A model generated the notes under the pieces. That model did not search any database, had not been told where the DNA came from, and saw nothing but the letters and a program-made list of their open reading frames with translations. Shown here piece after piece: positions 1 to 64,000 of a DNA stretch of 64,000 nt (its first letter is position 1; each line of letters opens with the position of its first letter). Origin of the DNA: an uncultured Roseovarius sp. (GTDB lineage: Bacteria > Pseudomonadota > Alphaproteobacteria > Rhodobacterales > Rhodobacteraceae); NCBI GenBank assembly GCA_951812895.1, contig OX638333.1, positions 4,480,619 through 4,544,618 of the forward strand. The letters are read 5' to 3'. The position numbers and the translations under genes are program-made.

Positions 1-698
1 GAATCCTCAGAACCGCCAGAGAATTCGTCCTTCCACCTCTCCCCGTTGAGGTAGCTTGACGGATGAATATCGTTCGCCCCCGGGTTAGAGGCACGCCATT
101 GCCTTCCCCAACCTACGACACCGTCAATAGCTGCACGCTTGTTTTGCTGAGAAAGCCTGCGAAACGCCTGCTCCGCTTTCTTCTTTCCCTGCTTTCTCAA
201 AGGCCAGATTTCCCAAAATTCAGGGAAGGTTGGATCATCCAAAGGGTGATCTTTATTTCTTATCTGGCTTCTAGCCTCTGGCTTCTGGGGTTTATCCTGT
301 GCCTTATGTGGGGGGTTATCCAACGTTGATTTTTCTGTTTCTTTTCTGAGCTTTGGATTGCCACCCTTACGGCCATTATTGCGCGCCGTTGCCGCCTTTT
401 TGATCATACGGGTCATTTTCCGCGAGTAGATCACGCCAGAGCGGGTCCGGGAGAATACGCCCGCCATATCCAGTTCACCAAGCATTGCTGTGATCTGGCT
501 GGGGGGCGCTCCTACCAAGACGCCGATTTGCGCGTCAGTCGGGGAATGGCCGTTGACTAAAAGATGGCCGTAAGGGTGGGCTTCATGCATTACACACAGC
601 ATTTCGACCCAAAGGCCGCGTGCTGCGAGGCTGCACATTCTAAGGGCGGGATCAGACCGCCAATCTGTTGGGTAAAACTTAAACCAAGGGTCAGCCAT
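1..698 (-). CDS. O-like phage replication protein, C-terminus cut by window edge
   Basis: This holds the N-terminal 232 residues of the 244-aa protein that is complete at 46222-46956. The ATG shares one base with the dnaB stop (TGATG), so the two are translationally coupled. An in-frame TTG one codon upstream is less likely. It lies directly downstream of the helicase, as expected for a replisome loader. Confidence 0.75.
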   Translation of the reverse strand, partial: MADPWFKFYPTDWRSDPALRMCSLAARGLWVEMLCVMHEAHPYGHLLVNGHSPTDAQIGVLVGAPPSQITAMLGELDMAGVFSRTRSGVIYSRKMTRMIKKAATARNNGRKGGNPKLRKETEKSTLDNPPHKAQDKPQKPEARSQIRNKDHPLDDPTFPEFWEIWPLRKQGKKKAEQAFRRLSQQNKRAAIDGVVGWGRQWRASNPGANDIHPSSYLNGERWKDEFSGGSED

Positions 699-2101
699 CA
701 ATACCCCTCCCAGATCAAGTTCAGGGCTGGGTTGAACCGCACGTGCGCGGTCCCGATGGCTCCCTGTCTTTGCTTGGCGACGATCAGCTCAAGCTTGTTG
801 CGCTGTGCTGACATGGCGTCACGCCAAGCCTGATGGGCCTCGCAATCACCAACGTCAGGTTCTTCGCGTTCCAGATAGTATTGCTCTCTGAAACAGAAGA
901 TCACCCCATCTGCGTCTTGCTCTAGCTGACCTGACTCCCGAAGGTCCGAAAGCATCGGCCTTTTATCCTCGCGCTGCTCAACTGCTCTGGAAAGTTGGGA
1001 GAGTGGAATCACAGGGCACTCCAAACTCATAGCCATGGACTTCAAAGCAATGCTTACGTCTGTGATCTGCTCAACGCGGCTTCTCGCCTTTGACTTTAGA
1101 AGTTGGGCATAATCCACAATGACCAAGGGTAGTTTTTCGGCTTTAGAGCGGCGTAATACTTGCTTGACGCCAACCTGCAATAAATCTGTGTCTTGGAATT
1201 CTCTGGGCAGGAAGGTGATAGGCAGGTTCGCAACCTCAATGGCCGCCCGCTTGAGCGCTTCACCCTGTTTTTCTGTGAAATCTCCGCGTCTCAGGTTGGT
1301 GTAGTTTGTTGCGGCATGCTCTCTTGAGGTGCCTTCTGATAGAGCGCGCATCGCCATGGCCTGAGGCGTCATTTCTAGGCTAACGATGATTACCGGGTGC
1401 CCTGCCCTTGCGGCGTTCAATCCCATGCTAAGGGCCACAGCCGTTTTGCCCATGCTTGGCCTGCCGCCGATCAACCACATTTCGCCGGGAGAAAACCCCG
1501 GCACAAACTTATCCAGTGCACCAATTCCCGAGTAAACCGCACGGCGTTCCTCGCCACTGTAAGCGGCATAGATTTCCTGCATCGCATCCGTGACGGCCTT
1601 GGTCATGGAAACCGGCTTGGCGCGTGTTTCTGTGGGTTCTAACGCTTGAAGGCAAACCTCCATTTGCGCGGCTACGTCGGAGGCAGTCATTTCACCCCCG
1701 GAAAGCCCTTGCTGTGCATTTCGCATAATCTCGATGACGCGGCGCTTTGACTTCGCCTCTGCGATTACCCCGGCATAATCCTTGATGAGGCTTGGTGTTA
1801 TTGATGCCCCCGCAAGTGTAACCAAATACCCCTTACCGCCAAGGCTGGACAGCGCTGCTGACAAGTCAGGCGTGAGCATAGCCGCGACCGTTATGGGTGT
1901 TACGGTTTTGTCGTTGACCTCAAGATTTCGGCAAATACTGTAGATCCCGGCGTGTACCGGATCATAGAATATATCCTTACCCCCAACTGCCTGCACCTCT
2001 GCTGTTGATTGACCAAGAAGCAACGCGCCCAAAAGCTGCTGCTCCGCCTCAACAGAATGCGGCTCATGCGCTTCCTGATTTATGGAGGCGATTTGATTCA
2101 A
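698..2101 (-). CDS. dnaB: Replicative DNA helicase, DnaB family
   Basis: A 467-aa hexameric helicase that unwinds DNA at the phage replication fork. The N-terminal DnaB domain (HSVEAEQQLLGALL from about residue 15) is followed by a linker and a RecA-like ATPase with Walker A GGRPSMGKT at 212-220 and a Walker B-like VIVDYAQLL. The length is normal for DnaB. Its start overlaps the RusA stop by 4 bp and its stop overlaps the O-like start by 1 bp, so rusA, dnaB and the O-like gene form one coupled replication unit. The helicase call is firm from the motifs; the order of loading is inference. Confidence 0.95.
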   Translation of the reverse strand: MNQIASINQEAHEPHSVEAEQQLLGALLLGQSTAEVQAVGGKDIFYDPVHAGIYSICRNLEVNDKTVTPITVAAMLTPDLSAALSSLGGKGYLVTLAGASITPSLIKDYAGVIAEAKSKRRVIEIMRNAQQGLSGGEMTASDVAAQMEVCLQALEPTETRAKPVSMTKAVTDAMQEIYAAYSGEERRAVYSGIGALDKFVPGFSPGEMWLIGGRPSMGKTAVALSMGLNAARAGHPVIIVSLEMTPQAMAMRALSEGTSREHAATNYTNLRRGDFTEKQGEALKRAAIEVANLPITFLPREFQDTDLLQVGVKQVLRRSKAEKLPLVIVDYAQLLKSKARSRVEQITDVSIALKSMAMSLECPVIPLSQLSRAVEQREDKRPMLSDLRESGQLEQDADGVIFCFREQYYLEREEPDVGDCEAHQAWRDAMSAQRNKLELIVAKQRQGAIGTAHVRFNPALNLIWEGY

Positions 2102-2532
2102 GTCACCACTCCCCGCACCATTTTCTCGGCAAGCGATCCTATGGGTTGCCAGTTATCGACTTCCTCTTGCCCCCTGACATGGACCAGAACGCCACCGCCT
2201 TTGATTTTTTCTTTGAATTCTTCCGGCCAAATGACCTTAAACTGGTGGTCATCGGTGCCCATTGAATCGGCCAAACCGTCGATACCCGCTTTCATTGTCT
2301 CGGGCATGTTGTGCAGATCGCGGTGACGGTAGCATGGCGGGTAGAATTCGAATGTCAGAACCGCCTTGGGATCTTTATCTTTGTGCAGGCCGTGTTCAAG
2401 CCCCTTGTCGCGCGCAAGAGTGCGGTATGCCTTGATTTGGGGTTGGTATCGGCTCCAATGCTTACTGCGCTTGAAATTGGGCGTCAGCTCCTTTGGTGGC
2501 CACGGTAGGCGTATGAGATATTCACGCTGCAT
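2098..2532 (-). CDS. rusA: RusA-like Holliday junction resolvase
   Basis: A 144-aa endodeoxyribonuclease of the RusA family, which cuts Holliday junctions in phage recombination and replication. The family pattern is visible: PPKELTPN near the N-terminus, a HRDLHN segment, then DGLADSMGTDD, supplying the conserved acidic residues. A TTG five codons upstream opens a longer frame, but GGGAGG sits just before the ATG at 2532 and fixes the start there. That Shine-Dalgarno lies inside an old methyltransferase tail (2522-2593). The gene overlaps dnaB by 4 bp. Confidence 0.9.
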   Translation of the reverse strand: MQREYLIRLPWPPKELTPNFKRSKHWSRYQPQIKAYRTLARDKGLEHGLHKDKDPKAVLTFEFYPPCYRHRDLHNMPETMKAGIDGLADSMGTDDHQFKVIWPEEFKEKIKGGGVLVHVRGQEEVDNWQPIGSLAEKMVRGVVT

Positions 2533-2593
2533 GCTTGAGCCTCCCAACGAATTCTGTAGGGGCTTCCCGGCTCTGATCGAACAGATACATCAT
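2522..2593 (-). pseudogene. Vestigial C-terminal tail of the adenine methyltransferase
   Basis: This 23-codon frame reads MMYLFDQSREAPTEFVGR then LKHAA. It parallels the last residues of the methyltransferase at 3108-3650 (WHLFDQGREGPTEFIGR). About three quarters of the bases match, and both tails end in GGGAGGC, which serves as Shine-Dalgarno for the next gene. It looks like the original gene end left behind when the HNH gene arrived with a replacement end. A shared ancestral motif by chance is unlikely given the co-linear bases. Confidence 0.8.
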
Positions 2594-3111
2594 GCCCAAC
2601 TCCGCCCAGTGGAAATTGCACTGACGGTGCTACGGGCTATGCCAAAATGTGACGCGATATCCCGCTGACGCACACCAAGGCGGAGAAGGTCTTTAATATG
2701 AGAAACGCTTGCATTAGTTAGCCGCGCTCCAGGGTGCTGCGCATGACGGCGGCAGGTGCCGTGCTTTATTTTGTCCTGCTGATTTTCCTTTGGTGTTGCA
2801 TATCTTAGATTTTCCAACCGGTTGTTGTTGGGGTTGCCATCACTATGCGCGACCTCCTTACCAACCGGCCTTTTCCCAATGAACCCCAAGGCAACCAGTG
2901 AGTGAATGTAGAGAAGCTTTACTTTGCCGCAATCCATTCGAACGGGAACCTTGTGATGTCCGTATTGGTTTGTGGTCCAGCGAAGGAGTTTGCCTGAATA
3001 TCGTCGGCATTGACCATTCGAGGTTTGGATTGTCCTATCAAGACTTCGAACTCGACCGTCATTTGAAACTTCATAATTTTTTGCGCCAGATATCGGCCTC
3101 CATTCGGTCAT
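2590..3111 (-). CDS. NUMOD4-HNH homing-type endonuclease
   Basis: A 173-aa free-standing HNH endonuclease. The N-terminus (TEWRPISGAKNYEVSNDGRVRSL) is a NUMOD4 DNA-binding module. The HNH_3 core runs from about 65 to 110 (IHSLVALGF, then VAHSDGNPNNNRLENLRY). The last 35 residues form a helix-turn-helix (VRQRDIASHFGIARSTVSAI). Its ATG overlaps the methyltransferase stop by 4 bp and uses the GGGAGG in that gene's tail. The duplicated tail on its downstream side shows it is an insertion that brought its own flank, as free-standing homing genes do. Confidence 0.9.
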   Translation of the reverse strand: MTEWRPISGAKNYEVSNDGRVRSLDRTIQTSNGQCRRYSGKLLRWTTNQYGHHKVPVRMDCGKVKLLYIHSLVALGFIGKRPVGKEVAHSDGNPNNNRLENLRYATPKENQQDKIKHGTCRRHAQHPGARLTNASVSHIKDLLRLGVRQRDIASHFGIARSTVSAISTGRSWA

Positions 3112-3650
3112 GTCTGCCTCCCGATAAACTCTGTTGGCCCTTCTCTGCCTTGATCAAACAGGTGCCATTGAACGTTGTCTTTACCCGTATGAGGACTGTC
3201 GGGAATCCATTTGACCCGGCCAACTGACACGATCTTATGGCACCATTTCATGTACGGTTCTGATTGCTTGGTGTGCATCCAATCTGCATCGAATAAGAGC
3301 CATGTGGGCAGCAATGCACTAAAGTGCTCAATCATCGGGTGAAGGATTTCACGGGTCCAAGGCGGGTTGGTGATGATGTAGTCTGCGCCCGCTGTTTTGA
3401 GGGCGGATTCACTCACGCTCAATGCGTCACAGGTTTGGACCCAAGGAAATTTATCCGGGTCCACACGAGGTGAAATATCACTCGCTGCTACACACCCAAA
3501 CGGAAGTGCATCTATTAGGTCGCCACGGCCCGCACAGGGTTCCCAATAATGAAGGATGTGGGGGAGATGTGGCAACAACGGCAACACGGCCTCTCTGGGC
3601 GTGTCATAGGCGTCCTGGGGTCTGCGTTTGAAGTTGCTGCGCTTACCCAT
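3108..3650 (-). CDS. N6-adenine-type DNA methyltransferase
   Basis: A 180-aa SAM-dependent methyltransferase. Motif I is EPCAGRGDL (about residue 38) and motif IV is NPPW (about 95), the latter typical of amino methyltransferases acting on adenine in DNA. It is short for a sequence-specific enzyme and has no obvious recognition domain. The ATG at 3650 shares a base with the upstream stop (TAATG) and has GGAG nine bases before it; a longer frame beginning at 3668 is not favoured. The C-terminus appears to have been replaced during HNH insertion. It probably protects phage DNA from host restriction; the target is unknown. Confidence 0.75.
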   Translation of the reverse strand: MGKRSNFKRRPQDAYDTPREAVLPLLPHLPHILHYWEPCAGRGDLIDALPFGCVAASDISPRVDPDKFPWVQTCDALSVSESALKTAGADYIITNPPWTREILHPMIEHFSALLPTWLLFDADWMHTKQSEPYMKWCHKIVSVGRVKWIPDSPHTGKDNVQWHLFDQGREGPTEFIGRQT

Positions 3651-3961
3651 TAGGCCAACTCCAACCACATAAGTTTGTGTGTCGCCTCTCTCAGGTCCGT
3701 GTAAGCGCGTTTTTCGTCTCTGGTGTCGCCTCGGTCCTTAGCGTCTGCGTAGGCTTGCTGTGCGGCTTGTCTGGCGTATTTGAGGCGTGCGGGGGCCGTG
3801 CGGGCGTAATACTTGTTTGGGAAGCCACGTCGGGCCGCTGCTCGCGAGACAGACGCTATGGATACACCGATCTCACCAGCAATTTCCGAAAGGGGCTTTT
3901 CAGAGAACCAGTAAGCTTTAAACTGGTCTGTCTCGTAAAACGCATTGCGAGGCTTAAGCAT
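3650..3961 (-). CDS. Small HTH DNA-binding protein
   Basis: A 103-aa protein, not assigned to a named family. Residues 20-50 (SEKPLSEIAGEIGVSIASVSRAAARRGF) read as a helix-turn-helix of the kind found in resolvase-type or phage terminase-like regulators. The C-terminal half is charged and helical. It sits in the tightly packed early operon between the 57-aa gene and the adenine methyltransferase. Confidence 0.7.
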   Translation of the reverse strand: MLKPRNAFYETDQFKAYWFSEKPLSEIAGEIGVSIASVSRAAARRGFPNKYYARTAPARLKYARQAAQQAYADAKDRGDTRDEKRAYTDLREATHKLMWLELA

Positions 3962-3962
3962 G

Positions 3963-4136
3963 TCAGCCCTCCAGTTTGTGTGTGAAATTGAGTTGGCGGG
4001 CGCGGTTCAATAGTGCTGCACGCTCGCCGTAGAATTCTTGACGGTGCTTGCCTAATGATCCCCACCAGCCTTGTAGTTCTTCGCGGGGAAGGCATCGAAT
4101 GTGGGTTAGCTTTTGTTCGCGTTCTTCGGGGGTCAT
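3963..4136 (-). CDS. Small hypothetical protein, 57 aa
   Basis: It opens MTPEEREQKLTHIRCLPREE, is rich in charged and aromatic residues, and has no recognised domain. The ATG overlaps the cytosine methyltransferase stop by 4 bp (ATGA), and its TGA lies one base from the next ATG (TGACATG). This exact fit between two genes in the same operon is the main evidence that it is translated. Confidence 0.7.
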   Translation of the reverse strand: MTPEEREQKLTHIRCLPREELQGWWGSLGKHRQEFYGERAALLNRARQLNFTHKLEG

Positions 4137-5119
4137 GCTGCCCTCTCTGCTTCGAGAATGGCGTGACCGATCATTTCAGGTATTTGGGGAACTACTGCGT
4201 TTCCACATCCTTTAAGTCTGTCCACCCTATCGGGAACCCCATGAGCCACTCGACCCACGTTGGGTTCAGTGAGCCAGATTCTCCCTGGGTGCTTATCCGC
4301 ATCGCGTCTGGAAGAGAATTCATCCACCCACGGCCAGCTTCGTTCTGTGCTTTGAGCGTTCGTGCTCCCCTGTGCATTGACGCTGTCGGTGTCGGCCACA
4401 TTTGCGGATGCAATACTTGAGCCGGCAAGCCGCTTCGATCGTCTGGTGCTAAACGTCCCCGTTTCTGACTGTCGTTCGCTCGAGGTGTGTGCCAAAACCG
4501 ATGCGCTTGAGCCAGGTTCAGTCCGAACCCGTTTCCCGTATGGTGCTTGCCCTTCCGGATCGTCTCGGCCTTCACTTCCGCTTGACGTTCTGCAATTTGT
4601 TCGGGTGTCCAGTTTTCGCGGCTGTAGAACGTCACCGGAGTGGGCAACAGTCCAACATCTGTCACGCCTGTGGTGCGCGCCAACGGCGCAAGCTGGAATA
4701 ACAAACGTCCGGCAGGCGTAACCTTGTCCCTCCAAGTCAGAAAGCACGTCATCGAGGCCCATGCTGATGTGCCCAGCAACGTTTTCTCCAATGACCCAAG
4801 AGGGCCTGAGTTCAGCCACGAGCCTATTAAATTCTGGCCAGAGGTGGCGGTCATCTTTCTCGCCGCGTCGCTTCCCGGCTGTGGAAAAGGGCTGGCATGG
4901 GTATCCTCCACAAATAAGGTCAACTGCTCCAACATCAGATCCTTTCAACTTGCGCACATCTTCAAAGCACCGAATTTCCGGCCAATGTTTTTTCAAAACC
5001 TTTCGGGGGAATTCTTCGATTTCGCAAAACGCTACGGTTTCAAAGCCCCCTGTGCGTTCAAGGCCAAGGCTGAAACCTCCAATTCCTGAGAATAAATCGA
5101 GAACCTTTAGCTTGGTCAC
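4133..5119 (-). CDS. C5-cytosine DNA methyltransferase
   Basis: A 328-aa Dcm-type enzyme that transfers methyl to C5 of cytosine. Motif I is DLFSGIGGFSLGLE (from residue 8), motif IV is GGYPCQPFS with catalytic Cys75, motif VI is GENV, motif VIII is HHRRDRCW and motif X is GNAVVPQI. Between VIII and IX is a long low-complexity recognition region that coincides with a second open frame (4192-4935). GTG at 5119 is chosen because GGGAGGT lies seven bases upstream; a GTG at 5149 would swallow that site. No partner endonuclease lies nearby, so it is probably a protective solitary enzyme. Confidence 0.93.
   Translation of the reverse strand: MTKLKVLDLFSGIGGFSLGLERTGGFETVAFCEIEEFPRKVLKKHWPEIRCFEDVRKLKGSDVGAVDLICGGYPCQPFSTAGKRRGEKDDRHLWPEFNRLVAELRPSWVIGENVAGHISMGLDDVLSDLEGQGYACRTFVIPACAVGAHHRRDRCWTVAHSGDVLQPRKLDTRTNCRTSSGSEGRDDPEGQAPYGKRVRTEPGSSASVLAHTSSERQSETGTFSTRRSKRLAGSSIASANVADTDSVNAQGSTNAQSTERSWPWVDEFSSRRDADKHPGRIWLTEPNVGRVAHGVPDRVDRLKGCGNAVVPQIPEMIGHAILEAERAA
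4192..4935 (-). CDS. Overlapping-frame protein within the cytosine methyltransferase gene
   Basis: A 247-aa frame lies wholly inside the methyltransferase gene, shifted by one base. It carries TCFLTWRDKVTPAGRLLFQL, two LPTP/WPTP motifs and near its C-terminus LNPTWVEWLMGFPIGWTDL. I recall proteins with this signature as common phage products, often next to or overlapping cytosine methyltransferases; their function is unknown. Its ATG has AAAGGA four bases upstream. The WVEWLMGFP motif is the alternate reading of the DNA for methyltransferase motifs IX-X, so conservation could come from either frame. Confidence 0.5.
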   Translation of the reverse strand: MLEQLTLFVEDTHASPFPQPGSDAARKMTATSGQNLIGSWLNSGPLGSLEKTLLGTSAWASMTCFLTWRDKVTPAGRLLFQLAPLARTTGVTDVGLLPTPVTFYSRENWTPEQIAERQAEVKAETIRKGKHHTGNGFGLNLAQAHRFWHTPRANDSQKRGRLAPDDRSGLPAQVLHPQMWPTPTASMHRGARTLKAQNEAGRGWMNSLPDAMRISTQGESGSLNPTWVEWLMGFPIGWTDLKDVETQ

Positions 5120-5123
5120 ACCC

Positions 5124-5294
5124 CTACCTCCCGAAAAGACCGACGCCACAAAGGACGCCGGTGAGTTTCAGGGAGGGACAGAAATTTACCCACTCACCCA
5201 AGCCTCCCGCCTGAATGTGTGAGGACTCTCCTTTTGATGAGTTGACATGGTCTCGCTCATTTACCCCTGAGCGAATGGGGATTGCGGGTGTCAT
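5124..5294 (-). CDS. Possible small coupled ORF, 56 aa
   Basis: It starts MTPAIPIRSGVNERDH and has no recognised domain. The ATG shares one base with the stop of the winged-helix gene (TGATG), and the stop lies five bases before the methyltransferase GTG, overlapping its Shine-Dalgarno. Reading it would bring ribosomes to the methyltransferase start. It could be only a coupling leader. Confidence 0.4.
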   Translation of the reverse strand: MTPAIPIRSGVNERDHVNSSKGESSHIQAGGLGEWVNFCPSLKLTGVLCGVGLFGR

Positions 5295-5530
5295 CACTCA
5301 CCCCCTTGTGCTGTGGGGTAGTCAAGTTCGATTAGGTATTGTTTGCCCTTGGCCGTTGCCCTGTAGGAAGGGCCGGGAGTGACAAGTCCGTTTGCTTTGA
5401 GAGTGCTGAGGCATTCAGAAACGCATGCGCCCCATGTGAATCCGGGTACGTTTTGGCCCGCCGCAACACGCAGCGTCTCAATCTCGTACATATTGAGGAT
5501 TGGTGTGCGTGCTTCGGGGTGGCGGCTCAT
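5294..5530 (-). CDS. Small winged-helix-like protein
   Basis: A 78-aa protein of unknown function. The pattern (EIETLRVAAG...SECLSTLKANGLVTPG...YRATAKGKQYL) resembles a winged helix with a wing of two short strands and a TAKGK turn, as in PadR- or MarR-like folds. The ATG overlaps the preceding stop by 4 bp. A distinct protein of similar architecture is at 45983-46225 in the same operon. Confidence 0.6.
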   Translation of the reverse strand: MSRHPEARTPILNMYEIETLRVAAGQNVPGFTWGACVSECLSTLKANGLVTPGPSYRATAKGKQYLIELDYPTAQGGE

Positions 5531-5721
5531 AGGTGCGCTCCCTCTTGTGCTGCAGGGTGGGAGGGGTCTTGAATAAGATTGAAAGAGTTCCTAAATCCTC
5601 TAATTGAGGTGGAAGTCATTGTTTTTGCAATTTTTTGCAAATTTTGGAAACGCGAACGCCAATGGCTTTGAGAAGCCGAAAAAACGTGAACACAAACAGC
5701 TTTCCAAGCAGAACCAGCCAT
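5527..5721 (-). CDS. Small hypothetical protein, 64 aa
   Basis: It starts MAGSAWKAVCVHVFSASQ and is not recognised. The ATG at 5721 is two bases beyond the upstream TGA and the stop overlaps the next ATG (ATGA). A competing frame from ATG 5726 (MKWLVLLGKLFVF) is only 35 codons and leaves a gap. GAGG in the end of the upstream gene could act as ribosome site. Confidence 0.5.
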   Translation of the reverse strand: MAGSAWKAVCVHVFSASQSHWRSRFQNLQKIAKTMTSTSIRGFRNSFNLIQDPSHPAAQEGAHL

Positions 5722-5722
5722 T

Positions 5723-6100
5723 TCATCTATATCCCTCAATCCTGCGGGCAAACCGTTCGACACCGGCGAGATAAAGACCCACCGCTTTAACCGCCCATGA
5801 GGGCATGTCGCTTTCAAGCTGCATCCAGTTGATAATTGTGCGCGGGCTGACACCTAAAGCACGACTGCCCTTCTTGGCGATTTCGTCTTGTGTGCGCCCA
5901 TCAAACGCCCTGCGAAGCTTCTCAGCATCTTCCCTTCGGGACTTGAGCCGAAAATCCACGTTCGATTTTGCAAGATTTTGCAAGCCTTTCCTCCTATATT
6001 CATCACGTGGTTTACGAGCGTCATGTAGTTCGTGAAAAAGGGTGCGGGCCGGGGCTGGATAAGCTCCGGTCCTTGCGCGTTGGTCAGGAGCCATTGTCAT
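5723..6100 (-). CDS. Phage HTH regulatory protein
   Basis: A 125-aa basic protein. Residues 60-105 (RAFDGRTQDEIAKKGSRALGVSPRTIINWMQ) form a helix-turn-helix with a recognition helix SPRTIINWM, like phage CII/regulatory proteins, although no specific family is certain. It is the second gene of the leftward early operon, directly after the Cro-like gene (ATGA overlap), the position of CII in lambdoid phages. Role in lysis-lysogeny choice is inference. Confidence 0.65.
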   Translation of the reverse strand: MTMAPDQRARTGAYPAPARTLFHELHDARKPRDEYRRKGLQNLAKSNVDFRLKSRREDAEKLRRAFDGRTQDEIAKKGSRALGVSPRTIINWMQLESDMPSWAVKAVGLYLAGVERFARRIEGYR

Positions 6101-6324
6101 TGGGTGGCTCCTTCAACAAGACCGCGCTTTTCGCTCTCATCCTTGATGAATTCGATTACTGCGGCCTCGGTCTCAGGCCAGACGCGCCCACCAGATCGAA
6201 GGCGATCAACAATTTCAGAGTTCTTTGCAGACTTCTTGCCGAAATATGTTTCCCCCATGCCAGTTGCAGCGAGAAAGCTTTCGATTGCATTCAGCAATTT
6301 TGGGTGACGTATCTGAGTGTTCAT
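6097..6324 (-). CDS. Cro-like repressor
   Basis: A 75-aa protein beginning MNTQIRHPKLLNAIESFL. The core (ATGMGETYFGKKSAKNSEIVDRLRSGGRVWPET) resembles a Cro/phage HTH: short first helix, a K/R-rich turn and an EIVDRLRSG recognition helix. It is the first gene of the leftward operon and is divergent from the repressor at 6434. The predicted promoter places transcription start only a few bases before the ATG, so the message may be almost leaderless; no Shine-Dalgarno is seen. An upstream ATG at 6333 lies in the -10 region and is rejected. Confidence 0.75.
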   Translation of the reverse strand: MNTQIRHPKLLNAIESFLAATGMGETYFGKKSAKNSEIVDRLRSGGRVWPETEAAVIEFIKDESEKRGLVEGATQ

Positions 6325-6331
6325 GCATCGC

Positions 6332-6359
6332 AATATATCCTCTTTAGCGGATATTACAA
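6332..6359 (-). promoter_or_regulatory. Leftward early promoter with operator O1
   Basis: On the minus strand TTGTAA and TATATT are 16 bases apart. The spacer is filled by the palindrome ATATCCTCTTTAGCGGATAT (6335-6354, one mismatch between half-sites). A repressor bound there would block the Cro-like operon. Confidence 0.7.
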
Positions 6360-6407
6360 GTGACTTCTATAAAGGACGTGCGATTTTGCCAATAAAAGAC
6401 GATATTA

Positions 6408-6427
6408 TACCCTGTTATTATAGGGTA
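6408..6427 (+). promoter_or_regulatory. Inverted repeat before repressor start
   Basis: TACCCT and AGGGTA are separated by eight bases and end six bases before the repressor ATG. The right arm contains the only Shine-Dalgarno-like run (AGGG), so a hairpin would hide it. It differs from the other operators. Confidence 0.5.
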
Positions 6428-6433
6428 ATTAGT

Positions 6434-6751
6434 ATGAATCTCGATGACATTAGACACCGATTAGAATGTGAGATTGAGAAAAGCGGCAAGTCAAAGCGCG
6501 CCGTATCAATTGATGCGGGATTGGGTAAGGGATATTTGTTTTCGATCACCAATGAAGGGAAAGACCCCTCAGTGGTTAATTTGGCGAAGATTTGTGACGC
6601 CCTAGATATTAGCCTTGCTTATGTGCTTTTTGGCCTCGAAATCTCCCCCGAGACGGAAGCGCTGATGATGCGGATCGAACGAAACTCGGCCCAGAGGGAT
6701 GGGATTTTGAGTATTCTTGATCCAAAAGATACTGATCAATCTCAGTCGTAA
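6434..6751 (+). CDS. XRE-family phage repressor
   Basis: A 105-aa protein starting MNLDDIRHRLECEIEKSG. The HTH_XRE core covers residues 5-65, with KSKRAVSIDAGLGKGYLFSITNEG as helices 2-3 and PSVVNLAKICDALDISLAYVLFG as the closing helices. There is no peptidase domain, so induction would not be by LexA-style self-cleavage. It is divergent from the Cro-like gene and flanked by the operators at 6335-6354, 7006-7025 and 7035-7054, as expected for the prophage repressor. An upstream ATG at 6317 would run through the Cro-like gene and its promoter and is rejected. Confidence 0.85.
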   Translation: MNLDDIRHRLECEIEKSGKSKRAVSIDAGLGKGYLFSITNEGKDPSVVNLAKICDALDISLAYVLFGLEISPETEALMMRIERNSAQRDGILSILDPKDTDQSQS

Positions 6752-6812
6752 GCGCGGCAATATCACCCTCGCTCCGTTCGGAAATCAATTTAAGAAACCT
6801 CGATACCTTCAC
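6609..6812 (-). CDS. Small protein convergent with and antisense to repressor 3' end
   Basis: A 67-aa frame with GTG start, preceded by GGGGAGG at six-base spacing. The first 38 residues (KVSRFLKLISERSEGDIAAL and on) look like a normal charged helical protein; the rest is antisense to the repressor gene for about 140 bp and is basic and Ser-rich. No family is recognised. The ribosome site supports translation; a transcript here would oppose repressor expression. Confidence 0.45.
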   Translation of the reverse strand: MKVSRFLKLISERSEGDIAALTTEIDQYLLDQEYSKSHPSGPSFVRSASSALPSRGRFRGQKAHKQG

Positions 6813-7005
6813 ATAATACCTCCCCAGATTGACGTGCCCCCAAGGATTCGCGCGTTACTAGCGTAGACCTATAATCGGGGAATACAACAGCAATGAATTC
6901 TGGCTGCGCAGTTTATTGCCGCAGCATACGCCCAAAAGCCGGAGGCACAGAGTCGAACTCACATTTTAGTGATTTTCGGGCGGGTCTCTAGGCATGGTTG
7001 TAAAA

Positions 7006-7025
7006 ATATCCTCTTTTGCGGATAT
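7006..7025. promoter_or_regulatory. Operator O2
   Basis: ATATCCTCTTTTGCGGATAT is the same palindrome as O1 with one base changed. It lies 29 bp (centre to centre) upstream of O3, close to three helical turns, which would permit cooperative repressor binding. Confidence 0.7.
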
Positions 7026-7030
7026 TATTA

Positions 7031-7059
7031 TTGACTATCCTCTAAAGCGGATATACATT
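7031..7059 (+). promoter_or_regulatory. Rightward early promoter with operator O3
   Basis: TTGACT at 7031 and TACATT at 7054 have a 17-base spacer. The operator TATCCTCTAAAGCGGATA (7036-7053) fills the spacer, as O1 does in the leftward promoter. It drives the operon beginning at 7085. Confidence 0.7.
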
Positions 7060-7084
7060 ACTCCCAACACACGGGAGAAACACC

Positions 7085-7333
7085 ATGCACCTTGCACCTC
7101 AGAAACTCCACGCAACCAGTGACCAAATCGCAGCGCTTTTGCGCCACGCCAGAAACACAAGCGAAGGCTCACACCCGACATTCGGAAACCACGTTGCTGA
7201 CGTGCTTGATTGCCTCGTTGCTGTGATCTGGAGCGATGACGAGGAAGACAAAGCCTCTGCCGCAGAAGACCTTGTGGACGCAGCAAGTGCCCTGCGTGAC
7301 CGTGCTGATATCGAAATGCAGGAGGCCGCGTAA
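7085..7333 (+). CDS. Hypothetical protein, first gene of rightward operon
   Basis: An acidic 82-aa helical protein of unknown function, rich in Ala and Asp (WSDDEEDKASAAEDLVDAAS). GGGAG seven bases upstream supports the ATG. As the first gene under the O2/O3-controlled promoter it holds the position of a lambda N- or kil-like early gene, but no such motif is visible. Confidence 0.75.
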   Translation: MHLAPQKLHATSDQIAALLRHARNTSEGSHPTFGNHVADVLDCLVAVIWSDDEEDKASAAEDLVDAASALRDRADIEMQEAA

Positions 7334-8061
7334 TGTCCAAGTTTGACGTTCTCAAAAGATTTACTGGCGAAGTTCTTTTCACGGCTGAGTTGGACTGTGA
7401 CGACGATACACCAAGTTCCATAAGGCTAGGCCTTGCCGTTAAGTGGGGTGTTAAGAACAGAGCGAACCTCAACGGAGCGAACCTCGACGGAGCGAGCCTC
7501 TACAGAGCGAACCTCAACGGAGCGAACCTCGACGGAGCGAACCTCAACGGAGCGAACCTCGACGGAGCGAACCTCAACGGAGCGAACCTCGACGGAGCGA
7601 ACCTCAACGGAGCGAACCTCGACGGAGCGAACCTCAACGGAGCGAGCCTCTACAGAGCGAACCTCGACGGAGCGAGCCTCTACAGAGCGAACCTCAACGG
7701 AGCGAGCCTCTACAGAGCGAACCTCGACGGAGCGAGCCTCTACAGAGCGAACCTCAACGGAGCGAACCTCAACGGAGCGAGCCTCTACAGAGCGAGCCTC
7801 TACAGAGCGAGCGGAATCAACGAATACATCAAATGCATTCAGATAGATCAGTACCCGATCACCTACACCTCAGAGGTGATGCAGATCGGATGCCAAAGAC
7901 ATTTGATCGCGGAATGGCGTGGCTTTGACGATGAACGCATTGCGGGAATGGATGGCAAAAAAGCCCTGCGGTTCTGGCGCAAGTACAAAGATTGGATATT
8001 TCAAACGATTGATCTTTGCCCCGCGACACCCACGAAAAAAAACGAAGCGGACGCAGCATGA
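7333..8061 (+). CDS. Pentapeptide-repeat protein, long allele
   Basis: A 242-aa protein. Residues 1-43 form a non-repeat head, residues 44-158 hold 23 consecutive pentapeptides of three kinds ([15 protein letters not shown]) and a C-terminal domain follows ([18 protein letters not shown], then [10 protein letters not shown]). The A-x-L core residues predict a right-handed quadrilateral beta-helix; some family members mimic DNA and bind gyrase. The DNA repeats in nearly identical 15-base units, suggesting recent expansion. The second phage copy (53591) has lost residues 35-121. Its ATG overlaps the upstream TAA. Confidence 0.92.
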
Positions 8062-8327
8062 CCCCTCCCCTCCCCCCTCAAGTGTCGTCTGGTCCCTCTG
8101 ATGGCACAAAGTCCTCGGCTGGTAATTCTCCCCAGACTGGCCGGGGCACCTTCAACATGCCTCGCTACGCAAACTTGCGCGATGGTGATCTGGTCAAACG
8201 CAAATCAAACGGGTGTCAGAACATTGTCGGCACACTCGTGTTTGTCGTCACTCTTATTCTGCTTGGCTGCGCCATAGCTCAGGCAGCGGGGCCGCACCCT
8301 GATTGCATGGGAATACCGGCATGCTGA
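8058..8327 (+). CDS. Small single-pass membrane protein
   Basis: An 89-aa protein with a Pro/Ser/Gly-rich N-terminus and one hydrophobic segment near residues 57-78 (NIVGTLVFVVTLILLGCAIA), then a short tail with Cys. The ATG overlaps the pentapeptide stop (ATGA). Function unknown. Confidence 0.6.
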   Translation: MTPPLPPQVSSGPSDGTKSSAGNSPQTGRGTFNMPRYANLRDGDLVKRKSNGCQNIVGTLVFVVTLILLGCAIAQAAGPHPDCMGIPAC

Positions 8328-8632
8328 ACCGTTACGCCACCTCACTGAAACACAAGAAAAACGTGTCCCTGTTTGAGCGGATTTTAGACAGGTATTCATG
8401 GCTAGAACTACACCAGCCAAACCCCGAAAAAGCGCCATGGCACGAGCGGGCGATACTGACTGATGAATTCGGCGGAACAATCGTTTTGAACTTCTGGCCA
8501 TGCTCTCTCACCGCACAGCGTGAAGGGTGCAAGTCAGTCAAGGGAGTGGATGAAATTCGCCTCATGATTTCTGAGGCAATAGACGATTGCCAAGCCGCAG
8601 AAGCCTTTGACGTTCTGGAGGCCGGCCAATGA
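8321..8632 (+). CDS. Hypothetical protein, 103 aa
   Basis: It starts MLNRYATSLKHKKNVSLFER and has a WHERAILTDEFGGTIVLNFW segment; no family is recognised. Its start overlaps the upstream gene by 7 bp and its stop overlaps the next ATG by 4 bp. ATG 8321 is preferred over 8303, which would lie further inside the upstream gene. Confidence 0.65.
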   Translation: MLNRYATSLKHKKNVSLFERILDRYSWLELHQPNPEKAPWHERAILTDEFGGTIVLNFWPCSLTAQREGCKSVKGVDEIRLMISEAIDDCQAAEAFDVLEAGQ

Positions 8633-8709
8633 CCCACCCCCTATTCATAGCCCTACAAGGCACAATTCTGGCCTGCTTGTACGCAATCGCTCTTACGGGG
8701 GCTTGGTGA
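8629..8709 (+). CDS. Tiny membrane peptide, 26 aa
   Basis: MTHPLFIALQGTILACLYAI and six more residues make a single hydrophobic helix. The ATG overlaps the upstream TGA (ATGA) and its TGA shares a base with the next ATG (TGATG). The precise coupling on both sides supports it; the function is unknown. Confidence 0.5.
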   Translation: MTHPLFIALQGTILACLYAIALTGAW

Positions 8710-8936
8710 TGAAACATAACCTACCTCAATTCTTCTCTGATTCCTATGAAATCGGTCAGAAGAAAGTAGCCCAAATCCACTTTGATCTTGCTTCGGAGCA
8801 AATGGCGGAAGCCGCGCCAGAGGCGTTTTCAACCGGATACGAAAACCCTGACTGGCGTGCCATGCGCCGCCGCCAGTTTCAACGGGGTTGGTCTGAATAT
8901 CAAAGAGCTAAATCAATACTGGAGGCCCTCACATGA
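8709..8936 (+). CDS. Hypothetical protein, 75 aa
   Basis: A helical, charged protein (MKHNLPQFFSDSYEIGQKKV onward, ending RGWSEYQRAKSILEALT). It is not recognised. It is coupled at both ends to neighbours in the recombination operon. ATG 8709 is chosen over the out-of-place 8607, which lies in the upstream gene. Confidence 0.65.
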   Translation: MKHNLPQFFSDSYEIGQKKVAQIHFDLASEQMAEAAPEAFSTGYENPDWRAMRRRQFQRGWSEYQRAKSILEALT

Positions 8937-9430
8937 ATGTACGCGCTGACATACCACTCATTTCTAGAATCTCCGAAGAACTACGGGATATGCTGGGTGA
9001 CGAATTTGATCCTGAGACCTTTTGGGATAGCCTTGATGGCGAAACCGATGCAGTAGACATTGCGGATCGGTTGATTTCTTCGATGCAGGATGATGCCACG
9101 CTTGCAGATGCGGCCAAGGAATATGCTGCTGAAATATCTAGCCGCGCAAAACGTATTTCAGAGCGCGCAGGCGCAAAGAAGAAAGCTCTACTGCAAATTC
9201 TGGATGCGACTGGCGAGAAAAAACTAGAGCGCCCACTTGCCACCATTAGCCGACGCGCTGGAAGTATATCGGTGAGCATCACAGAAGAATCTGTGATCCC
9301 CTCGCAGTTGATGAAAACAACCGTCTTCCCCGATAAATCGGAGATCAAAAAGCAATTGCAGGCAGGAGAGGTCGTTCCGGGCGCAGAACTGGTACGCGGT
9401 CCGGACACGGTTTCAGTGAGGGTTAAGTGA
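8933..9430 (+). CDS. Siphovirus Gp157-like protein
   Basis: A 165-aa protein with an acidic N-terminal half, a central coiled-coil stretch (AAEISSRAKRISERAGAKKKAL) and a small C-terminal domain (ISRRAGSISVSITEESVIPSQL...FPDKSEIKKQLQAGEVVPGAEL). This is the Gp157 family layout; members occur in phage recombination modules next to annealing proteins and their role is not settled. It overlaps the Rad52-like gene by one base, supporting a shared role in DNA recombination. Confidence 0.8.
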   Translation: MNVRADIPLISRISEELRDMLGDEFDPETFWDSLDGETDAVDIADRLISSMQDDATLADAAKEYAAEISSRAKRISERAGAKKKALLQILDATGEKKLERPLATISRRAGSISVSITEESVIPSQLMKTTVFPDKSEIKKQLQAGEVVPGAELVRGPDTVSVRVK

Positions 9431-10128
9431 TGCGCCTCCCTGATCTTGCTAAAGAATTCCCCCGTGACGCTATTCACTGGCGTGCGCAAACCCTCACCAG
9501 AGATGGTGATAAAGCCTTAGCCCTTGCCTATCTGGATGCACGGGACGTTATGGATCGGCTGGACGAAGTATGTGGTCCTGAAAATTGGCAGACCAAATAT
9601 TTAGAGACCCCCACGGGGCGCGTCCTGTGTAACATCGGCATTAAGATTGGTGATGAGTGGGTATGGAAGTCTGACGGGGCTGGGGCCACCGATATAGAGG
9701 GCGAAAAGGGTGGGATCAGCGACAGCCTAAAGCGTGCGGCGGTGCTTTGGGGCATTGGCCGTTATCTCTACCGCCTAGATGCCGTTTGGGCACCTTGTGA
9801 AACATATCAAAAGGGTGATCGAAAATACTTTTCCAAGTGGAGGGGTTCGCCTTGGGACCATGTGCGCAACGCGCCTCCGAAAGCCCGAGAGCCTGAAAAA
9901 GAGCAGCCCAGAAACCCCAAAGATATCGCAGACTCGTTGATTGCCGTTATAGGAAAGCCAGAAAATCGCGACGAACTAAACCTCGCCGTAACGGGTGAAA
10001 AATTTGCCACGGCCTCGGCATGGCTGAAAGAAACCAACACCGCCGAAAGTGAGCGGGTAACAACCGCCTTAGATGCGCGCCGCAAAGAACTTGACCAGCC
10101 CACCCCCGAAGAACTGATGAGGGCATAA
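9430..10128 (+). CDS. Rad52/Sak-like single-strand annealing protein
   Basis: A 232-aa protein; residues 1-150 form the Rad52/Rad22 annealing domain: IHWRAQTLTRDGDKALALAY, then WQTKYLETPTGRVLCNIGIK, the WVWKSDGAG turn and the SDSLKRAAVLWGIGRYLYRL signature. It would anneal complementary single strands during phage recombination. The C-terminal third is charged and variable, as in other phage members. The ATG shares one base with the Gp157 stop; GTG at 9427 is the alternative. Confidence 0.9.
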   Translation: MRLPDLAKEFPRDAIHWRAQTLTRDGDKALALAYLDARDVMDRLDEVCGPENWQTKYLETPTGRVLCNIGIKIGDEWVWKSDGAGATDIEGEKGGISDSLKRAAVLWGIGRYLYRLDAVWAPCETYQKGDRKYFSKWRGSPWDHVRNAPPKAREPEKEQPRNPKDIADSLIAVIGKPENRDELNLAVTGEKFATASAWLKETNTAESERVTTALDARRKELDQPTPEELMRA

Positions 10129-10130
10129 AA

Positions 10131-10598
10131 GTGCCTGACCGCATTCTCAGAACACAACACGACATAGTTAGCTTCGCCACCTTCCTTGAAGGTTTAAAGC
10201 TTCCGTTGACCGTTGAATGGCAGGCAGGAAAGCACCGCAGCCAAGAGCAAAACCGCCTTCAATGGCTTTGGTCAAAAGAAGTGGCAGAACAACTTGGCGA
10301 CCGCGATCAATCTGACGTGCAGGCAGAATTCAAGCTTGAAATCGGCATACCCATTTTGCGCGAAGAACCAACGTTCCGCGAAAAGTATGACCGCATTCTT
10401 CGCAATCATACCTATGAGGAAAAAATCATTATCATGCGTGATTTTGATTTCCCCGTTACCCGTCTGATGAAAACACCCCAGATGGTGCGGTTCCTAGACA
10501 CCATTCAGAACCGATATTTGGAGCGCGGCTTTCAATTGACCGATCCCGATCCCGACATGGCAAAGCACATGGATCGATACAGGGACAAAGCAGCATGA
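10131..10598 (+). CDS. NinB-like recombination protein
   Basis: A 155-aa protein with GTG start two bases after the Rad52-like stop. The segment LTVEWQAGKHRSQEQNRLQWLWSKEVAEQL matches the NinB pattern (a G-x-x-RS-x-EQN turn followed by an aromatic helix). Lambda NinB binds single-stranded DNA and works with the phage recombination proteins, which agrees with the neighbouring annealing protein. Family assignment is fairly good; substrate is inference. Confidence 0.75.
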   Translation: MPDRILRTQHDIVSFATFLEGLKLPLTVEWQAGKHRSQEQNRLQWLWSKEVAEQLGDRDQSDVQAEFKLEIGIPILREEPTFREKYDRILRNHTYEEKIIIMRDFDFPVTRLMKTPQMVRFLDTIQNRYLERGFQLTDPDPDMAKHMDRYRDKAA

Positions 10599-10936
10599 CA
10601 GACCGCATGGAATTCCCTGTAAAGGTCCGTAAGGCCGCTTATGACCGCTCAGGTGGGATTTGTGAGTGCGGGTGCGGCGTGCCTTTTGGCAAAGAGCGTG
10701 TCGAGTATGACCATGACATACCGGCCTATCACGGCGGCAAGCCCACATTGGAAAACTGCCGCGCGCTTCGCTGGTCCTGCCACAAGGTGAAAACCGCTCA
10801 GGACATGCAGGCAATCAAGAAAACCCGCCGGATCATTAAAAAGCAACGCGGCCTGACAGCGCAGAAAGCCACGATACCCGGATCAAAGAATAGCCACTTC
10901 AAAAAGAAGCTGGACGGAACGGTGATCAAGCGATGA
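10595..10936 (+). CDS. HNH endonuclease
   Basis: A 113-aa basic protein. A Cys pair (CECGC) near residue 23 is followed by EYDHDIPAYHGGKPTLENCR and SCHKVKTAQD, the H-N-H metal core with a second Cys pair forming a zinc site. The Lys-rich tail would bind DNA. It overlaps the NinB-like gene by 4 bp, so it is part of the recombination operon and probably a processing nuclease; a homing role is possible but no flanking duplication was seen. Confidence 0.88.
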   Translation: MTDRMEFPVKVRKAAYDRSGGICECGCGVPFGKERVEYDHDIPAYHGGKPTLENCRALRWSCHKVKTAQDMQAIKKTRRIIKKQRGLTAQKATIPGSKNSHFKKKLDGTVIKR

Positions 10937-10961
10937 CCCACCAAAAACTAGGAGCGAAAAC

Positions 10962-11219
10962 ATGAAACTAACGTCACTCATTATCAGCCCGAAACATTCA
11001 TGGGACAAGCCGGGTCGTGAAAACCCCTTGCGTGCTGTCGTGAAGCTGAACTCAGAGCAATCCACTATTGAGTGCGTTCTTAGCGAAGAAACCGTTCGGA
11101 AAATGCTTGATCTTTGTGCGGATGAAATTGCCAGCGATGCAAAGAAGAACGTTGATGATTTTGCTCAAGCTGTCTCTGCAATCGACGTCGATAAGAGCAA
11201 GGCGCTCTTGGCTGGATAG
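10962..11219 (+). CDS. Hypothetical protein, 85 aa
   Basis: A small protein with predicted strands then helices (VVKLNSEQSTIECVLSEETV, KMLDLCADEIASDAKKNVDD). It is not recognised. AGGAG seven bases upstream (ctaggagcgaaaac) supports the start, and the same leader type (AACTAGGAG) precedes the next gene. Confidence 0.7.
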   Translation: MKLTSLIISPKHSWDKPGRENPLRAVVKLNSEQSTIECVLSEETVRKMLDLCADEIASDAKKNVDDFAQAVSAIDVDKSKALLAG

Positions 11220-11249
11220 AAGTAACGCAGGATAAACTAGGAGAGCAGT

Positions 11250-12422
11250 ATGACCAAAGAGCGAATTGAAGAACTAACCCCTGAGCAAGAGAAATATCTC
11301 CCGGTCTTTCGCGAGGAGTGGCTTCGAATTGGTCTGTCCACCAAGAACGTGGATAAAGACGCCTCAACTCACGCGGTTAAGCGGCTATACCAAGCAGGCG
11401 GGCTTGATGAGCCGCTGGTAATGCACTTCGACAGTCCGATGCAGTGCATTCTGGCAATTCATGTAATGCGCAGCCTTGGCGAAATTTCTGAGGCCAACCT
11501 CAGGGACAACCTCGGGGCCAACCTCGGGGCCAACCTCTGGGACAACCTCTGGGACAACCTCTGGGACAACCTCTGGGACAACCTCGGGGCCAACCTCTGG
11601 GACAACCTCAGGGACAACCTCTGGGACAACTTCGGGGACAACCTCAGGGCCAACCTCGGGGCCAACCTCTGGGCCAACCTCTGGGACAACCTCTGGGACA
11701 ACCTCTGGGCCAACCTCAGGGACAACCTCAGGGCCAACCTCTGGGACAACCTCGGGGACAGGGATTTGTATGTTCCCACGTACTTCTGGGGCAACTTAGA
11801 TGCCTACTGGATGGCATGGGCAGAGTTCGCGGAAAAGATTGGTGTTCCAATTGATAAAAAGGAACACTTTCACGCCTACATCGAATTTTCGAAGACCTCA
11901 GGCGTCAGTTATTTTTATCCGGGATTCGCGTTTGTCTCAGATAGACCAGACTTCATCGGCAAGGACGACCTGACCAGACTCCACTGTGAAACCGGGCCAG
12001 CGCTTTCGTTCCGCGACGGATATTCTGTTCACGCATGGCATGGGGTGAATGTTCCGGGCCATTGGATTGAAAACCCGCAGGAAGTCGATCCGGCTGAAAT
12101 CCTGAAATCCGAAAATGTTGAACAGCGGGCGGCGGGCGCGCAGATAATCGGGTGGCCTCGAATGGCCGAAAAGCTGGACCGCAAGATTATCGAAGGAGAC
12201 CCGGAAAGTGACGTTGGCGCTCTTGTTGAGTTCACGCTGCCGGGCCTGCCCGATCCCGGGCGGTTCCTCATGGCGAAATGCCCCAGAAACGGGATCATCT
12301 GCGAAGGTGTTCCTCGTGTGTCCGACATAGACGATCAACCAATAAGCACAGCGATTGCGGCGCAAGCATGGCGGGACTGCCTGCCGCAGGCTGAATACAT
12401 TCATCCCGCCATTCGCACATAG
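11250..12422 (+). CDS. Tetrapeptide-repeat protein with DUF6745-like domain
   Basis: A 390-aa protein. Residues 1-80 form a helical head. Residues 81-171 are about 22 tandem four-residue units of N-L-[WRG]-[DA], encoded by near-identical 12-base repeats. The remainder resembles DUF6745: YVPTYFWGNLDAYWMAWAEF, RLHCETGPALSFRDG, HAWHGVNVPGHWI and AGAQIIGWPRM. I recall similar short repeats before this domain in actinobacterial proteins. The function is unknown. The Leu periodicity of four differs from pentapeptide proteins, so another solenoid or amphipathic helix is likely. GGAG precedes the ATG. Confidence 0.75.
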   Translation: MTKERIEELTPEQEKYLPVFREEWLRIGLSTKNVDKDASTHAVKRLYQAGGLDEPLVMHFDSPMQCILAIHVMRSLGEISEANLRDNLGANLGANLWDNLWDNLWDNLWDNLGANLWDNLRDNLWDNFGDNLRANLGANLWANLWDNLWDNLWANLRDNLRANLWDNLGDRDLYVPTYFWGNLDAYWMAWAEFAEKIGVPIDKKEHFHAYIEFSKTSGVSYFYPGFAFVSDRPDFIGKDDLTRLHCETGPALSFRDGYSVHAWHGVNVPGHWIENPQEVDPAEILKSENVEQRAAGAQIIGWPRMAEKLDRKIIEGDPESDVGALVEFTLPGLPDPGRFLMAKCPRNGIICEGVPRVSDIDDQPISTAIAAQAWRDCLPQAEYIHPAIRT

Positions 12423-12431
12423 GAGAACAAC

Positions 12432-12779
12432 ATGCGCGTAGCTATTGCAAACCAAGGTGAGGTCCGAATTGACCGGATCGACGCCATACCCAAAGTTGAA
12501 ACGAAGGAGTTCAAAGAGAAGAGCACCAAAGGCTGGATCATTAGCCATTCTGAGCAGGGGCATCATCACACATTAGGTGGTGACTGCGAGGTTTTGGAGC
12601 GCGCGGAATGTCCGGCAGGCGCACGTATTCTCTATGCCATCGTTAAGGAGCCAACCAAGCTCTTTCAAGACGCGGCTGTGCCCCATGATCCAGTGGATTT
12701 GAGCGAGGGTATTTATGAATTCCGTATCAAGCGGGAATACGATCCTTTTGCGGATCAGGCGCGCCGGGTAGCGGACTGA
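12432..12779 (+). CDS. Conserved-looking partner of the DUF6745-like gene
   Basis: A 115-aa protein with GHHHTLGGDCEVLERAE, then ILYAIVKEPTKLFQDA, then VDLSEGIYEFRIKREYDPFA and a terminal RRVAD. The His cluster and strand-rich pattern suggest a small beta-sandwich that may bind metal; no named family is certain. It begins nine bases after the DUF6745-like gene with AGGAG, and the operon ends at the terminator directly after it, so the two are probably made together. Confidence 0.7.
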   Translation: MRVAIANQGEVRIDRIDAIPKVETKEFKEKSTKGWIISHSEQGHHHTLGGDCEVLERAECPAGARILYAIVKEPTKLFQDAAVPHDPVDLSEGIYEFRIKREYDPFADQARRVAD

Positions 12780-12800
12780 CTTTAACCCCACCCACAACAA

Positions 12801-12822
12801 GCCCCCGCTAACAGGCGGGGGC
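12801..12822. terminator. Bidirectional hairpin terminator
   Basis: GCCCCCGC and GCGGGGGC form a perfect 8-bp stem with a six-base loop between two convergent operons. No long T-run follows on either side, so efficiency is uncertain. Confidence 0.65.
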
Positions 12823-12865
12823 GGAAAGGAGAACGGATACGGAACATGAGGGCGGGGCGTCAAGG

Positions 12866-13114
12866 TTAAAACGGGTTTGATGACCACCAGCCATGCGCGG
12901 AAATTGCCAGTGCCAATACCGCGATCACGAGAGCGACGGTTGCTTTACGGTCCGCTAGGATATTCGAACGCCTGGTTAGTTCGCGCTCAGCCAAAAGCCG
13001 ATCAATCGAACCGGCTGGCCAAGTTGAAATGTACTGAATCAGATCGTCATCGGATAGTCGGCGTAGGGTTTCGGGCTTTCCGTCGGTCATATTGTAGAGT
13101 GTCGTCTCGGCCAT
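12866..13114 (-). CDS. Small membrane-anchored protein
   Basis: An 82-aa protein starting MAETTLYNMTDGKPETLRRL, with a C-terminal membrane helix (KATVALVIAVLALAISAHGW). AAGGAG six bases before the ATG at 13114 excludes the longer reading from 13147. It is the last gene of the leftward small-gene cluster. Function unknown. Confidence 0.65.
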   Translation of the reverse strand: MAETTLYNMTDGKPETLRRLSDDDLIQYISTWPAGSIDRLLAERELTRRSNILADRKATVALVIAVLALAISAHGWWSSNPF

Positions 13115-13155
13115 CCAGTTCTCCTTGTGTAAAACAAAGATAGGCATTCAAGCTG

Positions 13156-13353
13156 TCAGTTTCCACCTCCGCAATCAGGCTCCTGTTTGTTGCGCGATTC
13201 AAAATCTACACATTCGGTTTTCTTGAATGGGAACTGCTTGAGATTTGCTATTGCAGGGCGTCTTTTGCATTCGACCCATTCCGCCGTGATATAGTGATCA
13301 TCGCTGTCTTGATTCCATTCATAATGAACGCAGTCGGTGCAAGCATTGAACAT
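13156..13353 (-). CDS. Cys-rich small protein
   Basis: A 65-aa protein with Cys at CTDC near the N-terminus, then a central Cys and two more near the C-terminus (ECKRRP, TECVDFE), consistent with a zinc site or disulfides; no signal peptide. AAGGAGG lies eight bases before the ATG, inside the end of the upstream gene. Not recognised. Confidence 0.65.
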   Translation of the reverse strand: MFNACTDCVHYEWNQDSDDHYITAEWVECKRRPAIANLKQFPFKKTECVDFESRNKQEPDCGGGN

Positions 13354-13356
13354 CCC

Positions 13357-13689
13357 TCAGGCCTCCTTATTAGGCATTGCTTTCCCGCGAGCCTCACCCA
13401 ACTTTAGACGCTGCTCCAACCGCCAATTCACGTTCTTTACACAGGCCGCAAGATCAGCCTCGTAGAAGCCAAGGCGCTTTTGGCCAAGGAAGAACTCAGA
13501 GCCGCCGACGGTTAATCCAGTAAGCGTTTTGGTGATCTCAATTGCGTATCCGCGCAGCTTCTCGATCTCTCGCTTCTGTTGGTCGATCTTCATCTGTTTG
13601 ATCAGCAATTCGTCGGACGCCCTACCGCAGAGGTCGGCTATGTGCGTCTTAGGTCCGACCTCGGCCAGCAATTCATCTCGCAGTCCCAT
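13357..13689 (-). CDS. Coiled-coil hypothetical protein
   Basis: A 110-aa charged helical protein. Residues 28-55 (ELLIKQMKIDQQKREIEKLR) suit a coiled coil. No domain is recognised. It precedes the Cys-rich gene by three bases. Confidence 0.65.
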   Translation of the reverse strand: MGLRDELLAEVGPKTHIADLCGRASDELLIKQMKIDQQKREIEKLRGYAIEITKTLTGLTVGGSEFFLGQKRLGFYEADLAACVKNVNWRLEQRLKLGEARGKAMPNKEA

Positions 13690-13704
13690 TAGTCATGGCC
13701 TCCC

Positions 13705-13872
13705 TCATGTACCAATTTCTACTTCGTTTTTGCGTACCATTTTCGCGCCGCACTTAGGGCAACCACGACAGGCATTTGTGTAATGTCCACGCTTGACCGT
13801 ATGGCTGCACATCAGCTTTGTGCAGACGAACCAGAATTTAGGAACCCACGGTCTGCCGCGATACCCGCTCAT
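13705..13872 (-). CDS. Small zinc-ribbon protein, 55 aa
   Basis: It starts MSGYRGRPWVPKFWFVCTKL and has five cysteines, including CRGCPKCGAKM, which reads as a zinc ribbon. The leader GGAGACGATTTGATG is identical to that of the gene at 13886-14089. It may bind nucleic acid or a protein partner; function unknown. Confidence 0.65.
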   Translation of the reverse strand: MSGYRGRPWVPKFWFVCTKLMCSHTVKRGHYTNACRGCPKCGAKMVRKNEVEIGT

Positions 13873-13885
13873 CAAATCGTCTCCT

Positions 13886-14089
13886 TTATCGTGAGTTCGC
13901 GCGATCCCGGATCACACGATTTTGGTTTTCAATTTTGCGGTCAAAGACCAAAGGATCAACATCCCTCTCGCTAAAAACGAAAGGCAGCTTTCCCGGCTTG
14001 CGACACATGCAATAGCCGTCCGCGACAGCCAATACCTTTACGTCGCCACCATCGCCCGGATACGAGAACCAATCGCCACTCACTGCCAT
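13886..14089 (-). CDS. Small hypothetical protein, 67 aa
   Basis: It starts MAVSGDWFSYPGDGGDVKVL and contains CMCRKPGKLPFVF. No family is recognised. The Shine-Dalgarno in GGAGACGATTTG selects ATG 14089 over the in-frame TTG just upstream. Confidence 0.6.
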   Translation of the reverse strand: MAVSGDWFSYPGDGGDVKVLAVADGYCMCRKPGKLPFVFSERDVDPLVFDRKIENQNRVIRDRANSR

Positions 14090-14107
14090 CAAATCGTCTC
14101 CAATTAG

Positions 14108-14317
14108 TTAAGTTTGATTTCCATGCATGGCGTAGTGATCTGCTGCAGCTTTCAACACCTCAGACACCATGCGACGCCCTTCAGCTTTCTGTTCGTCCGA
14201 CATTCCATCGAAGTCCGGCAGAGGTTCACCTTGGGAGATAGAATAGTCTTCTGCACACCTCATAAGCGCCGCCTCGCCTGCATCAATCATGCCGGTTGTG
14301 ATCTTTATGCGTACCAA
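14108..14317 (-). CDS. Small hypothetical protein, 69 aa
   Basis: A helical acidic protein (MIDAGEAALMRCAEDYSISQ, ending AAADHYAMHGNQT). TTG at 14317 has GGGAG nine bases upstream; ATG at 14290 is the alternative but has no ribosome site. Phage proteins with a similar MRCAEDYSISQ-type helix are common, but the function is unknown. Confidence 0.6.
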   Translation of the reverse strand: MVRIKITTGMIDAGEAALMRCAEDYSISQGEPLPDFDGMSDEQKAEGRRMVSEVLKAAADHYAMHGNQT

Positions 14318-14336
14318 CGGTCATCGCTCCCTTGAA

Positions 14337-14579
14337 TCATATGTAGGCACCAGCATCTAGGCCATCCCAGACACGGTGCAGTTCATCAGCTTTGCCCGCT
14401 GCTATGAGGTCAACAGGCAGTTGGTTTGCAAGAAGCGGTTGAGGCAGGTTGAACCACTTAACCGCGTCCTCGAATTCGTAATATTCAGTGAGGCGCTTGA
14501 ACATGTCGACGGTTTCTTGAGACGCGCGGCGACGATCGTCCTCCATCGCTTGGTAAAGCTCATTGCGTATTTCACCCAT
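14337..14579 (-). CDS. DUF2384 (Xre/MbcA/ParS)-like antitoxin domain protein, orphan
   Basis: An 80-aa protein whose C-terminal half (AVKWFNLPQPLLANQLPVDLIAAGKADELHRVWDGLDAGAY) follows the toxin-binding domain pattern of Xre/MbcA/ParS antitoxins: a W-x-P-x-x-x-L start, an L-P-x-D-L-I helix and an L-x-x-G-x-Y end. No RES-type toxin lies beside it. It may act as an anti-toxin against host systems; that is inference. Confidence 0.55.
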   Translation of the reverse strand: MGEIRNELYQAMEDDRRRASQETVDMFKRLTEYYEFEDAVKWFNLPQPLLANQLPVDLIAAGKADELHRVWDGLDAGAYI

Positions 14580-14593
14580 AGCTCAGTCGCTCC

Positions 14594-14707
14594 TTATTGA
14601 TGTTCAGCCCAATCCATTAGGCGGTCGCCAGTCTTGAACAAAACGAACCCGATCCAATGAACCAGCCTAGCAATTCCGAGGCGCTTTGGTCGCGTGTACG
14701 GTGACAT
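14594..14707 (-). CDS. Tiny hypothetical protein, 37 aa
   Basis: MSPYTRPKRLGIARLVHWIG then FVLFKTGDRLMDWAEHQ: a basic N-terminus and an amphipathic or membrane-associated helix. GGGAGACGTCTTG precedes the ATG, similar to leaders of its neighbours. The AAGGAG used by the next gene follows its stop. Confidence 0.55.
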   Translation of the reverse strand: MSPYTRPKRLGIARLVHWIGFVLFKTGDRLMDWAEHQ

Positions 14708-14737
14708 CAAGACGTCTCCCTTTAGCAAGCACAAAGT

Positions 14738-14920
14738 TCATTTATAAAACCAGCCATACGGCCTCGCAGACTCACTGCCGTACGGAAATGGCAATTCAAC
14801 CCGTTTCGGGGCCGATGGTAGATCATCCAGAAAGTCAAGATCGCCGAAGGCCGCTTTAGCCTTCTTTCCAATCTCCTCCAACTTCTTTGCGAGATCCTCG
14901 TTGTTTTGTGTATTGCTCAT
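14738..14920 (-). CDS. Small acidic/helical protein, 60 aa
   Basis: MSNTQNNEDLAKKLEEIGKK starts a helical protein with an acidic middle (FGDLDFLDDLP) and aromatic C-terminus. AGGAGGG precedes the ATG. It is the first gene of the leftward small-gene cluster; its upstream region is interrupted by the transposon, which may have displaced the original promoter. Confidence 0.65.
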   Translation of the reverse strand: MSNTQNNEDLAKKLEEIGKKAKAAFGDLDFLDDLPSAPKRVELPFPYGSESARPYGWFYK

Positions 14921-14998
14921 GCTACCCTCCTAAGGCCAAGTTTAGAGTGTATGTACGATCTAATGTCCATCTTTCTAAAGGGAATTATATGAATTATA

Positions 14999-15014
14999 TA
15001 TACGATAGTGCCCA
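14999..15014 (+). repeat. Transposon left inverted repeat
   Basis: TATACGATAGTGCCCA; the exact complement lies at 17545-17560. It is followed directly by AGATCT, the site cut by BglII itself. Confidence 0.85.
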
Positions 15015-15020
15015 GATCTC

Positions 15021-15191
15021 TCAAGTTTCTTCGTCTTCAGGTTCTTGTCGGGTTGCACCGCCTTTCATGACTGCCTTTATCAACCTCTCCGGTTTTACCG
15101 GTACACTTATGTCCTTGTTCATATCGGCTTTTGTTGGCTGGTAACTCCGGTCCATGACCTTGTTATAGTAGTCAGACTTCTGTTTGGTCAT
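15021..15191 (-). CDS. Small passenger protein, 56 aa
   Basis: It starts MTKQKSDYYNKVMDRSYQPT and ends GGATRQEPEDEET, charged throughout, with no HTH and no recognised family. GGAG six bases before ATG 15191 supports the start. It overlaps the endonuclease end by 20 bp and stops seven bases from the left inverted repeat, so it moves with the transposon. It is not an obvious controller protein. Confidence 0.6.
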   Translation of the reverse strand: MTKQKSDYYNKVMDRSYQPTKADMNKDISVPVKPERLIKAVMKGGATRQEPEDEET

Positions 15192-15870
15192 CGCTTTCTC
15201 CAATGCATTCCTGCGTGATCCCGATTGCCAAGACGGGACAACCGCCATTGCGTCCTGCGTCCAATCTGTAAAGCAATTTGCCCATCCATGTTGTTGATGC
15301 TCCAAACTTCTTATACACGTATTCGCTGCCTTGGGTTCCATCCTTGTTCAAAACCTTCCCAAGACTCCGAAAGAACTCATTGTCCAGCGAGGAACCGCGT
15401 GTCAGTATAACACCAACGTCGATTGCGCCAGCATCATAGAAGGCTGAAAACGCATACAGGTCTCTATCATAAGTCTGGTCTTTGCTATTCCACTCGAAGT
15501 CAAGTGCGACTTTCCCGGAAACAAAATCAATCCTGTGACCATCTAGAAAACCTTTTTTGACGTATTTGTGAAGAATATTTCCAATTTGCTTCGCATGTTC
15601 CAACCGGACCAGAAGATCAGCGGAAATGCGGGTTTCTATCCAGTCGGGCAACGGGAATAGCGTATCCACATATTGGGCGATTGGCCCCTTGCTGCCGCCC
15701 GGTCTCCTTATCATCTCCGTTGTGATCTCAAACGTTTCCAAAGCATCTGTCACATGTGAGAACTGATCAGGAAAACTGTTGGCCAGAATGGACGCTGCGT
15801 TCCTATAACTGTGAATTTCAAACTTCTGCCTGACGTTTTTCGAGAACAAATGTCTCTCGCCTTCTGACAT
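15172..15870 (-). CDS. BglII/BstYI-family type II restriction endonuclease
   Basis: A 232-aa endonuclease. The catalytic region is visible as HRIDFVSGKVALDFEWNSKD (about 112-131), with Asp115 and Glu126-x-Asn128 as likely metal and water ligands, followed by the family signature YDRDLYAFSAFYDAGAIDVG and VILTR. BglII cuts AGATCT and BstYI cuts RGATCY, so a GATC-centred target is likely. It lies two bases after the MT-A70 gene, its presumed protective partner, inside the transposon. No truncation is visible, so it is probably active. Confidence 0.85.
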   Translation of the reverse strand: MSEGERHLFSKNVRQKFEIHSYRNAASILANSFPDQFSHVTDALETFEITTEMIRRPGGSKGPIAQYVDTLFPLPDWIETRISADLLVRLEHAKQIGNILHKYVKKGFLDGHRIDFVSGKVALDFEWNSKDQTYDRDLYAFSAFYDAGAIDVGVILTRGSSLDNEFFRSLGKVLNKDGTQGSEYVYKKFGASTTWMGKLLYRLDAGRNGGCPVLAIGITQECIGESDDQTEV

Positions 15871-15872
15871 GC

Positions 15873-16508
15873 CTATTCCGCCGCAACTGACGAATTGTAT
15901 TTATACGTGTCCCATGTCGGCTTATAGTCATCGCCCGCCTGGTTGCCCCAGACCGTCCAGTTTTCACGGCACCCGCGCCCGAACAATTCCAGGTATGGTC
16001 CCCAGCTGCAACTTTCGATGATATCATACTGTTCATCCGGTTTACGGGAATGCTCCCGCTTGCGCGTCCCGAACAGATTGACCTGTCGCCGCCCGGGTTG
16101 AAGTGTGCGCGCGTTTTTTCCACGTATCCCGAACAACAGGACTTCGGTGACGTTTCGGAAGTAAAACCCAACACCCCGCCCATCAGAGCCACCATCCTTG
16201 CGGACCTTGTGCCAGATGATGTTTGACTTGTAAGCAAAGCCCCACTTGGTCATGACCTGTAATCCCTCAGGGAGCAAAGCATTTGGAACCCAAAGGTAAC
16301 AATGCGCCCGATCTTCGACAAAATCTGAAACGGGAAGAGTGCATATGTCTTCAAGCGTCATTGTCGGATATCTGGCAAGACGTTTATGTTCAGGGGCCAT
16401 TTTTCCTGTCCGGTTGGCAAAGCGCCAAGGTGGATCGGCCATGATTGTTGAAAACTTTTCAGACCCGAGAAATTGAGAAAGATCATTCGCGACGCTTGAA
16501 TCACTCAT
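15873..16508 (-). CDS. MT-A70 family N6-adenine methyltransferase
   Basis: A 211-aa enzyme with DPPW at 25-28 (motif IV), the family segment YLWVPNALLPEGLQVMTKWG, the FRNVTEVLLFGIRGK turn and a late ENWTVWGNQ. It is predicted to methylate adenine and protect the site cut by the adjacent endonuclease. Its ATG overlaps the transposase stop by 4 bp, so methyltransferase is made first from the transposase transcript, the safe order for a restriction system entering a new cell. Confidence 0.9.
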   Translation of the reverse strand: MSDSSVANDLSQFLGSEKFSTIMADPPWRFANRTGKMAPEHKRLARYPTMTLEDICTLPVSDFVEDRAHCYLWVPNALLPEGLQVMTKWGFAYKSNIIWHKVRKDGGSDGRGVGFYFRNVTEVLLFGIRGKNARTLQPGRRQVNLFGTRKREHSRKPDEQYDIIESCSWGPYLELFGRGCRENWTVWGNQAGDDYKPTWDTYKYNSSVAAE

Positions 16509-17482
16509 GACCGCGCTCCGCTTGCCAAACCGTTGTCTGCAATCAAATCAACGTAGCGAAGGCGCTTGCCCTCCATGCCAGTAACCACGCCTGACATTTG
16601 GTCGATGGTGTTTTGCGGACGGACATTGTGACGGCCTGAGAACTCATTCACATAACGGTTCAGGTGCTTGGGGCTCATTTTGTGGAACGTGCCCTTGTGA
16701 GCGCGTTTGAGCGGTGCCCAGAAGCTTTCCAGACCGTTGATGTGAGCTTGTTCCCGAACATACTCACCAACGGAATGGCGAACTGCCTCGTGCGTCCTGT
16801 TGATCCCCTTATAAGCGCTGGCATCATCTGTGTAGACGGCCGCGCACTCGGTGGTGTGGTCAATGACAAAGCCTTGCAGCGTCTTCGACGTGGTGTCCCG
16901 TACGACCTTGGCAATAACCTGATTGGTTTCCCGATCCTTCACGCCAGCGACGATGGCTTTGCCAACGCCGCCGCGCCCGGCATTCAACTTCTTGCCCTTG
17001 TGCTTATTCTTTTCGAGTCCGCCGATGTAGGTTTCGTCGGCTTCCACCGGGCCACCAAAGGGCAGTGCAACACCATCATCCTCAAGCGCTTTGCGCACCC
17101 GGTGCGCCAAATGCCAAGCGGCTTTCTGGGTAATCTCCAGATCGCGATGCAACTTCATAGACGAAACACCCTTGAGGCTGGTGGTCATGAGGTAAATCGC
17201 AATTGCCCAGACCTGATAACCGAGATTGGACGCTTCCATGCACGTCCCAGTGCGAACTGAAAATCGCTTGCGGCATTCCTTCTCACGGCAACGGTAGGGC
17301 ATGGTCTTGTGTGCCGCCCCGGACAGCACGCTGGTCGATCCGCAATGTGGACAGTGAGGACCATCGGCCCAGCGTTCCTCGGTAAACCACTTCTCGGCGG
17401 CTTCGTCGGTGGGGAATATCTTGAACAGCTTTACGAGGCTGATACCTTCACGATAGTGCTTACCGGGTGCTTTCTGTGCCAT
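16505..17482 (-). CDS. IS1595-family transposase
   Basis: A 325-aa transposase. An N-terminal zinc ribbon (CPHCGST near 45, then YRCREKECRKRFSV) precedes an HTH-like region and the DDE core: VEADETYIGGLEKNKHKGKK with the first Asp, AVYTDDASAYKGI with the second, and HINGLESFWAPLKRAHKGTF with the Glu. This is the ISXO2/IS1595 pattern. Intact length and motifs suggest activity. A second partial end sequence (TGGGCACTAT at 17501) lies just upstream of the gene and may be a transposase binding site. Confidence 0.93.
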   Translation of the reverse strand: MAQKAPGKHYREGISLVKLFKIFPTDEAAEKWFTEERWADGPHCPHCGSTSVLSGAAHKTMPYRCREKECRKRFSVRTGTCMEASNLGYQVWAIAIYLMTTSLKGVSSMKLHRDLEITQKAAWHLAHRVRKALEDDGVALPFGGPVEADETYIGGLEKNKHKGKKLNAGRGGVGKAIVAGVKDRETNQVIAKVVRDTTSKTLQGFVIDHTTECAAVYTDDASAYKGINRTHEAVRHSVGEYVREQAHINGLESFWAPLKRAHKGTFHKMSPKHLNRYVNEFSGRHNVRPQNTIDQMSGVVTGMEGKRLRYVDLIADNGLASGARS

Positions 17483-17544
17483 GTGTATCTCCCTTGATCT
17501 TGGGCACTATTGAATCACCTATGGTCTAGGGCGTCAAGCCCTTT

Positions 17545-17560
17545 TGGGCACTATCGTATA
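17545..17560 (+). repeat. Transposon right inverted repeat
   Basis: TGGGCACTATCGTATA, the exact complement of 14999-15014; the match extends outward to 17570. Its first ten bases recur in the same orientation at 17501-17510. Confidence 0.85.
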
Positions 17561-17581
17561 TAATTCCCTTCGATTGACTGA

Positions 17582-18736
17582 TCAATTGCTGTGTTTAATA
17601 GACTCTTCTTGCGTGTCATGTGGTTGATTCCTTTCGTCCACTAGGTTGCGCAAGTGGGCGGCTGCTCTCCAAAGTAGGCCGTCCACTTCTTCCCGATATC
17701 GGGGAAGCACTTTGTCACCGACTTGCTCCTTGGTAAGTGCAGTGATCCATTTCAAATTATCCAATAGGTCCAACGTTACACCCGAAATCTCGCGGCGAGA
17801 TTCTTGCTTTTCCTTACTCCAAGGGTGATGGAGCACCTCACCTGTAGACGTGTCCGTGTAGGTCATTTGAGGATCGGGAGGTTCAAACCCTTCCTTGGTA
17901 TAGCCACCCGTTTCGTTGCGGACGTAACCCGGTTTTGCACTGCCGATGTTTGCGGTGTTCTGGGTGTAGGTCGTACCGTTGCGGGTGACCTTTCGCTTCG
18001 GCTTATCTTCCAACGGTTGGAAGATATTATCTGTGTTTGGAACACAGATAGCTTTTCGCACATCACCCACAAATTTGTTTCCAACACGACACTGGCGGGC
18101 GATTTCCCGGTCTGACCACTGCGCCCACTCCGGGTCATTCAATAGGCGGCTAACAGCCTGTCTCTTGTCCTCATTGGTTCGGCGCGCACCATGTGCGGCA
18201 TTGGCTCCGACAGAATAAAGTACAGCATTCCGCAACGAGCCTTGCCGAACATCTGCATTGATCATCGCGCGCGTGATCTGGTCGATTGGTACATCAAGCC
18301 ATTCACCGTCCTTACCGGCATGATTTTGCAGGGTGGACAGGTAGTCGTAGACGGTGTTGGCCGTTTTCTCTTTGGTGCGTGGGTCAACACGTTCGGTTGT
18401 GTGCCTGAGAAATGCCTGTCTAAGGCTGATCTCCTTGGCTTGGGTAACAACAGGGGCAGGCAAGGCGTGCGTCGCATCAGCGACCCGCTCAGACATCGTG
18501 TCTGCCGCCTGCGCGGCTGAGTGCAGGTTCATGGCAGGCCATTTTCCAAGTGTTTTGGATTTTGTTTTGCCATGCGCAAATTTGACCAGACGCCAAGTTT
18601 TGGTTTTTGTGCCGACGTCTAAATACAGGTTTGGGAAGACGCCTTTGCGCTGGTCAGCATAACGGTTTGTGCCGGACTTCGAAAACGGCAGTTTGTCGAT
18701 ACTGCCTTCGGTGAACTTGATACGTTGGGTTGCCAT
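17582..18736 (-). CDS. Chimera: integrase N-terminus fused to ParB-like C-terminus
   Basis: A 384-aa protein. Residues 1-165 match a phage tyrosine integrase N-terminus: arm-binding part (RYADQRKGVFPNLYLDVG, KTWRLV, TLGKWPAMNL) and core-binding helices (ANTVYDYLSTLQNHAG). From about 167 (LRNAVLYSVGANAAHGARRT, then WSDREIARQCRVGNKFVG, then YTQNTANIG) it matches the C-terminal half of phage ParB-like proteins. No R-H-R-H-Y catalytic domain is present, so recombinase activity is not expected. GGAGG before ATG 18736 sets the start. The fusion is one open frame. It lies beside the attachment core, where an integrase belongs. Confidence 0.8.
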   Translation of the reverse strand: MATQRIKFTEGSIDKLPFSKSGTNRYADQRKGVFPNLYLDVGTKTKTWRLVKFAHGKTKSKTLGKWPAMNLHSAAQAADTMSERVADATHALPAPVVTQAKEISLRQAFLRHTTERVDPRTKEKTANTVYDYLSTLQNHAGKDGEWLDVPIDQITRAMINADVRQGSLRNAVLYSVGANAAHGARRTNEDKRQAVSRLLNDPEWAQWSDREIARQCRVGNKFVGDVRKAICVPNTDNIFQPLEDKPKRKVTRNGTTYTQNTANIGSAKPGYVRNETGGYTKEGFEPPDPQMTYTDTSTGEVLHHPWSKEKQESRREISGVTLDLLDNLKWITALTKEQVGDKVLPRYREEVDGLLWRAAAHLRNLVDERNQPHDTQEESIKHSN

Positions 18737-18864
18737 GGAGGCCTCCATTTTTGCAATTATTTTGCAATTTTCGTATCAACCACCACCGGGTCTGCTCAAC
18801 CGAAGTGTCTGTATTTATTAGGTAAAAGCAACATAAGCCACCGTCAGCAACCCAATTTTCCCGT

Positions 18865-18910
18865 ATTTGTAATCAGTAGGTCCGCGGTTCGAGTCCGTGT
18901 GGGGGCACCA
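18865..18910 (+). other. Attachment core: 3' half of tRNA-Thr(UGU)
   Basis: The 46 bases run from the anticodon loop (ATTTGTAATCAG) through a complete T-arm (CGCGG TTCGAGT CCGTG) to the acceptor end TGGGGGCACCA. The 5' half of a tRNA is absent, so this is not a functional tRNA but a phage attachment site that would restore the 3' end of a host tRNA-Thr after insertion. It is 129 bp from the integrase-like gene. It corresponds to attP, or to the internal junction of tandem prophages. Confidence 0.8.
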
Positions 18911-19066
18911 TTTCAACCGATTGATATTAAATGACAAAGTGAGCGCTCAGCCGTTCGCATTAGTGTGTATTTTCAAACGTTTTTCAAACACACCGAAGAA
19001 TCGAATAATGGTACCATGTTTAGCGATATTCCGCATCGTTCAAAGGAATGGCCACTAAATATGGTT

Positions 19067-19108
19067 GGTGAATTGGGTTGGTTTGCGCTAAAACGCAGAT
19101 AGTTCACC
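19067..19108. repeat. Nested inverted repeat upstream of methyltransferase
   Basis: GGTGAA/TTCACC encloses TGCG/CGCA. It is 50 bases before the methyltransferase gene and could be an operator or hairpin. The rest of 18911-19157 shows no gene. Confidence 0.4.
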
Positions 19109-19157
19109 ACTAACAAACTTGGGAACGTAATAAGAAGACGAAACAGAGGCGGGTATA

Positions 19158-20747
19158 ATGAACTTCATCGCGTTAGAATCAGAACAGAAGCTACGCGGTG
19201 GATACTACACGCCTGCCGACCTCGCTAATTTCTTAACCCGATGGATAGCTCCGAGCGCCGGAACCCGCGTGCTTGAACCAAGCTGCGGAGATGGCGCATT
19301 TTTCCCAACGCTTGATGGATCTGACGCAACAGTTACGGCATTCGAACTATCGCCAGAAGAAGCTGCAAAGGCTTCGGCGCGTGGTCTGCCGGATTGTACC
19401 GTTCACAATCGAGATTTCTTAAGTTGGGCGCTGGCAGCGGAACGCGGCCAGTTCGATGCGGTCATCGGCAACCCACCGTTTGTCAAGTACCAGTATCTCC
19501 CGGCGGACTTCCAAGCCAACGCTGAACGTGTGTTTGCGCGTCTCGGCTGCAAATTCACGAAACACACTAATGCATGGGTTCCTTTCATTCTCGCGTCGAT
19601 GGACCTGCTGCGCCCCGGTGGGCGGCTAGCGATGGTGGTTCCGTCCGAGATCGTGCACGTTATGCACGCGCAATCCTTGCGAACCTATCTCGGACAGCAA
19701 TGTCGCCGCATAGTGATCGTAGACCCTCAAGAAATCTGGTTCGAAGGCACCTTGCAGGGCGCGGTCCTGCTGATGGCCGAGAAGAAGGCTGCGCCTGATG
19801 TCCACGGCGAAGGGCTAGGCATTCACCGCGTAGCCGGTCGCGACTTCCTACGCGAAGACCCAGAAGCAGTTTTCAACACACCCCGAGCGATCAACGGAAA
19901 GACTGTTCAAGGCAAGTGGACACGCGCACTGGTGCCCACCGCGACTCTATCCACCCTCGAAGCCTTAGAAGAAGATTCCAGATTCTGCCGCTTCGACGAT
20001 GCCGCTAAAGTGGACGTGGGCATAGTCACGGGTGCCAACAAGTTTTTCCTCGTCACAGACGACGTTGTGCGACAGAACGGACTGGAAAAGTGGGCGCATC
20101 CAATGTTTGGGCGCAGCGACCATTGCCCCGGAGTGATCTATGATAACGCGCAGCACGCCCGCAATGCGGCTACAGGCAAGCCTACGAACTTCCTGTGGCT
20201 CGACAGTTCGGTTATGGATAGTGCCAAAGGTCGCGCTTACATCGCTTCGGGCGAACACGAAAAGCTCCACGAGCGATATAAATGCCGTATCCGAAAGCCG
20301 TGGTACACGGTGCCTTCGGTGCACGCTACCGAGGTTGGAATGCTCAAGCGCAGCCACAACACGCCCCGCCTAATTCATAATCGTGTCGGGGCCTACACAA
20401 CCGATACCGCCTATCGCATTCGTGCCCTTCGCGGTACAGCGGATGCTTTGGTTTATGGCTTCTACAACAGCCTGACCGCCCTCAGCGCGGAACTGGAAGG
20501 GCGTCACTATGGCGGTGGTGTTTTAGAGCTGGTGCCCAGCGAAATTGAGAAGCTGCTGTTACCTGCACCCGAAGGCATCTCCCCAAATGTTGAGAAATTG
20601 GACCGTATGGTGCGCGAAGATTCTGTGGCGGACACGCTGGAAGTGCAATCAGAAGATGTGCTTGGTGCTCTGACTAAGGCTGAACAGATGGACCTGCTTG
20701 CCGCTTGGGCTACTCTACGCGACCGCCGCCACCGAATTCCTTCTTAG
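19158..20747 (+). CDS. Type II gamma-class N6-adenine DNA methyltransferase
   Basis: A 529-aa enzyme. GGYYTPADLANFLTRW at the N-terminus, motif I LEPSCGDGAF (about 37-46) and motif IV NPPFVKYQY (about 105) place it with Eco57I/PstI/PaeR7I-type gamma methyltransferases, which carry a C-terminal recognition domain; the length is usual for this group. It is transcribed towards the att-distal side and is convergent with the fragment at 20744, its likely former partner. It is an accessory gene at the phage end. Recognition sequence unknown. Confidence 0.9.
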   Translation: MNFIALESEQKLRGGYYTPADLANFLTRWIAPSAGTRVLEPSCGDGAFFPTLDGSDATVTAFELSPEEAAKASARGLPDCTVHNRDFLSWALAAERGQFDAVIGNPPFVKYQYLPADFQANAERVFARLGCKFTKHTNAWVPFILASMDLLRPGGRLAMVVPSEIVHVMHAQSLRTYLGQQCRRIVIVDPQEIWFEGTLQGAVLLMAEKKAAPDVHGEGLGIHRVAGRDFLREDPEAVFNTPRAINGKTVQGKWTRALVPTATLSTLEALEEDSRFCRFDDAAKVDVGIVTGANKFFLVTDDVVRQNGLEKWAHPMFGRSDHCPGVIYDNAQHARNAATGKPTNFLWLDSSVMDSAKGRAYIASGEHEKLHERYKCRIRKPWYTVPSVHATEVGMLKRSHNTPRLIHNRVGAYTTDTAYRIRALRGTADALVYGFYNSLTALSAELEGRHYGGGVLELVPSEIEKLLLPAPEGISPNVEKLDRMVREDSVADTLEVQSEDVLGALTKAEQMDLLAAWATLRDRRHRIPS

Positions 20748-21188
20748 TCGATTTCCAAAGTGAAGCGCGAAGGATCTTCGTTTTCGCGGAACAGTTTCAG
20801 CACGCGATCCAGCAAATCCTCTTTAGCAACGAGCGGTTTGGCATCGCCCCAGTGTAAGCCGGTCATGCTGTTGCGCTGCCGGTAGGAAGCTGTGTCAGTC
20901 CGCGTATTGTGCGAGAGGTGCATAGTGTGGACTCCGTAATCCACGTCTTTCACGATTAGTCGAATCTGCGCCTCTGCCCGTTCAATGTGGGCCCGTGCGG
21001 GAGCAGCGTCAGGTTCCCAGTCCAACGCCGCAAACACTTCGTCTCGGAAATAGTGTCGTTGGTCGATACCTTCCATTGCGCCAACACCTAGAAGCATAGA
21101 GCCAGTGGGGCTGGTGTTCGCGCCAGTGGGAATGTTCAAGTGGCGACGGGTCAGACCATTGCTTAGTATCGCAGAAATCGCGACATAG
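20744..21188 (-). pseudogene. Truncated restriction-endonuclease-like fragment
   Basis: The frame reads YVAISAILSNGLTRRHLNIP, then HMHLSH-like and TGLHWGDAKPLVAKEDLLDR, ending RFTLEID. The last segment resembles the C-terminal DNA-binding part of some type II endonucleases, but I cannot name a family. No start codon with a ribosome site fits the fragment; the frame continues to 21250 only by running antisense-free through another lysis gene's end in a different frame. It overlaps the methyltransferase stop by 4 bp, the usual convergent layout of R-M pairs. Probably the 3' end of a gene cut when the accessory module joined the lysis cassette. Confidence 0.5.
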
Positions 21189-21476
21189 TTACATTTCCTC
21201 ACCGGGCGCAAGCACTTCACCGACATTCTCAAAATCGTCGCCACTGGCAACCATGCATGTTATCCCATTGTCCAACGTCATAATAATTGTCCACGTGCCG
21301 GTTTCCGCAGAGGCAAACAACTCCATTAAAGCTCCATCTGAATCAAGACCGATTGATTGCTGTGTTTCACCGAATTTATTTTCGAACCAGTAGAGTGCCA
21401 CTTCTCGTGGGGCGCAGTTCTGTGCCTGTGCCAAAGTCCCAAAGAAGATCAGAGCAAGTGTCAGTAGCGCGCGCAT
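21189..21476 (-). CDS. Exported small protein of lysis cassette
   Basis: A 95-aa protein with a signal peptide (MRALLTLALIFFGTLAQAQ) and two Cys in the mature part (NCAPRE, GITCMVA) that could form a disulfide in the periplasm. The ATG shares a base with the Rz1-like stop. Function unknown; its position in the lysis operon suggests envelope action. Confidence 0.7.
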   Translation of the reverse strand: MRALLTLALIFFGTLAQAQNCAPREVALYWFENKFGETQQSIGLDSDGALMELFASAETGTWTIIMTLDNGITCMVASGDDFENVGEVLAPGEEM

Positions 21477-21679
21477 CACCGACACCCGGCGTCATGCCCG
21501 GCCACCACGTCGGCAACCGCCCCACCCGTCACGTCATTGATACCGGGATCGGCCAGCGCAGCATCAGCCAGATTGTCAATTGCCCGGCTGTACGTTGGAC
21601 CGCAGAACGCCGCGTCACTTGTCGCGCTGCTGCAACCTGTCACGCCAACCAAGATTAGAACTGTCACCATGAATCGCAT
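21476..21679 (-). CDS. Rz1-like spanin lipoprotein
   Basis: A 67-aa protein with a lipobox near residue 16 (VTVLILVGVTGC), so it would be lipidated in the outer membrane. It starts inside the upstream Rz-like gene in another frame, overlapping by 65 bp, the classical arrangement of Rz/Rz1 spanin pairs that join inner and outer membranes at the last step of lysis. Confidence 0.75.
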   Translation of the reverse strand: MRFMVTVLILVGVTGCSSATSDAAFCGPTYSRAIDNLADAALADPGINDVTGGAVADVVAGHDAGCR

Positions 21680-21839
21680 CGTCGATCCTTTCGGTTGTTT
21701 CTAGTTTTTCGCGGGTCTGTTTTGTGCGTTCGGACTTCTTGCCGGAACTGCGGGCGCTGAACCACGTAGCCGCCAAGGCGATTGCCCCGGCGATGTACGG
21801 CCAGAACTCGGCAATCAGTGAGGAAATCAAGCCGGTCAT
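21615..21839 (-). CDS. Rz-like inner-membrane spanin
   Basis: A 74-aa protein: one membrane helix (FWPYIAGAIALAATWFS) then a charged periplasmic helix (KSERTKQTREKLETTERIDD). ATG 21839 shares one base with the endolysin stop. It is shorter than typical Rz but has the right topology and the nested Rz1-like gene. Confidence 0.7.
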   Translation of the reverse strand: MTGLISSLIAEFWPYIAGAIALAATWFSARSSGKKSERTKQTREKLETTERIDDAIHGDSSNLGWRDRLQQRDK

Positions 21840-22543
21840 CAACGTCTCCCCCGCTTCCAGTCCTTCCAACGGGACAGCATGACCAGACTGACGCCTATCA
21901 GTGTAAGGGCCACGAAGGCCCACTGGATTGCCTCTGCATGCTGTATGAGGGGTTGAAGCTTGCTAGCGGCCCCTTGGGCATCAGCTCCCAGCTTTGCCAG
22001 CTCTCCAGCGGCGACAGAGCCCGTGGTGCCGATAGCGGCACCTGTGCCCCCTGTCATTGTCTTGGATTGGGACAAGCCGCGAGGAGCCTTGCGATTGAGC
22101 CACGGTCCGACCTTGAAGCCAGGGCAGGCTTTGGCGGCGACCTCGTTGTGACCAATCACTTTTTTGATGGAAGGGAATTTTCGACGCAATTCAGCAATTC
22201 GTTTGCGAAGCGCGACCGCTTGTTCATGTGTGAAATGATCCTCGAACTGGTCATTTTCCGAGGAAGCCGCCCCGCCAATCAGACAGAGGTGAATCGTCCG
22301 TTTGTTGTGGCCTCTTGCTCCCGCTGTGACATGTTCCCAAGGGTCCCCGTCGTTATCCAGATCGCGCCCGATAGCCTCATCGCCATTGCGGCCAATGATC
22401 CAAGCGTAGCCGTTCCCCAGCCAGCCACGATCCTCGACGTGCCAGCGTGTGATTTCGTCGCGCTGTTCCTCAACCGATGCATCAGCCATCCAGCCCGTAT
22501 GTGTGGCCGAACAATGCACCATGATCGTGTCAACGTGTCTCAT
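21839..22543 (-). CDS. Endolysin: N-acetylmuramoyl-L-alanine amidase with C-terminal membrane helix
   Basis: A 234-aa amidase that cleaves the bond between muramic acid and the peptide stem. The amidase_2/T7-lysozyme-like domain spans 1-150, with zinc ligands His10, His132 and Cys140 (IGHNEVAAKACPG). A Gly/Ala-rich linker leads to a membrane helix (AIQWAFVALTLIGVSLVMLS) and a basic tail. The membrane tail is unusual for a lambda-type endolysin and could tether the enzyme or act in export. Confidence 0.9.
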   Translation of the reverse strand: MRHVDTIMVHCSATHTGWMADASVEEQRDEITRWHVEDRGWLGNGYAWIIGRNGDEAIGRDLDNDGDPWEHVTAGARGHNKRTIHLCLIGGAASSENDQFEDHFTHEQAVALRKRIAELRRKFPSIKKVIGHNEVAAKACPGFKVGPWLNRKAPRGLSQSKTMTGGTGAAIGTTGSVAAGELAKLGADAQGAASKLQPLIQHAEAIQWAFVALTLIGVSLVMLSRWKDWKRGRR

Positions 22544-23061
22544 ATTCCGTCCTCCAGGATAAACGCTTCGGACAGGAAGCTCCCCGCGATCACGCGGTCC
22601 CCATCGAAGAAGCGATAGTCAGTTTTCAGGTTGTGAGCGCCAACCGGCAGGTTGGGTTGCTCTTGATGCCCGATCCACCACCAAAGAGGGTGATAAGTGC
22701 AGTATTTGGTTTCTGTGGAATATGGGATTTCCGTTGACCATTCCCGGTCGTCGTAATGGTTATGATCTTCGGTCAGGTTACGCATGGACGTTCGATACTG
22801 GCCCGGGCTATTCGTCAGAAGCACAACATCCGCCGCCACAAACAGATCATCGCCCGGAGCGATGCTGTCGGCCTCGACCCCGCTTTGAATGCAGGTATCG
22901 GAATCGCCCCCAATCTCACTGAGTGCAACCACTCGAATAGAGCGCACTTCGATGTACGAACTGATATCCGGTTTGGTTTGGATGCTAAAAATGATGTACC
23001 CAAGACCGATCAAAAGGACGCCCGGCATTATCTTCAGGCGAATTCGTTGCACTCTATCCAT
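22540..23061 (-). CDS. Membrane-anchored hypothetical protein
   Basis: A 173-aa protein with an N-terminal anchor (KIMPGVLLIGLGYIIFSIQT) and a periplasmic part with several Cys and Trp (YCTYHPLWWWIGHQEQ). Not recognised. It overlaps the endolysin start by 4 bp and follows the holin-like gene. Confidence 0.65.
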   Translation of the reverse strand: MDRVQRIRLKIMPGVLLIGLGYIIFSIQTKPDISSYIEVRSIRVVALSEIGGDSDTCIQSGVEADSIAPGDDLFVAADVVLLTNSPGQYRTSMRNLTEDHNHYDDREWSTEIPYSTETKYCTYHPLWWWIGHQEQPNLPVGAHNLKTDYRFFDGDRVIAGSFLSEAFILEDGI

Positions 23062-23444
23062 TACGAACGTCCTCGAATGATTAACAGGAAACTTCGCAGT
23101 CGGACCGGGTCGGTGATGATTTTGCCGATCAACTCACCGAAAGCTGCCCAAAACCCGGCAACGGGTATCAGGTAGATTTCTCTGGGCCACCCCGCCATAT
23201 CCAGAGTGGCTTCGGTCAAGAGCCAGGACCAAACCAACCCAACCGCGATCCCACGAAGCGTCAGTCTTGCGCCCTCGCGGCCCTCAACTGGTCGACGTAT
23301 GAAAACAGCACCGGCTGCGGCGGCTACCCAGAACACACCCGGATATCCGGTCCAATGTTCCACCATCAGGCCAAACGACCCGAAGCCGCTGACTTTTGCC
23401 GCAAAGGTCGCAGCATCGATTGCCGCTTGTGATTTGATTGTCAT
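23061..23444 (-). CDS. Putative holin
   Basis: A 127-aa protein with about three hydrophobic segments (FGSFGLMVEHW..GVFWVAAAAGAVF, LRGIAVGLVWSWLL, EIYLIPVAGFWAAFG) and a basic C-terminus. The size, topology and position before the endolysin fit a holin that permits endolysin access to the wall. No named holin family is certain. Confidence 0.65.
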   Translation of the reverse strand: MTIKSQAAIDAATFAAKVSGFGSFGLMVEHWTGYPGVFWVAAAAGAVFIRRPVEGREGARLTLRGIAVGLVWSWLLTEATLDMAGWPREIYLIPVAGFWAAFGELIGKIITDPVRLRSFLLIIRGRS

Positions 23445-23450
23445 GTCTAC

Positions 23451-23540
23451 TCACTCAGTTGATCGTTTCAGATCACCGGGGATTTTTGTTATTCGCCGCC
23501 CGGTACGGGTTTGCTCACCCCTTTGAAGGGCTATCGCCAT
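23451..23540 (-). CDS. Possible tiny ORF, 29 aa
   Basis: MAIALQRGEQTRTGRRITKI then PGDLKRSTE, a basic peptide. The ATG lies within the last bases of the DUF1353 gene and the stop is six bases before the holin start. It may be only a coupling peptide. Confidence 0.35.
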   Translation of the reverse strand: MAIALQRGEQTRTGRRITKIPGDLKRSTE

Positions 23541-23881
23541 TTCCAGATGATCACTGCGGCCACCATCAAAAAGCGGCGCCAGCTTGGAACACCCCCAGCC
23601 ACCAATGCATCCGCGAAGGGGCCGGCAGCCGCGGTGCGCGACCATCCTTGGGTCAATGCGTAGTCATGCAGGCAGGCGGCCTTCAGATATCGCGGATCAT
23701 GTGGGTTAAAGAGCCACCCAAAGCCCCGAACAGACACGTCGAAACCGAACCCCTCTGGCACGGTCAGAAACGCGCCGGACCCGATCACGCCAATCTCCCA
23801 AGTCACGTCTTTGGTAGTGCGATAAAATCGTGTGTTTGAGACTGGTGCGTACCAGTCTTGCAGGTCAGTAAAAGCTGACAT
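23531..23881 (-). CDS. DUF1353 family protein
   Basis: A 116-aa protein with the DUF1353 pattern: FLTVPEGFGFDVSVRGFGWLFN, YLKAACLHDYALTQG and a C-terminal AADALVAGG-like helix (FADALVAGGVPSWRRFLMVA). The conserved LHDY resembles a metal or catalytic site, but the function is not known. The family is common in tail-lysis junctions of phages. Confidence 0.8.
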   Translation of the reverse strand: MSAFTDLQDWYAPVSNTRFYRTTKDVTWEIGVIGSGAFLTVPEGFGFDVSVRGFGWLFNPHDPRYLKAACLHDYALTQGWSRTAAAGPFADALVAGGVPSWRRFLMVAAVIIWKWR

Positions 23882-23884
23882 CGA

Positions 23885-24883
23885 TCACAGAACGACGACG
23901 ATACATTTACCCGATCCACCGGCGGCACCAAACCCTCCACCACCGCTGGGGGTAGACCCCGCGGATGATGAAGCACCACCATTCCCCGCATGAAGCGAAG
24001 CGCCACCGGAAGTGTACCCACCACCGCCACCGCCATAGATCGCAGCGCCACCGTTAAAGTGCCTAACGCGATGATCCCTCGTATCCATACCAGCAGCGCC
24101 ACCAAAGATGCTGGACGCATCCGCACCAGGGCTGGAACCACCCCCAATGCTGCCCCCGGCTTCTCTCGCTCCGGCCGCGAGTTCTCCGCCCCCACCGCCA
24201 AAGATATTGAGGAACCCCGGTCCACCGCCATAGGCCGTGACCAAAGATCCGAATGTCGTGTTGCCACCCGCAACACCAGCAGCACCCCCCGCACCGATTG
24301 TTACGGAGTACGAACTCGACAGATCGCCTGCCCGTGCCAGATATTCGCTGAATGCGCCGCCACCGCCGCCGGATGCAGTACCACCACCGCCGCCGCCACC
24401 CCAACACTGGATGAGAACGGCTCTGTCGGCGTTTAGACCGACCGGTTTGTTCCAGGTTCCGCTTTCGGTAAACACCTGATGATCGAAGACTGTCGAGTTG
24501 CTGTTGCCTCCGCCTGATAAGACGTAGAATTTGTTCGAGTGGTAGAGAAGTAAATCGTAGCCGTCCTGAACCAGGTCCCCGGATGCAAGCGCCGATCCAT
24601 CGTTCTTTACGATGGATTTAGCCCCTACGCTGTCGATATTGAGCGTTTCAGATGAGCCCGTGTTCGCGTTCGGCCATTTGATCGTGAAGTGCATCCCGTC
24701 AACGAGATTGTCAGCATCGAAATCCGGGTCTACATCCGCGGTGTAAGTATCGGTTCCGGCCGCACTGGTCAGATGCAGCGTTGAGGCGTCAAAGAGGATC
24801 TTCAACAGATCATCGTACTGGCCCATGAAATCATCGCCTGCGACGGATGTGGAAGTCTCGTTGTATCGGGTACGTGTTGCCAT
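23885..24883 (-). CDS. Glycine-rich tail fibre / adhesin
   Basis: A 332-aa protein. Residues 1-130 form an N-terminal attachment part (ATRTRYNETSTSVAGDDFMG), then a TFTESGTW-like strand (FTESGTWNKP) leads to a 180-residue C-terminal domain made largely of Gly runs (CWGGGGGGGTASGGGGGAFS). Poly-glycine sandwich domains of this kind form receptor-binding tips in tail fibres. Directly downstream of the J-like gene and coupled to it (TGATG), it probably decides host range. Confidence 0.8.
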   Translation of the reverse strand: MATRTRYNETSTSVAGDDFMGQYDDLLKILFDASTLHLTSAAGTDTYTADVDPDFDADNLVDGMHFTIKWPNANTGSSETLNIDSVGAKSIVKNDGSALASGDLVQDGYDLLLYHSNKFYVLSGGGNSNSTVFDHQVFTESGTWNKPVGLNADRAVLIQCWGGGGGGGTASGGGGGAFSEYLARAGDLSSSYSVTIGAGGAAGVAGGNTTFGSLVTAYGGGPGFLNIFGGGGGELAAGAREAGGSIGGGSSPGADASSIFGGAAGMDTRDHRVRHFNGGAAIYGGGGGGYTSGGASLHAGNGGASSSAGSTPSGGGGFGAAGGSGKCIVVVL

Positions 24884-27558
24884 CAGGTCCAAAGCTCCGG
24901 TGCTTCATCGACACAAGTCAGGGTGAACTGCAGATCGGAACGCGACTGCATCCCCACCACGATCATGCGTCGGGTTTCTTCATTCAAAGGGCCAACCGCT
25001 GCGAGAATTCCTTCGTCGAGCCCGGTTGCAGAAACGGGTGCGGCAAACTCAAGCCAATCGGTCTCGCCGGTCGTTCCGGTCAAAGTGTGCGTGGTGCGGG
25101 TGTTGTTCGTGCGGTTCAAAATAACGCCGGTCTTGGCTCCGATGAGAGCCACGTCAGTTTCGGTTTCCAGATTGGTCACATCTTCGAAGTAGTCCTCGAA
25201 ATACACCTTCACCTTGTCGTCCAGACGGATGCGCGTCACGTCTCCGTCGTTGTCTGTTTCAAAGTCCACAATTCGGCCCTGGCCCATACGGCCTGTCATC
25301 ATGTCATGCGTGAGCCCGATCAATGAACCCCTGCGGCAGACAATTGCTGAAGATGGGGCTTCAAAAGACCAGAACGCACCACGCAACTTGGCGCTTTCAA
25401 GATCGTAAGCCACACGCTCTTCTACTTCGGCCACAGTGACCAGAGGGTCGAATGTGACCTGCTCCACCCGTGCCGATCCCTCGTTTTTTGGGTCCGGCCA
25501 GACGGTGATTTGTCTGCGTTCGTAACTTCGGTCTCGGTCCTCGAATGTGGCTCGCATCCCGTGTGGCAGCATTGGGAAGGCCTTTTCCCATCGCACATCC
25601 GCGGCGTTTCTTGGCGTAAACAACTGCACAGGTGTTTCGGCGGACCGGTCATAGTCCCGAATTACGCCCCAGATTTCACTTTCATAGGGTCGGGCATACC
25701 CCGCGGATGCAATGACGCGCGTCACGTCTTTGACAGACTCACCCTCGAAAATCGCGTTGGCCTCATAGCCCGCCGATGCACAAGCGGTGCGCCATGACAC
25801 CAAACCGTCATCATCGACAATGGCTTCGGGCACAGGGTCGGCGTTCAACATACCCGCAATCACATCGCGGTAATGTGGGGCCGGATTCGACGAAGTCACC
25901 CAATCGACCCAACCCGATCCGTCCCAATCCTGTGTGTAGCCGGACGCAACAACGCTTAAGTTCTCAACCGACTTGTTGCGAGCCCGGATCGCAATGAGGG
26001 CCAAACCGTCCCGGGCAACCGGTGCTTCGTTACGAATGCTGACACCGCGGGCTAAGATCACGTTGTTGGCGATCCCGTCCTGATCTTCCTGTATCTCAGG
26101 TCCCACACCAGTCTGATACCAGAATGGATCCTTAACAGCGCCACCGATGGTGTAATTCGTGTCTGAATATTGTGCTGATCGGATTGCGTATCCGCGCTTA
26201 ATCTCTATCTCATAGCGACCCTTTGGGAATGTAGCCGTGTCGAGGTAAATCTTGGCCTCGTAGCGATCCATGCGAACGTTCTGGATTTTGGTCGATCCGA
26301 GATTGTCCTTGTCCATCCAGTCATCGGAACCGCTGCCCTTGTCGAAGTCACCATGTGAGGTGTATGCGACAGACGAGGGTGCCGCCGTCTGTTCCTTGGT
26401 GGCGATACGCGCCTCGACCCACCCCTTCGCCTCTGACGCCGCTTCTGTTACCGACGGGCTGTCCTGCCAGATAAGCTGGATCGTCGCACGCTGTTCCGAG
26501 ATATCGGCAGCTTCGTAGTGCAGTTCCGGCAAGTTGGTCCAAGTGGTTTCACCTGCAGGGCGAATGCGGAGCCGAAACGGGATACGAATCAACTCTGTAT
26601 CGGATGCCTTGCGGTGCAAGCCTTGCGGCATAACGATCTGCAACCATGCTTCGTCGGGGGATTCCCTGGTGGCGTATTGCAGAGGTTGGGGAAGCGCGTC
26701 GTCGAAGCTGCCCGTCGCACTCTCAAGAACCGTACCGTCGTCGCCGCTGACCGTTTGCCCGACCAAATCGGAGCGCAGGAGTTCCGTGCGTGTCTGACGG
26801 GTAACCAATGTAAGTTTTGGGTCACCGGCCCAACCTTCGCGCGTCTCAAATTCAACACCGGACATATCGCCGATGGCCGCATCTTTGATCTCAATGTCCA
26901 CCAGTTGGTGCGGGCCTGCCAGACCGACCACGACTTCAACCACCTCGTCGAAGCCGGAGAAATAAGTGAATGGCTCGGCCAGAAACGGCGGGTAGACTTT
27001 ACGAGTTCCCACAACGCGCGGGATCGAACCGTTTTGGCTCAGAACGTTCCCCTGGGCCGCTGCGGAACCGCGTTGTTCGGGCTTCGGGCCTTCTGGCGCC
27101 GGATCGAGTGTTGGGGTGCCAACAAGTCCACTGATCAGCGTTGCACCGGAAAAACCAACAACGCCGGCCAAGGCATTTGCGAGAACAACGTTTCCCGCCG
27201 TAAGGCCACCCAGAATAGTACCGGAAGCGATACCACCTGTGACGGCCGTAAGTGCAATCGCCGCCACAATGGCGAGCGGGTTCTTTTCGCCGCCACCACC
27301 CATAGGGGGCGCGTGGAACGTCACCTCAACCCTTGTGCCGTTGGCTAACTTGGCTTTCGGTGTCACGAGATGCCAGGCACCGCGCGGAACGACCTCGTTT
27401 TGTACGCATATCACATCATGCTCATGCCGGGGCCAGCCCTTGGGCAGGCTTTTGACCAGGGCCACCATTTCGGCCAATGTGGTGCGTTCCGATAGATAAT
27501 AGGTATGCGGCGCGAGCGACAACATCGGCTCGCGGTGGACCGCCATGATCTTAGACAT
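24883..27558 (-). CDS. Tail tip / host-specificity protein J-like
   Basis: An 891-aa central tail-fibre protein. An N-terminal ubiquitin-like part precedes a hydrophobic Gly/Ala-rich segment (about 100-150), then the J hub region (GSIPRVVGTRKVYPPFLAEP) and several beta-rich domains including one with VRWEKAFPMLPHGMRATFED. It follows NlpC/P60 and DUF1833 genes in the lambda-like order, and is shorter than lambda J. Confidence 0.85.
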   Translation of the reverse strand: MSKIMAVHREPMLSLAPHTYYLSERTTLAEMVALVKSLPKGWPRHEHDVICVQNEVVPRGAWHLVTPKAKLANGTRVEVTFHAPPMGGGGEKNPLAIVAAIALTAVTGGIASGTILGGLTAGNVVLANALAGVVGFSGATLISGLVGTPTLDPAPEGPKPEQRGSAAAQGNVLSQNGSIPRVVGTRKVYPPFLAEPFTYFSGFDEVVEVVVGLAGPHQLVDIEIKDAAIGDMSGVEFETREGWAGDPKLTLVTRQTRTELLRSDLVGQTVSGDDGTVLESATGSFDDALPQPLQYATRESPDEAWLQIVMPQGLHRKASDTELIRIPFRLRIRPAGETTWTNLPELHYEAADISEQRATIQLIWQDSPSVTEAASEAKGWVEARIATKEQTAAPSSVAYTSHGDFDKGSGSDDWMDKDNLGSTKIQNVRMDRYEAKIYLDTATFPKGRYEIEIKRGYAIRSAQYSDTNYTIGGAVKDPFWYQTGVGPEIQEDQDGIANNVILARGVSIRNEAPVARDGLALIAIRARNKSVENLSVVASGYTQDWDGSGWVDWVTSSNPAPHYRDVIAGMLNADPVPEAIVDDDGLVSWRTACASAGYEANAIFEGESVKDVTRVIASAGYARPYESEIWGVIRDYDRSAETPVQLFTPRNAADVRWEKAFPMLPHGMRATFEDRDRSYERRQITVWPDPKNEGSARVEQVTFDPLVTVAEVEERVAYDLESAKLRGAFWSFEAPSSAIVCRRGSLIGLTHDMMTGRMGQGRIVDFETDNDGDVTRIRLDDKVKVYFEDYFEDVTNLETETDVALIGAKTGVILNRTNNTRTTHTLTGTTGETDWLEFAAPVSATGLDEGILAAVGPLNEETRRMIVVGMQSRSDLQFTLTCVDEAPELWT

Positions 27559-27559
27559 T

Positions 27560-28009
27560 TTAGGTCAGATATCTCCGATAACCGCAAATGCGGTGTGCGA
27601 TTGAGTAATGCGTTGCGGGCACAAGACAGGACGCGGTCGCTGTTTCCGTGTGCAACACCTTGCCGCCGCCGGCGAAGATCCCGACATGTGACGCAACCCG
27701 CCCCATTGTGCTGAGCATCAAAACCGCATCGAACGGTTGAGGTTCTGATACGCCCACCCAGGGATCAGCATTTTCGCCGCGCTTGATCGCCCGAACGATC
27801 CGCATGGTCTGCGTGGCGCTCACCTCCCCGTAAGCGGGTAGTTCGACCCCAAGTTCCCGAGCGTAGATCAGCCGAAGCAACCCCCAGCAATCAACACCCG
27901 ACATGTCCCGACCGCCGTCAACGAAAGGCAGGCCGACATAGGCAGCGATGTGGGGGCTTACCACCAAAGACCCGGGCAAATGTCTTCGGTCGCGCGAATG
28001 TAGGGCCAC
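27560..28009 (-). CDS. NlpC/P60 tail-tip peptidase
   Basis: A cysteine peptidase that cuts peptidoglycan cross-links during DNA entry. The triad is Cys41 (SGVDCWGLLRLIY), His108 (VASHVGIF) and His120 (KVLH). The 149-residue reading overlaps the DUF1833 gene by 52 bp; a GTG at 27964 (start VVSPHIAAYVG) would overlap only its last bases and may be the true start. Confidence 0.85.
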   Translation of the reverse strand: MALHSRDRRHLPGSLVVSPHIAAYVGLPFVDGGRDMSGVDCWGLLRLIYARELGVELPAYGEVSATQTMRIVRAIKRGENADPWVGVSEPQPFDAVLMLSTMGRVASHVGIFAGGGKVLHTETATASCLVPATHYSIAHRICGYRRYLT

Positions 28010-28470
28010 GGTTCGGTCGCGTAGTCGCGAAGGGCTGCACGGGCTTTCACCTGCAGCACATCAACCGAAACACTGCGAAGCGAGAATTCCTGCAGCGCAT
28101 AAATCGGTGATGGCGTGACGCTTTCGACGCGAGGACCTACGGAGATGTCAAAATCCGCCGTGCTGATCAGGTAAAGCGCGATCTTCGCCGGGGTTATCGC
28201 CTTTTCAAGCGCCCGGCCGATTTCCCGGTCAATGTTCTGCACGGTGATTTCTGTAAATGTGGCGTTCTCGTCATCCGTTGCGGGTTTGGCGTCAAATACG
28301 ATCCCCTTCCATGTCTCGCCGCCCCAGATGTAATCCACATTGTCGGCAACCACGCGAATTGGTGTGGACAGGTTGTCGTGTTCGACCTTCAGAAAGGCTA
28401 CCAGAGCATGCGGCGAGTGCGCCGCGTCCAGATCGGCCCGTTGCGTTGTGGTGACAGTGCGTTCGCTCAC
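27958..28470 (-). CDS. DUF1833 tail assembly protein (lambda L position)
   Basis: A 170-aa protein that matches DUF1833: LVAFLKVEHDNLSTPIRVVAD, YIWGGETWKGIVFDAKPATDD and the ending ICPGLWW. It takes the place of lambda gpL in the tail-tip complex. Its ATG overlaps the upstream gene by 4 bp. Confidence 0.85.
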   Translation of the reverse strand: MSERTVTTTQRADLDAAHSPHALVAFLKVEHDNLSTPIRVVADNVDYIWGGETWKGIVFDAKPATDDENATFTEITVQNIDREIGRALEKAITPAKIALYLISTADFDISVGPRVESVTPSPIYALQEFSLRSVSVDVLQVKARAALRDYATEPWPYIRATEDICPGLWW

Positions 28471-28877
28471 CCCATGACCCCAAAGCGATCTGGTGGTGCT
28501 AGTTGAACCGTCCCGCCGTTTCCATCGTCAACGTCACGTGGCGTGCGATCATAGACAGCATCGTAAAGCGTGACGGCATCGCTATCGTCAAAAAGTGCCG
28601 TGTACACAGCATTCGCGGAAGTGGCGGGATCACCAGCGAACGTAACTTCAGCCAGAATGGTAACCCCCGGTGCGGCAGCACGGTATAGTGCTGCGTCTTC
28701 GACCGTGATGCGAATATAAGTTAGAGCCGCGATACCGTTCATGACCATTGGCGTGCCATCAAAACCGGCCAACCCCGTTCCTTGATCGTTTACCCGACCG
28801 GGATCATTTTGAGCAAAGAACCCCACCAGCGCCGGAACATCTGAAATGTGTATGATCGCATCAATGTAATCGGTCAT
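28467..28877 (-). CDS. Tail protein of unknown family
   Basis: A 136-aa acidic protein (MTDYIDAIIHISDVPALVGF onward), with GGAGG before the ATG. It is not recognised. Its place between tail fibre-like and tip genes suggests a tail role. Confidence 0.65.
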   Translation of the reverse strand: MTDYIDAIIHISDVPALVGFFAQNDPGRVNDQGTGLAGFDGTPMVMNGIAALTYIRITVEDAALYRAAAPGVTILAEVTFAGDPATSANAVYTALFDDSDAVTLYDAVYDRTPRDVDDGNGGTVQLAPPDRFGVMG

Positions 28878-28886
28878 GGTCGCCTC

Positions 28887-30104
28887 CTATGTGCCGGACA
28901 GGGCTTCAAGGTCGGTGTTCGACAGGCGTGTGGGGTAAAAGACAATGTTTTTGATCCACATGCCGGCGTTCCCACCTGCCGAGTTTGGAACCGTCGCTCC
29001 AATGCGACCTGCGGAGATGGTGGGGGGTACGGCGCCGGAAGTATCCGTGGCCACAATATTGCCGTCGCTGGTGATCGCGTAATCGTTGGCTTTATAGGCC
29101 ATTGCAGTTTTTTTGAACTGTCCCGTATCCGAAACCCCTGTAGATATTCGCGCCTGCGCCACGCCGCCAACCGCTGAAAACAGAAAGAGGTTTTCGCCGC
29201 TTCCATTGTACAACAGCATGCGATTGCTGCCGTCGGCGCCAATGGCGAGAGCGCCGCGGGCTCCGGAGGCCTGGCCGCTATCTCCGGCGAATTTCACTTC
29301 TGTTGCGATAGCCCCTTCTGTTGCCGGAATTGCAGCAAGGGCCGTGGCCGAAAGCACAGCTCGATCTGCGGCACGCGTCACCGCGGACGTTGTGGTAACG
29401 ATTGGCGACGATACAAACGCTGCTTTCTCGTGCTGGGCATGGTGAACCACAACGGTCTCGCCGTTTTGTGACGTGCCGCTCGGATATATGTAAACACTGC
29501 GACGATTGCCGGAATTCACCGGTGTACCGGTTACCGTGAGGCGTACCAACTGACCCCCATTTGGCCCAGTGCCCCAATCTTCTACCGTAACACTGGTGCT
29601 AGTGCCTTGTTGAGAGAAGGAGACAACAGCTCCCAAGCCGGACCAGGTCAATTCACCGAACACAACCCAACCGGAAGGAGCACCCAGATCGTAGAACCCG
29701 ATACCGCTCTTTACCGCGTCGACATTTTCCAGAATTACGGAATATGTTTCCGCCGAGGCGGTTAGCGTGCCTGCAGATTCAATGCGGCTGCGCGCTACTG
29801 ATAGGTTCTTATTTTCCAGAGAATATGCGGTTTCACCAGAAAAGATTGATGTTGCTGTGGTGATTGTGAAATCCCTGTCACCGCTCCAATCCGAACTGGC
29901 TGAAAAGTCGTTTGAATCTGTAAGCTCATTGGTGCGCGCTTCCTCGACAAGGATACCCCGGGCCGTGCCTGTGTCGGGATCATGGTCGAACCGCACCGCG
30001 TCAACCGCAGCCGATTGAACGACCCCGCTCGCATCGAAGTAATAGCCTGTCGAGGCACGGGTAAATGTAACCAAATTTGCAAAGCTGTCTTTTTGCAGCG
30101 TCAT
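28887..30104 (-). CDS. Lectin-like tail/head-fibre protein
   Basis: A 405-aa protein. The N-terminus (VTFTRASTGYYFDASGVVQS, then GILVEEARTNEL) is a signature seen in phage spike or fibre proteins; a beta-rich middle and a concanavalin-like C-terminal domain follow (ATEVKFAGDSGQASGARGAL to IKNIVFYPTRLSN). It probably binds surface carbohydrate. It overlaps the neighbouring tail gene by 4 bp. Confidence 0.75.
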   Translation of the reverse strand: MTLQKDSFANLVTFTRASTGYYFDASGVVQSAAVDAVRFDHDPDTGTARGILVEEARTNELTDSNDFSASSDWSGDRDFTITTATSIFSGETAYSLENKNLSVARSRIESAGTLTASAETYSVILENVDAVKSGIGFYDLGAPSGWVVFGELTWSGLGAVVSFSQQGTSTSVTVEDWGTGPNGGQLVRLTVTGTPVNSGNRRSVYIYPSGTSQNGETVVVHHAQHEKAAFVSSPIVTTTSAVTRAADRAVLSATALAAIPATEGAIATEVKFAGDSGQASGARGALAIGADGSNRMLLYNGSGENLFLFSAVGGVAQARISTGVSDTGQFKKTAMAYKANDYAITSDGNIVATDTSGAVPPTISAGRIGATVPNSAGGNAGMWIKNIVFYPTRLSNTDLEALSGT

Positions 30105-30565
30105 TTATCTACTCCGAAGTTTTGATTGGCAAAGTCGAGTACAAGATCGGGGACGGCGGCCGAGGTGCCCGGAACATAGGAAGCGAACCATGGATCGATT
30201 GCGGATCGCATGACCTGCATGGAAAGCTGAACGAAATCACCGCCCGACGCCGCCGTCATCTGGTAGGGCGGGTTGTTCTTAACGATCCGAAACCATGCGG
30301 GATCATCTGTAAGAGGATCGCGCCAGATGAACCGGTTTGAGCCGTTTGCCAAATCATCCCTGAAAAACGCCTTGAACACCGCAAAATCCGTGACGGACAG
30401 GTCTTCAAACGCGACCTCGAAAAGCTCAGGGTTGGCCGTAGTACGGGGCCGTTCGACAGGTTCCCCGATTTCCGGCTGAAACGACCCGCGATTGTCCATT
30501 GGACCACCGCTGTAGCGAACCGATGGGCGCAACTGGATACTTGAAGGCCAGTAGAGTGTTGTCAT
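30101..30565 (-). CDS. Minor tail protein (distal tail region)
   Basis: A 154-aa protein. The pattern FIWRDPLTDDPAWFRIVKNN, PPYQMTAASGGDF and VMRSAIDPWFASYVPG occurs in phage minor tail proteins between tape measure and tip genes, the place of lambda M. Specific function is not known. Confidence 0.7.
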   Translation of the reverse strand: MTTLYWPSSIQLRPSVRYSGGPMDNRGSFQPEIGEPVERPRTTANPELFEVAFEDLSVTDFAVFKAFFRDDLANGSNRFIWRDPLTDDPAWFRIVKNNPPYQMTAASGGDFVQLSMQVMRSAIDPWFASYVPGTSAAVPDLVLDFANQNFGVDK

Positions 30566-32787
30566 CAGCGCGCTACCTTGCTGGATTTCAGGCCGTACCG
30601 CGATTCAAATCCGGACATTTCACCCCGTGTTGCAGCCTTGTTGATTTCAGCGACCAGGACTTTCCGACCATCCGGGCCAGTTTGTCTGCGTTCCCGCACC
30701 TCAACACCCGGAGCGTTATTGATGATTTGAACGACAGTTCCACCGTTGGGGCTGTTCGTGTTTGCGGGTGCTGTGATGATCATTGGCTGAATAGGGGGAA
30801 ACTGACCTTTCTCATGATCGAACACGGTCTCGTTTGGGTGAACAATTGATAGGATACCGCCCTTACCATCGACTCCGCCCGAACGAGGACCGGCGCCGGT
30901 AAACCCGCCACCGTCGAAGGATAGTAATCTTCCAAGACCCGGAAACGCCCCCTTTAGACCCTGAAACAGGGCCATCTTGAGGAATTGAGCCGCAAGGTTC
31001 TCCAAGATATCGACTGCATCGCCACCCTTACCGATGATGATGTCAAACAAGCCATCTATTGCGCTTCTGGTCTCCCCGGCTATGTCGCCGAGTTTGCCAG
31101 ATGCGTTTTGTGCGCTTTCAATTGTTTTGTCGTATTGCTCACGGGCCAACTCGTGTGCTCTGGCGGCTTCTTCGGGATCTAGCCCAGCTGCCATTGCATC
31201 GTTGATGGTTTTCTGTGCCACCTCCAGATTTTGCATCGCTCTAATTGTTGGATCGAGGGAGGCCATCAAGCGATCATACGCTTGTGCTGTCTTATCGATG
31301 TCCGCAGCACTACCACGGGAACCGCCGGTTGTGGTGCGACGTAACGCAGCCAGAGCCTCTTGATTCCGTGCAAAGGCCTCACCACGTTCGCGCGCGGCTT
31401 CGACCAAAGCGTCTTTGATGACGCCGGAGAAACCGGTATCGCGGACGGTGCCCAATCTGTTTCTTTCACGCTCCGCCGCAAGCTCCCCGGCGATTTGGAC
31501 TTTGGAAGCTCCGCTGCGCAACCCCTTTAATTCGATTTCCTGCAATCGAATTCTCTGTTCTTCGGTTTCGGCTCGGGAACCAGCGGCGCCCACTTCGGCG
31601 GCGAGGGCGCGGAATGTCGCAAACGCGGTTGAAAACTTCCTGATCAGTGTGTCCGCCTGTCCCAGAACACCACTGAGATCGATGTTGGATGTGGATAGAG
31701 CCAACGCGTCGGACTGGTCCACGGCTCCGCCTAACTTACTGACAACATCATCCATAGCATCCTGCTGGCCCTGTATCGCGGCCTCTATGTCCTGGAATAT
31801 CTGAACCGATTGTTCCTGTAGGTTTAGGAATTGTTCGGTAGCACTTTGGGCTTTGTAAATATTATCAACGAATTGCAGTTCTTCATCCGAGAGGTTTTCA
31901 ACACCGCCTCGAATTTCGGTGAATACGTTGGCCAGAGTTTGAAGCGCTGCAGCGGATTCCTCGGTTCCCTCGACGGTATCTAGATTGTCCAAAGCAGACT
32001 TAAGCTGTTCCGCCTCTTGTCGTGAAAGCCCCAGCTCACGTGAGAGCTGTGCGAGCCGCGCAACTTCGCCCTGACCAAAAAGCTTAAATACAAGACCGGA
32101 TATAAGGCCGCCGTCTAGTGATTCCGCGAGCGCTTCCCGAGCGTCCCGTAATTCTCGTGCAGCCTTTTCAAGCGCGATTTCGCTTTGGGCTTGCACGAGT
32201 TCCAAAACAGAAACTCGCATGCGGCCAAACTTCTCGATCAGGCGATCAACGTTTTCGCCAGAAGCATTGGCCAGAGCGGTTTCAACGTTCTGAAGGCTTT
32301 CTTCAAGTTCATCGAGTTGTTTAGCCATGGCCTCTGAATCGGCCCCGGCGCTCAAGAGAGCGGCCCCAAGGGGGATCGCAATTGCCACGACGGCCCCCAT
32401 TAACGCACCGACCGTACCGAAACCCTGGATTAATTGCGGTAGCTGCTGACCCATTGCGACGGAAGCCGCAGTTCCGGCGCCGATCTGAGTGGCCATGTCT
32501 CCGACTTGGAAACCGAGGTTTTGTGCGGCGCCAGCACCGAGATTGAGGCGCGCCGTCGTGCTCCGCATCGCGCGCCGAAGGCCACCCATAGACGTCTGTG
32601 CGTTACGCCCGGCCCGTTGAGCCGCGCTCCCCATTCGGTCGAGCGCCTGCCCCCCGTCTCGCCCCAAACGCTCTACTGCGCTTTCGGTCTTATGAGCTTT
32701 GCGGGCCACGCCGTCCATCGCATTTTCAGCGCGTTCGGCCCCCGTTTCCATCTGCCGGGGATCAAGTGCGAGGCTTAGTTTTGCCAT
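30565..32787 (-). CDS. Tail tape-measure protein
   Basis: A 740-aa mostly helical protein. The N-terminus (LALDPRQMETGAERAENAMD) and repeated Ala/Gly-rich helices (QVGDMATQIGAGTAASVAMG) are typical, followed by a hydrophobic segment near 130-150 and a C-terminal domain with FKGLKGAFPGLG-like helices. Its length sets tail length, about 0.1 micrometre by the usual 0.15 nm per residue rule. Its start lies 26 bp inside the frameshifted chaperone reading. Confidence 0.9.
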   Translation of the reverse strand: MAKLSLALDPRQMETGAERAENAMDGVARKAHKTESAVERLGRDGGQALDRMGSAAQRAGRNAQTSMGGLRRAMRSTTARLNLGAGAAQNLGFQVGDMATQIGAGTAASVAMGQQLPQLIQGFGTVGALMGAVVAIAIPLGAALLSAGADSEAMAKQLDELEESLQNVETALANASGENVDRLIEKFGRMRVSVLELVQAQSEIALEKAARELRDAREALAESLDGGLISGLVFKLFGQGEVARLAQLSRELGLSRQEAEQLKSALDNLDTVEGTEESAAALQTLANVFTEIRGGVENLSDEELQFVDNIYKAQSATEQFLNLQEQSVQIFQDIEAAIQGQQDAMDDVVSKLGGAVDQSDALALSTSNIDLSGVLGQADTLIRKFSTAFATFRALAAEVGAAGSRAETEEQRIRLQEIELKGLRSGASKVQIAGELAAERERNRLGTVRDTGFSGVIKDALVEAARERGEAFARNQEALAALRRTTTGGSRGSAADIDKTAQAYDRLMASLDPTIRAMQNLEVAQKTINDAMAAGLDPEEAARAHELAREQYDKTIESAQNASGKLGDIAGETRSAIDGLFDIIIGKGGDAVDILENLAAQFLKMALFQGLKGAFPGLGRLLSFDGGGFTGAGPRSGGVDGKGGILSIVHPNETVFDHEKGQFPPIQPMIITAPANTNSPNGGTVVQIINNAPGVEVRERRQTGPDGRKVLVAEINKAATRGEMSGFESRYGLKSSKVAR

Positions 32788-33537
32788 GTTCTTTTAACTC
32801 CGCCTGGTCCATTGCCTGCATCACACGCAGGAAACATTCACGCTGAACCGGCCCTGTGATCCCGTTGAAATCCGCATAGGCCTTGATTTCAGATATTGGG
32901 ATGCCACCCACTCCGAACCCGACCTGTCGTGAGGATCGAAGTGCAATGTAGCTTCGCCAATAATAGGGGTGTTCCGGCTGAGGAAGGTTTGTGACTTCCG
33001 GCGCGCCCTTGCGTGTCAGATACCGGAGCTCGTCATCCGAATATCTAAGCCGCCAGGACAGCGCCTCTGTTAGTTTTTTATCGTGTTTTCGGTCTCGGTC
33101 AGAAGGTGTTCACCGGCCTTGCGACACTGTAGTTCGAGATCCGTGATCGCTTTGGCAATTTCAGGGATCACGCTGTCCCCAAGGGCTAAGAAATGCTCGC
33201 GGTCGCACGTGATGGCCTTACCGCCGTTCAGGATGTTGGATTCCCACGTGAGGATACACGCATCGTAGAACAATCCAATTCGCTCGGAACCAAGAGACTT
33301 GGTTTTTTCATGCCGCTTTCGTGCGCGCGTTTCAGGGTCTTCCGTGGATGCGATCACTTCGGCGGCGATCCCGTGAGATAGGGAAAGTTGGTCCAAACCC
33401 ATCGAATATGCGGCATTCAACGGGCCTGCTACGCGAGCGTCCACCTTAAGATAGCAGGGCTTTCCGCCTGCCAAGAAATCCGGCAGATCAGCCTTGAACT
33501 TAACAACCGGGATTTCACGATTTGGCAGGTTCAGCAT
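32762..33537 (-). CDS. Tail assembly chaperone GT fusion, -1 frameshift product
   Basis: Ribosomes slipping at A-AAA-AAC (33079-33073) leave the 155-codon G frame just before its TAA and continue in the -1 frame with LTEALSWRLRYSDDELRYLT and on to a TGA at 32762, giving about 258 aa. The extension is Trp/Tyr-rich (PEHPYYWRSYIALRSS), as in T domains. The lack of any start-coupled gene in 32788-33069, the slippery heptamer and the position before the tape measure agree with lambda gpG/gpGT. Confidence 0.85.
33070..33537 (-). CDS. Tail assembly chaperone, G-type
   Basis: A 155-aa protein made without frameshifting, ending just after the slippery site (LTETENTIKN). It would bind the tape-measure protein during tail assembly. 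It starts MLNLPNREIPVVKFKADLPD and overlaps the upstream 54-aa gene by 23 bp. Confidence 0.82.
   Translation of the reverse strand: MLNLPNREIPVVKFKADLPDFLAGGKPCYLKVDARVAGPLNAAYSMGLDQLSLSHGIAAEVIASTEDPETRARKRHEKTKSLGSERIGLFYDACILTWESNILNGGKAITCDREHFLALGDSVIPEIAKAITDLELQCRKAGEHLLTETENTIKN
33073..33079 (-). other. Programmed -1 ribosomal frameshift site
   Basis: The minus strand reads ACG ATA AAA AAC TAA: a perfect X-XXY-YYZ heptamer A-AAA-AAC directly before the stop codon of the chaperone gene. Confidence 0.88.
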
Positions 33538-33679
33538 CTTGCTTCTTATCCTTGGCTACAAGTTGCGGTTTGCCGGAAAGGCCTAGCTCATTGGCTTCCG
33601 AATTGGAAATGGGGTCGCCCAGGCGGAACAGTTTTTCCTTGCCCTTAACGACCCCTGTGAATTGAATAGCGGCCTTCAT
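33515..33679 (-). CDS. Small tail-operon protein, 54 aa
   Basis: MKAAIQFTGVVKGKEKLFRL begins a small basic protein not assigned to a family. Its ATG shares a base with the major tail protein stop (TAATG), and its end carries the ribosome site for the chaperone gene. Confidence 0.65.
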   Translation of the reverse strand: MKAAIQFTGVVKGKEKLFRLGDPISNSEANELGLSGKPQLVAKDKKQDAEPAKS

Positions 33680-34620
33680 TACGACACCGCCCGGGTGATC
33701 TTGATCACCGCCTTTTCCTTCGAACTGTCGTAGTGCGGCATGATCTCGACCTTTTGCATGGCATCGCCTGCACTTAGGTCCAGCTCGGTTGATCCGAAAT
33801 GACAGACCGGGAACAGAACAGTGTATTTTTCACCCGTAACCGATCCGATTGGTACGGTCACAGCAAACGAATTGTGCCGTTTGCGGGCCGCGTTGTAGAT
33901 ATTGAGGAAATTGGTCTCGATATAGATGTTCGCCGTAAGCTTAGGCAGGAAATTGCCCCGGCGAATGCCGCAGATTTTTTTACTGGAAAGCTTGGGTTGC
34001 CGGTCTCGCTGTTCGAAGTCGAATGCGATCTCAAGAGATTGCATGCAGTCGAGCGCGTAGCCCGCGAACTTGATGGTTCCTACGTCTTGACCCGATACCA
34101 AAGGATCAACCACGGATGGGTCAGTGTACGTGGCACCGGTAATGGCAGACGTGGTTGCATTATCAGACCCTCTGCCCATGAGGTTCAGAGAGATTTGCGC
34201 CTCGCGTTCGGCCTGAAGGTTGATTGACCCACTAATGGCTTCAACACCCCGGAACCGCGTCATGGTCGCCGTTCCACCAACACCGGCATTGACAGTGTTT
34301 TCGACCGTGACGGATTGTTCCTTTTTGGCGTCTTTGAGGACGTTGGTCGCCCAATCGGCTTGCAACAGTGTCGACAGCAGTTCGTCGGCCGCACCGTAGT
34401 AGAGCGGTCCCTCGTAAGTGCCTTCGACCATGTCGATACCGTAGCCTTGACCGGTTCGGGCGCCCTTACCGGTCAAAGACTGACCGTAGAACACATCGGG
34501 TTTGGAACTCATACGAACGAGGTCGTGCATCGTCGAAAAGCCCGGTGTCGAGGGGGTGGTCCCGACAGTGGTTTCCGCAACAATCGCGGAACGAGTTTCA
34601 GAAGTGGCGAAGCCTGTCAT
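33679..34620 (-). CDS. Major tail (tube) protein
   Basis: A 313-aa protein with a phage tail-tube layout: DVFYGQSLTGKGARTGQGYG and LYYGAADELLSTLLQADWAT in the N-terminal half, then beta-rich strands and NAARKRHNSFAVTVPIGSVT. It lies between tail terminator and chaperone genes, as expected. GGAGG precedes the ATG. Confidence 0.85.
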   Translation of the reverse strand: MTGFATSETRSAIVAETTVGTTPSTPGFSTMHDLVRMSSKPDVFYGQSLTGKGARTGQGYGIDMVEGTYEGPLYYGAADELLSTLLQADWATNVLKDAKKEQSVTVENTVNAGVGGTATMTRFRGVEAISGSINLQAEREAQISLNLMGRGSDNATTSAITGATYTDPSVVDPLVSGQDVGTIKFAGYALDCMQSLEIAFDFEQRDRQPKLSSKKICGIRRGNFLPKLTANIYIETNFLNIYNAARKRHNSFAVTVPIGSVTGEKYTVLFPVCHFGSTELDLSAGDAMQKVEIMPHYDSSKEKAVIKITRAVS

Positions 34621-34632
34621 GTTTGCCTCCTA

Positions 34633-35091
34633 TCAGGCCAGAGAGTAGCGCGTGAAAGGCGCGGTGATATTGGTGATCGTGAATGGTGCATCCTTGAACG
34701 ACGCGGACACATACGGGTGTTGCGGCGATCCGCCGTTGATTCCGGTTGGTGAGAACCGCAGAAATGCGTCTTCGTGGCTGGTGATCGCTACGCCTTGGCT
34801 GTCCAGCGTGACGCCGTGCAGAAAGTTGATGATCGTTTCGGCGTGTTTCCGCCAAGCGGATGAGCCCTTTGCACCATCGGTGTAAATCGCCACGACCAGA
34901 GTGCCGATATTGTCGATGCGGTTCCTCGTTCGCCCCATAGTTCCCTGCAGTCTGGCGCCCGGATTGATGGTCAACTGAACACTGTCCGCTTCAGGCGTGA
35001 ATGTTTGAGCATCAAAGCCGATCTTCGTGGTCGTACCCCATTGGGAACGGAAGAAGGTCTCAACAACCTTGCGCTCTGCGTCGAGTGTCAT
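34633..35091 (-). CDS. Tail terminator protein (DUF4128-like)
   Basis: A 152-aa protein. RTRNRIDNIGTLVVAIYTDG and the ending APFTITNITAPFTRYSLA fit the DUF4128 tail-terminator group (lambda gpU function), which caps the tail tube. It is the last tail gene before the reverse-oriented moron. Confidence 0.8.
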   Translation of the reverse strand: MTLDAERKVVETFFRSQWGTTTKIGFDAQTFTPEADSVQLTINPGARLQGTMGRTRNRIDNIGTLVVAIYTDGAKGSSAWRKHAETIINFLHGVTLDSQGVAITSHEDAFLRFSPTGINGGSPQHPYVSASFKDAPFTITNITAPFTRYSLA

Positions 35092-35104
35092 ATAGTTTCA
35101 ACCT

Positions 35105-35386
35105 ATGAGATATTTACTTTTTCTTGCGCTATTGGCGCCCATTCCAGCGCGAGCCGATTTGACACACAAACAGTGTATTCGGGAGTTGCTCGAAATAGAC
35201 CTTATGCGGTCCGCAATTGTTTTACCTTTACTAGATCAACAGGGTCGTATCTTTGAAACCAAACCAAAGGGCGACGAAGCGGCGCTGTCATTCCTTCAGT
35301 CTTCATTGGACTTCAGCAACGATTTCCAAGCGCTCTACGAAGATTACTACAACTCTGTCGCCGATATCTGCGAAACGCTCCGCTAA
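35105..35386 (+). CDS. Reverse-oriented exported protein (moron)
   Basis: A 93-aa protein with a clear signal peptide (MRYLLFLALLAPIPARA) and a helical mature part with two Cys (HKQCIREL, ADICETLR). It is the only rightward gene within the 22-kb leftward structural operon; 13 bp separate its ATG from the tail-terminator start and its end overlaps the gp10-like gene by 4 bp. A gene turned against the late operon is typical of lysogenic-conversion morons with their own expression. The family is not recognised. Confidence 0.75.
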   Translation: MRYLLFLALLAPIPARADLTHKQCIRELLEIDLMRSAIVLPLLDQQGRIFETKPKGDEAALSFLQSSLDFSNDFQALYEDYYNSVADICETLR

Positions 35387-35787
35387 ATCTCCGCCCCATC
35401 AAACGCGGCTTGTATTTCCGCTACCGTCAAGCCCACCATGCCACTTGGGGCCTGCCCTGAATATCCGTCTTCCAAGCGCCCCGCGTAAGGCAGGTTGTTC
35501 GTAAGATAAACAACCGGAAACCCCTCAGACGCCGCATATGCAGACAAGGCCCCTTCAGCGCGCGCTATCGTTGTCTGACCACCTTTGTCGAATGTTTCCG
35601 ACGTTGATAAATCCTCTGAACCAATTGACAGGTTCCAGTTTCCTTTGAACCGACCCTCCTTCACGGGTGATTTGAGGACCACGCTGCGAACTGCGTGAAG
35701 TCCAATCAGTTGTACAAACTCGTGAACATCATCGATCTTTGCGGCCAATTCGGCCTTTAACTGGATCTCGAACTGACGTGCTCTCAC
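35383..35787 (-). CDS. HK97 gp10-like neck protein
   Basis: A 134-aa protein starting with GTG (VRARQFEIQLKAELAAKIDD). The pattern AVRSVVLKSPVKEGRFKGNW, then TNNLPYAGRLEDGYSGQAPS matches the HK97 gp10 family of head-tail joining proteins. The GTG overlaps the upstream stop (GTGA); longer readings run into that gene. Confidence 0.85.
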   Translation of the reverse strand: MRARQFEIQLKAELAAKIDDVHEFVQLIGLHAVRSVVLKSPVKEGRFKGNWNLSIGSEDLSTSETFDKGGQTTIARAEGALSAYAASEGFPVVYLTNNLPYAGRLEDGYSGQAPSGMVGLTVAEIQAAFDGAEI

Positions 35788-36359
35788 GACAACCGTTCCC
35801 GACCGACCGCGTAGAACAACGACCCCGCCCCAAGAACGTCCTGTGTGAGCCGGATATCGAACACCCGGGTGCCAATCGTGAGCTTCCAACCTTCCTTGCA
35901 GGACGTGAACCCCTCCAACATGACTAGCGTATCGCCGGGACCAACCACATAATCGGGAAAGATATCCTGAACCGGTTTGGTTGTCTCAATCACGGCCCGG
36001 CCAGTGTTGGTCGTCGTAGTGGTGCCGTAAGGCGCTCCGGTTTCGGTGCTATAGGTTTCAGTATCAAGGACTTGCGCCGACCCAATACTTGCGCCGTAAA
36101 TTTGTGTCGCAAAATCCAGGGTTACACCCGGCGCATTTGCGTTCGAATAGTAGGGCAAAGCCCAAGCCTCAATATCCGCCCCAAAAACAACGTTCTCGAA
36201 GTCCAACACCAGCGACGGGAGCGTTTCACTTACCTTGTAGGTTTCGAACCACGTCAACGGTGTCTCATATGACACGCTTGCCACGTGGATCGCATCGGGA
36301 ATAGCTTTATCAACCGCACCAAATGCTTTGGCCGCGATTTGTGCGACTGTTAGGGCCAT
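35784..36359 (-). CDS. Head-tail connector region protein
   Basis: A 191-aa protein starting MALTVAQIAAKAFGAVDKAI, with GGAGG before the ATG (the longer frame to 36449 runs across the zinc protein). It has a beta-rich C-terminus (YVVGPGDTLVMLEGFTSCKE, TRVFDIRLTQDVLGAGSLFY). Similar proteins lie before gp10-like genes in siphophages. The exact role is not recognised. Confidence 0.7.
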   Translation of the reverse strand: MALTVAQIAAKAFGAVDKAIPDAIHVASVSYETPLTWFETYKVSETLPSLVLDFENVVFGADIEAWALPYYSNANAPGVTLDFATQIYGASIGSAQVLDTETYSTETGAPYGTTTTTNTGRAVIETTKPVQDIFPDYVVGPGDTLVMLEGFTSCKEGWKLTIGTRVFDIRLTQDVLGAGSLFYAVGRERLS

Positions 36360-36579
36360 AACGCCTCCAATTACTGAAATTCCAGCCCCAGAGAACCCGC
36401 TGACAGTCAAAGCATCTGATCTGCTTTTGACCGGCTGAAACTTTGCCATTTTTGACCGTGCGACCCAGTCTGACTTCTATAGACGCCCGGCTTCCACATT
36501 CGCATTCCAACGGTTCGCCCGCGTATGTGCGTTGCGGCCTAACCGGTTTGTCTGAAACTAGGGGAAGGCCTTTTCCCAT
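36310..36579 (-). CDS. Small zinc-binding protein
   Basis: An 89-aa basic protein with CEC near residue 26 and CFDC near 57, likely one zinc site, somewhat like Mu Com. It overlaps the MuF-like gene by 22 bp and the next gene by 50 bp. The end may be shorter in practice. Function unknown. Confidence 0.6.
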   Translation of the reverse strand: MGKGLPLVSDKPVRPQRTYAGEPLECECGSRASIEVRLGRTVKNGKVSAGQKQIRCFDCQRVLWGWNFSNWRRYGPNSRTNRGQSIWCG

Positions 36580-37598
36580 GCGTCTGCTTCATGGCGGCGT
36601 AGTTCGTCGAGAGTGAGTTCGTTTCCCCTTCTGTCAACAAACCGGTCCAGAGACAATTTCCCCTTCCGAAACAGGGTCGCTTTCTTCGTCCCCATCACGT
36701 CGTTCTGAAACTCAACGGGCTGCTTACGCAACCAATCGCTATAGGTCAGATCAGCCGCCACCTGTCCGTTCATGCTGGACCGTGTGCTGTCCGGCAGCCC
36801 CTGCAAGCCCATTTGCCTCCACGACTTCAGCACCGGTGCCGTGGAACTTCGGCAATTCATATGTGCCGGGGGTCTCGGCCCTTTGTCCACTTCGTAGACA
36901 AGACCGTCTCTGGCGCGGCAAATAGGACTCGTGCGTCCGTCCAGTGTCGAAAGCCACTGGACGCCCTTGATCAAGCTCTTGTTGCGTTCGTAGAGCCTTG
37001 ATCGGGCCGCGTTGGCAGTATGGTTTATCGCGGTTCGAACGGTCGTTTCCGCCGACTTTCTACTGACCTCGGCAACGCCTCGTGTTGACCGTGTCCCTCG
37101 TATCACACGCACGATTTCGTCGTTTGTCTGACCCTCGATAATCCCCATCCGGATAGCGCCTCTGAGACGTCGGAACGCGGCTTCCGAAAGCTCCTTGTAC
37201 CAATCCTTCAGCAATCGTCCCTGAAAGGGGCGTGAAGTTACGGCAGCAACGATTTGGTCATCGGCAGGTCGAACCATCTCAAAATTGATCGGGACAACAC
37301 GATTGAACATGTCGATCTGAAAATCAACTTCATAACTTGCCAGCGCGCCTATATCGATATGCAACTGCCCCGTCGCATCCGCATAAACGCTGTCGATGAT
37401 CCGACGCAGTTCCCGAAGTAGCTTTGACTGCCTCTGCTTGCTCAGGCCGGTTAAATCGTCCCGAAGAATACGCTCCAACACTCTTGCATCAGATTGTTTC
37501 AACGCCGCAAGGATCTTACGGACCGTTGCGTTCGAAAGTCTGTGCAACCCGATCTGATGCCTTGTCAGTGCATTTGCGATTTCGTCGTTTACTGGCAT
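36558..37598 (-). CDS. Phage head morphogenesis protein, MuF/SPP1 gp7-like
   Basis: A 346-aa minor head protein. The MuF core is visible at about 195-260: VRTAINHTANAARSRLYERN, GVQWLSTLDGRTSPICRARD and PPAHMNCRSSTAP. A few copies usually enter the capsid with DNA. Here it lies downstream of capsid and connector genes rather than beside the portal. Confidence 0.9.
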   Translation of the reverse strand: MPVNDEIANALTRHQIGLHRLSNATVRKILAALKQSDARVLERILRDDLTGLSKQRQSKLLRELRRIIDSVYADATGQLHIDIGALASYEVDFQIDMFNRVVPINFEMVRPADDQIVAAVTSRPFQGRLLKDWYKELSEAAFRRLRGAIRMGIIEGQTNDEIVRVIRGTRSTRGVAEVSRKSAETTVRTAINHTANAARSRLYERNKSLIKGVQWLSTLDGRTSPICRARDGLVYEVDKGPRPPAHMNCRSSTAPVLKSWRQMGLQGLPDSTRSSMNGQVAADLTYSDWLRKQPVEFQNDVMGTKKATLFRKGKLSLDRFVDRRGNELTLDELRRHEADAWEKAFP

Positions 37599-38125
37599 CA
37601 GACCCGTGCTACGCCACCAGATACTCGCGACCCGGCGGTACTATCCGTAAGTCCCGATACCATGTCTCGCACGATCAGAAGGATCGGTCGGGACGCCTCT
37701 GCATCCGTGCGATAGTTCGCAAATTCAACGTCCGCAGGTCCGGCCTTCGCCCGCTTCACGGCCTCTGAGGGGGTCACATCGGGTGTCATCGTGCCCGGTG
37801 TGGTCAACTCCCGCAACGCGACTTCAGCCGTAGCGTTTTTGATCTCAATGGGCACCTCGTCCGATGCGACGCTGTATCCGTTGCGGTCAACTACGTCATG
37901 TCGCGGCCAAGACATTGCCTGGGTGCGTCCATTGATCGGGTATCCCTTCCAGGAAAACGACGTGTTCAGGAAGTTACTGGCGCGCCTGATCGCCTCTTCC
38001 TTGATGGCATCTGTCCCGGTCCATGCAGCACTGCCAAGTGCAGTGTGGTACGCATCCACCGTGGCCAGATCGACCAGCGCGTCTGCGTTAGCCAGACCGG
38101 TGCCATCTTCAGGCGTAAGGGCCAT
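37598..38125 (-). CDS. Head-tail connector (DnaT-like ssDNA-binding fold)
   Basis: A 175-aa protein: ATVDAYHTALGSAAWTGTDA, RRASNFLNTSFSWKGYPING, QAMSWPRHDVVDRNG and ATAEVALRELT give the pattern of the gp6/DnaT-like connectors. It follows directly on a one-base overlap with the neighbouring gene. Confidence 0.82.
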   Translation of the reverse strand: MALTPEDGTGLANADALVDLATVDAYHTALGSAAWTGTDAIKEEAIRRASNFLNTSFSWKGYPINGRTQAMSWPRHDVVDRNGYSVASDEVPIEIKNATAEVALRELTTPGTMTPDVTPSEAVKRAKAGPADVEFANYRTDAEASRPILLIVRDMVSGLTDSTAGSRVSGGVARV

Positions 38126-38403
38126 TACTCGCCACCGATATCAACAAAGATAACGCTCGCGGCCAGATCGCGCAATTCAGCAACCACGGCAGCCTTATCG
38201 AAGACAGCGTCATGCGCTTCAAGCAGATCAATCACATCCGCCTTTTTCATCTTCGCAAGAACTTCACGGGTCAACGGTTCTTCCAAATTGACCGCAGTTC
38301 CGGCCTCGAAAAGCTCGTGCTTATCAGGGTCGAAATCCGCCTCGTTGATGACGCAGTACCCGTCTCCGCCGTCTTGCTTGATACTTATGGTAGGGGTTTG
38401 CAT
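38125..38403 (-). CDS. Small head-region protein, 92 aa
   Basis: Starting MQTPTISIKQDGGDGYCVIN, it has an acidic middle and a SAP-like helical C-terminus (VLAKMKKADVIDLLEAHDAV). Proteins like this often follow the capsid gene. ATG 38403 is preferred over 38448 because GAGG lies near it and the longer start has no ribosome site. Confidence 0.6.
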   Translation of the reverse strand: MQTPTISIKQDGGDGYCVINEADFDPDKHELFEAGTAVNLEEPLTREVLAKMKKADVIDLLEAHDAVFDKAAVVAELRDLAASVIFVDIGGE

Positions 38404-38475
38404 GTCTTTCGCCTCTTTACGGTCTGATCTTAAGAAAGGGGCCACCATCGCAGCCCCTCAAAAAGACCAAATGGT

Positions 38476-39618
38476 TTAACCCATCAATGTCGCGATGTGG
38501 GCAGGCTTGATAGCCTTTTGACCCCAAGCCAAACGAACATGGATGACGTTCTGCAAGAACTGCTTGTACAGCGCCAGCTCGAACGCGAGACCGGAACGTT
38601 CATCCACAATCGTGGTTACATCAACCGCCATGTCGCCGCCGTCCGGCATCGCAGGCGCCCGAGTTGCCAGCACGATTGCTGAACGTGCGAAGGCCACGTT
38701 CGGCGTGTAGCTGTTGCCTACCGTAATCGTAGCGTTGTTGGCCGGAGCGGCCTGAAGACCTGGCTTGCCAATATTGATCGGCGTGGTCGACAGATCGGCA
38801 TTGACGACATATTTGCGAGTGTCACCCGCAAAGGTAACAATGTCGCCCGCCAGAACAGTGCCCGAACCAGTGTCGACCGGGACAGCGGTAGTACCCACCG
38901 CGGGCGTACCATTCACCAGATAACCGGTGCCAGTACCCTTGGTGTGGACCGTGATCGGATCGGAATGGCGAACGGCCATTTTCATGATGCGATCCGTCAT
39001 GCCGTTGCGAAGCATGTCGTCAGAACCGGCCTCGTTTACCTTGAACAATCCCGATTGCTTGCCGCGCAAGTTGCCGATGGCAGCGTGACCGAGAACAATT
39101 TGGAGATCGTTGGTGGGCGCACCATTTTCTTCCAGCACACCCAGGACATTCGCGAAGTCGGTCATGTCTGCGGCGGTGCCAAACGGTGTACTACCGGCCG
39201 TACCTACAGCACGAGAAGCGCTGTTATAGGCTTCGGTGTGCAGATCGCTTTCGATCTCATTCACCAAAGACCGCATGCCCTGAAACGCACGATCCGCCAT
39301 GATGGTCGAGAAGGTGCCGGCATTGGAAAGGCCGCGCGTTTCTTCACCACTGAAACGGATCGGAACGTGTTTGGATTTTGTGATAGCAACCGGGATACCC
39401 TCGGTCGTATTGTCGCCGGTATCCGGTGCGTTCACCGCAGCCGTGTTATTGGCCGATGTTTCGGCGGATGTTTCCGGCACATAGACCGTTTGACCGATGG
39501 CCGCACGCGCAACGTCAGAGTCGCGGTTCACCGCCGGGATGTAGCCCGTCAGTTCACGAGAAACCACATCAAGGGCCTCGTAGAAATCCGGAAGCAGATT
39601 TGTAAGTGTGTTAGCCAT
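38476..39618 (-). CDS. Major capsid protein, P22 coat-like
   Basis: A 380-aa coat protein. The N-terminal segment YIPAVNRDSDVARAAIGQTV, the middle HVPIRFSGEETRGLSNAGTF and the C-terminal DVTTIVDERSGLAFELALYK follow P22-type coat proteins, which use the HK97 fold with an inserted domain. GGAG before the ATG is strong. It lies between scaffold and connector genes. The P22 assignment is likely, not certain. Confidence 0.82.
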   Translation of the reverse strand: MANTLTNLLPDFYEALDVVSRELTGYIPAVNRDSDVARAAIGQTVYVPETSAETSANNTAAVNAPDTGDNTTEGIPVAITKSKHVPIRFSGEETRGLSNAGTFSTIMADRAFQGMRSLVNEIESDLHTEAYNSASRAVGTAGSTPFGTAADMTDFANVLGVLEENGAPTNDLQIVLGHAAIGNLRGKQSGLFKVNEAGSDDMLRNGMTDRIMKMAVRHSDPITVHTKGTGTGYLVNGTPAVGTTAVPVDTGSGTVLAGDIVTFAGDTRKYVVNADLSTTPINIGKPGLQAAPANNATITVGNSYTPNVAFARSAIVLATRAPAMPDGGDMAVDVTTIVDERSGLAFELALYKQFLQNVIHVRLAWGQKAIKPAHIATLMG

Positions 39619-39718
39619 GATGATTTCTCCTTGTCACAGCGTTTAATTGATGGACCAGAAGTCCTGCTCTTTGGGCCATCCAGCCCCAACGTCGTCAGCA
39701 TCCACTGAGTGACAAATT

Positions 39719-40483
39719 TTATTGGTCGACGACTTTCACGCCGTCAGCCATCGCCTTCCGACGCTCGCCGTGCGACAATGCATCGTATTCGCTTCGCGTG
39801 ATGTTCTTTGCTCCACCGCCATCACCGCCACCCCCCTGAGCGCCGCTGCCCGATTGGCTGCGACCCTTGAGAATGTTGTCTTTGAACGGTGAAGATTCGA
39901 CGATGATTTCGAGCGCTTCATCAAAATCCGCAGGCTCACCCGGGTTGGCCTTCGAGTAGACTTGGTTGCCGCTCGCATCTTTGGCGATGATCTTGCCGTT
40001 TTCGATAGTGAAGTGTCTGCCAAATGTCGCCTCGACCATCGGAATCGGAACAGCCATCTTTTCCGCGATGAATTCGGATCGGGCGAAACTGCCGCCGATC
40101 TTCTCTTGGTGTAACGATGACTTGAGAGTTTTGTTTTCCTCAACGACCGGCGCGTATTTTTCTTCGACGGCCTTGATCGCTTCGTTCTTAATCTTGTCGA
40201 CCTCGCCCGCTTCGACCAAGTCCTTGTCCTTGAAGTTCTTGACCTGTTTAACGGCCTCGATAGCCGCCGCCGGATCTTCAATCCCATCGAAAGTCTTGAG
40301 GGCCGCCTCGGCCGCCTCCTTCGCCTCGCGATGGCCTTTAGCCTCACCGTTGAGCCGTGAGATCGTGGCAACCGTTCCGGGCGCGTCGAACACGATTTCT
40401 TTTTCTCCGTCGATGTAGATCGGCTTTCCGTCACTCACCTCGGCGTATGTTTTTCCGTCGACCTCGATTGTTTTAAGCTTCAC
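39719..40483 (-). CDS. Scaffold-like protein (DUF6651-like)
   Basis: A 254-aa protein: a small N-terminal beta part (IEVDGKTYAEVSDGKPIYID), a long charged coiled-coil region (about 45-130), a small domain with FARSEFIAEKMAVPIPMVEA and a Gly-rich linker to a short C-terminal helix. That layout and its position between portal and coat suit a capsid scaffold. Start is GTG with AAGGAG. Gaps of about 100 bp on both sides hold no gene. Confidence 0.78.
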   Translation of the reverse strand: MKLKTIEVDGKTYAEVSDGKPIYIDGEKEIVFDAPGTVATISRLNGEAKGHREAKEAAEAALKTFDGIEDPAAAIEAVKQVKNFKDKDLVEAGEVDKIKNEAIKAVEEKYAPVVEENKTLKSSLHQEKIGGSFARSEFIAEKMAVPIPMVEATFGRHFTIENGKIIAKDASGNQVYSKANPGEPADFDEALEIIVESSPFKDNILKGRSQSGSGAQGGGGDGGGAKNITRSEYDALSHGERRKAMADGVKVVDQ

Positions 40484-40561
40484 GACTCTCTCCTTCGGGC
40501 GTCCGCCCGTTGCTATGGATCATCCGATCCGGTGCGCCGTTACACGTCCGTGCAGACGGCT

Positions 40562-42019
40562 CTAAATTTGGTCTGAAATCCCGCTGGACATCATGTCAGC
40601 TTCGATAAATTCTTGATCCGCTTCGTGATCGTAGTCAGCGGATAGGACACTGCGCCGTTTGGCCTCCCGAATCGTTGCCCTATGGCTGATCACACCGTTG
40701 TTGTTCAAGGTCAGAACATGCTTGAAACTATCGTCATCACTCCAACCCAGATCAAAATCAGTGTCGATGTTGACGGTCACCGCGTCGTCAGTCTGGAACC
40801 ACATCGCTGTGAGCTCAAACGCGCGCTCCAATGCATCTTTGAGGTTCAGCGCCCACGCTTGAATCGCTGAATTCCCCTTTTGAGCCGCGACGGCTGTCGT
40901 TACGACCGTCAGGTTGCCTGACTGCGCCGTGAGCGGCTGCCTACCCAGCTCTCGCAACTCACGAGCGGTTTCTTTGATGTCATCGGCCAAGAACCTTAGC
41001 GATTCCGCGCCGGGTTCAATGAAGTCCCATGCGCCGTGACTTCCGCTTTGACCGGGTGGAGCGTAAAGTACGCTGTGCGGCCCAACCGGCACTTTTTCAG
41101 GTTTGCCGCTGGTGTCGAGTGGTGGATCCACACCGTTGCCCGCCAGCATCGGGAACGCCGTCAGTTCCTTGATGTGTTTCAGCCCGCTTTCTTGTTGGTA
41201 CAGCTCGATTTGCAGCTCAGCCGCATCCCTCATTGGGGGGTGCAACCGCCAAGAGTTTTCAATGCGTCGACCAGTCAGAAACGGAACTATCGGAATCACA
41301 CCAATCGTAACTGGCAAAGGCCCTTCGACCAAAACCCAGCTATCTTTAGCCTTGGTTTCCGTCTTTCGGTTTTCGTAGACCGAATATGTAGCACCTGCAT
41401 AACTTCCATCGGCCTGCAGCTCGCGGTCAAAGACACGCACCCGGTCGGCGGTCTCTTCGGTAAAACCAGTACGGGATCTAGCTTTCTCTTGCAGCCGGAC
41501 ATGGACAAACTGCTCAACACCGTCAACCACATCGGTATAAGCTGCCAGTACCGTTTTTGCAGGATATCTTACCCAGAACGGTCGTGCGCCCAATTCGGCT
41601 TCCTGTGCCCGTGTGGCATCAATCGGAACGTCTTTGGTGTAATCCACCAATATCCAATCCACAGCCGCGTTGATGCCCGCAAAGAACACTTCGCTGGCGA
41701 AGACATGCAGATTGTTGCTACGACCATCCACATCATCGACGAAATCGATCATGTCTTCTGATATGTCTTCGTCTTTGACGGTGACTTGCTTTGCAAAAGG
41801 CCGCTGCGCGAGATTTTCAGCGATATCACGGTAAACGTTAGTGAACTTAGCGTTTTTCCGACGGAAGTCGTAACGATCTTCGGGTTCGTCGGGAAATTGC
41901 GGCAAATATTCCTTTTTGGATCGCATAGTAACCGCGCCACCAAGAATGCTTTCGATCATAGACCAAAACGCGCTCATTGCCAGATGGTCGGAAGATGGGG
42001 TGTTCGGTTGGTCGTCCAC
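40562..42019 (-). CDS. Portal protein, DUF4055 family
   Basis: A 485-aa protein matching DUF4055: SKKEYLPQFPDEPEDRYDFR, RRKNAKFTNVYRDIAENLAQ, GVIPIVPFLTGRRI and a C-terminal region with RELGRQPLTAQSGNLTVVTT. It forms the 12-fold ring through which DNA is packaged. It lies immediately downstream of the large terminase gene. Confidence 0.88.
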   Translation of the reverse strand: MDDQPNTPSSDHLAMSAFWSMIESILGGAVTMRSKKEYLPQFPDEPEDRYDFRRKNAKFTNVYRDIAENLAQRPFAKQVTVKDEDISEDMIDFVDDVDGRSNNLHVFASEVFFAGINAAVDWILVDYTKDVPIDATRAQEAELGARPFWVRYPAKTVLAAYTDVVDGVEQFVHVRLQEKARSRTGFTEETADRVRVFDRELQADGSYAGATYSVYENRKTETKAKDSWVLVEGPLPVTIGVIPIVPFLTGRRIENSWRLHPPMRDAAELQIELYQQESGLKHIKELTAFPMLAGNGVDPPLDTSGKPEKVPVGPHSVLYAPPGQSGSHGAWDFIEPGAESLRFLADDIKETARELRELGRQPLTAQSGNLTVVTTAVAAQKGNSAIQAWALNLKDALERAFELTAMWFQTDDAVTVNIDTDFDLGWSDDDSFKHVLTLNNNGVISHRATIREAKRRSVLSADYDHEADQEFIEADMMSSGISDQI

Positions 42020-42022
42020 TCG

Positions 42023-43444
42023 TCACCCCTGCTTTCCGAATATAGCGGTTCGGTTGCCCTGAAAAAGGGTGTTAAACGCCCGGCTCGCCGCATCTACCTG
42101 ATCCATAAATTCTCCAAACGGGAATGCGCAGATTTCATCCAAGAACTCAGCATTCCAGTCACCTTTCAAGATATCCACGTTTCCGGCTTCGCATTGTGCG
42201 GCCAACGGTTCAGCGCGTGTTGCCTTGTCGCCGCTCTCCGGGGAGAAGCTGAACGAAAACCCGACCAGATCCTTTGCCATCGATGCGGCTTGGTCTTTAC
42301 CTGCTTGGCCCGGGTCTTGCGGGTACGAGATAAACACGCTTTGCCCGTCTTCTGTCGCGGTGTTCTTCACCATCTTACGCGGCGTATTCACGCGTTCGCG
42401 ACGGGCATCGGCTATTAGAATCCTGCCTTCTGGGGTCTGACCAATCTTTACGCTTGCGGTGAATGGACTGTCAGCCTTGGTGCTGGCGGCGAAATCCCAA
42501 CCGCGGACGAACCGCGTCCCGACCGGAACGGCGCCAACCGGATTGAACCAGTGACGCTTGAACATCCCTCCTTCGCGGGGAACGGGCCTTTGTTGGAACT
42601 GCCCCGCAACCGCAAAGCTGCCCATAACGCTCTTGTCGCGTGCAACAACCTCGGCTGAGAACCGATCCTCGAACAGCAACTCCCCATCGGTCTTACGTGG
42701 GTCGGTGAACCCTATCGATGTCGAGCACTGACGGTCGGCCTCAAACTCCATCGGCAAACAGAGATGCTCGTAGCCGAGATCACGAGCAAGGATGTACCCA
42801 CTCACATCGTTTTCGTGCAGTCTCTGCATGATCACGATGATCACGGACTTTTCGGGGTTGTTGAGGCGAGTGGGCAACGTTTCCGCAAACACCCGGTTGG
42901 CCGTGTCTCGTTCTGTTTCAGAGTAAGCTTTTTCCGGGGATAGCGGATCATCCCAAACGACAAAATCACCGCGCTTCCCGGTCATTGATTTCACCGCACA
43001 GGATTGGCGAAAGCCCTGGTGCGTATTCTCAAACCCCGTCTTCTCGTTCTGATCGCTGGTCAGCTTGACCGGCCAGTGCCTTTGGTACCACTCGCTTTCG
43101 ATCAGCAGCCTTGTTTTGCGGTTATCCCGGGTCGCAAGGGATTGCTCGTATGAGGCCCCTATGAAGCGTGCACCGGGCCAACCGAACGGTCCCCATAACC
43201 AAGCCGGGAAGAAAACGCTGGTTGCCGTCGATTTTGACGTCCCCGGCGGGATATTGACCAACAGTCTTGGAATGTCACCCTTTGCTGTGGCTTCCAGATG
43301 CTCCGACAAGGCGTCCATGTGCCAACCGTGCACGTAGGGTTGTGGGTCGATCTGGGGCCATGCTCGCTTGATAAAACTCGAAAGCGACCGACTGCAGTAC
43401 TCCTTTTCGATTGCGACTAAGTCAGTCGCTGTTATCTGCCGCAT
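42023..43444 (-). CDS. terL: Terminase large subunit
   Basis: A 473-aa packaging motor. The ATPase has Walker A IPPGTSKST (65-73) and Walker B FVVWDDP (about 156); a C-terminal nuclease domain follows (FVRGWDFAASTKADSPFTAS with its first Asp, then later acidic residues near ILKGDWNAEF). It overlaps the small subunit gene by 23 bp. Confidence 0.94.
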   Translation of the reverse strand: MRQITATDLVAIEKEYCSRSLSSFIKRAWPQIDPQPYVHGWHMDALSEHLEATAKGDIPRLLVNIPPGTSKSTATSVFFPAWLWGPFGWPGARFIGASYEQSLATRDNRKTRLLIESEWYQRHWPVKLTSDQNEKTGFENTHQGFRQSCAVKSMTGKRGDFVVWDDPLSPEKAYSETERDTANRVFAETLPTRLNNPEKSVIIVIMQRLHENDVSGYILARDLGYEHLCLPMEFEADRQCSTSIGFTDPRKTDGELLFEDRFSAEVVARDKSVMGSFAVAGQFQQRPVPREGGMFKRHWFNPVGAVPVGTRFVRGWDFAASTKADSPFTASVKIGQTPEGRILIADARRERVNTPRKMVKNTATEDGQSVFISYPQDPGQAGKDQAASMAKDLVGFSFSFSPESGDKATRAEPLAAQCEAGNVDILKGDWNAEFLDEICAFPFGEFMDQVDAASRAFNTLFQGNRTAIFGKQG

Positions 43445-43925
43445 TCAAAAGCTCTGCCATCGCGGATTCAGATAGCTTTGAAACGTCGATTGCTGGTTTG
43501 GGCGTCATGGTGCCGTCACTCGAACTGTGGTCTTTCTTGTCAGCCAATCCTAAATCCCGTGCAATTATGCTGGCATTTAACAAATCAGCAGAAGCACCTT
43601 CGAATTTCTGCTGCCTGATAATTTGTTCCATTCGCAAGCAGACTTCCGAAAAATTATCACGCTTTCGATAGTCGTCCCAAGTTGAAACACCAATATCCAA
43701 GAAATTACACAGACCATCTATGGTCATTGCTCGCATCTTGGAGACACTTACGGACTTCGCATCACCTTGGAATTTTACGAGCTCTGATTCCTGAAGCGGG
43801 TTGTCATCAACCCAATGAAAATACTCCAGGCAAGCACTCTCCACTTCTTCAGGGACGCTGAAGATCGGGTTGCGCCCGTGTGAACTTCGAGCCTCCCAAA
43901 ATCTATTCCCCATAGGAGCTGTCAT
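43422..43925 (-). CDS. terS: Terminase small subunit (P22 gp3-like)
   Basis: A 167-aa protein with an N-terminal NRFWEARSSHGRNPIF motif, MTIDGLCNFLDIGVSTWDDY as HTH and a coiled C-terminus with LNASIIARDLGLADKKD, all typical of small terminase subunits that recognise the packaging site. ATG 43925 has GGGGTG upstream; ATG 43913 is the alternative. Confidence 0.85.
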   Translation of the reverse strand: MTAPMGNRFWEARSSHGRNPIFSVPEEVESACLEYFHWVDDNPLQESELVKFQGDAKSVSVSKMRAMTIDGLCNFLDIGVSTWDDYRKRDNFSEVCLRMEQIIRQQKFEGASADLLNASIIARDLGLADKKDHSSSDGTMTPKPAIDVSKLSESAMAELLNAADNSD

Positions 43926-43964
43926 ATGTGTTCACCCCGCCATTAGCGGTCAGTGCCCCTTGGT

Positions 43965-44196
43965 TTAAGTTTTCAGATCAGTTGCGATTGAAGTCATCAG
44001 TTGTGGATTGTCTTTGATGACCTGCGAAAAGCTGTTTGCAAGAGCTTCCACTATGCGTTCTTCATTGTCCTCATCGGACAGAACCATCTCTTTCCACATT
44101 GCGTACAGAAGCTCATGGATCAGCGTGTTTGCGCGCTTCGGCCCCGGTAGATCACCATCAACAAAAATCGTTGCGGTAACGTTTATTGCTCTCAGT
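43965..44196 (-). pseudogene. Truncated zincin-like metallopeptidase fragment
   Basis: The frame LRAINVTATIFVDGDLPGPK then NTLIHELLYAMWKEM, EERIVEALANSFSQVIKDNP ends in TAA. It resembles phage zincins with an HELLHA motif, but the second His is Tyr (HELLY), and a TAG lies 9 bp before the first conserved residue with no start codon. It is probably a decayed remnant. Confidence 0.55.
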
Positions 44197-44644
44197 TTCT
44201 ACGCTATCCCAATAACGGACGCAGTAATTCCTGTAGCCAATGCGAATTGTGTGAGCGATGCACCTACAACTCCGTTAGGAGGACGACATAACCGCGATGC
44301 ATTGCAGTAGTGACGCCATAGACCGGCTCTGTGGTCCGGCATTGCACAAAGGGTCCTTGCGAGTTCTTTCGCTGTAAAAGGCCAACCCTTGTGCATCTGG
44401 CAACAGAGGGGAAGGCCGGGTTGTTAGAACGCGTACCCGTCATTTTTGGGTCCAGGCCCCTCGGGTTGGGGGATGCACATCTTTCCCAGACTGCCGCGCT
44501 CAGAAGGTGTGTCCCTAAAGCTATCCCGAAGAGTTAAAGCCACTCCAAGGGAAAGCCGACGTTTAAGTCAGAGGTTCGCTGTTACCGACACACCATCAAA
44601 ACACGTTAGCCGCCGTATCCTTCTTTCACGCTACCCCCTGAATC
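44197..44644. other. Late leader without supported gene
   Basis: All three minus frames are broken by stops and no ribosome site precedes a convincing frame; short frames such as one starting MHKGWPFTAKELAR are not supported. Several short inverted repeats occur (for example GACC/GGTC near 44319). It lies between the late terminator and the terminase genes and would be the leader of the late transcript. Confidence 0.5.
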
Positions 44645-44670
44645 AAAAAACCCAGCCTTTCGACTGAGCC
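44645..44670 (-). terminator. Intrinsic terminator (tR'-like)
   Basis: On the minus strand CTCAGTC-GAAA-GGCTGGG is followed by TTTTTT: a 7-bp stem with two wobble pairs and a GNRA-type loop, similar to the rrnB T1 hairpin. It begins about 20 bp after the predicted late transcription start. Confidence 0.85.
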
Positions 44671-44694
44671 TTATACATCACTGCGTTTCGCAGA

Positions 44695-44723
44695 ATACTA
44701 ATCTTGCATTCTGAGTTTGTCAA
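44695..44723 (-). promoter_or_regulatory. Late promoter candidate (pR'-like)
   Basis: TTGACA (44723-44718) and TAGTAT (44700-44695) have a 17-base spacer. The -35 box overlaps the stop of the upstream gene. A short hairpin CTGCG-AAA-CGCAG spans the -10 end and start point. Confidence 0.7.
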
Positions 44724-45373
44724 CATGCAGATGCATCCAAAAGACCAGCGACCGCAAGCAATGCCTCTCGGCCTTTGTGCGAGGGCTTGGGTTTCAATGT
44801 CTGACCGCAGTTTGAGCATTCTTTGCCGGTTGATATCCAAAGCTCTGCCTTATCAAGTCTGGCATGGTGGATCAATGAAACCTTGCGTGCGTCCAATTTC
44901 CCCATGAAGCCCTGCCAGCGCATCCAGTTGTTGGCCGCGTCACGTGCCTTGTCTTCCTCTGTTCGCAAATCAGATGCATATGCATTCATAATTTCCTGAT
45001 ATTCTTGGGTGTGCATGATGTTCATGCAGGCTGGCTCTGATTTGATACCCAAGTAATGGCGCTGATACATGCCGTAGGCGATTGAGAGGTTAAGCAGTGT
45101 TTGCCAGAGACGATCAATCTTTTCGCGCCCTCCGGGTTCTTCCCCCAAGACATGCTCCATGACCATTCCGATTTGGCAGCACATATGCGGCGCTCTGAGG
45201 CGCTTTCGGTTGGTTAGGCTATCCTCTACCCCGAATATGCGGCAACGGGCGCTGAGGCCGTTTTTCTGCGGGTCTTTCATGCCCTTTCGGCGTGATCGGG
45301 CCTGCCCGTTGGGCTGACGCTTGGGGATATCCTCCAAAATCGGCAGTTTTTTCTTTCTGTCGCCCTTACCCAT
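44720..45373 (-). CDS. Candidate late gene regulator (Q position)
   Basis: A 217-aa protein with a very basic N-terminus (MGKGDRKKKLPILEDIPKRQ), a helical middle, and a C-terminal Cys pair (KECSNCGQTLKPKPSHKG) that may be half a zinc site. It matches no family I recognise. It is the last gene of the leftward early operon, and a promoter with an immediate terminator lies at its 3' end, as for lambda Q. An antitermination role is inferred only from that layout. Confidence 0.65.
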   Translation of the reverse strand: MGKGDRKKKLPILEDIPKRQPNGQARSRRKGMKDPQKNGLSARCRIFGVEDSLTNRKRLRAPHMCCQIGMVMEHVLGEEPGGREKIDRLWQTLLNLSIAYGMYQRHYLGIKSEPACMNIMHTQEYQEIMNAYASDLRTEEDKARDAANNWMRWQGFMGKLDARKVSLIHHARLDKAELWISTGKECSNCGQTLKPKPSHKGREALLAVAGLLDASAC

Positions 45374-45566
45374 CTTTGAACACCTGTTCTGCTAGGGATA
45401 CGTTCTTGCGCTTTAGCTGTGCTTGAAGTTTACCTATGTGGCACTGAGCGCTGGTGTGCATGCGTATCAGATCCCCGTTCTGCTTTTTCAGCCTGAGATT
45501 TTCAGCCACCAGCTCTGCGTTTTTCTTTTGCAAGCGCAGAAGGGTCATTTCTTCTTGGTCAGTCAC
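45366..45566 (-). CDS. Small coiled-coil protein
   Basis: A 66-aa protein predicted to be one continuous coiled coil (LLRLQKKNAELVAENLRLKK, then LQAQLKRKN). It overlaps both neighbours by a few bases. Partner unknown; in layout it resembles small coiled-coil regulators. Confidence 0.65.
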   Translation of the reverse strand: MTDQEEMTLLRLQKKNAELVAENLRLKKQNGDLIRMHTSAQCHIGKLQAQLKRKNVSLAEQVFKDG

Positions 45567-45745
45567 CCCACCTCCCCCTTTATCGGAATTGTCCGGTCCG
45601 GTCTGTTCGCCGGGTTCTTGTTTGTCCGCCGTTCATAGGCTTCCCGGAGGGCGTGATTGATAGAAGCTGCGGGGTATCCCTCTGCGTCCATTTTTGAGAC
45701 TACCCGGTTGATCTCGTCTCTTGCCTGCTTTGCGAAGTTCATCAT
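45563..45745 (-). CDS. Small hypothetical protein, 60 aa
   Basis: It starts MMNFAKQARDEINRVVSKMD; helical with a basic C-terminus. Two adjacent ATGs (45745, 45742) follow GGAGG, and the first overlaps the upstream TGA. Not recognised. Confidence 0.6.
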   Translation of the reverse strand: MMNFAKQARDEINRVVSKMDAEGYPAASINHALREAYERRTNKNPANRPDRTIPIKGEVG

Positions 45746-45942
45746 GTGAGTCCTCCACCACCTGTTATTTTGGCCGTTACTTCGATGTGATCCTGATCAC
45801 AGTTTGTTAGTTTGAAATCGAAAATGAATGACCATTCCTCATGACCTATCGGGTCAGGTGCATCTTCCGCCGAAAGTGAGTGATCACCTTCTGGGAAGGT
45901 TGGCTTTTTACTTGGCTGAGAAGCTGCTTCATCGCCATTCAT
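45742..45942 (-). CDS. Small hypothetical protein, 66 aa
   Basis: An acidic N-terminus leads to strand-forming residues (WSFIFDFKLTNCDQDHIEVT). It is joined to the upstream gene by a 14-codon frame (45939-45983, MDLGPILEQQRAGR) that overlaps both, which may pass ribosomes along. Confidence 0.6.
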   Translation of the reverse strand: MNGDEAASQPSKKPTFPEGDHSLSAEDAPDPIGHEEWSFIFDFKLTNCDQDHIEVTAKITGGGGLT

Positions 45943-45982
45943 CGGCCGGCGCGCTGTTGTTCTAAAATCGGCCCAAGGTCCA

Positions 45983-46225
45983 TCACCTTACCTCCGTCCA
46001 AATTGGGGGCTGCATGCCTGCTTTGCTCCAGCCTGTTTTTGTGAGCGTGTATTGCGGAGCATCTGGTCTGTTGGTCGGCTCCCTCAAAACAAGCCCCTGC
46101 TCTACCGCGTCCAGAAGTCTTTCCCTTGTGACCTCCCGCGTCATTTTCGCCCGGATCATAATCGCCTGTAGCGTTGTCTCTGCGCTGCTGTGCTGGGCTT
46201 TAGCTATGTGTGTGAGGATGGTCAT
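45983..46225 (-). CDS. Small winged-helix-like protein
   Basis: An 80-aa protein: TTLQAIMIRAKMTREVTRER as HTH and LVLREPTNRPDAPQYTLTKT as a wing. It is like the protein at 5294-5530 in size and fold but has different sequence. It overlaps the O-like gene stop by 4 bp. Probably DNA-binding. Confidence 0.6.
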   Translation of the reverse strand: MTILTHIAKAQHSSAETTLQAIMIRAKMTREVTRERLLDAVEQGLVLREPTNRPDAPQYTLTKTGWSKAGMQPPIWTEVR

Positions 46226-46956
46226 TTTCCGGCCAACTTTCTAAATCTCGCAACGTTTGAATCCTCAGAACCGCCAGAGAATTCGTCCTTCCACCTCTCC
46301 CCGTTGAGGTAGCTTGACGGATGAATATCGTTCGCCCCCGGGTTAGAGGCACGCCATTGCCTTCCCCAACCTACGACACCGTCAATAGCTGCACGCTTGT
46401 TTTGCTGAGAAAGCCTGCGAAACGCCTGCTCCGCTTTCTTCTTTCCCTGCTTTCTCAAAGGCCAGATTTCCCAAAATTCAGGGAAGGTTGGATCATCCAA
46501 AGGGTGATCTTTATTTCTTATCTGGCTTCTAGCCTCTGGCTTCTGGGGTTTATCCTGTGCCTTATGTGGGGGGTTATCCAACGTTGATTTTTCTGTTTCT
46601 TTTCTGAGCTTTGGATTGCCACCCTTACGGCCATTATTGCGCGCCGTTGCCGCCTTTTTGATCATACGGGTCATTTTCCGCGAGTAGATCACGCCAGAGC
46701 GGGTCCGGGAGAATACGCCCGCCATATCCAGTTCACCAAGCATTGCTGTGATCTGGCTGGGGGGCGCTCCTACCAAGACGCCGATTTGCGCGTCAGTCGG
46801 GGAATGGCCGTTGACTAAAAGATGGCCGTAAGGGTGGGCTTCATGCATTACACACAGCATTTCGACCCAAAGGCCGCGTGCTGCGAGGCTGCACATTCTA
46901 AGGGCGGGATCAGACCGCCAATCTGTTGGGTAAAACTTAAACCAAGGGTCAGCCAT
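46222..46956 (-). CDS. O-like phage replication protein
   Basis: A 244-aa protein. The N-terminal 100 residues (DPWFKFYPTDWRSDPALRMC, then ARGLWVEMLCVMHEAHPYGH) form a winged-helix of the phage replication-initiator type; a Lys/Pro/Gln-rich linker follows; the C-terminal part (FWEIWPLRKQGKKKAEQAFR, then PSSYLNGERWKDEF) is the segment seen in primosomal helicase-loader partners. It is coupled to dnaB (TGATG). It likely binds the origin and recruits DnaB. The start is ATG 46956 rather than the preceding TTG. Confidence 0.8.
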   Translation of the reverse strand: MADPWFKFYPTDWRSDPALRMCSLAARGLWVEMLCVMHEAHPYGHLLVNGHSPTDAQIGVLVGAPPSQITAMLGELDMAGVFSRTRSGVIYSRKMTRMIKKAATARNNGRKGGNPKLRKETEKSTLDNPPHKAQDKPQKPEARSQIRNKDHPLDDPTFPEFWEIWPLRKQGKKKAEQAFRRLSQQNKRAAIDGVVGWGRQWRASNPGANDIHPSSYLNGERWKDEFSGGSEDSNVARFRKLAGK

Positions 46957-48359
46957 CAATACCCCTCCCAGATCAAGTTCAGGGCTGGGTTGAACCGCAC
47001 GTGCGCGGTCCCGATGGCTCCCTGTCTTTGCTTGGCGACGATCAGCTCAAGCTTGTTGCGCTGTGCTGACATGGCGTCACGCCAAGCCTGATGGGCCTCG
47101 CAATCACCAACGTCAGGTTCTTCGCGTTCCAGATAGTATTGCTCTCTGAAACAGAAGATCACCCCATCTGCGTCTTGCTCTAGCTGACCTGACTCCCGAA
47201 GGTCCGAAAGCATCGGCCTTTTATCCTCGCGCTGCTCAACTGCTCTGGAAAGTTGGGAGAGTGGAATCACAGGGCACTCCAAACTCATAGCCATGGACTT
47301 CAAAGCAATGCTTACGTCTGTGATCTGCTCAACGCGGCTTCTCGCCTTTGACTTTAGAAGTTGGGCATAATCCACAATGACCAAGGGTAGTTTTTCGGCT
47401 TTAGAGCGGCGTAATACTTGCTTGACGCCAACCTGCAATAAATCTGTGTCTTGGAATTCTCTGGGCAGGAAGGTGATAGGCAGGTTCGCAACCTCAATGG
47501 CCGCCCGCTTGAGCGCTTCACCCTGTTTTTCTGTGAAATCTCCGCGTCTCAGGTTGGTGTAGTTTGTTGCGGCATGCTCTCTTGAGGTGCCTTCTGATAG
47601 AGCGCGCATCGCCATGGCCTGAGGCGTCATTTCTAGGCTAACGATGATTACCGGGTGCCCTGCCCTTGCGGCGTTCAATCCCATGCTAAGGGCCACAGCC
47701 GTTTTGCCCATGCTTGGCCTGCCGCCGATCAACCACATTTCGCCGGGAGAAAACCCCGGCACAAACTTATCCAGTGCACCAATTCCCGAGTAAACCGCAC
47801 GGCGTTCCTCGCCACTGTAAGCGGCATAGATTTCCTGCATCGCATCCGTGACGGCCTTGGTCATGGAAACCGGCTTGGCGCGTGTTTCTGTGGGTTCTAA
47901 CGCTTGAAGGCAAACCTCCATTTGCGCGGCTACGTCGGAGGCAGTCATTTCACCCCCGGAAAGCCCTTGCTGTGCATTTCGCATAATCTCGATGACGCGG
48001 CGCTTTGACTTCGCCTCTGCGATTACCCCGGCATAATCCTTGATGAGGCTTGGTGTTATTGATGCCCCCGCAAGTGTAACCAAATACCCCTTACCGCCAA
48101 GGCTGGACAGCGCTGCTGACAAGTCAGGCGTGAGCATAGCCGCGACCGTTATGGGTGTTACGGTTTTGTCGTTGACCTCAAGATTTCGGCAAATACTGTA
48201 GATCCCGGCGTGTACCGGATCATAGAATATATCCTTACCCCCAACTGCCTGCACCTCTGCTGTTGATTGACCAAGAAGCAACGCGCCCAAAAGCTGCTGC
48301 TCCGCCTCAACAGAATGCGGCTCATGCGCTTCCTGATTTATGGAGGCGATTTGATTCAA
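46956..48359 (-). CDS. dnaB: Replicative DNA helicase, DnaB family (copy 2)
   Basis: The protein is identical to that at 698-2101, a DnaB helicase with intact Walker motifs. Here its downstream partner, the O-like gene, is complete. Confidence 0.95.
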   Translation of the reverse strand: MNQIASINQEAHEPHSVEAEQQLLGALLLGQSTAEVQAVGGKDIFYDPVHAGIYSICRNLEVNDKTVTPITVAAMLTPDLSAALSSLGGKGYLVTLAGASITPSLIKDYAGVIAEAKSKRRVIEIMRNAQQGLSGGEMTASDVAAQMEVCLQALEPTETRAKPVSMTKAVTDAMQEIYAAYSGEERRAVYSGIGALDKFVPGFSPGEMWLIGGRPSMGKTAVALSMGLNAARAGHPVIIVSLEMTPQAMAMRALSEGTSREHAATNYTNLRRGDFTEKQGEALKRAAIEVANLPITFLPREFQDTDLLQVGVKQVLRRSKAEKLPLVIVDYAQLLKSKARSRVEQITDVSIALKSMAMSLECPVIPLSQLSRAVEQREDKRPMLSDLRESGQLEQDADGVIFCFREQYYLEREEPDVGDCEAHQAWRDAMSAQRNKLELIVAKQRQGAIGTAHVRFNPALNLIWEGY

Positions 48360-48790
48360 GTCACCACTCCCCGCACCATTTTCTCGGCAAGCGATCCTAT
48401 GGGTTGCCAGTTATCGACTTCCTCTTGCCCCCTGACATGGACCAGAACGCCACCGCCTTTGATTTTTTCTTTGAATTCTTCCGGCCAAATGACCTTAAAC
48501 TGGTGGTCATCGGTGCCCATTGAATCGGCCAAACCGTCGATACCCGCTTTCATTGTCTCGGGCATGTTGTGCAGATCGCGGTGACGGTAGCATGGCGGGT
48601 AGAATTCGAATGTCAGAACCGCCTTGGGATCTTTATCTTTGTGCAGGCCGTGTTCAAGCCCCTTGTCGCGCGCAAGAGTGCGGTATGCCTTGATTTGGGG
48701 TTGGTATCGGCTCCAATGCTTACTGCGCTTGAAATTGGGCGTCAGCTCCTTTGGTGGCCACGGTAGGCGTATGAGATATTCACGCTGCAT
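48356..48790 (-). CDS. rusA: RusA-like resolvase (copy 2)
   Basis: Identical to 2098-2532, with the same GGGAGG-selected ATG inside the vestigial methyltransferase tail. Confidence 0.9.
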   Translation of the reverse strand: MQREYLIRLPWPPKELTPNFKRSKHWSRYQPQIKAYRTLARDKGLEHGLHKDKDPKAVLTFEFYPPCYRHRDLHNMPETMKAGIDGLADSMGTDDHQFKVIWPEEFKEKIKGGGVLVHVRGQEEVDNWQPIGSLAEKMVRGVVT

Positions 48791-48851
48791 GCTTGAGCCT
48801 CCCAACGAATTCTGTAGGGGCTTCCCGGCTCTGATCGAACAGATACATCAT
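48780..48851 (-). pseudogene. Vestigial methyltransferase tail (copy 2)
   Basis: Identical to 2522-2593, so the HNH insertion predates the duplication of the phage unit. Confidence 0.8.
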
Positions 48852-49369
48852 GCCCAACTCCGCCCAGTGGAAATTGCACTGACGGTGCTACGGGCTATGC
48901 CAAAATGTGACGCGATATCCCGCTGACGCACACCAAGGCGGAGAAGGTCTTTAATATGAGAAACGCTTGCATTAGTTAGCCGCGCTCCAGGGTGCTGCGC
49001 ATGACGGCGGCAGGTGCCGTGCTTTATTTTGTCCTGCTGATTTTCCTTTGGTGTTGCATATCTTAGATTTTCCAACCGGTTGTTGTTGGGGTTGCCATCA
49101 CTATGCGCGACCTCCTTACCAACCGGCCTTTTCCCAATGAACCCCAAGGCAACCAGTGAGTGAATGTAGAGAAGCTTTACTTTGCCGCAATCCATTCGAA
49201 CGGGAACCTTGTGATGTCCGTATTGGTTTGTGGTCCAGCGAAGGAGTTTGCCTGAATATCGTCGGCATTGACCATTCGAGGTTTGGATTGTCCTATCAAG
49301 ACTTCGAACTCGACCGTCATTTGAAACTTCATAATTTTTTGCGCCAGATATCGGCCTCCATTCGGTCAT
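48848..49369 (-). CDS. NUMOD4-HNH endonuclease (copy 2)
   Basis: Identical to the homing-type endonuclease at 2590-3111, with all HNH residues kept. Confidence 0.9.
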   Translation of the reverse strand: MTEWRPISGAKNYEVSNDGRVRSLDRTIQTSNGQCRRYSGKLLRWTTNQYGHHKVPVRMDCGKVKLLYIHSLVALGFIGKRPVGKEVAHSDGNPNNNRLENLRYATPKENQQDKIKHGTCRRHAQHPGARLTNASVSHIKDLLRLGVRQRDIASHFGIARSTVSAISTGRSWA

Positions 49370-49908
49370 GTCTGCCTCCCGATAAACTCTGTTGGCCCTT
49401 CTCTGCCTTGATCAAACAGGTGCCATTGAACGTTGTCTTTACCCGTATGAGGACTGTCGGGAATCCATTTGACCCGGCCAACTGACACGATCTTATGGCA
49501 CCATTTCATGTACGGTTCTGATTGCTTGGTGTGCATCCAATCTGCATCGAATAAGAGCCATGTGGGCAGCAATGCACTAAAGTGCTCAATCATCGGGTGA
49601 AGGATTTCACGGGTCCAAGGCGGGTTGGTGATGATGTAGTCTGCGCCCGCTGTTTTGAGGGCGGATTCACTCACGCTCAATGCGTCACAGGTTTGGACCC
49701 AAGGAAATTTATCCGGGTCCACACGAGGTGAAATATCACTCGCTGCTACACACCCAAACGGAAGTGCATCTATTAGGTCGCCACGGCCCGCACAGGGTTC
49801 CCAATAATGAAGGATGTGGGGGAGATGTGGCAACAACGGCAACACGGCCTCTCTGGGCGTGTCATAGGCGTCCTGGGGTCTGCGTTTGAAGTTGCTGCGC
49901 TTACCCAT
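49366..49908 (-). CDS. N6-adenine-type methyltransferase (copy 2)
   Basis: Identical to 3108-3650, with EPCAGRGDL and NPPW motifs. Confidence 0.75.
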   Translation of the reverse strand: MGKRSNFKRRPQDAYDTPREAVLPLLPHLPHILHYWEPCAGRGDLIDALPFGCVAASDISPRVDPDKFPWVQTCDALSVSESALKTAGADYIITNPPWTREILHPMIEHFSALLPTWLLFDADWMHTKQSEPYMKWCHKIVSVGRVKWIPDSPHTGKDNVQWHLFDQGREGPTEFIGRQT

Positions 49909-50219
49909 TAGGCCAACTCCAACCACATAAGTTTGTGTGTCGCCTCTCTCAGGTCCGTGTAAGCGCGTTTTTCGTCTCTGGTGTCGCCTCGGTCCTTAGC
50001 GTCTGCGTAGGCTTGCTGTGCGGCTTGTCTGGCGTATTTGAGGCGTGCGGGGGCCGTGCGGGCGTAATACTTGTTTGGGAAGCCACGTCGGGCCGCTGCT
50101 CGCGAGACAGACGCTATGGATACACCGATCTCACCAGCAATTTCCGAAAGGGGCTTTTCAGAGAACCAGTAAGCTTTAAACTGGTCTGTCTCGTAAAACG
50201 CATTGCGAGGCTTAAGCAT
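49908..50219 (-). CDS. Small HTH protein (copy 2)
   Basis: Identical to 3650-3961. Confidence 0.7.
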   Translation of the reverse strand: MLKPRNAFYETDQFKAYWFSEKPLSEIAGEIGVSIASVSRAAARRGFPNKYYARTAPARLKYARQAAQQAYADAKDRGDTRDEKRAYTDLREATHKLMWLELA

Positions 50220-50220
50220 G

Positions 50221-50394
50221 TCAGCCCTCCAGTTTGTGTGTGAAATTGAGTTGGCGGGCGCGGTTCAATAGTGCTGCACGCTCGCCGTAGAATTCTTGAC
50301 GGTGCTTGCCTAATGATCCCCACCAGCCTTGTAGTTCTTCGCGGGGAAGGCATCGAATGTGGGTTAGCTTTTGTTCGCGTTCTTCGGGGGTCAT
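50221..50394 (-). CDS. 57-aa hypothetical protein (copy 2)
   Basis: Identical to 3963-4136, coupled on both sides. Confidence 0.7.
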   Translation of the reverse strand: MTPEEREQKLTHIRCLPREELQGWWGSLGKHRQEFYGERAALLNRARQLNFTHKLEG

Positions 50395-51377
50395 GCTGCC
50401 CTCTCTGCTTCGAGAATGGCGTGACCGATCATTTCAGGTATTTGGGGAACTACTGCGTTTCCACATCCTTTAAGTCTGTCCACCCTATCGGGAACCCCAT
50501 GAGCCACTCGACCCACGTTGGGTTCAGTGAGCCAGATTCTCCCTGGGTGCTTATCCGCATCGCGTCTGGAAGAGAATTCATCCACCCACGGCCAGCTTCG
50601 TTCTGTGCTTTGAGCGTTCGTGCTCCCCTGTGCATTGACGCTGTCGGTGTCGGCCACATTTGCGGATGCAATACTTGAGCCGGCAAGCCGCTTCGATCGT
50701 CTGGTGCTAAACGTCCCCGTTTCTGACTGTCGTTCGCTCGAGGTGTGTGCCAAAACCGATGCGCTTGAGCCAGGTTCAGTCCGAACCCGTTTCCCGTATG
50801 GTGCTTGCCCTTCCGGATCGTCTCGGCCTTCACTTCCGCTTGACGTTCTGCAATTTGTTCGGGTGTCCAGTTTTCGCGGCTGTAGAACGTCACCGGAGTG
50901 GGCAACAGTCCAACATCTGTCACGCCTGTGGTGCGCGCCAACGGCGCAAGCTGGAATAACAAACGTCCGGCAGGCGTAACCTTGTCCCTCCAAGTCAGAA
51001 AGCACGTCATCGAGGCCCATGCTGATGTGCCCAGCAACGTTTTCTCCAATGACCCAAGAGGGCCTGAGTTCAGCCACGAGCCTATTAAATTCTGGCCAGA
51101 GGTGGCGGTCATCTTTCTCGCCGCGTCGCTTCCCGGCTGTGGAAAAGGGCTGGCATGGGTATCCTCCACAAATAAGGTCAACTGCTCCAACATCAGATCC
51201 TTTCAACTTGCGCACATCTTCAAAGCACCGAATTTCCGGCCAATGTTTTTTCAAAACCTTTCGGGGGAATTCTTCGATTTCGCAAAACGCTACGGTTTCA
51301 AAGCCCCCTGTGCGTTCAAGGCCAAGGCTGAAACCTCCAATTCCTGAGAATAAATCGAGAACCTTTAGCTTGGTCAC
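50391..51377 (-). CDS. C5-cytosine methyltransferase (copy 2)
   Basis: Identical to 4133-5119, with GTG start and all catalytic motifs. Confidence 0.93.
   Translation of the reverse strand: MTKLKVLDLFSGIGGFSLGLERTGGFETVAFCEIEEFPRKVLKKHWPEIRCFEDVRKLKGSDVGAVDLICGGYPCQPFSTAGKRRGEKDDRHLWPEFNRLVAELRPSWVIGENVAGHISMGLDDVLSDLEGQGYACRTFVIPACAVGAHHRRDRCWTVAHSGDVLQPRKLDTRTNCRTSSGSEGRDDPEGQAPYGKRVRTEPGSSASVLAHTSSERQSETGTFSTRRSKRLAGSSIASANVADTDSVNAQGSTNAQSTERSWPWVDEFSSRRDADKHPGRIWLTEPNVGRVAHGVPDRVDRLKGCGNAVVPQIPEMIGHAILEAERAA
50450..51193 (-). CDS. Overlapping-frame protein (copy 2)
   Basis: The same 247-aa frame as 4192-4935 inside the cytosine methyltransferase gene, still open. Confidence 0.5.
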   Translation of the reverse strand: MLEQLTLFVEDTHASPFPQPGSDAARKMTATSGQNLIGSWLNSGPLGSLEKTLLGTSAWASMTCFLTWRDKVTPAGRLLFQLAPLARTTGVTDVGLLPTPVTFYSRENWTPEQIAERQAEVKAETIRKGKHHTGNGFGLNLAQAHRFWHTPRANDSQKRGRLAPDDRSGLPAQVLHPQMWPTPTASMHRGARTLKAQNEAGRGWMNSLPDAMRISTQGESGSLNPTWVEWLMGFPIGWTDLKDVETQ

Positions 51378-51381
51378 ACCC

Positions 51382-51552
51382 CTACCTCCCGAAAAGACCG
51401 ACGCCACAAAGGACGCCGGTGAGTTTCAGGGAGGGACAGAAATTTACCCACTCACCCAAGCCTCCCGCCTGAATGTGTGAGGACTCTCCTTTTGATGAGT
51501 TGACATGGTCTCGCTCATTTACCCCTGAGCGAATGGGGATTGCGGGTGTCAT
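51382..51552 (-). CDS. Possible 56-aa coupled ORF (copy 2)
   Basis: Identical to 5124-5294. Confidence 0.4.
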   Translation of the reverse strand: MTPAIPIRSGVNERDHVNSSKGESSHIQAGGLGEWVNFCPSLKLTGVLCGVGLFGR

Positions 51553-51788
51553 CACTCACCCCCTTGTGCTGTGGGGTAGTCAAGTTCGATTAGGTATTGT
51601 TTGCCCTTGGCCGTTGCCCTGTAGGAAGGGCCGGGAGTGACAAGTCCGTTTGCTTTGAGAGTGCTGAGGCATTCAGAAACGCATGCGCCCCATGTGAATC
51701 CGGGTACGTTTTGGCCCGCCGCAACACGCAGCGTCTCAATCTCGTACATATTGAGGATTGGTGTGCGTGCTTCGGGGTGGCGGCTCAT
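51552..51788 (-). CDS. Small winged-helix-like protein (copy 2)
   Basis: Identical to 5294-5530. Confidence 0.6.
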   Translation of the reverse strand: MSRHPEARTPILNMYEIETLRVAAGQNVPGFTWGACVSECLSTLKANGLVTPGPSYRATAKGKQYLIELDYPTAQGGE

Positions 51789-51979
51789 AGGTGCGCTCCC
51801 TCTTGTGCTGCAGGGTGGGAGGGGTCTTGAATAAGATTGAAAGAGTTCCTAAATCCTCTAATTGAGGTGGAAGTCATTGTTTTTGCAATTTTTTGCAAAT
51901 TTTGGAAACGCGAACGCCAATGGCTTTGAGAAGCCGAAAAAACGTGAACACAAACAGCTTTCCAAGCAGAACCAGCCAT
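51785..51979 (-). CDS. 64-aa hypothetical protein (copy 2)
   Basis: Identical to 5527-5721. Confidence 0.5.
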   Translation of the reverse strand: MAGSAWKAVCVHVFSASQSHWRSRFQNLQKIAKTMTSTSIRGFRNSFNLIQDPSHPAAQEGAHL

Positions 51980-51980
51980 T

Positions 51981-52358
51981 TCATCTATATCCCTCAATCC
52001 TGCGGGCAAACCGTTCGACACCGGCGAGATAAAGACCCACCGCTTTAACCGCCCATGAGGGCATGTCGCTTTCAAGCTGCATCCAGTTGATAATTGTGCG
52101 CGGGCTGACACCTAAAGCACGACTGCCCTTCTTGGCGATTTCGTCTTGTGTGCGCCCATCAAACGCCCTGCGAAGCTTCTCAGCATCTTCCCTTCGGGAC
52201 TTGAGCCGAAAATCCACGTTCGATTTTGCAAGATTTTGCAAGCCTTTCCTCCTATATTCATCACGTGGTTTACGAGCGTCATGTAGTTCGTGAAAAAGGG
52301 TGCGGGCCGGGGCTGGATAAGCTCCGGTCCTTGCGCGTTGGTCAGGAGCCATTGTCAT
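51981..52358 (-). CDS. HTH regulatory protein (copy 2)
   Basis: Identical to 5723-6100, in the CII-like position. Confidence 0.65.
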   Translation of the reverse strand: MTMAPDQRARTGAYPAPARTLFHELHDARKPRDEYRRKGLQNLAKSNVDFRLKSRREDAEKLRRAFDGRTQDEIAKKGSRALGVSPRTIINWMQLESDMPSWAVKAVGLYLAGVERFARRIEGYR

Positions 52359-52582
52359 TGGGTGGCTCCTTCAACAAGACCGCGCTTTTCGCTCTCATCC
52401 TTGATGAATTCGATTACTGCGGCCTCGGTCTCAGGCCAGACGCGCCCACCAGATCGAAGGCGATCAACAATTTCAGAGTTCTTTGCAGACTTCTTGCCGA
52501 AATATGTTTCCCCCATGCCAGTTGCAGCGAGAAAGCTTTCGATTGCATTCAGCAATTTTGGGTGACGTATCTGAGTGTTCAT
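52355..52582 (-). CDS. Cro-like repressor (copy 2)
   Basis: Identical to 6097-6324. In this copy the operon can be followed unbroken to its end at 44720. Confidence 0.75.
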   Translation of the reverse strand: MNTQIRHPKLLNAIESFLAATGMGETYFGKKSAKNSEIVDRLRSGGRVWPETEAAVIEFIKDESEKRGLVEGATQ

Positions 52583-52589
52583 GCATCGC

Positions 52590-52617
52590 AATATATCCTC
52601 TTTAGCGGATATTACAA
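52590..52617 (-). promoter_or_regulatory. Leftward early promoter with O1 (copy 2)
   Basis: Identical to 6332-6359; it would drive 52582 down to 44720. Confidence 0.7.
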
Positions 52618-52665
52618 GTGACTTCTATAAAGGACGTGCGATTTTGCCAATAAAAGACGATATTA

Positions 52666-52685
52666 TACCCTGTTATTATAGGGTA
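52666..52685 (+). promoter_or_regulatory. Inverted repeat before repressor (copy 2)
   Basis: Identical to 6408-6427. Confidence 0.5.
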
Positions 52686-52691
52686 ATTAGT

Positions 52692-53009
52692 ATGAATCTC
52701 GATGACATTAGACACCGATTAGAATGTGAGATTGAGAAAAGCGGCAAGTCAAAGCGCGCCGTATCAATTGATGCGGGATTGGGTAAGGGATATTTGTTTT
52801 CGATCACCAATGAAGGGAAAGACCCCTCAGTGGTTAATTTGGCGAAGATTTGTGACGCCCTAGATATTAGCCTTGCTTATGTGCTTTTTGGCCTCGAAAT
52901 CTCCCCCGAGACGGAAGCGCTGATGATGCGGATCGAACGAAACTCGGCCCAGAGGGATGGGATTTTGAGTATTCTTGATCCAAAAGATACTGATCAATCT
53001 CAGTCGTAA
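52692..53009 (+). CDS. XRE-family phage repressor (copy 2)
   Basis: Identical to 6434-6751. Two identical immunity regions would be compatible in one cell, since each repressor serves both sets of operators. Confidence 0.85.
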   Translation: MNLDDIRHRLECEIEKSGKSKRAVSIDAGLGKGYLFSITNEGKDPSVVNLAKICDALDISLAYVLFGLEISPETEALMMRIERNSAQRDGILSILDPKDTDQSQS

Positions 53010-53070
53010 GCGCGGCAATATCACCCTCGCTCCGTTCGGAAATCAATTTAAGAAACCTCGATACCTTCAC
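52867..53070 (-). CDS. Small protein antisense to repressor end (copy 2)
   Basis: Identical to 6609-6812. Confidence 0.45.
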   Translation of the reverse strand: MKVSRFLKLISERSEGDIAALTTEIDQYLLDQEYSKSHPSGPSFVRSASSALPSRGRFRGQKAHKQG

Positions 53071-53263
53071 ATAATACCTCCCCAGATTGACGTGCCCCCA
53101 AGGATTCGCGCGTTACTAGCGTAGACCTATAATCGGGGAATACAACAGCAATGAATTCTGGCTGCGCAGTTTATTGCCGCAGCATACGCCCAAAAGCCGG
53201 AGGCACAGAGTCGAACTCACATTTTAGTGATTTTCGGGCGGGTCTCTAGGCATGGTTGTAAAA

Positions 53264-53283
53264 ATATCCTCTTTTGCGGATAT
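53264..53283. promoter_or_regulatory. Operator O2 (copy 2)
   Basis: Identical to 7006-7025. Confidence 0.7.
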
Positions 53284-53288
53284 TATTA

Positions 53289-53317
53289 TTGACTATCCTC
53301 TAAAGCGGATATACATT
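53289..53317 (+). promoter_or_regulatory. Rightward early promoter with O3 (copy 2)
   Basis: Identical to 7031-7059. Confidence 0.7.
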
Positions 53318-53342
53318 ACTCCCAACACACGGGAGAAACACC

Positions 53343-53591
53343 ATGCACCTTGCACCTCAGAAACTCCACGCAACCAGTGACCAAATCGCAGCGCTTTTGC
53401 GCCACGCCAGAAACACAAGCGAAGGCTCACACCCGACATTCGGAAACCACGTTGCTGACGTGCTTGATTGCCTCGTTGCTGTGATCTGGAGCGATGACGA
53501 GGAAGACAAAGCCTCTGCCGCAGAAGACCTTGTGGACGCAGCAAGTGCCCTGCGTGACCGTGCTGATATCGAAATGCAGGAGGCCGCGTAA
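53343..53591 (+). CDS. Hypothetical protein, first rightward gene (copy 2)
   Basis: Identical to 7085-7333. Confidence 0.75.
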   Translation: MHLAPQKLHATSDQIAALLRHARNTSEGSHPTFGNHVADVLDCLVAVIWSDDEEDKASAAEDLVDAASALRDRADIEMQEAA

Positions 53592-54058
53592 TGTCCAAGT
53601 TTGACGTTCTCAAAAGATTTACTGGCGAAGTTCTTTTCACGGCTGAGTTGGACTGTGACGACGATACACCAAGTTCCATAAGGCTAGGCCTCAACGGAGC
53701 GAGCCTCTACAGAGCGAACCTCGACGGAGCGAGCCTCTACAGAGCGAACCTCAACGGAGCGAACCTCAACGGAGCGAGCCTCTACAGAGCGAGCCTCTAC
53801 AGAGCGAGCGGAATCAACGAATACATCAAATGCATTCAGATAGATCAGTACCCGATCACCTACACCTCAGAGGTGATGCAGATCGGATGCCAAAGACATT
53901 TGATCGCGGAATGGCGTGGCTTTGACGATGAACGCATTGCGGGAATGGATGGCAAAAAAGCCCTGCGGTTCTGGCGCAAGTACAAAGATTGGATATTTCA
54001 AACGATTGATCTTTGCCCCGCGACACCCACGAAAAAAAACGAAGCGGACGCAGCATGA
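53591..54058 (+). CDS. Pentapeptide-repeat protein, short allele
   Basis: A 155-aa version of the gene at 7333-8061. An in-frame deletion of 87 codons joins residue 34 of the head to repeat 16, leaving seven full pentapeptides ([20 protein letters not shown] and three more) and an intact C-terminal domain. The junction shares only CCT with both parents. The conserved last part of the head (AVKWGVKNR) is lost, so the long form is probably ancestral. A helix of two coils may be too short to fold stably. Confidence 0.9.
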   Translation: MSKFDVLKRFTGEVLFTAELDCDDDTPSSIRLGLNGASLYRANLDGASLYRANLNGANLNGASLYRASLYRASGINEYIKCIQIDQYPITYTSEVMQIGCQRHLIAEWRGFDDERIAGMDGKKALRFWRKYKDWIFQTIDLCPATPTKKNEADAA

Positions 54059-54324
54059 CCCCTCCCCTCCCCCCTCAAGTGTCGTCTGGTCCCTCTGATG
54101 GCACAAAGTCCTCGGCTGGTAATTCTCCCCAGACTGGCCGGGGCACCTTCAACATGCCTCGCTACGCAAACTTGCGCGATGGTGATCTGGTCAAACGCAA
54201 ATCAAACGGGTGTCAGAACATTGTCGGCACACTCGTGTTTGTCGTCACTCTTATTCTGCTTGGCTGCGCCATAGCTCAGGCAGCGGGGCCGCACCCTGAT
54301 TGCATGGGAATACCGGCATGCTGA
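54055..54324 (+). CDS. Small membrane protein (copy 2)
   Basis: Identical to 8058-8327. Confidence 0.6.
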   Translation: MTPPLPPQVSSGPSDGTKSSAGNSPQTGRGTFNMPRYANLRDGDLVKRKSNGCQNIVGTLVFVVTLILLGCAIAQAAGPHPDCMGIPAC

Positions 54325-54629
54325 ACCGTTACGCCACCTCACTGAAACACAAGAAAAACGTGTCCCTGTTTGAGCGGATTTTAGACAGGTATTCATGGCT
54401 AGAACTACACCAGCCAAACCCCGAAAAAGCGCCATGGCACGAGCGGGCGATACTGACTGATGAATTCGGCGGAACAATCGTTTTGAACTTCTGGCCATGC
54501 TCTCTCACCGCACAGCGTGAAGGGTGCAAGTCAGTCAAGGGAGTGGATGAAATTCGCCTCATGATTTCTGAGGCAATAGACGATTGCCAAGCCGCAGAAG
54601 CCTTTGACGTTCTGGAGGCCGGCCAATGA
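54318..54629 (+). CDS. 103-aa hypothetical protein (copy 2)
   Basis: Identical to 8321-8632. Confidence 0.65.
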   Translation: MLNRYATSLKHKKNVSLFERILDRYSWLELHQPNPEKAPWHERAILTDEFGGTIVLNFWPCSLTAQREGCKSVKGVDEIRLMISEAIDDCQAAEAFDVLEAGQ

Positions 54630-54706
54630 CCCACCCCCTATTCATAGCCCTACAAGGCACAATTCTGGCCTGCTTGTACGCAATCGCTCTTACGGGGGCT
54701 TGGTGA
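54626..54706 (+). CDS. 26-aa membrane peptide (copy 2)
   Basis: Identical to 8629-8709. Confidence 0.5.
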   Translation: MTHPLFIALQGTILACLYAIALTGAW

Positions 54707-54933
54707 TGAAACATAACCTACCTCAATTCTTCTCTGATTCCTATGAAATCGGTCAGAAGAAAGTAGCCCAAATCCACTTTGATCTTGCTTCGGAGCAAAT
54801 GGCGGAAGCCGCGCCAGAGGCGTTTTCAACCGGATACGAAAACCCTGACTGGCGTGCCATGCGCCGCCGCCAGTTTCAACGGGGTTGGTCTGAATATCAA
54901 AGAGCTAAATCAATACTGGAGGCCCTCACATGA
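54706..54933 (+). CDS. 75-aa hypothetical protein (copy 2)
   Basis: Identical to 8709-8936. Confidence 0.65.
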   Translation: MKHNLPQFFSDSYEIGQKKVAQIHFDLASEQMAEAAPEAFSTGYENPDWRAMRRRQFQRGWSEYQRAKSILEALT

Positions 54934-55427
54934 ATGTACGCGCTGACATACCACTCATTTCTAGAATCTCCGAAGAACTACGGGATATGCTGGGTGACGA
55001 ATTTGATCCTGAGACCTTTTGGGATAGCCTTGATGGCGAAACCGATGCAGTAGACATTGCGGATCGGTTGATTTCTTCGATGCAGGATGATGCCACGCTT
55101 GCAGATGCGGCCAAGGAATATGCTGCTGAAATATCTAGCCGCGCAAAACGTATTTCAGAGCGCGCAGGCGCAAAGAAGAAAGCTCTACTGCAAATTCTGG
55201 ATGCGACTGGCGAGAAAAAACTAGAGCGCCCACTTGCCACCATTAGCCGACGCGCTGGAAGTATATCGGTGAGCATCACAGAAGAATCTGTGATCCCCTC
55301 GCAGTTGATGAAAACAACCGTCTTCCCCGATAAATCGGAGATCAAAAAGCAATTGCAGGCAGGAGAGGTCGTTCCGGGCGCAGAACTGGTACGCGGTCCG
55401 GACACGGTTTCAGTGAGGGTTAAGTGA
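54930..55427 (+). CDS. Gp157-like protein (copy 2)
   Basis: Identical to 8933-9430. Confidence 0.8.
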   Translation: MNVRADIPLISRISEELRDMLGDEFDPETFWDSLDGETDAVDIADRLISSMQDDATLADAAKEYAAEISSRAKRISERAGAKKKALLQILDATGEKKLERPLATISRRAGSISVSITEESVIPSQLMKTTVFPDKSEIKKQLQAGEVVPGAELVRGPDTVSVRVK

Positions 55428-56125
55428 TGCGCCTCCCTGATCTTGCTAAAGAATTCCCCCGTGACGCTATTCACTGGCGTGCGCAAACCCTCACCAGAGA
55501 TGGTGATAAAGCCTTAGCCCTTGCCTATCTGGATGCACGGGACGTTATGGATCGGCTGGACGAAGTATGTGGTCCTGAAAATTGGCAGACCAAATATTTA
55601 GAGACCCCCACGGGGCGCGTCCTGTGTAACATCGGCATTAAGATTGGTGATGAGTGGGTATGGAAGTCTGACGGGGCTGGGGCCACCGATATAGAGGGCG
55701 AAAAGGGTGGGATCAGCGACAGCCTAAAGCGTGCGGCGGTGCTTTGGGGCATTGGCCGTTATCTCTACCGCCTAGATGCCGTTTGGGCACCTTGTGAAAC
55801 ATATCAAAAGGGTGATCGAAAATACTTTTCCAAGTGGAGGGGTTCGCCTTGGGACCATGTGCGCAACGCGCCTCCGAAAGCCCGAGAGCCTGAAAAAGAG
55901 CAGCCCAGAAACCCCAAAGATATCGCAGACTCGTTGATTGCCGTTATAGGAAAGCCAGAAAATCGCGACGAACTAAACCTCGCCGTAACGGGTGAAAAAT
56001 TTGCCACGGCCTCGGCATGGCTGAAAGAAACCAACACCGCCGAAAGTGAGCGGGTAACAACCGCCTTAGATGCGCGCCGCAAAGAACTTGACCAGCCCAC
56101 CCCCGAAGAACTGATGAGGGCATAA
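55427..56125 (+). CDS. Rad52/Sak-like annealing protein (copy 2)
   Basis: Identical to 9430-10128. Its own activity could recombine the two long repeats. Confidence 0.9.
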   Translation: MRLPDLAKEFPRDAIHWRAQTLTRDGDKALALAYLDARDVMDRLDEVCGPENWQTKYLETPTGRVLCNIGIKIGDEWVWKSDGAGATDIEGEKGGISDSLKRAAVLWGIGRYLYRLDAVWAPCETYQKGDRKYFSKWRGSPWDHVRNAPPKAREPEKEQPRNPKDIADSLIAVIGKPENRDELNLAVTGEKFATASAWLKETNTAESERVTTALDARRKELDQPTPEELMRA

Positions 56126-56127
56126 AA

Positions 56128-56595
56128 GTGCCTGACCGCATTCTCAGAACACAACACGACATAGTTAGCTTCGCCACCTTCCTTGAAGGTTTAAAGCTTC
56201 CGTTGACCGTTGAATGGCAGGCAGGAAAGCACCGCAGCCAAGAGCAAAACCGCCTTCAATGGCTTTGGTCAAAAGAAGTGGCAGAACAACTTGGCGACCG
56301 CGATCAATCTGACGTGCAGGCAGAATTCAAGCTTGAAATCGGCATACCCATTTTGCGCGAAGAACCAACGTTCCGCGAAAAGTATGACCGCATTCTTCGC
56401 AATCATACCTATGAGGAAAAAATCATTATCATGCGTGATTTTGATTTCCCCGTTACCCGTCTGATGAAAACACCCCAGATGGTGCGGTTCCTAGACACCA
56501 TTCAGAACCGATATTTGGAGCGCGGCTTTCAATTGACCGATCCCGATCCCGACATGGCAAAGCACATGGATCGATACAGGGACAAAGCAGCATGA
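56128..56595 (+). CDS. NinB-like protein (copy 2)
   Basis: Identical to 10131-10598. Confidence 0.75.
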   Translation: MPDRILRTQHDIVSFATFLEGLKLPLTVEWQAGKHRSQEQNRLQWLWSKEVAEQLGDRDQSDVQAEFKLEIGIPILREEPTFREKYDRILRNHTYEEKIIIMRDFDFPVTRLMKTPQMVRFLDTIQNRYLERGFQLTDPDPDMAKHMDRYRDKAA

Positions 56596-56933
56596 CAGAC
56601 CGCATGGAATTCCCTGTAAAGGTCCGTAAGGCCGCTTATGACCGCTCAGGTGGGATTTGTGAGTGCGGGTGCGGCGTGCCTTTTGGCAAAGAGCGTGTCG
56701 AGTATGACCATGACATACCGGCCTATCACGGCGGCAAGCCCACATTGGAAAACTGCCGCGCGCTTCGCTGGTCCTGCCACAAGGTGAAAACCGCTCAGGA
56801 CATGCAGGCAATCAAGAAAACCCGCCGGATCATTAAAAAGCAACGCGGCCTGACAGCGCAGAAAGCCACGATACCCGGATCAAAGAATAGCCACTTCAAA
56901 AAGAAGCTGGACGGAACGGTGATCAAGCGATGA
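56592..56933 (+). CDS. HNH endonuclease (copy 2)
   Basis: Identical to 10595-10936. Confidence 0.88.
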   Translation: MTDRMEFPVKVRKAAYDRSGGICECGCGVPFGKERVEYDHDIPAYHGGKPTLENCRALRWSCHKVKTAQDMQAIKKTRRIIKKQRGLTAQKATIPGSKNSHFKKKLDGTVIKR

Positions 56934-56958
56934 CCCACCAAAAACTAGGAGCGAAAAC

Positions 56959-57216
56959 ATGAAACTAACGTCACTCATTATCAGCCCGAAACATTCATGG
57001 GACAAGCCGGGTCGTGAAAACCCCTTGCGTGCTGTCGTGAAGCTGAACTCAGAGCAATCCACTATTGAGTGCGTTCTTAGCGAAGAAACCGTTCGGAAAA
57101 TGCTTGATCTTTGTGCGGATGAAATTGCCAGCGATGCAAAGAAGAACGTTGATGATTTTGCTCAAGCTGTCTCTGCAATCGACGTCGATAAGAGCAAGGC
57201 GCTCTTGGCTGGATAG
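56959..57216 (+). CDS. 85-aa hypothetical protein (copy 2)
   Basis: Identical to 10962-11219. Confidence 0.7.
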   Translation: MKLTSLIISPKHSWDKPGRENPLRAVVKLNSEQSTIECVLSEETVRKMLDLCADEIASDAKKNVDDFAQAVSAIDVDKSKALLAG

Positions 57217-57246
57217 AAGTAACGCAGGATAAACTAGGAGAGCAGT

Positions 57247-58419
57247 ATGACCAAAGAGCGAATTGAAGAACTAACCCCTGAGCAAGAGAAATATCTCCCG
57301 GTCTTTCGCGAGGAGTGGCTTCGAATTGGTCTGTCCACCAAGAACGTGGATAAAGACGCCTCAACTCACGCGGTTAAGCGGCTATACCAAGCAGGCGGGC
57401 TTGATGAGCCGCTGGTAATGCACTTCGACAGTCCGATGCAGTGCATTCTGGCAATTCATGTAATGCGCAGCCTTGGCGAAATTTCTGAGGCCAACCTCAG
57501 GGACAACCTCGGGGCCAACCTCGGGGCCAACCTCTGGGACAACCTCTGGGACAACCTCTGGGACAACCTCTGGGACAACCTCGGGGCCAACCTCTGGGAC
57601 AACCTCAGGGACAACCTCTGGGACAACTTCGGGGACAACCTCAGGGCCAACCTCGGGGCCAACCTCTGGGCCAACCTCTGGGACAACCTCTGGGACAACC
57701 TCTGGGCCAACCTCAGGGACAACCTCAGGGCCAACCTCTGGGACAACCTCGGGGACAGGGATTTGTATGTTCCCACGTACTTCTGGGGCAACTTAGATGC
57801 CTACTGGATGGCATGGGCAGAGTTCGCGGAAAAGATTGGTGTTCCAATTGATAAAAAGGAACACTTTCACGCCTACATCGAATTTTCGAAGACCTCAGGC
57901 GTCAGTTATTTTTATCCGGGATTCGCGTTTGTCTCAGATAGACCAGACTTCATCGGCAAGGACGACCTGACCAGACTCCACTGTGAAACCGGGCCAGCGC
58001 TTTCGTTCCGCGACGGATATTCTGTTCACGCATGGCATGGGGTGAATGTTCCGGGCCATTGGATTGAAAACCCGCAGGAAGTCGATCCGGCTGAAATCCT
58101 GAAATCCGAAAATGTTGAACAGCGGGCGGCGGGCGCGCAGATAATCGGGTGGCCTCGAATGGCCGAAAAGCTGGACCGCAAGATTATCGAAGGAGACCCG
58201 GAAAGTGACGTTGGCGCTCTTGTTGAGTTCACGCTGCCGGGCCTGCCCGATCCCGGGCGGTTCCTCATGGCGAAATGCCCCAGAAACGGGATCATCTGCG
58301 AAGGTGTTCCTCGTGTGTCCGACATAGACGATCAACCAATAAGCACAGCGATTGCGGCGCAAGCATGGCGGGACTGCCTGCCGCAGGCTGAATACATTCA
58401 TCCCGCCATTCGCACATAG
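57247..58419 (+). CDS. Tetrapeptide-repeat DUF6745-like protein (copy 2)
   Basis: Identical to 11250-12422, including the number of 12-base repeats, unlike the pentapeptide gene. Confidence 0.75.
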   Translation: MTKERIEELTPEQEKYLPVFREEWLRIGLSTKNVDKDASTHAVKRLYQAGGLDEPLVMHFDSPMQCILAIHVMRSLGEISEANLRDNLGANLGANLWDNLWDNLWDNLWDNLGANLWDNLRDNLWDNFGDNLRANLGANLWANLWDNLWDNLWANLRDNLRANLWDNLGDRDLYVPTYFWGNLDAYWMAWAEFAEKIGVPIDKKEHFHAYIEFSKTSGVSYFYPGFAFVSDRPDFIGKDDLTRLHCETGPALSFRDGYSVHAWHGVNVPGHWIENPQEVDPAEILKSENVEQRAAGAQIIGWPRMAEKLDRKIIEGDPESDVGALVEFTLPGLPDPGRFLMAKCPRNGIICEGVPRVSDIDDQPISTAIAAQAWRDCLPQAEYIHPAIRT

Positions 58420-58428
58420 GAGAACAAC

Positions 58429-58776
58429 ATGCGCGTAGCTATTGCAAACCAAGGTGAGGTCCGAATTGACCGGATCGACGCCATACCCAAAGTTGAAACG
58501 AAGGAGTTCAAAGAGAAGAGCACCAAAGGCTGGATCATTAGCCATTCTGAGCAGGGGCATCATCACACATTAGGTGGTGACTGCGAGGTTTTGGAGCGCG
58601 CGGAATGTCCGGCAGGCGCACGTATTCTCTATGCCATCGTTAAGGAGCCAACCAAGCTCTTTCAAGACGCGGCTGTGCCCCATGATCCAGTGGATTTGAG
58701 CGAGGGTATTTATGAATTCCGTATCAAGCGGGAATACGATCCTTTTGCGGATCAGGCGCGCCGGGTAGCGGACTGA
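58429..58776 (+). CDS. Partner of DUF6745-like gene (copy 2)
   Basis: Identical to 12432-12779. Confidence 0.7.
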   Translation: MRVAIANQGEVRIDRIDAIPKVETKEFKEKSTKGWIISHSEQGHHHTLGGDCEVLERAECPAGARILYAIVKEPTKLFQDAAVPHDPVDLSEGIYEFRIKREYDPFADQARRVAD

Positions 58777-58797
58777 CTTTAACCCCACCCACAACAA

Positions 58798-58819
58798 GCC
58801 CCCGCTAACAGGCGGGGGC
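58798..58819. terminator. Bidirectional hairpin (copy 2)
   Basis: Identical to 12801-12822. Confidence 0.65.
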
Positions 58820-58862
58820 GGAAAGGAGAACGGATACGGAACATGAGGGCGGGGCGTCAAGG

Positions 58863-59111
58863 TTAAAACGGGTTTGATGACCACCAGCCATGCGCGGAAA
58901 TTGCCAGTGCCAATACCGCGATCACGAGAGCGACGGTTGCTTTACGGTCCGCTAGGATATTCGAACGCCTGGTTAGTTCGCGCTCAGCCAAAAGCCGATC
59001 AATCGAACCGGCTGGCCAAGTTGAAATGTACTGAATCAGATCGTCATCGGATAGTCGGCGTAGGGTTTCGGGCTTTCCGTCGGTCATATTGTAGAGTGTC
59101 GTCTCGGCCAT
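58863..59111 (-). CDS. Small membrane-anchored protein (copy 2)
   Basis: Identical to 12866-13114. Confidence 0.65.
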   Translation of the reverse strand: MAETTLYNMTDGKPETLRRLSDDDLIQYISTWPAGSIDRLLAERELTRRSNILADRKATVALVIAVLALAISAHGWWSSNPF

Positions 59112-59152
59112 CCAGTTCTCCTTGTGTAAAACAAAGATAGGCATTCAAGCTG

Positions 59153-59350
59153 TCAGTTTCCACCTCCGCAATCAGGCTCCTGTTTGTTGCGCGATTCAAA
59201 ATCTACACATTCGGTTTTCTTGAATGGGAACTGCTTGAGATTTGCTATTGCAGGGCGTCTTTTGCATTCGACCCATTCCGCCGTGATATAGTGATCATCG
59301 CTGTCTTGATTCCATTCATAATGAACGCAGTCGGTGCAAGCATTGAACAT
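59153..59350 (-). CDS. Cys-rich small protein (copy 2)
   Basis: Identical to 13156-13353. Confidence 0.65.
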   Translation of the reverse strand: MFNACTDCVHYEWNQDSDDHYITAEWVECKRRPAIANLKQFPFKKTECVDFESRNKQEPDCGGGN

Positions 59351-59353
59351 CCC

Positions 59354-59686
59354 TCAGGCCTCCTTATTAGGCATTGCTTTCCCGCGAGCCTCACCCAACT
59401 TTAGACGCTGCTCCAACCGCCAATTCACGTTCTTTACACAGGCCGCAAGATCAGCCTCGTAGAAGCCAAGGCGCTTTTGGCCAAGGAAGAACTCAGAGCC
59501 GCCGACGGTTAATCCAGTAAGCGTTTTGGTGATCTCAATTGCGTATCCGCGCAGCTTCTCGATCTCTCGCTTCTGTTGGTCGATCTTCATCTGTTTGATC
59601 AGCAATTCGTCGGACGCCCTACCGCAGAGGTCGGCTATGTGCGTCTTAGGTCCGACCTCGGCCAGCAATTCATCTCGCAGTCCCAT
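59354..59686 (-). CDS. Coiled-coil protein (copy 2)
   Basis: Identical to 13357-13689. Confidence 0.65.
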   Translation of the reverse strand: MGLRDELLAEVGPKTHIADLCGRASDELLIKQMKIDQQKREIEKLRGYAIEITKTLTGLTVGGSEFFLGQKRLGFYEADLAACVKNVNWRLEQRLKLGEARGKAMPNKEA

Positions 59687-59701
59687 TAGTCATGGCCTCC
59701 C

Positions 59702-59869
59702 TCATGTACCAATTTCTACTTCGTTTTTGCGTACCATTTTCGCGCCGCACTTAGGGCAACCACGACAGGCATTTGTGTAATGTCCACGCTTGACCGTATG
59801 GCTGCACATCAGCTTTGTGCAGACGAACCAGAATTTAGGAACCCACGGTCTGCCGCGATACCCGCTCAT
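59702..59869 (-). CDS. Zinc-ribbon protein (copy 2)
   Basis: Identical to 13705-13872. Confidence 0.65.
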   Translation of the reverse strand: MSGYRGRPWVPKFWFVCTKLMCSHTVKRGHYTNACRGCPKCGAKMVRKNEVEIGT

Positions 59870-59882
59870 CAAATCGTCTCCT

Positions 59883-60086
59883 TTATCGTGAGTTCGCGCG
59901 ATCCCGGATCACACGATTTTGGTTTTCAATTTTGCGGTCAAAGACCAAAGGATCAACATCCCTCTCGCTAAAAACGAAAGGCAGCTTTCCCGGCTTGCGA
60001 CACATGCAATAGCCGTCCGCGACAGCCAATACCTTTACGTCGCCACCATCGCCCGGATACGAGAACCAATCGCCACTCACTGCCAT
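59883..60086 (-). CDS. 67-aa hypothetical protein (copy 2)
   Basis: Identical to 13886-14089. Confidence 0.6.
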   Translation of the reverse strand: MAVSGDWFSYPGDGGDVKVLAVADGYCMCRKPGKLPFVFSERDVDPLVFDRKIENQNRVIRDRANSR

Positions 60087-60104
60087 CAAATCGTCTCCAA
60101 TTAG

Positions 60105-60314
60105 TTAAGTTTGATTTCCATGCATGGCGTAGTGATCTGCTGCAGCTTTCAACACCTCAGACACCATGCGACGCCCTTCAGCTTTCTGTTCGTCCGACAT
60201 TCCATCGAAGTCCGGCAGAGGTTCACCTTGGGAGATAGAATAGTCTTCTGCACACCTCATAAGCGCCGCCTCGCCTGCATCAATCATGCCGGTTGTGATC
60301 TTTATGCGTACCAA
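60105..60314 (-). CDS. 69-aa hypothetical protein (copy 2)
   Basis: Identical to 14108-14317. Confidence 0.6.
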   Translation of the reverse strand: MVRIKITTGMIDAGEAALMRCAEDYSISQGEPLPDFDGMSDEQKAEGRRMVSEVLKAAADHYAMHGNQT

Positions 60315-60333
60315 CGGTCATCGCTCCCTTGAA

Positions 60334-60576
60334 TCATATGTAGGCACCAGCATCTAGGCCATCCCAGACACGGTGCAGTTCATCAGCTTTGCCCGCTGCT
60401 ATGAGGTCAACAGGCAGTTGGTTTGCAAGAAGCGGTTGAGGCAGGTTGAACCACTTAACCGCGTCCTCGAATTCGTAATATTCAGTGAGGCGCTTGAACA
60501 TGTCGACGGTTTCTTGAGACGCGCGGCGACGATCGTCCTCCATCGCTTGGTAAAGCTCATTGCGTATTTCACCCAT
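60334..60576 (-). CDS. DUF2384-like orphan antitoxin (copy 2)
   Basis: Identical to 14337-14579. Confidence 0.55.
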   Translation of the reverse strand: MGEIRNELYQAMEDDRRRASQETVDMFKRLTEYYEFEDAVKWFNLPQPLLANQLPVDLIAAGKADELHRVWDGLDAGAYI

Positions 60577-60590
60577 AGCTCAGTCGCTCC

Positions 60591-60704
60591 TTATTGATGT
60601 TCAGCCCAATCCATTAGGCGGTCGCCAGTCTTGAACAAAACGAACCCGATCCAATGAACCAGCCTAGCAATTCCGAGGCGCTTTGGTCGCGTGTACGGTG
60701 ACAT
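60591..60704 (-). CDS. 37-aa protein (copy 2)
   Basis: Identical to 14594-14707. Confidence 0.55.
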   Translation of the reverse strand: MSPYTRPKRLGIARLVHWIGFVLFKTGDRLMDWAEHQ

Positions 60705-60734
60705 CAAGACGTCTCCCTTTAGCAAGCACAAAGT

Positions 60735-60917
60735 TCATTTATAAAACCAGCCATACGGCCTCGCAGACTCACTGCCGTACGGAAATGGCAATTCAACCCG
60801 TTTCGGGGCCGATGGTAGATCATCCAGAAAGTCAAGATCGCCGAAGGCCGCTTTAGCCTTCTTTCCAATCTCCTCCAACTTCTTTGCGAGATCCTCGTTG
60901 TTTTGTGTATTGCTCAT
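60735..60917 (-). CDS. 60-aa protein (copy 2)
   Basis: Identical to 14738-14920. Confidence 0.65.
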   Translation of the reverse strand: MSNTQNNEDLAKKLEEIGKKAKAAFGDLDFLDDLPSAPKRVELPFPYGSESARPYGWFYK

Positions 60918-61017
60918 GCTACCCTCCTAAGGCCAAGTTTAGAGTGTATGTACGATCTAATGTCCATCTTTCTAAAGGGAATTATATGAATTATATATAC
61001 GATAGTGCCCAGATCTC

Positions 61018-61188
61018 TCAAGTTTCTTCGTCTTCAGGTTCTTGTCGGGTTGCACCGCCTTTCATGACTGCCTTTATCAACCTCTCCGGTTTTACCGGTA
61101 CACTTATGTCCTTGTTCATATCGGCTTTTGTTGGCTGGTAACTCCGGTCCATGACCTTGTTATAGTAGTCAGACTTCTGTTTGGTCAT
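61018..61188 (-). CDS. 56-aa passenger protein (copy 2)
   Basis: Identical to 15021-15191. Confidence 0.6.
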   Translation of the reverse strand: MTKQKSDYYNKVMDRSYQPTKADMNKDISVPVKPERLIKAVMKGGATRQEPEDEET

Positions 61189-61867
61189 CGCTTTCTCCAA
61201 TGCATTCCTGCGTGATCCCGATTGCCAAGACGGGACAACCGCCATTGCGTCCTGCGTCCAATCTGTAAAGCAATTTGCCCATCCATGTTGTTGATGCTCC
61301 AAACTTCTTATACACGTATTCGCTGCCTTGGGTTCCATCCTTGTTCAAAACCTTCCCAAGACTCCGAAAGAACTCATTGTCCAGCGAGGAACCGCGTGTC
61401 AGTATAACACCAACGTCGATTGCGCCAGCATCATAGAAGGCTGAAAACGCATACAGGTCTCTATCATAAGTCTGGTCTTTGCTATTCCACTCGAAGTCAA
61501 GTGCGACTTTCCCGGAAACAAAATCAATCCTGTGACCATCTAGAAAACCTTTTTTGACGTATTTGTGAAGAATATTTCCAATTTGCTTCGCATGTTCCAA
61601 CCGGACCAGAAGATCAGCGGAAATGCGGGTTTCTATCCAGTCGGGCAACGGGAATAGCGTATCCACATATTGGGCGATTGGCCCCTTGCTGCCGCCCGGT
61701 CTCCTTATCATCTCCGTTGTGATCTCAAACGTTTCCAAAGCATCTGTCACATGTGAGAACTGATCAGGAAAACTGTTGGCCAGAATGGACGCTGCGTTCC
61801 TATAACTGTGAATTTCAAACTTCTGCCTGACGTTTTTCGAGAACAAATGTCTCTCGCCTTCTGACAT
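61169..61867 (-). CDS. BglII/BstYI-family endonuclease (copy 2)
   Basis: Identical to 15172-15870, with catalytic residues intact. Confidence 0.85.
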   Translation of the reverse strand: MSEGERHLFSKNVRQKFEIHSYRNAASILANSFPDQFSHVTDALETFEITTEMIRRPGGSKGPIAQYVDTLFPLPDWIETRISADLLVRLEHAKQIGNILHKYVKKGFLDGHRIDFVSGKVALDFEWNSKDQTYDRDLYAFSAFYDAGAIDVGVILTRGSSLDNEFFRSLGKVLNKDGTQGSEYVYKKFGASTTWMGKLLYRLDAGRNGGCPVLAIGITQECIGESDDQTEV

Positions 61868-61869
61868 GC

Positions 61870-62505
61870 CTATTCCGCCGCAACTGACGAATTGTATTTA
61901 TACGTGTCCCATGTCGGCTTATAGTCATCGCCCGCCTGGTTGCCCCAGACCGTCCAGTTTTCACGGCACCCGCGCCCGAACAATTCCAGGTATGGTCCCC
62001 AGCTGCAACTTTCGATGATATCATACTGTTCATCCGGTTTACGGGAATGCTCCCGCTTGCGCGTCCCGAACAGATTGACCTGTCGCCGCCCGGGTTGAAG
62101 TGTGCGCGCGTTTTTTCCACGTATCCCGAACAACAGGACTTCGGTGACGTTTCGGAAGTAAAACCCAACACCCCGCCCATCAGAGCCACCATCCTTGCGG
62201 ACCTTGTGCCAGATGATGTTTGACTTGTAAGCAAAGCCCCACTTGGTCATGACCTGTAATCCCTCAGGGAGCAAAGCATTTGGAACCCAAAGGTAACAAT
62301 GCGCCCGATCTTCGACAAAATCTGAAACGGGAAGAGTGCATATGTCTTCAAGCGTCATTGTCGGATATCTGGCAAGACGTTTATGTTCAGGGGCCATTTT
62401 TCCTGTCCGGTTGGCAAAGCGCCAAGGTGGATCGGCCATGATTGTTGAAAACTTTTCAGACCCGAGAAATTGAGAAAGATCATTCGCGACGCTTGAATCA
62501 CTCAT
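61870..62505 (-). CDS. MT-A70 methyltransferase (copy 2)
   Basis: Identical to 15873-16508. Confidence 0.9.
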   Translation of the reverse strand: MSDSSVANDLSQFLGSEKFSTIMADPPWRFANRTGKMAPEHKRLARYPTMTLEDICTLPVSDFVEDRAHCYLWVPNALLPEGLQVMTKWGFAYKSNIIWHKVRKDGGSDGRGVGFYFRNVTEVLLFGIRGKNARTLQPGRRQVNLFGTRKREHSRKPDEQYDIIESCSWGPYLELFGRGCRENWTVWGNQAGDDYKPTWDTYKYNSSVAAE

Positions 62506-63479
62506 GACCGCGCTCCGCTTGCCAAACCGTTGTCTGCAATCAAATCAACGTAGCGAAGGCGCTTGCCCTCCATGCCAGTAACCACGCCTGACATTTGGTC
62601 GATGGTGTTTTGCGGACGGACATTGTGACGGCCTGAGAACTCATTCACATAACGGTTCAGGTGCTTGGGGCTCATTTTGTGGAACGTGCCCTTGTGAGCG
62701 CGTTTGAGCGGTGCCCAGAAGCTTTCCAGACCGTTGATGTGAGCTTGTTCCCGAACATACTCACCAACGGAATGGCGAACTGCCTCGTGCGTCCTGTTGA
62801 TCCCCTTATAAGCGCTGGCATCATCTGTGTAGACGGCCGCGCACTCGGTGGTGTGGTCAATGACAAAGCCTTGCAGCGTCTTCGACGTGGTGTCCCGTAC
62901 GACCTTGGCAATAACCTGATTGGTTTCCCGATCCTTCACGCCAGCGACGATGGCTTTGCCAACGCCGCCGCGCCCGGCATTCAACTTCTTGCCCTTGTGC
63001 TTATTCTTTTCGAGTCCGCCGATGTAGGTTTCGTCGGCTTCCACCGGGCCACCAAAGGGCAGTGCAACACCATCATCCTCAAGCGCTTTGCGCACCCGGT
63101 GCGCCAAATGCCAAGCGGCTTTCTGGGTAATCTCCAGATCGCGATGCAACTTCATAGACGAAACACCCTTGAGGCTGGTGGTCATGAGGTAAATCGCAAT
63201 TGCCCAGACCTGATAACCGAGATTGGACGCTTCCATGCACGTCCCAGTGCGAACTGAAAATCGCTTGCGGCATTCCTTCTCACGGCAACGGTAGGGCATG
63301 GTCTTGTGTGCCGCCCCGGACAGCACGCTGGTCGATCCGCAATGTGGACAGTGAGGACCATCGGCCCAGCGTTCCTCGGTAAACCACTTCTCGGCGGCTT
63401 CGTCGGTGGGGAATATCTTGAACAGCTTTACGAGGCTGATACCTTCACGATAGTGCTTACCGGGTGCTTTCTGTGCCAT
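62502..63479 (-). CDS. IS1595-family transposase (copy 2)
   Basis: Identical to 16505-17482. Confidence 0.93.
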   Translation of the reverse strand: MAQKAPGKHYREGISLVKLFKIFPTDEAAEKWFTEERWADGPHCPHCGSTSVLSGAAHKTMPYRCREKECRKRFSVRTGTCMEASNLGYQVWAIAIYLMTTSLKGVSSMKLHRDLEITQKAAWHLAHRVRKALEDDGVALPFGGPVEADETYIGGLEKNKHKGKKLNAGRGGVGKAIVAGVKDRETNQVIAKVVRDTTSKTLQGFVIDHTTECAAVYTDDASAYKGINRTHEAVRHSVGEYVREQAHINGLESFWAPLKRAHKGTFHKMSPKHLNRYVNEFSGRHNVRPQNTIDQMSGVVTGMEGKRLRYVDLIADNGLASGARS

Positions 63480-63578
63480 GTGTATCTCCCTTGATCTTGG
63501 GCACTATTGAATCACCTATGGTCTAGGGCGTCAAGCCCTTTTGGGCACTATCGTATATAATTCCCTTCGATTGACTGA

Positions 63579-64000
63579 TCAATTGCTGTGTTTAATAGAC
63601 TCTTCTTGCGTGTCATGTGGTTGATTCCTTTCGTCCACTAGGTTGCGCAAGTGGGCGGCTGCTCTCCAAAGTAGGCCGTCCACTTCTTCCCGATATCGGG
63701 GAAGCACTTTGTCACCGACTTGCTCCTTGGTAAGTGCAGTGATCCATTTCAAATTATCCAATAGGTCCAACGTTACACCCGAAATCTCGCGGCGAGATTC
63801 TTGCTTTTCCTTACTCCAAGGGTGATGGAGCACCTCACCTGTAGACGTGTCCGTGTAGGTCATTTGAGGATCGGGAGGTTCAAACCCTTCCTTGGTATAG
63901 CCACCCGTTTCGTTGCGGACGTAACCCGGTTTTGCACTGCCGATGTTTGCGGTGTTCTGGGTGTAGGTCGTACCGTTGCGGGTGACCTTTCGCTTCGGCT
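63579..64000 (-). CDS. Integrase-ParB chimera, C-terminal part, cut by window end
   Basis: The last 140 codons of the gene seen complete at 17582-18736, all from the ParB-like half. The fusion joint itself would lie about 240 bp beyond the window. Confidence 0.8.
   Translation of the reverse strand, partial: PKRKVTRNGTTYTQNTANIGSAKPGYVRNETGGYTKEGFEPPDPQMTYTDTSTGEVLHHPWSKEKQESRREISGVTLDLLDNLKWITALTKEQVGDKVLPRYREEVDGLLWRAAAHLRNLVDERNQPHDTQEESIKHSN

Follow-up and report, generated by a model that had tools for sequence, protein, structure and literature searches.

The DNA analysed here (the window, 64,000 nucleotides, C1:4480619-4544618) is the terminal 64 kb of a genome assembled as one contig of 4,544,618 bp; positions on the contig carry the prefix C1 below, and bare two-dot ranges refer to the window. 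Its minus strand holds a gene (17582..18748, ATG at 18748, stop at 17582) for a 388-aa fusion protein, in which residues 1 to ~162 are the arm- and core-binding part of a tyrosine integrase, int2, and residues ~162-388 are the distal part of a ParB-like phage protein. A sequence-only reading of the window had described an integrase N-terminus fused in frame to a ParB-like C-terminus, and we confirm this description: both halves are identical to intact genes, and the first contains the arm-binding domain PF13356 (residues 29-91, 30.1 bits against a Pfam cut-off of 27). The open frame is intact, as had been stated, but it comprises 388 codons rather than the 384 counted from 18736, a difference of start-codon choice. 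The joint, placed earlier near 18238, is real and lies ~20 bases away, at 18255-18263.

Besides PF13356, the fusion has no other Pfam match at 0.01, and the catalytic domain PF00589, which scores 57.2 bits in intact int2 in the same comparison, is absent; a PHROGs search of the whole fusion returned no match at 0.001. The fusion thus resembles the Arm-DNA-bind_3 tyrosine integrases (PF13356 plus PF00589) in residues 1 to ~162, in its start region and in its att core, all identical to int2, and differs from them in that the catalytic domain is gone. Because that domain is absent, the fusion cannot be a recombinase and is unable to cut or join DNA. None of the genome's 15 PF00589 and 2 PF00239 places falls within the 64-kb window, in agreement with the earlier statement that no catalytic recombinase domain remains there; a serine recombinase (PF00239) as a replacement within the window was dropped on the same result. 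On the other side of the joint, the sequence shared with the ParB-like parent begins at residue 74 of its 300 and retains the distal 227 residues. The ParB N-terminal domain is missing from the fusion, and the stretch DGFHR, which we take to be the ParB nucleotide motif, precedes the joint in the parent. Hence, from residue ~162 onward the fusion equals the distal 227 residues of a phage ParB-like partition protein (PHROG 1033) carried by array units A and A' (described below), but unlike such proteins it has no N-terminal ParB domain with its DGFHR stretch. The putative ParB-type helix-turn-helix stretch (residues 191-230) is the best-modelled part of the predicted structure, with pLDDT block means of 82-87, and is identical in sequence to the intact parent, even though the whole fusion has no PHROG match. 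The predicted structure as a whole has a mean pLDDT of 49.7, and its integrase half is poorly modelled.

Both parent genes persist in the same genome. The int2 parent is an intact 402-aa tyrosine integrase (C1:4197217-4198425) in a tRNA-Thr island, and the int2 piece of the fusion with its start region and att core (18255..18910, minus strand) is identical at 656/656 bp to the right end of that island, sat2 (C1:4197055-). The ParB-like distal piece (17569..18263, minus strand) is identical at 695/695 bp to C1:14503-15197 and to C1:61895-62589. Its parent is an intact 300-aa gene (C1:14516-15418, with a second copy at C1:61911-62810) that adjoins a tape-measure-like gene in the A-type prophage units; it matches PHROG 1033, the ParB-like partition proteins, at 3.8e-15 and has no Pfam match at 0.01. 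The two pieces meet at GATCAATGC (18255..18263, minus strand), 9 bp common to both parents that are read in frame as codons 162-165. At a random joint, at least 9 shared bp would be expected with a chance of ~3e-5 under equal base frequencies. An in-frame joint is a 1-in-3 event, so selection is not required to account for it. A deletion between neighbouring integrase and parB genes of one phage was considered and rejected, the parents lying in the island at 4.197 Mb and beside the A-unit tape-measure-like gene.

The fusion belongs to a hybrid segment of 8339 bp, HS1 (12826..21164), that lies between phage bodies. HS1 is identical at 8339/8339 bp to HS3 (C1:44001-52339). Window positions 12826-18910 are identical at 6085/6085 bp to C1:92528-98612, one half of HS4, and 18895-21164 are identical at 2270/2270 bp both to C1:136860-139129, also a half of HS4, and to C1:2678-4947. 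The assembly holds three complete copies of the fusion and one cut by the contig end, the ParB-like piece of which is seen at 63566..64000 (minus strand). The frame is intact in 3/3 complete copies; since the copies are identical, this is uninformative on selection. Read on the minus strand from the att core, the segment comprises the int2 piece, the ParB piece, a transposon with a whole left tip, and phage early DNA. The att core CCGTGTGGGGGCACCA (18895..18910, plus strand) is the 3' end of tRNA-Thr, and identity to the tRNA continues for 29 bases, to ~18866. The core lies ~147 bp upstream of the fusion start, and no clear set of arm-site repeats was found near it.

Across the core lies the left end of the island sat1 (18895..21164, plus strand; 1 difference in 2270 bp). 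It brings an intact Eco57I-type DNA methyltransferase of 529 aa (19158..20747, plus strand) and the truncated end of a PLD-like, putative restriction nuclease (20744..21164, minus strand) that is whole, at 379 aa, in sat1; the truncated frame extends to 21250 with an unrelated start. Here sat1 DNA meets the phage body at GACCATTGCTT (21154..21164), 11 bp common to both parents, and the joint cuts the nuclease while leaving the neighbouring methyltransferase whole. The left border of the segment is AAGGAGAACGG (12826..12836), a sequence resembling a ribosome-binding site that also flanks, on both sides, the int-att region of the prophage at the array end, P. Past this sequence P enters its own int-att region, whereas the hybrid segment enters early DNA. 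Because AAGGAGAACGG resembles a ribosome-binding site, we regard the left border as a boundary between modules and leave it out of the evidence for microhomology. All four cut pieces of the segment have whole counterparts elsewhere in the genome at 99.9-100% identity, so that the joints can be read base by base in one chromosome. With int2, att core and methyltransferase in this order, the right end of sat2 abuts the left end of sat1. This is the order expected if sat1 and sat2 had excised as one circle, and a separate island with both ends would fit equally. Window positions 14725-14996, beside the trimmed transposon end, have no counterpart in the genome outside the segment copies, and positions 13185-13869 have none in the stretches compared, the left end of P included; hence that joint is unproven and the segment is partly unexplained. 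A comparison of the segment DNA with a phage collection gave no near match.

The transposon within the segment (14997..17568, minus strand) is of the IS1595 family and carries a type II restriction-modification (RM) pair. It encodes an IS1595-type transposase of 325 aa (16505..17482; PF12762, 126.6 bits), an MT-A70 DNA methyltransferase of 211 aa (15873..16508; 101.6 bits) and a BglII-type restriction endonuclease of 232 aa (15172..15870; 130.7 bits), all on the minus strand. Two further copies of 2578 bp, T1 and T2 (C1:2021561-2024138 and C1:1007827-1010404), have exact 24-bp ends and are flanked by the 8-bp target duplications CAAAATTG and AAATGAAT. The window copy is identical to T1 over 2572 bp. 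Its tip is intact at the ParB side, where the ParB piece terminates exactly at the transposon tip; its far end is 6 bp short, and there is no target duplication. The trimmed far end and the missing duplication indicate that this end of the transposon was probably rearranged after insertion. In its transposase, inverted repeats, 8-bp duplications and passenger genes, the element is like the IS1595 transposons with passengers described in passages of PMC5704250; it differs from those in that the passenger is a whole type II RM pair of MT-A70 methylase and BglII-type nuclease. Titles, the opening lines of abstracts and passages of one review mention no RM passenger in IS1595 elements. In 32 other genomes with a match to the BglII-type gene, none of the 14 loci examined has a transposase within ~1.5 kb. 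A diverged second transposon was seen in another genome (locus L166, ~2358-4941; G201, contig 1), with the same order of transposase, MT-A70 and BglII-type genes (50, 71 and 29% identical, respectively) and with matching inverted ends and TTTCATTT at both sides; it is the sole such transposon among 24 of the 26 transposase places in other genomes, those examined.

The islands that hold the whole counterparts of int2 and of the methyltransferase region follow tRNA-Thr (c4227366-4227441). Three of them, sat1, sat2 and sat3, stand in tandem at ~15 kb each, span C1:4182426-4227441 and are bordered by att cores at 4227366, 4212581, 4197055 and 4182426. The 405-aa integrase of sat1 scores 22.1 bits for PF00589, under the cut-off of 27.1, and matches a PHROG integrase family at 5.8e-26; sat1 also has a primase and a terminase-like gene and, at its tRNA end, the Eco57I-type methyltransferase and the 379-aa protein, whose weak PLD-like match (24.1 bits) is below the cut-off. 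In sat2, int2 is accompanied by a terminase-like gene and by a gene for a 790-aa protein related to the sat1 primase at 44% identity. The island sat3 carries two methyltransferases and an NgoFVII-type nuclease. The restriction-type genes found at an end of sat1 differ from those at an end of sat3. Ten further island proteins, five each from sat1 and sat2, included no capsid or tail protein. These islands are like the phage satellites with defence genes described in PMC9122126 in their tandem ~15-kb arrangement at tRNA-Thr, in the integrase, primase and terminase-like genes of sat1, in the integrase, terminase-like gene and primase relative of sat2, and in the restriction-type genes of sat1 and sat3; calling them satellites expresses a likeness. 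Separately, an AAA ATPase gene of sat2 matches defence models, and the 16-bp att core occurs once more as an exact copy outside the arrays, at C1:3467405-3467420, with no tRNA gene found within the surrounding 11 kb.

The phage bodies on either side of the hybrid segment belong to a tandem prophage array at tRNA-Val, of which the window covers a part. We delimited its units by att cores and compared 180 kb of the contig start with 144 kb of the contig end. The array lies between 53-bp direct repeats (C1:4448222-4448274 and C1:180003-180055), the latter inside tRNA-Val (c180004-180079) except for its first base, and spans both contig ends over at least 276 kb (C1:4448222-end plus C1:1-180055). 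Beside the tRNA-Val repeat and outside the window lies an intact 334-aa integrase (C1:178946-179950; PF00589, 69.8 bits), so that the wider element does contain a complete integrase, a finding that the sequence-only reading had itself named as refuting its view. A 230-kb chromosomal inversion as the cause of the array edges was dropped, the 53-bp repeats and the 334-aa integrase explaining both edges. Three unit types, A, B and C, make up the array. At the contig start, the units run A (C1:2678-50085), A' (50070-98612), C (98597-136875) and B (from 136860); at the contig end, B' ends and B'' starts at C1:4499513. The window repeats itself with a period of ~46.0 kb, and this period and the core spacing give P-type units of ~46.0-48.5 kb. 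Among the genes of the phage bodies are those for tail, head and portal proteins, the tape measure, the terminase and a DnaB-type helicase. Unit C represents another phage: it encodes a terminase, a major head protein, a tape measure protein and a separate 363-aa integrase, and it lies within the attThr core, which therefore probably served as a target inside the array.

Identity between the left end of P and the segment is 98.6% over 359 bp and 99.4-99.8% over 638 and 853 bp, with the stretches differently arranged and a duplication present. By these alignments, P is a relative of the units' parent rather than the direct parent, and an int-att region may consequently have been lost or gained in either direction. 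Of the 86 alignment positions at which B' and B'' differ, 41 fall within C1:4458346-4458752 and 10 within 4460947-4461543, both in tail genes; a tandem repeat (4488052-4488182) accounts for a further 33, and 2 lie elsewhere. Over 31 kb, B' and B show 12 differences, which are confined to 4486637-4486699. This clustering suggests real variants rather than read errors. The unit order comes from a single assembly, with a contig that stops within the array; because the contig is unclosed and its end does not run into its start, both the order and the number of units are provisional.

We looked for the same fusion in other genomes, as had been proposed earlier, and found it only in the window's own: 1 of 84 genomes of the genus, with all candidates scored, and 1 of 394 genomes of the family, with at most four candidates scored in each genome listed. 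Matches in the other genomes cover one half only: those on the integrase side are 25-47% identical and extend no further than residue 186, and those on the ParB side, seen in three genomes, are 42-55% identical. A peptide-pattern search of 84,980 species genomes matched nine stretches, one of which is a relative: an intact 398-aa integrase of Amylibacter ulvae, 91% identical over residues 2-168. It adjoins a 790-aa gene that is 43% identical to the sat1 primase and thus stands in an island arrangement. In viral contigs, three stretches fit the int2 pattern and one fit the fusion pattern, with no relative among either. Two of 50,697 phage records match the fusion, both in the ParB half only. 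In all 33 viral ParB relatives the match begins at residues 1-8 of the ParB-like protein, and each therefore has the N-terminal domain; against the three integrases tested they gave no match better than E 0.89 and no fusion. In two of the 33 (L103 and L104), a separate stretch resembling the integrase of phage P (22.6% identical) lies ~5 kb from the ParB gene, and one (L081) has 351 residues ahead of the ParB match. At the level of literature listings, we found no paper on an integrase-ParB fusion.

We consider it likely that the fusion is a recent recombination scar at the edge of island DNA captured by a tandem prophage. The pieces, their whole counterparts, the joints and the copies can be read directly in the assembly, and the direction of change is one that we infer from which pieces are cut and which are whole. 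In this account, a temperate siphophage of the P type came to hold the 8.3-kb hybrid segment where its relative P has its own integrase-attP region. Phage, island and transposon DNA would have been joined illegitimately at 9 and 11 bp of shared sequence, in an order of events that we infer, perhaps by an annealing recombinase of the phage; a passage of PMC2327257 gives 5-13 bp as the length on which RecET acts. The 9-bp joint would have been in frame by chance, giving a 388-aa frame in which the arm- and core-binding part of int2 is retained together with the putative ParB-type helix-turn-helix. Phage copies bearing the segment would then have piled up in tandem at tRNA-Val, and the copies could recombine via the phage body or via the attThr core with an integrase supplied in trans. 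The intact cargo (methyltransferase, restriction pair and att site) may be selected, with the fusion as its passenger. The likeliest selected cargo would be the sat1 methyltransferase, which could protect the phage from the sat1 nuclease, or else the restriction pair of the transposon. The fusion itself is probably not under selection and appears to lack a function. The sequence-only reading had proposed that a deletion joined two neighbouring genes and grounded the prophage. Two genes were indeed joined, by illegitimate recombination in our account, and the product has no catalytic domain. Neither an origin from neighbouring genes nor a grounding of the prophage is supported: the parents lie in a tRNA-Thr island and in the A units, and the array keeps its intact 334-aa integrase.

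The position of the att core and the int2 arm at the border of phage-sized units (46.0-48.5 kb), together with the part of the segment that has neither an island nor a P counterpart, would also fit a history in which an int2-type integrase acting at tRNA-Thr originally served the P' phages themselves and is shared by the islands, and in which the fusion is the phage's own integrase broken by a transposon-linked rearrangement. We regard this as unlikely, given that the DNA across the core is a sat1 end with a truncated island nuclease, that P, the related prophage, integrates at tRNA-Val with another integrase, and that the one close int2 relative found outside this genome, in Amylibacter ulvae, stands in an island arrangement. 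An artefact, with the assembler having built the joint or the whole array out of a number of similar phages and islands, is very unlikely: the contig is unclosed with both ends inside the array and the segment copies are identical, as an artefact might leave them, but the parents share just 9 bp at the joint, far under any assembler overlap, the fusion occurs in three units with different neighbours (A, A' and B'), the 86 differences between B' and B'' are clustered, and on each side the array has one host flank, with att repeats that match.

A functional reading deserves separate weight, since the sequence-only reading had offered a new maintenance role for the hybrid. The fusion might be a working DNA-binding protein whose int2-derived part covers the arm and core sites of attThr, blocks int2 in trans and holds the islands and prophage copies in place, while its ParB part would contribute DNA binding or self-association. 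The identity of the binding half and the start region to intact int2, the att core close upstream of the fusion start, the frame kept open in three complete copies and the well-modelled helix-turn-helix stretch of the predicted structure are compatible with such a role. Nonetheless, we find it very unlikely and do not uphold the proposed maintenance role: the ParB N-terminal domain has been cut away, the integrase half is poorly modelled, the in-frame joint requires no selection, and the fusion is found in none of the relatives searched. In particular, a natural dominant-negative integrase acting on the attThr arm and core sites, its ParB half binding DNA or self-associating, is highly unlikely; if such a protein did exist, a phage with captured island DNA would lock in place both its own tandem copies and the islands of this family.

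Read as a recombination scar, the segment is like the phage mosaicism by illegitimate or relaxed recombination described in passages of PMC2327257, in which modules of different source meet at very short shared sequences. It is unlike the mosaicism described there in that whole counterparts of the cut pieces persist alongside them in one genome and in that an integrated island is among the sources. Phage mosaics formed by illegitimate recombination are already known; what is unusual here is the survival of the whole counterparts in one genome, the capture of an att site and a methyltransferase from an island, and a joint that happens to form an open fused gene. Phage mosaicism appears to have been caught very early in this chromosome. 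A phage carrying an island att site and the whole methyltransferase of a restriction-type pair suggests an escape route from island-encoded restriction. The locus also calls for caution in interpretation, as a conspicuous gene fusion can turn out to be a scar, and a window cutting through a tandem array is no basis for calling a prophage grounded.

Three further features of the phage bodies were noted in the window. A tandem repeat inside a phage gene (window 7456-7812 and 53689-53809) differs in copy number between units by ~240 bp, giving frames of 242 versus 155 aa. In the tail genes around window 23885-24892, a glycine-rich gene that ends the tail cluster is where B' and B'' differ most, with 41 of the 86 positions, and it resembles a variable tail tip. 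Finally, a 390-aa protein (window 11250-12422) contains many pentapeptide-like repeats of the DNLWDNLRANL type.
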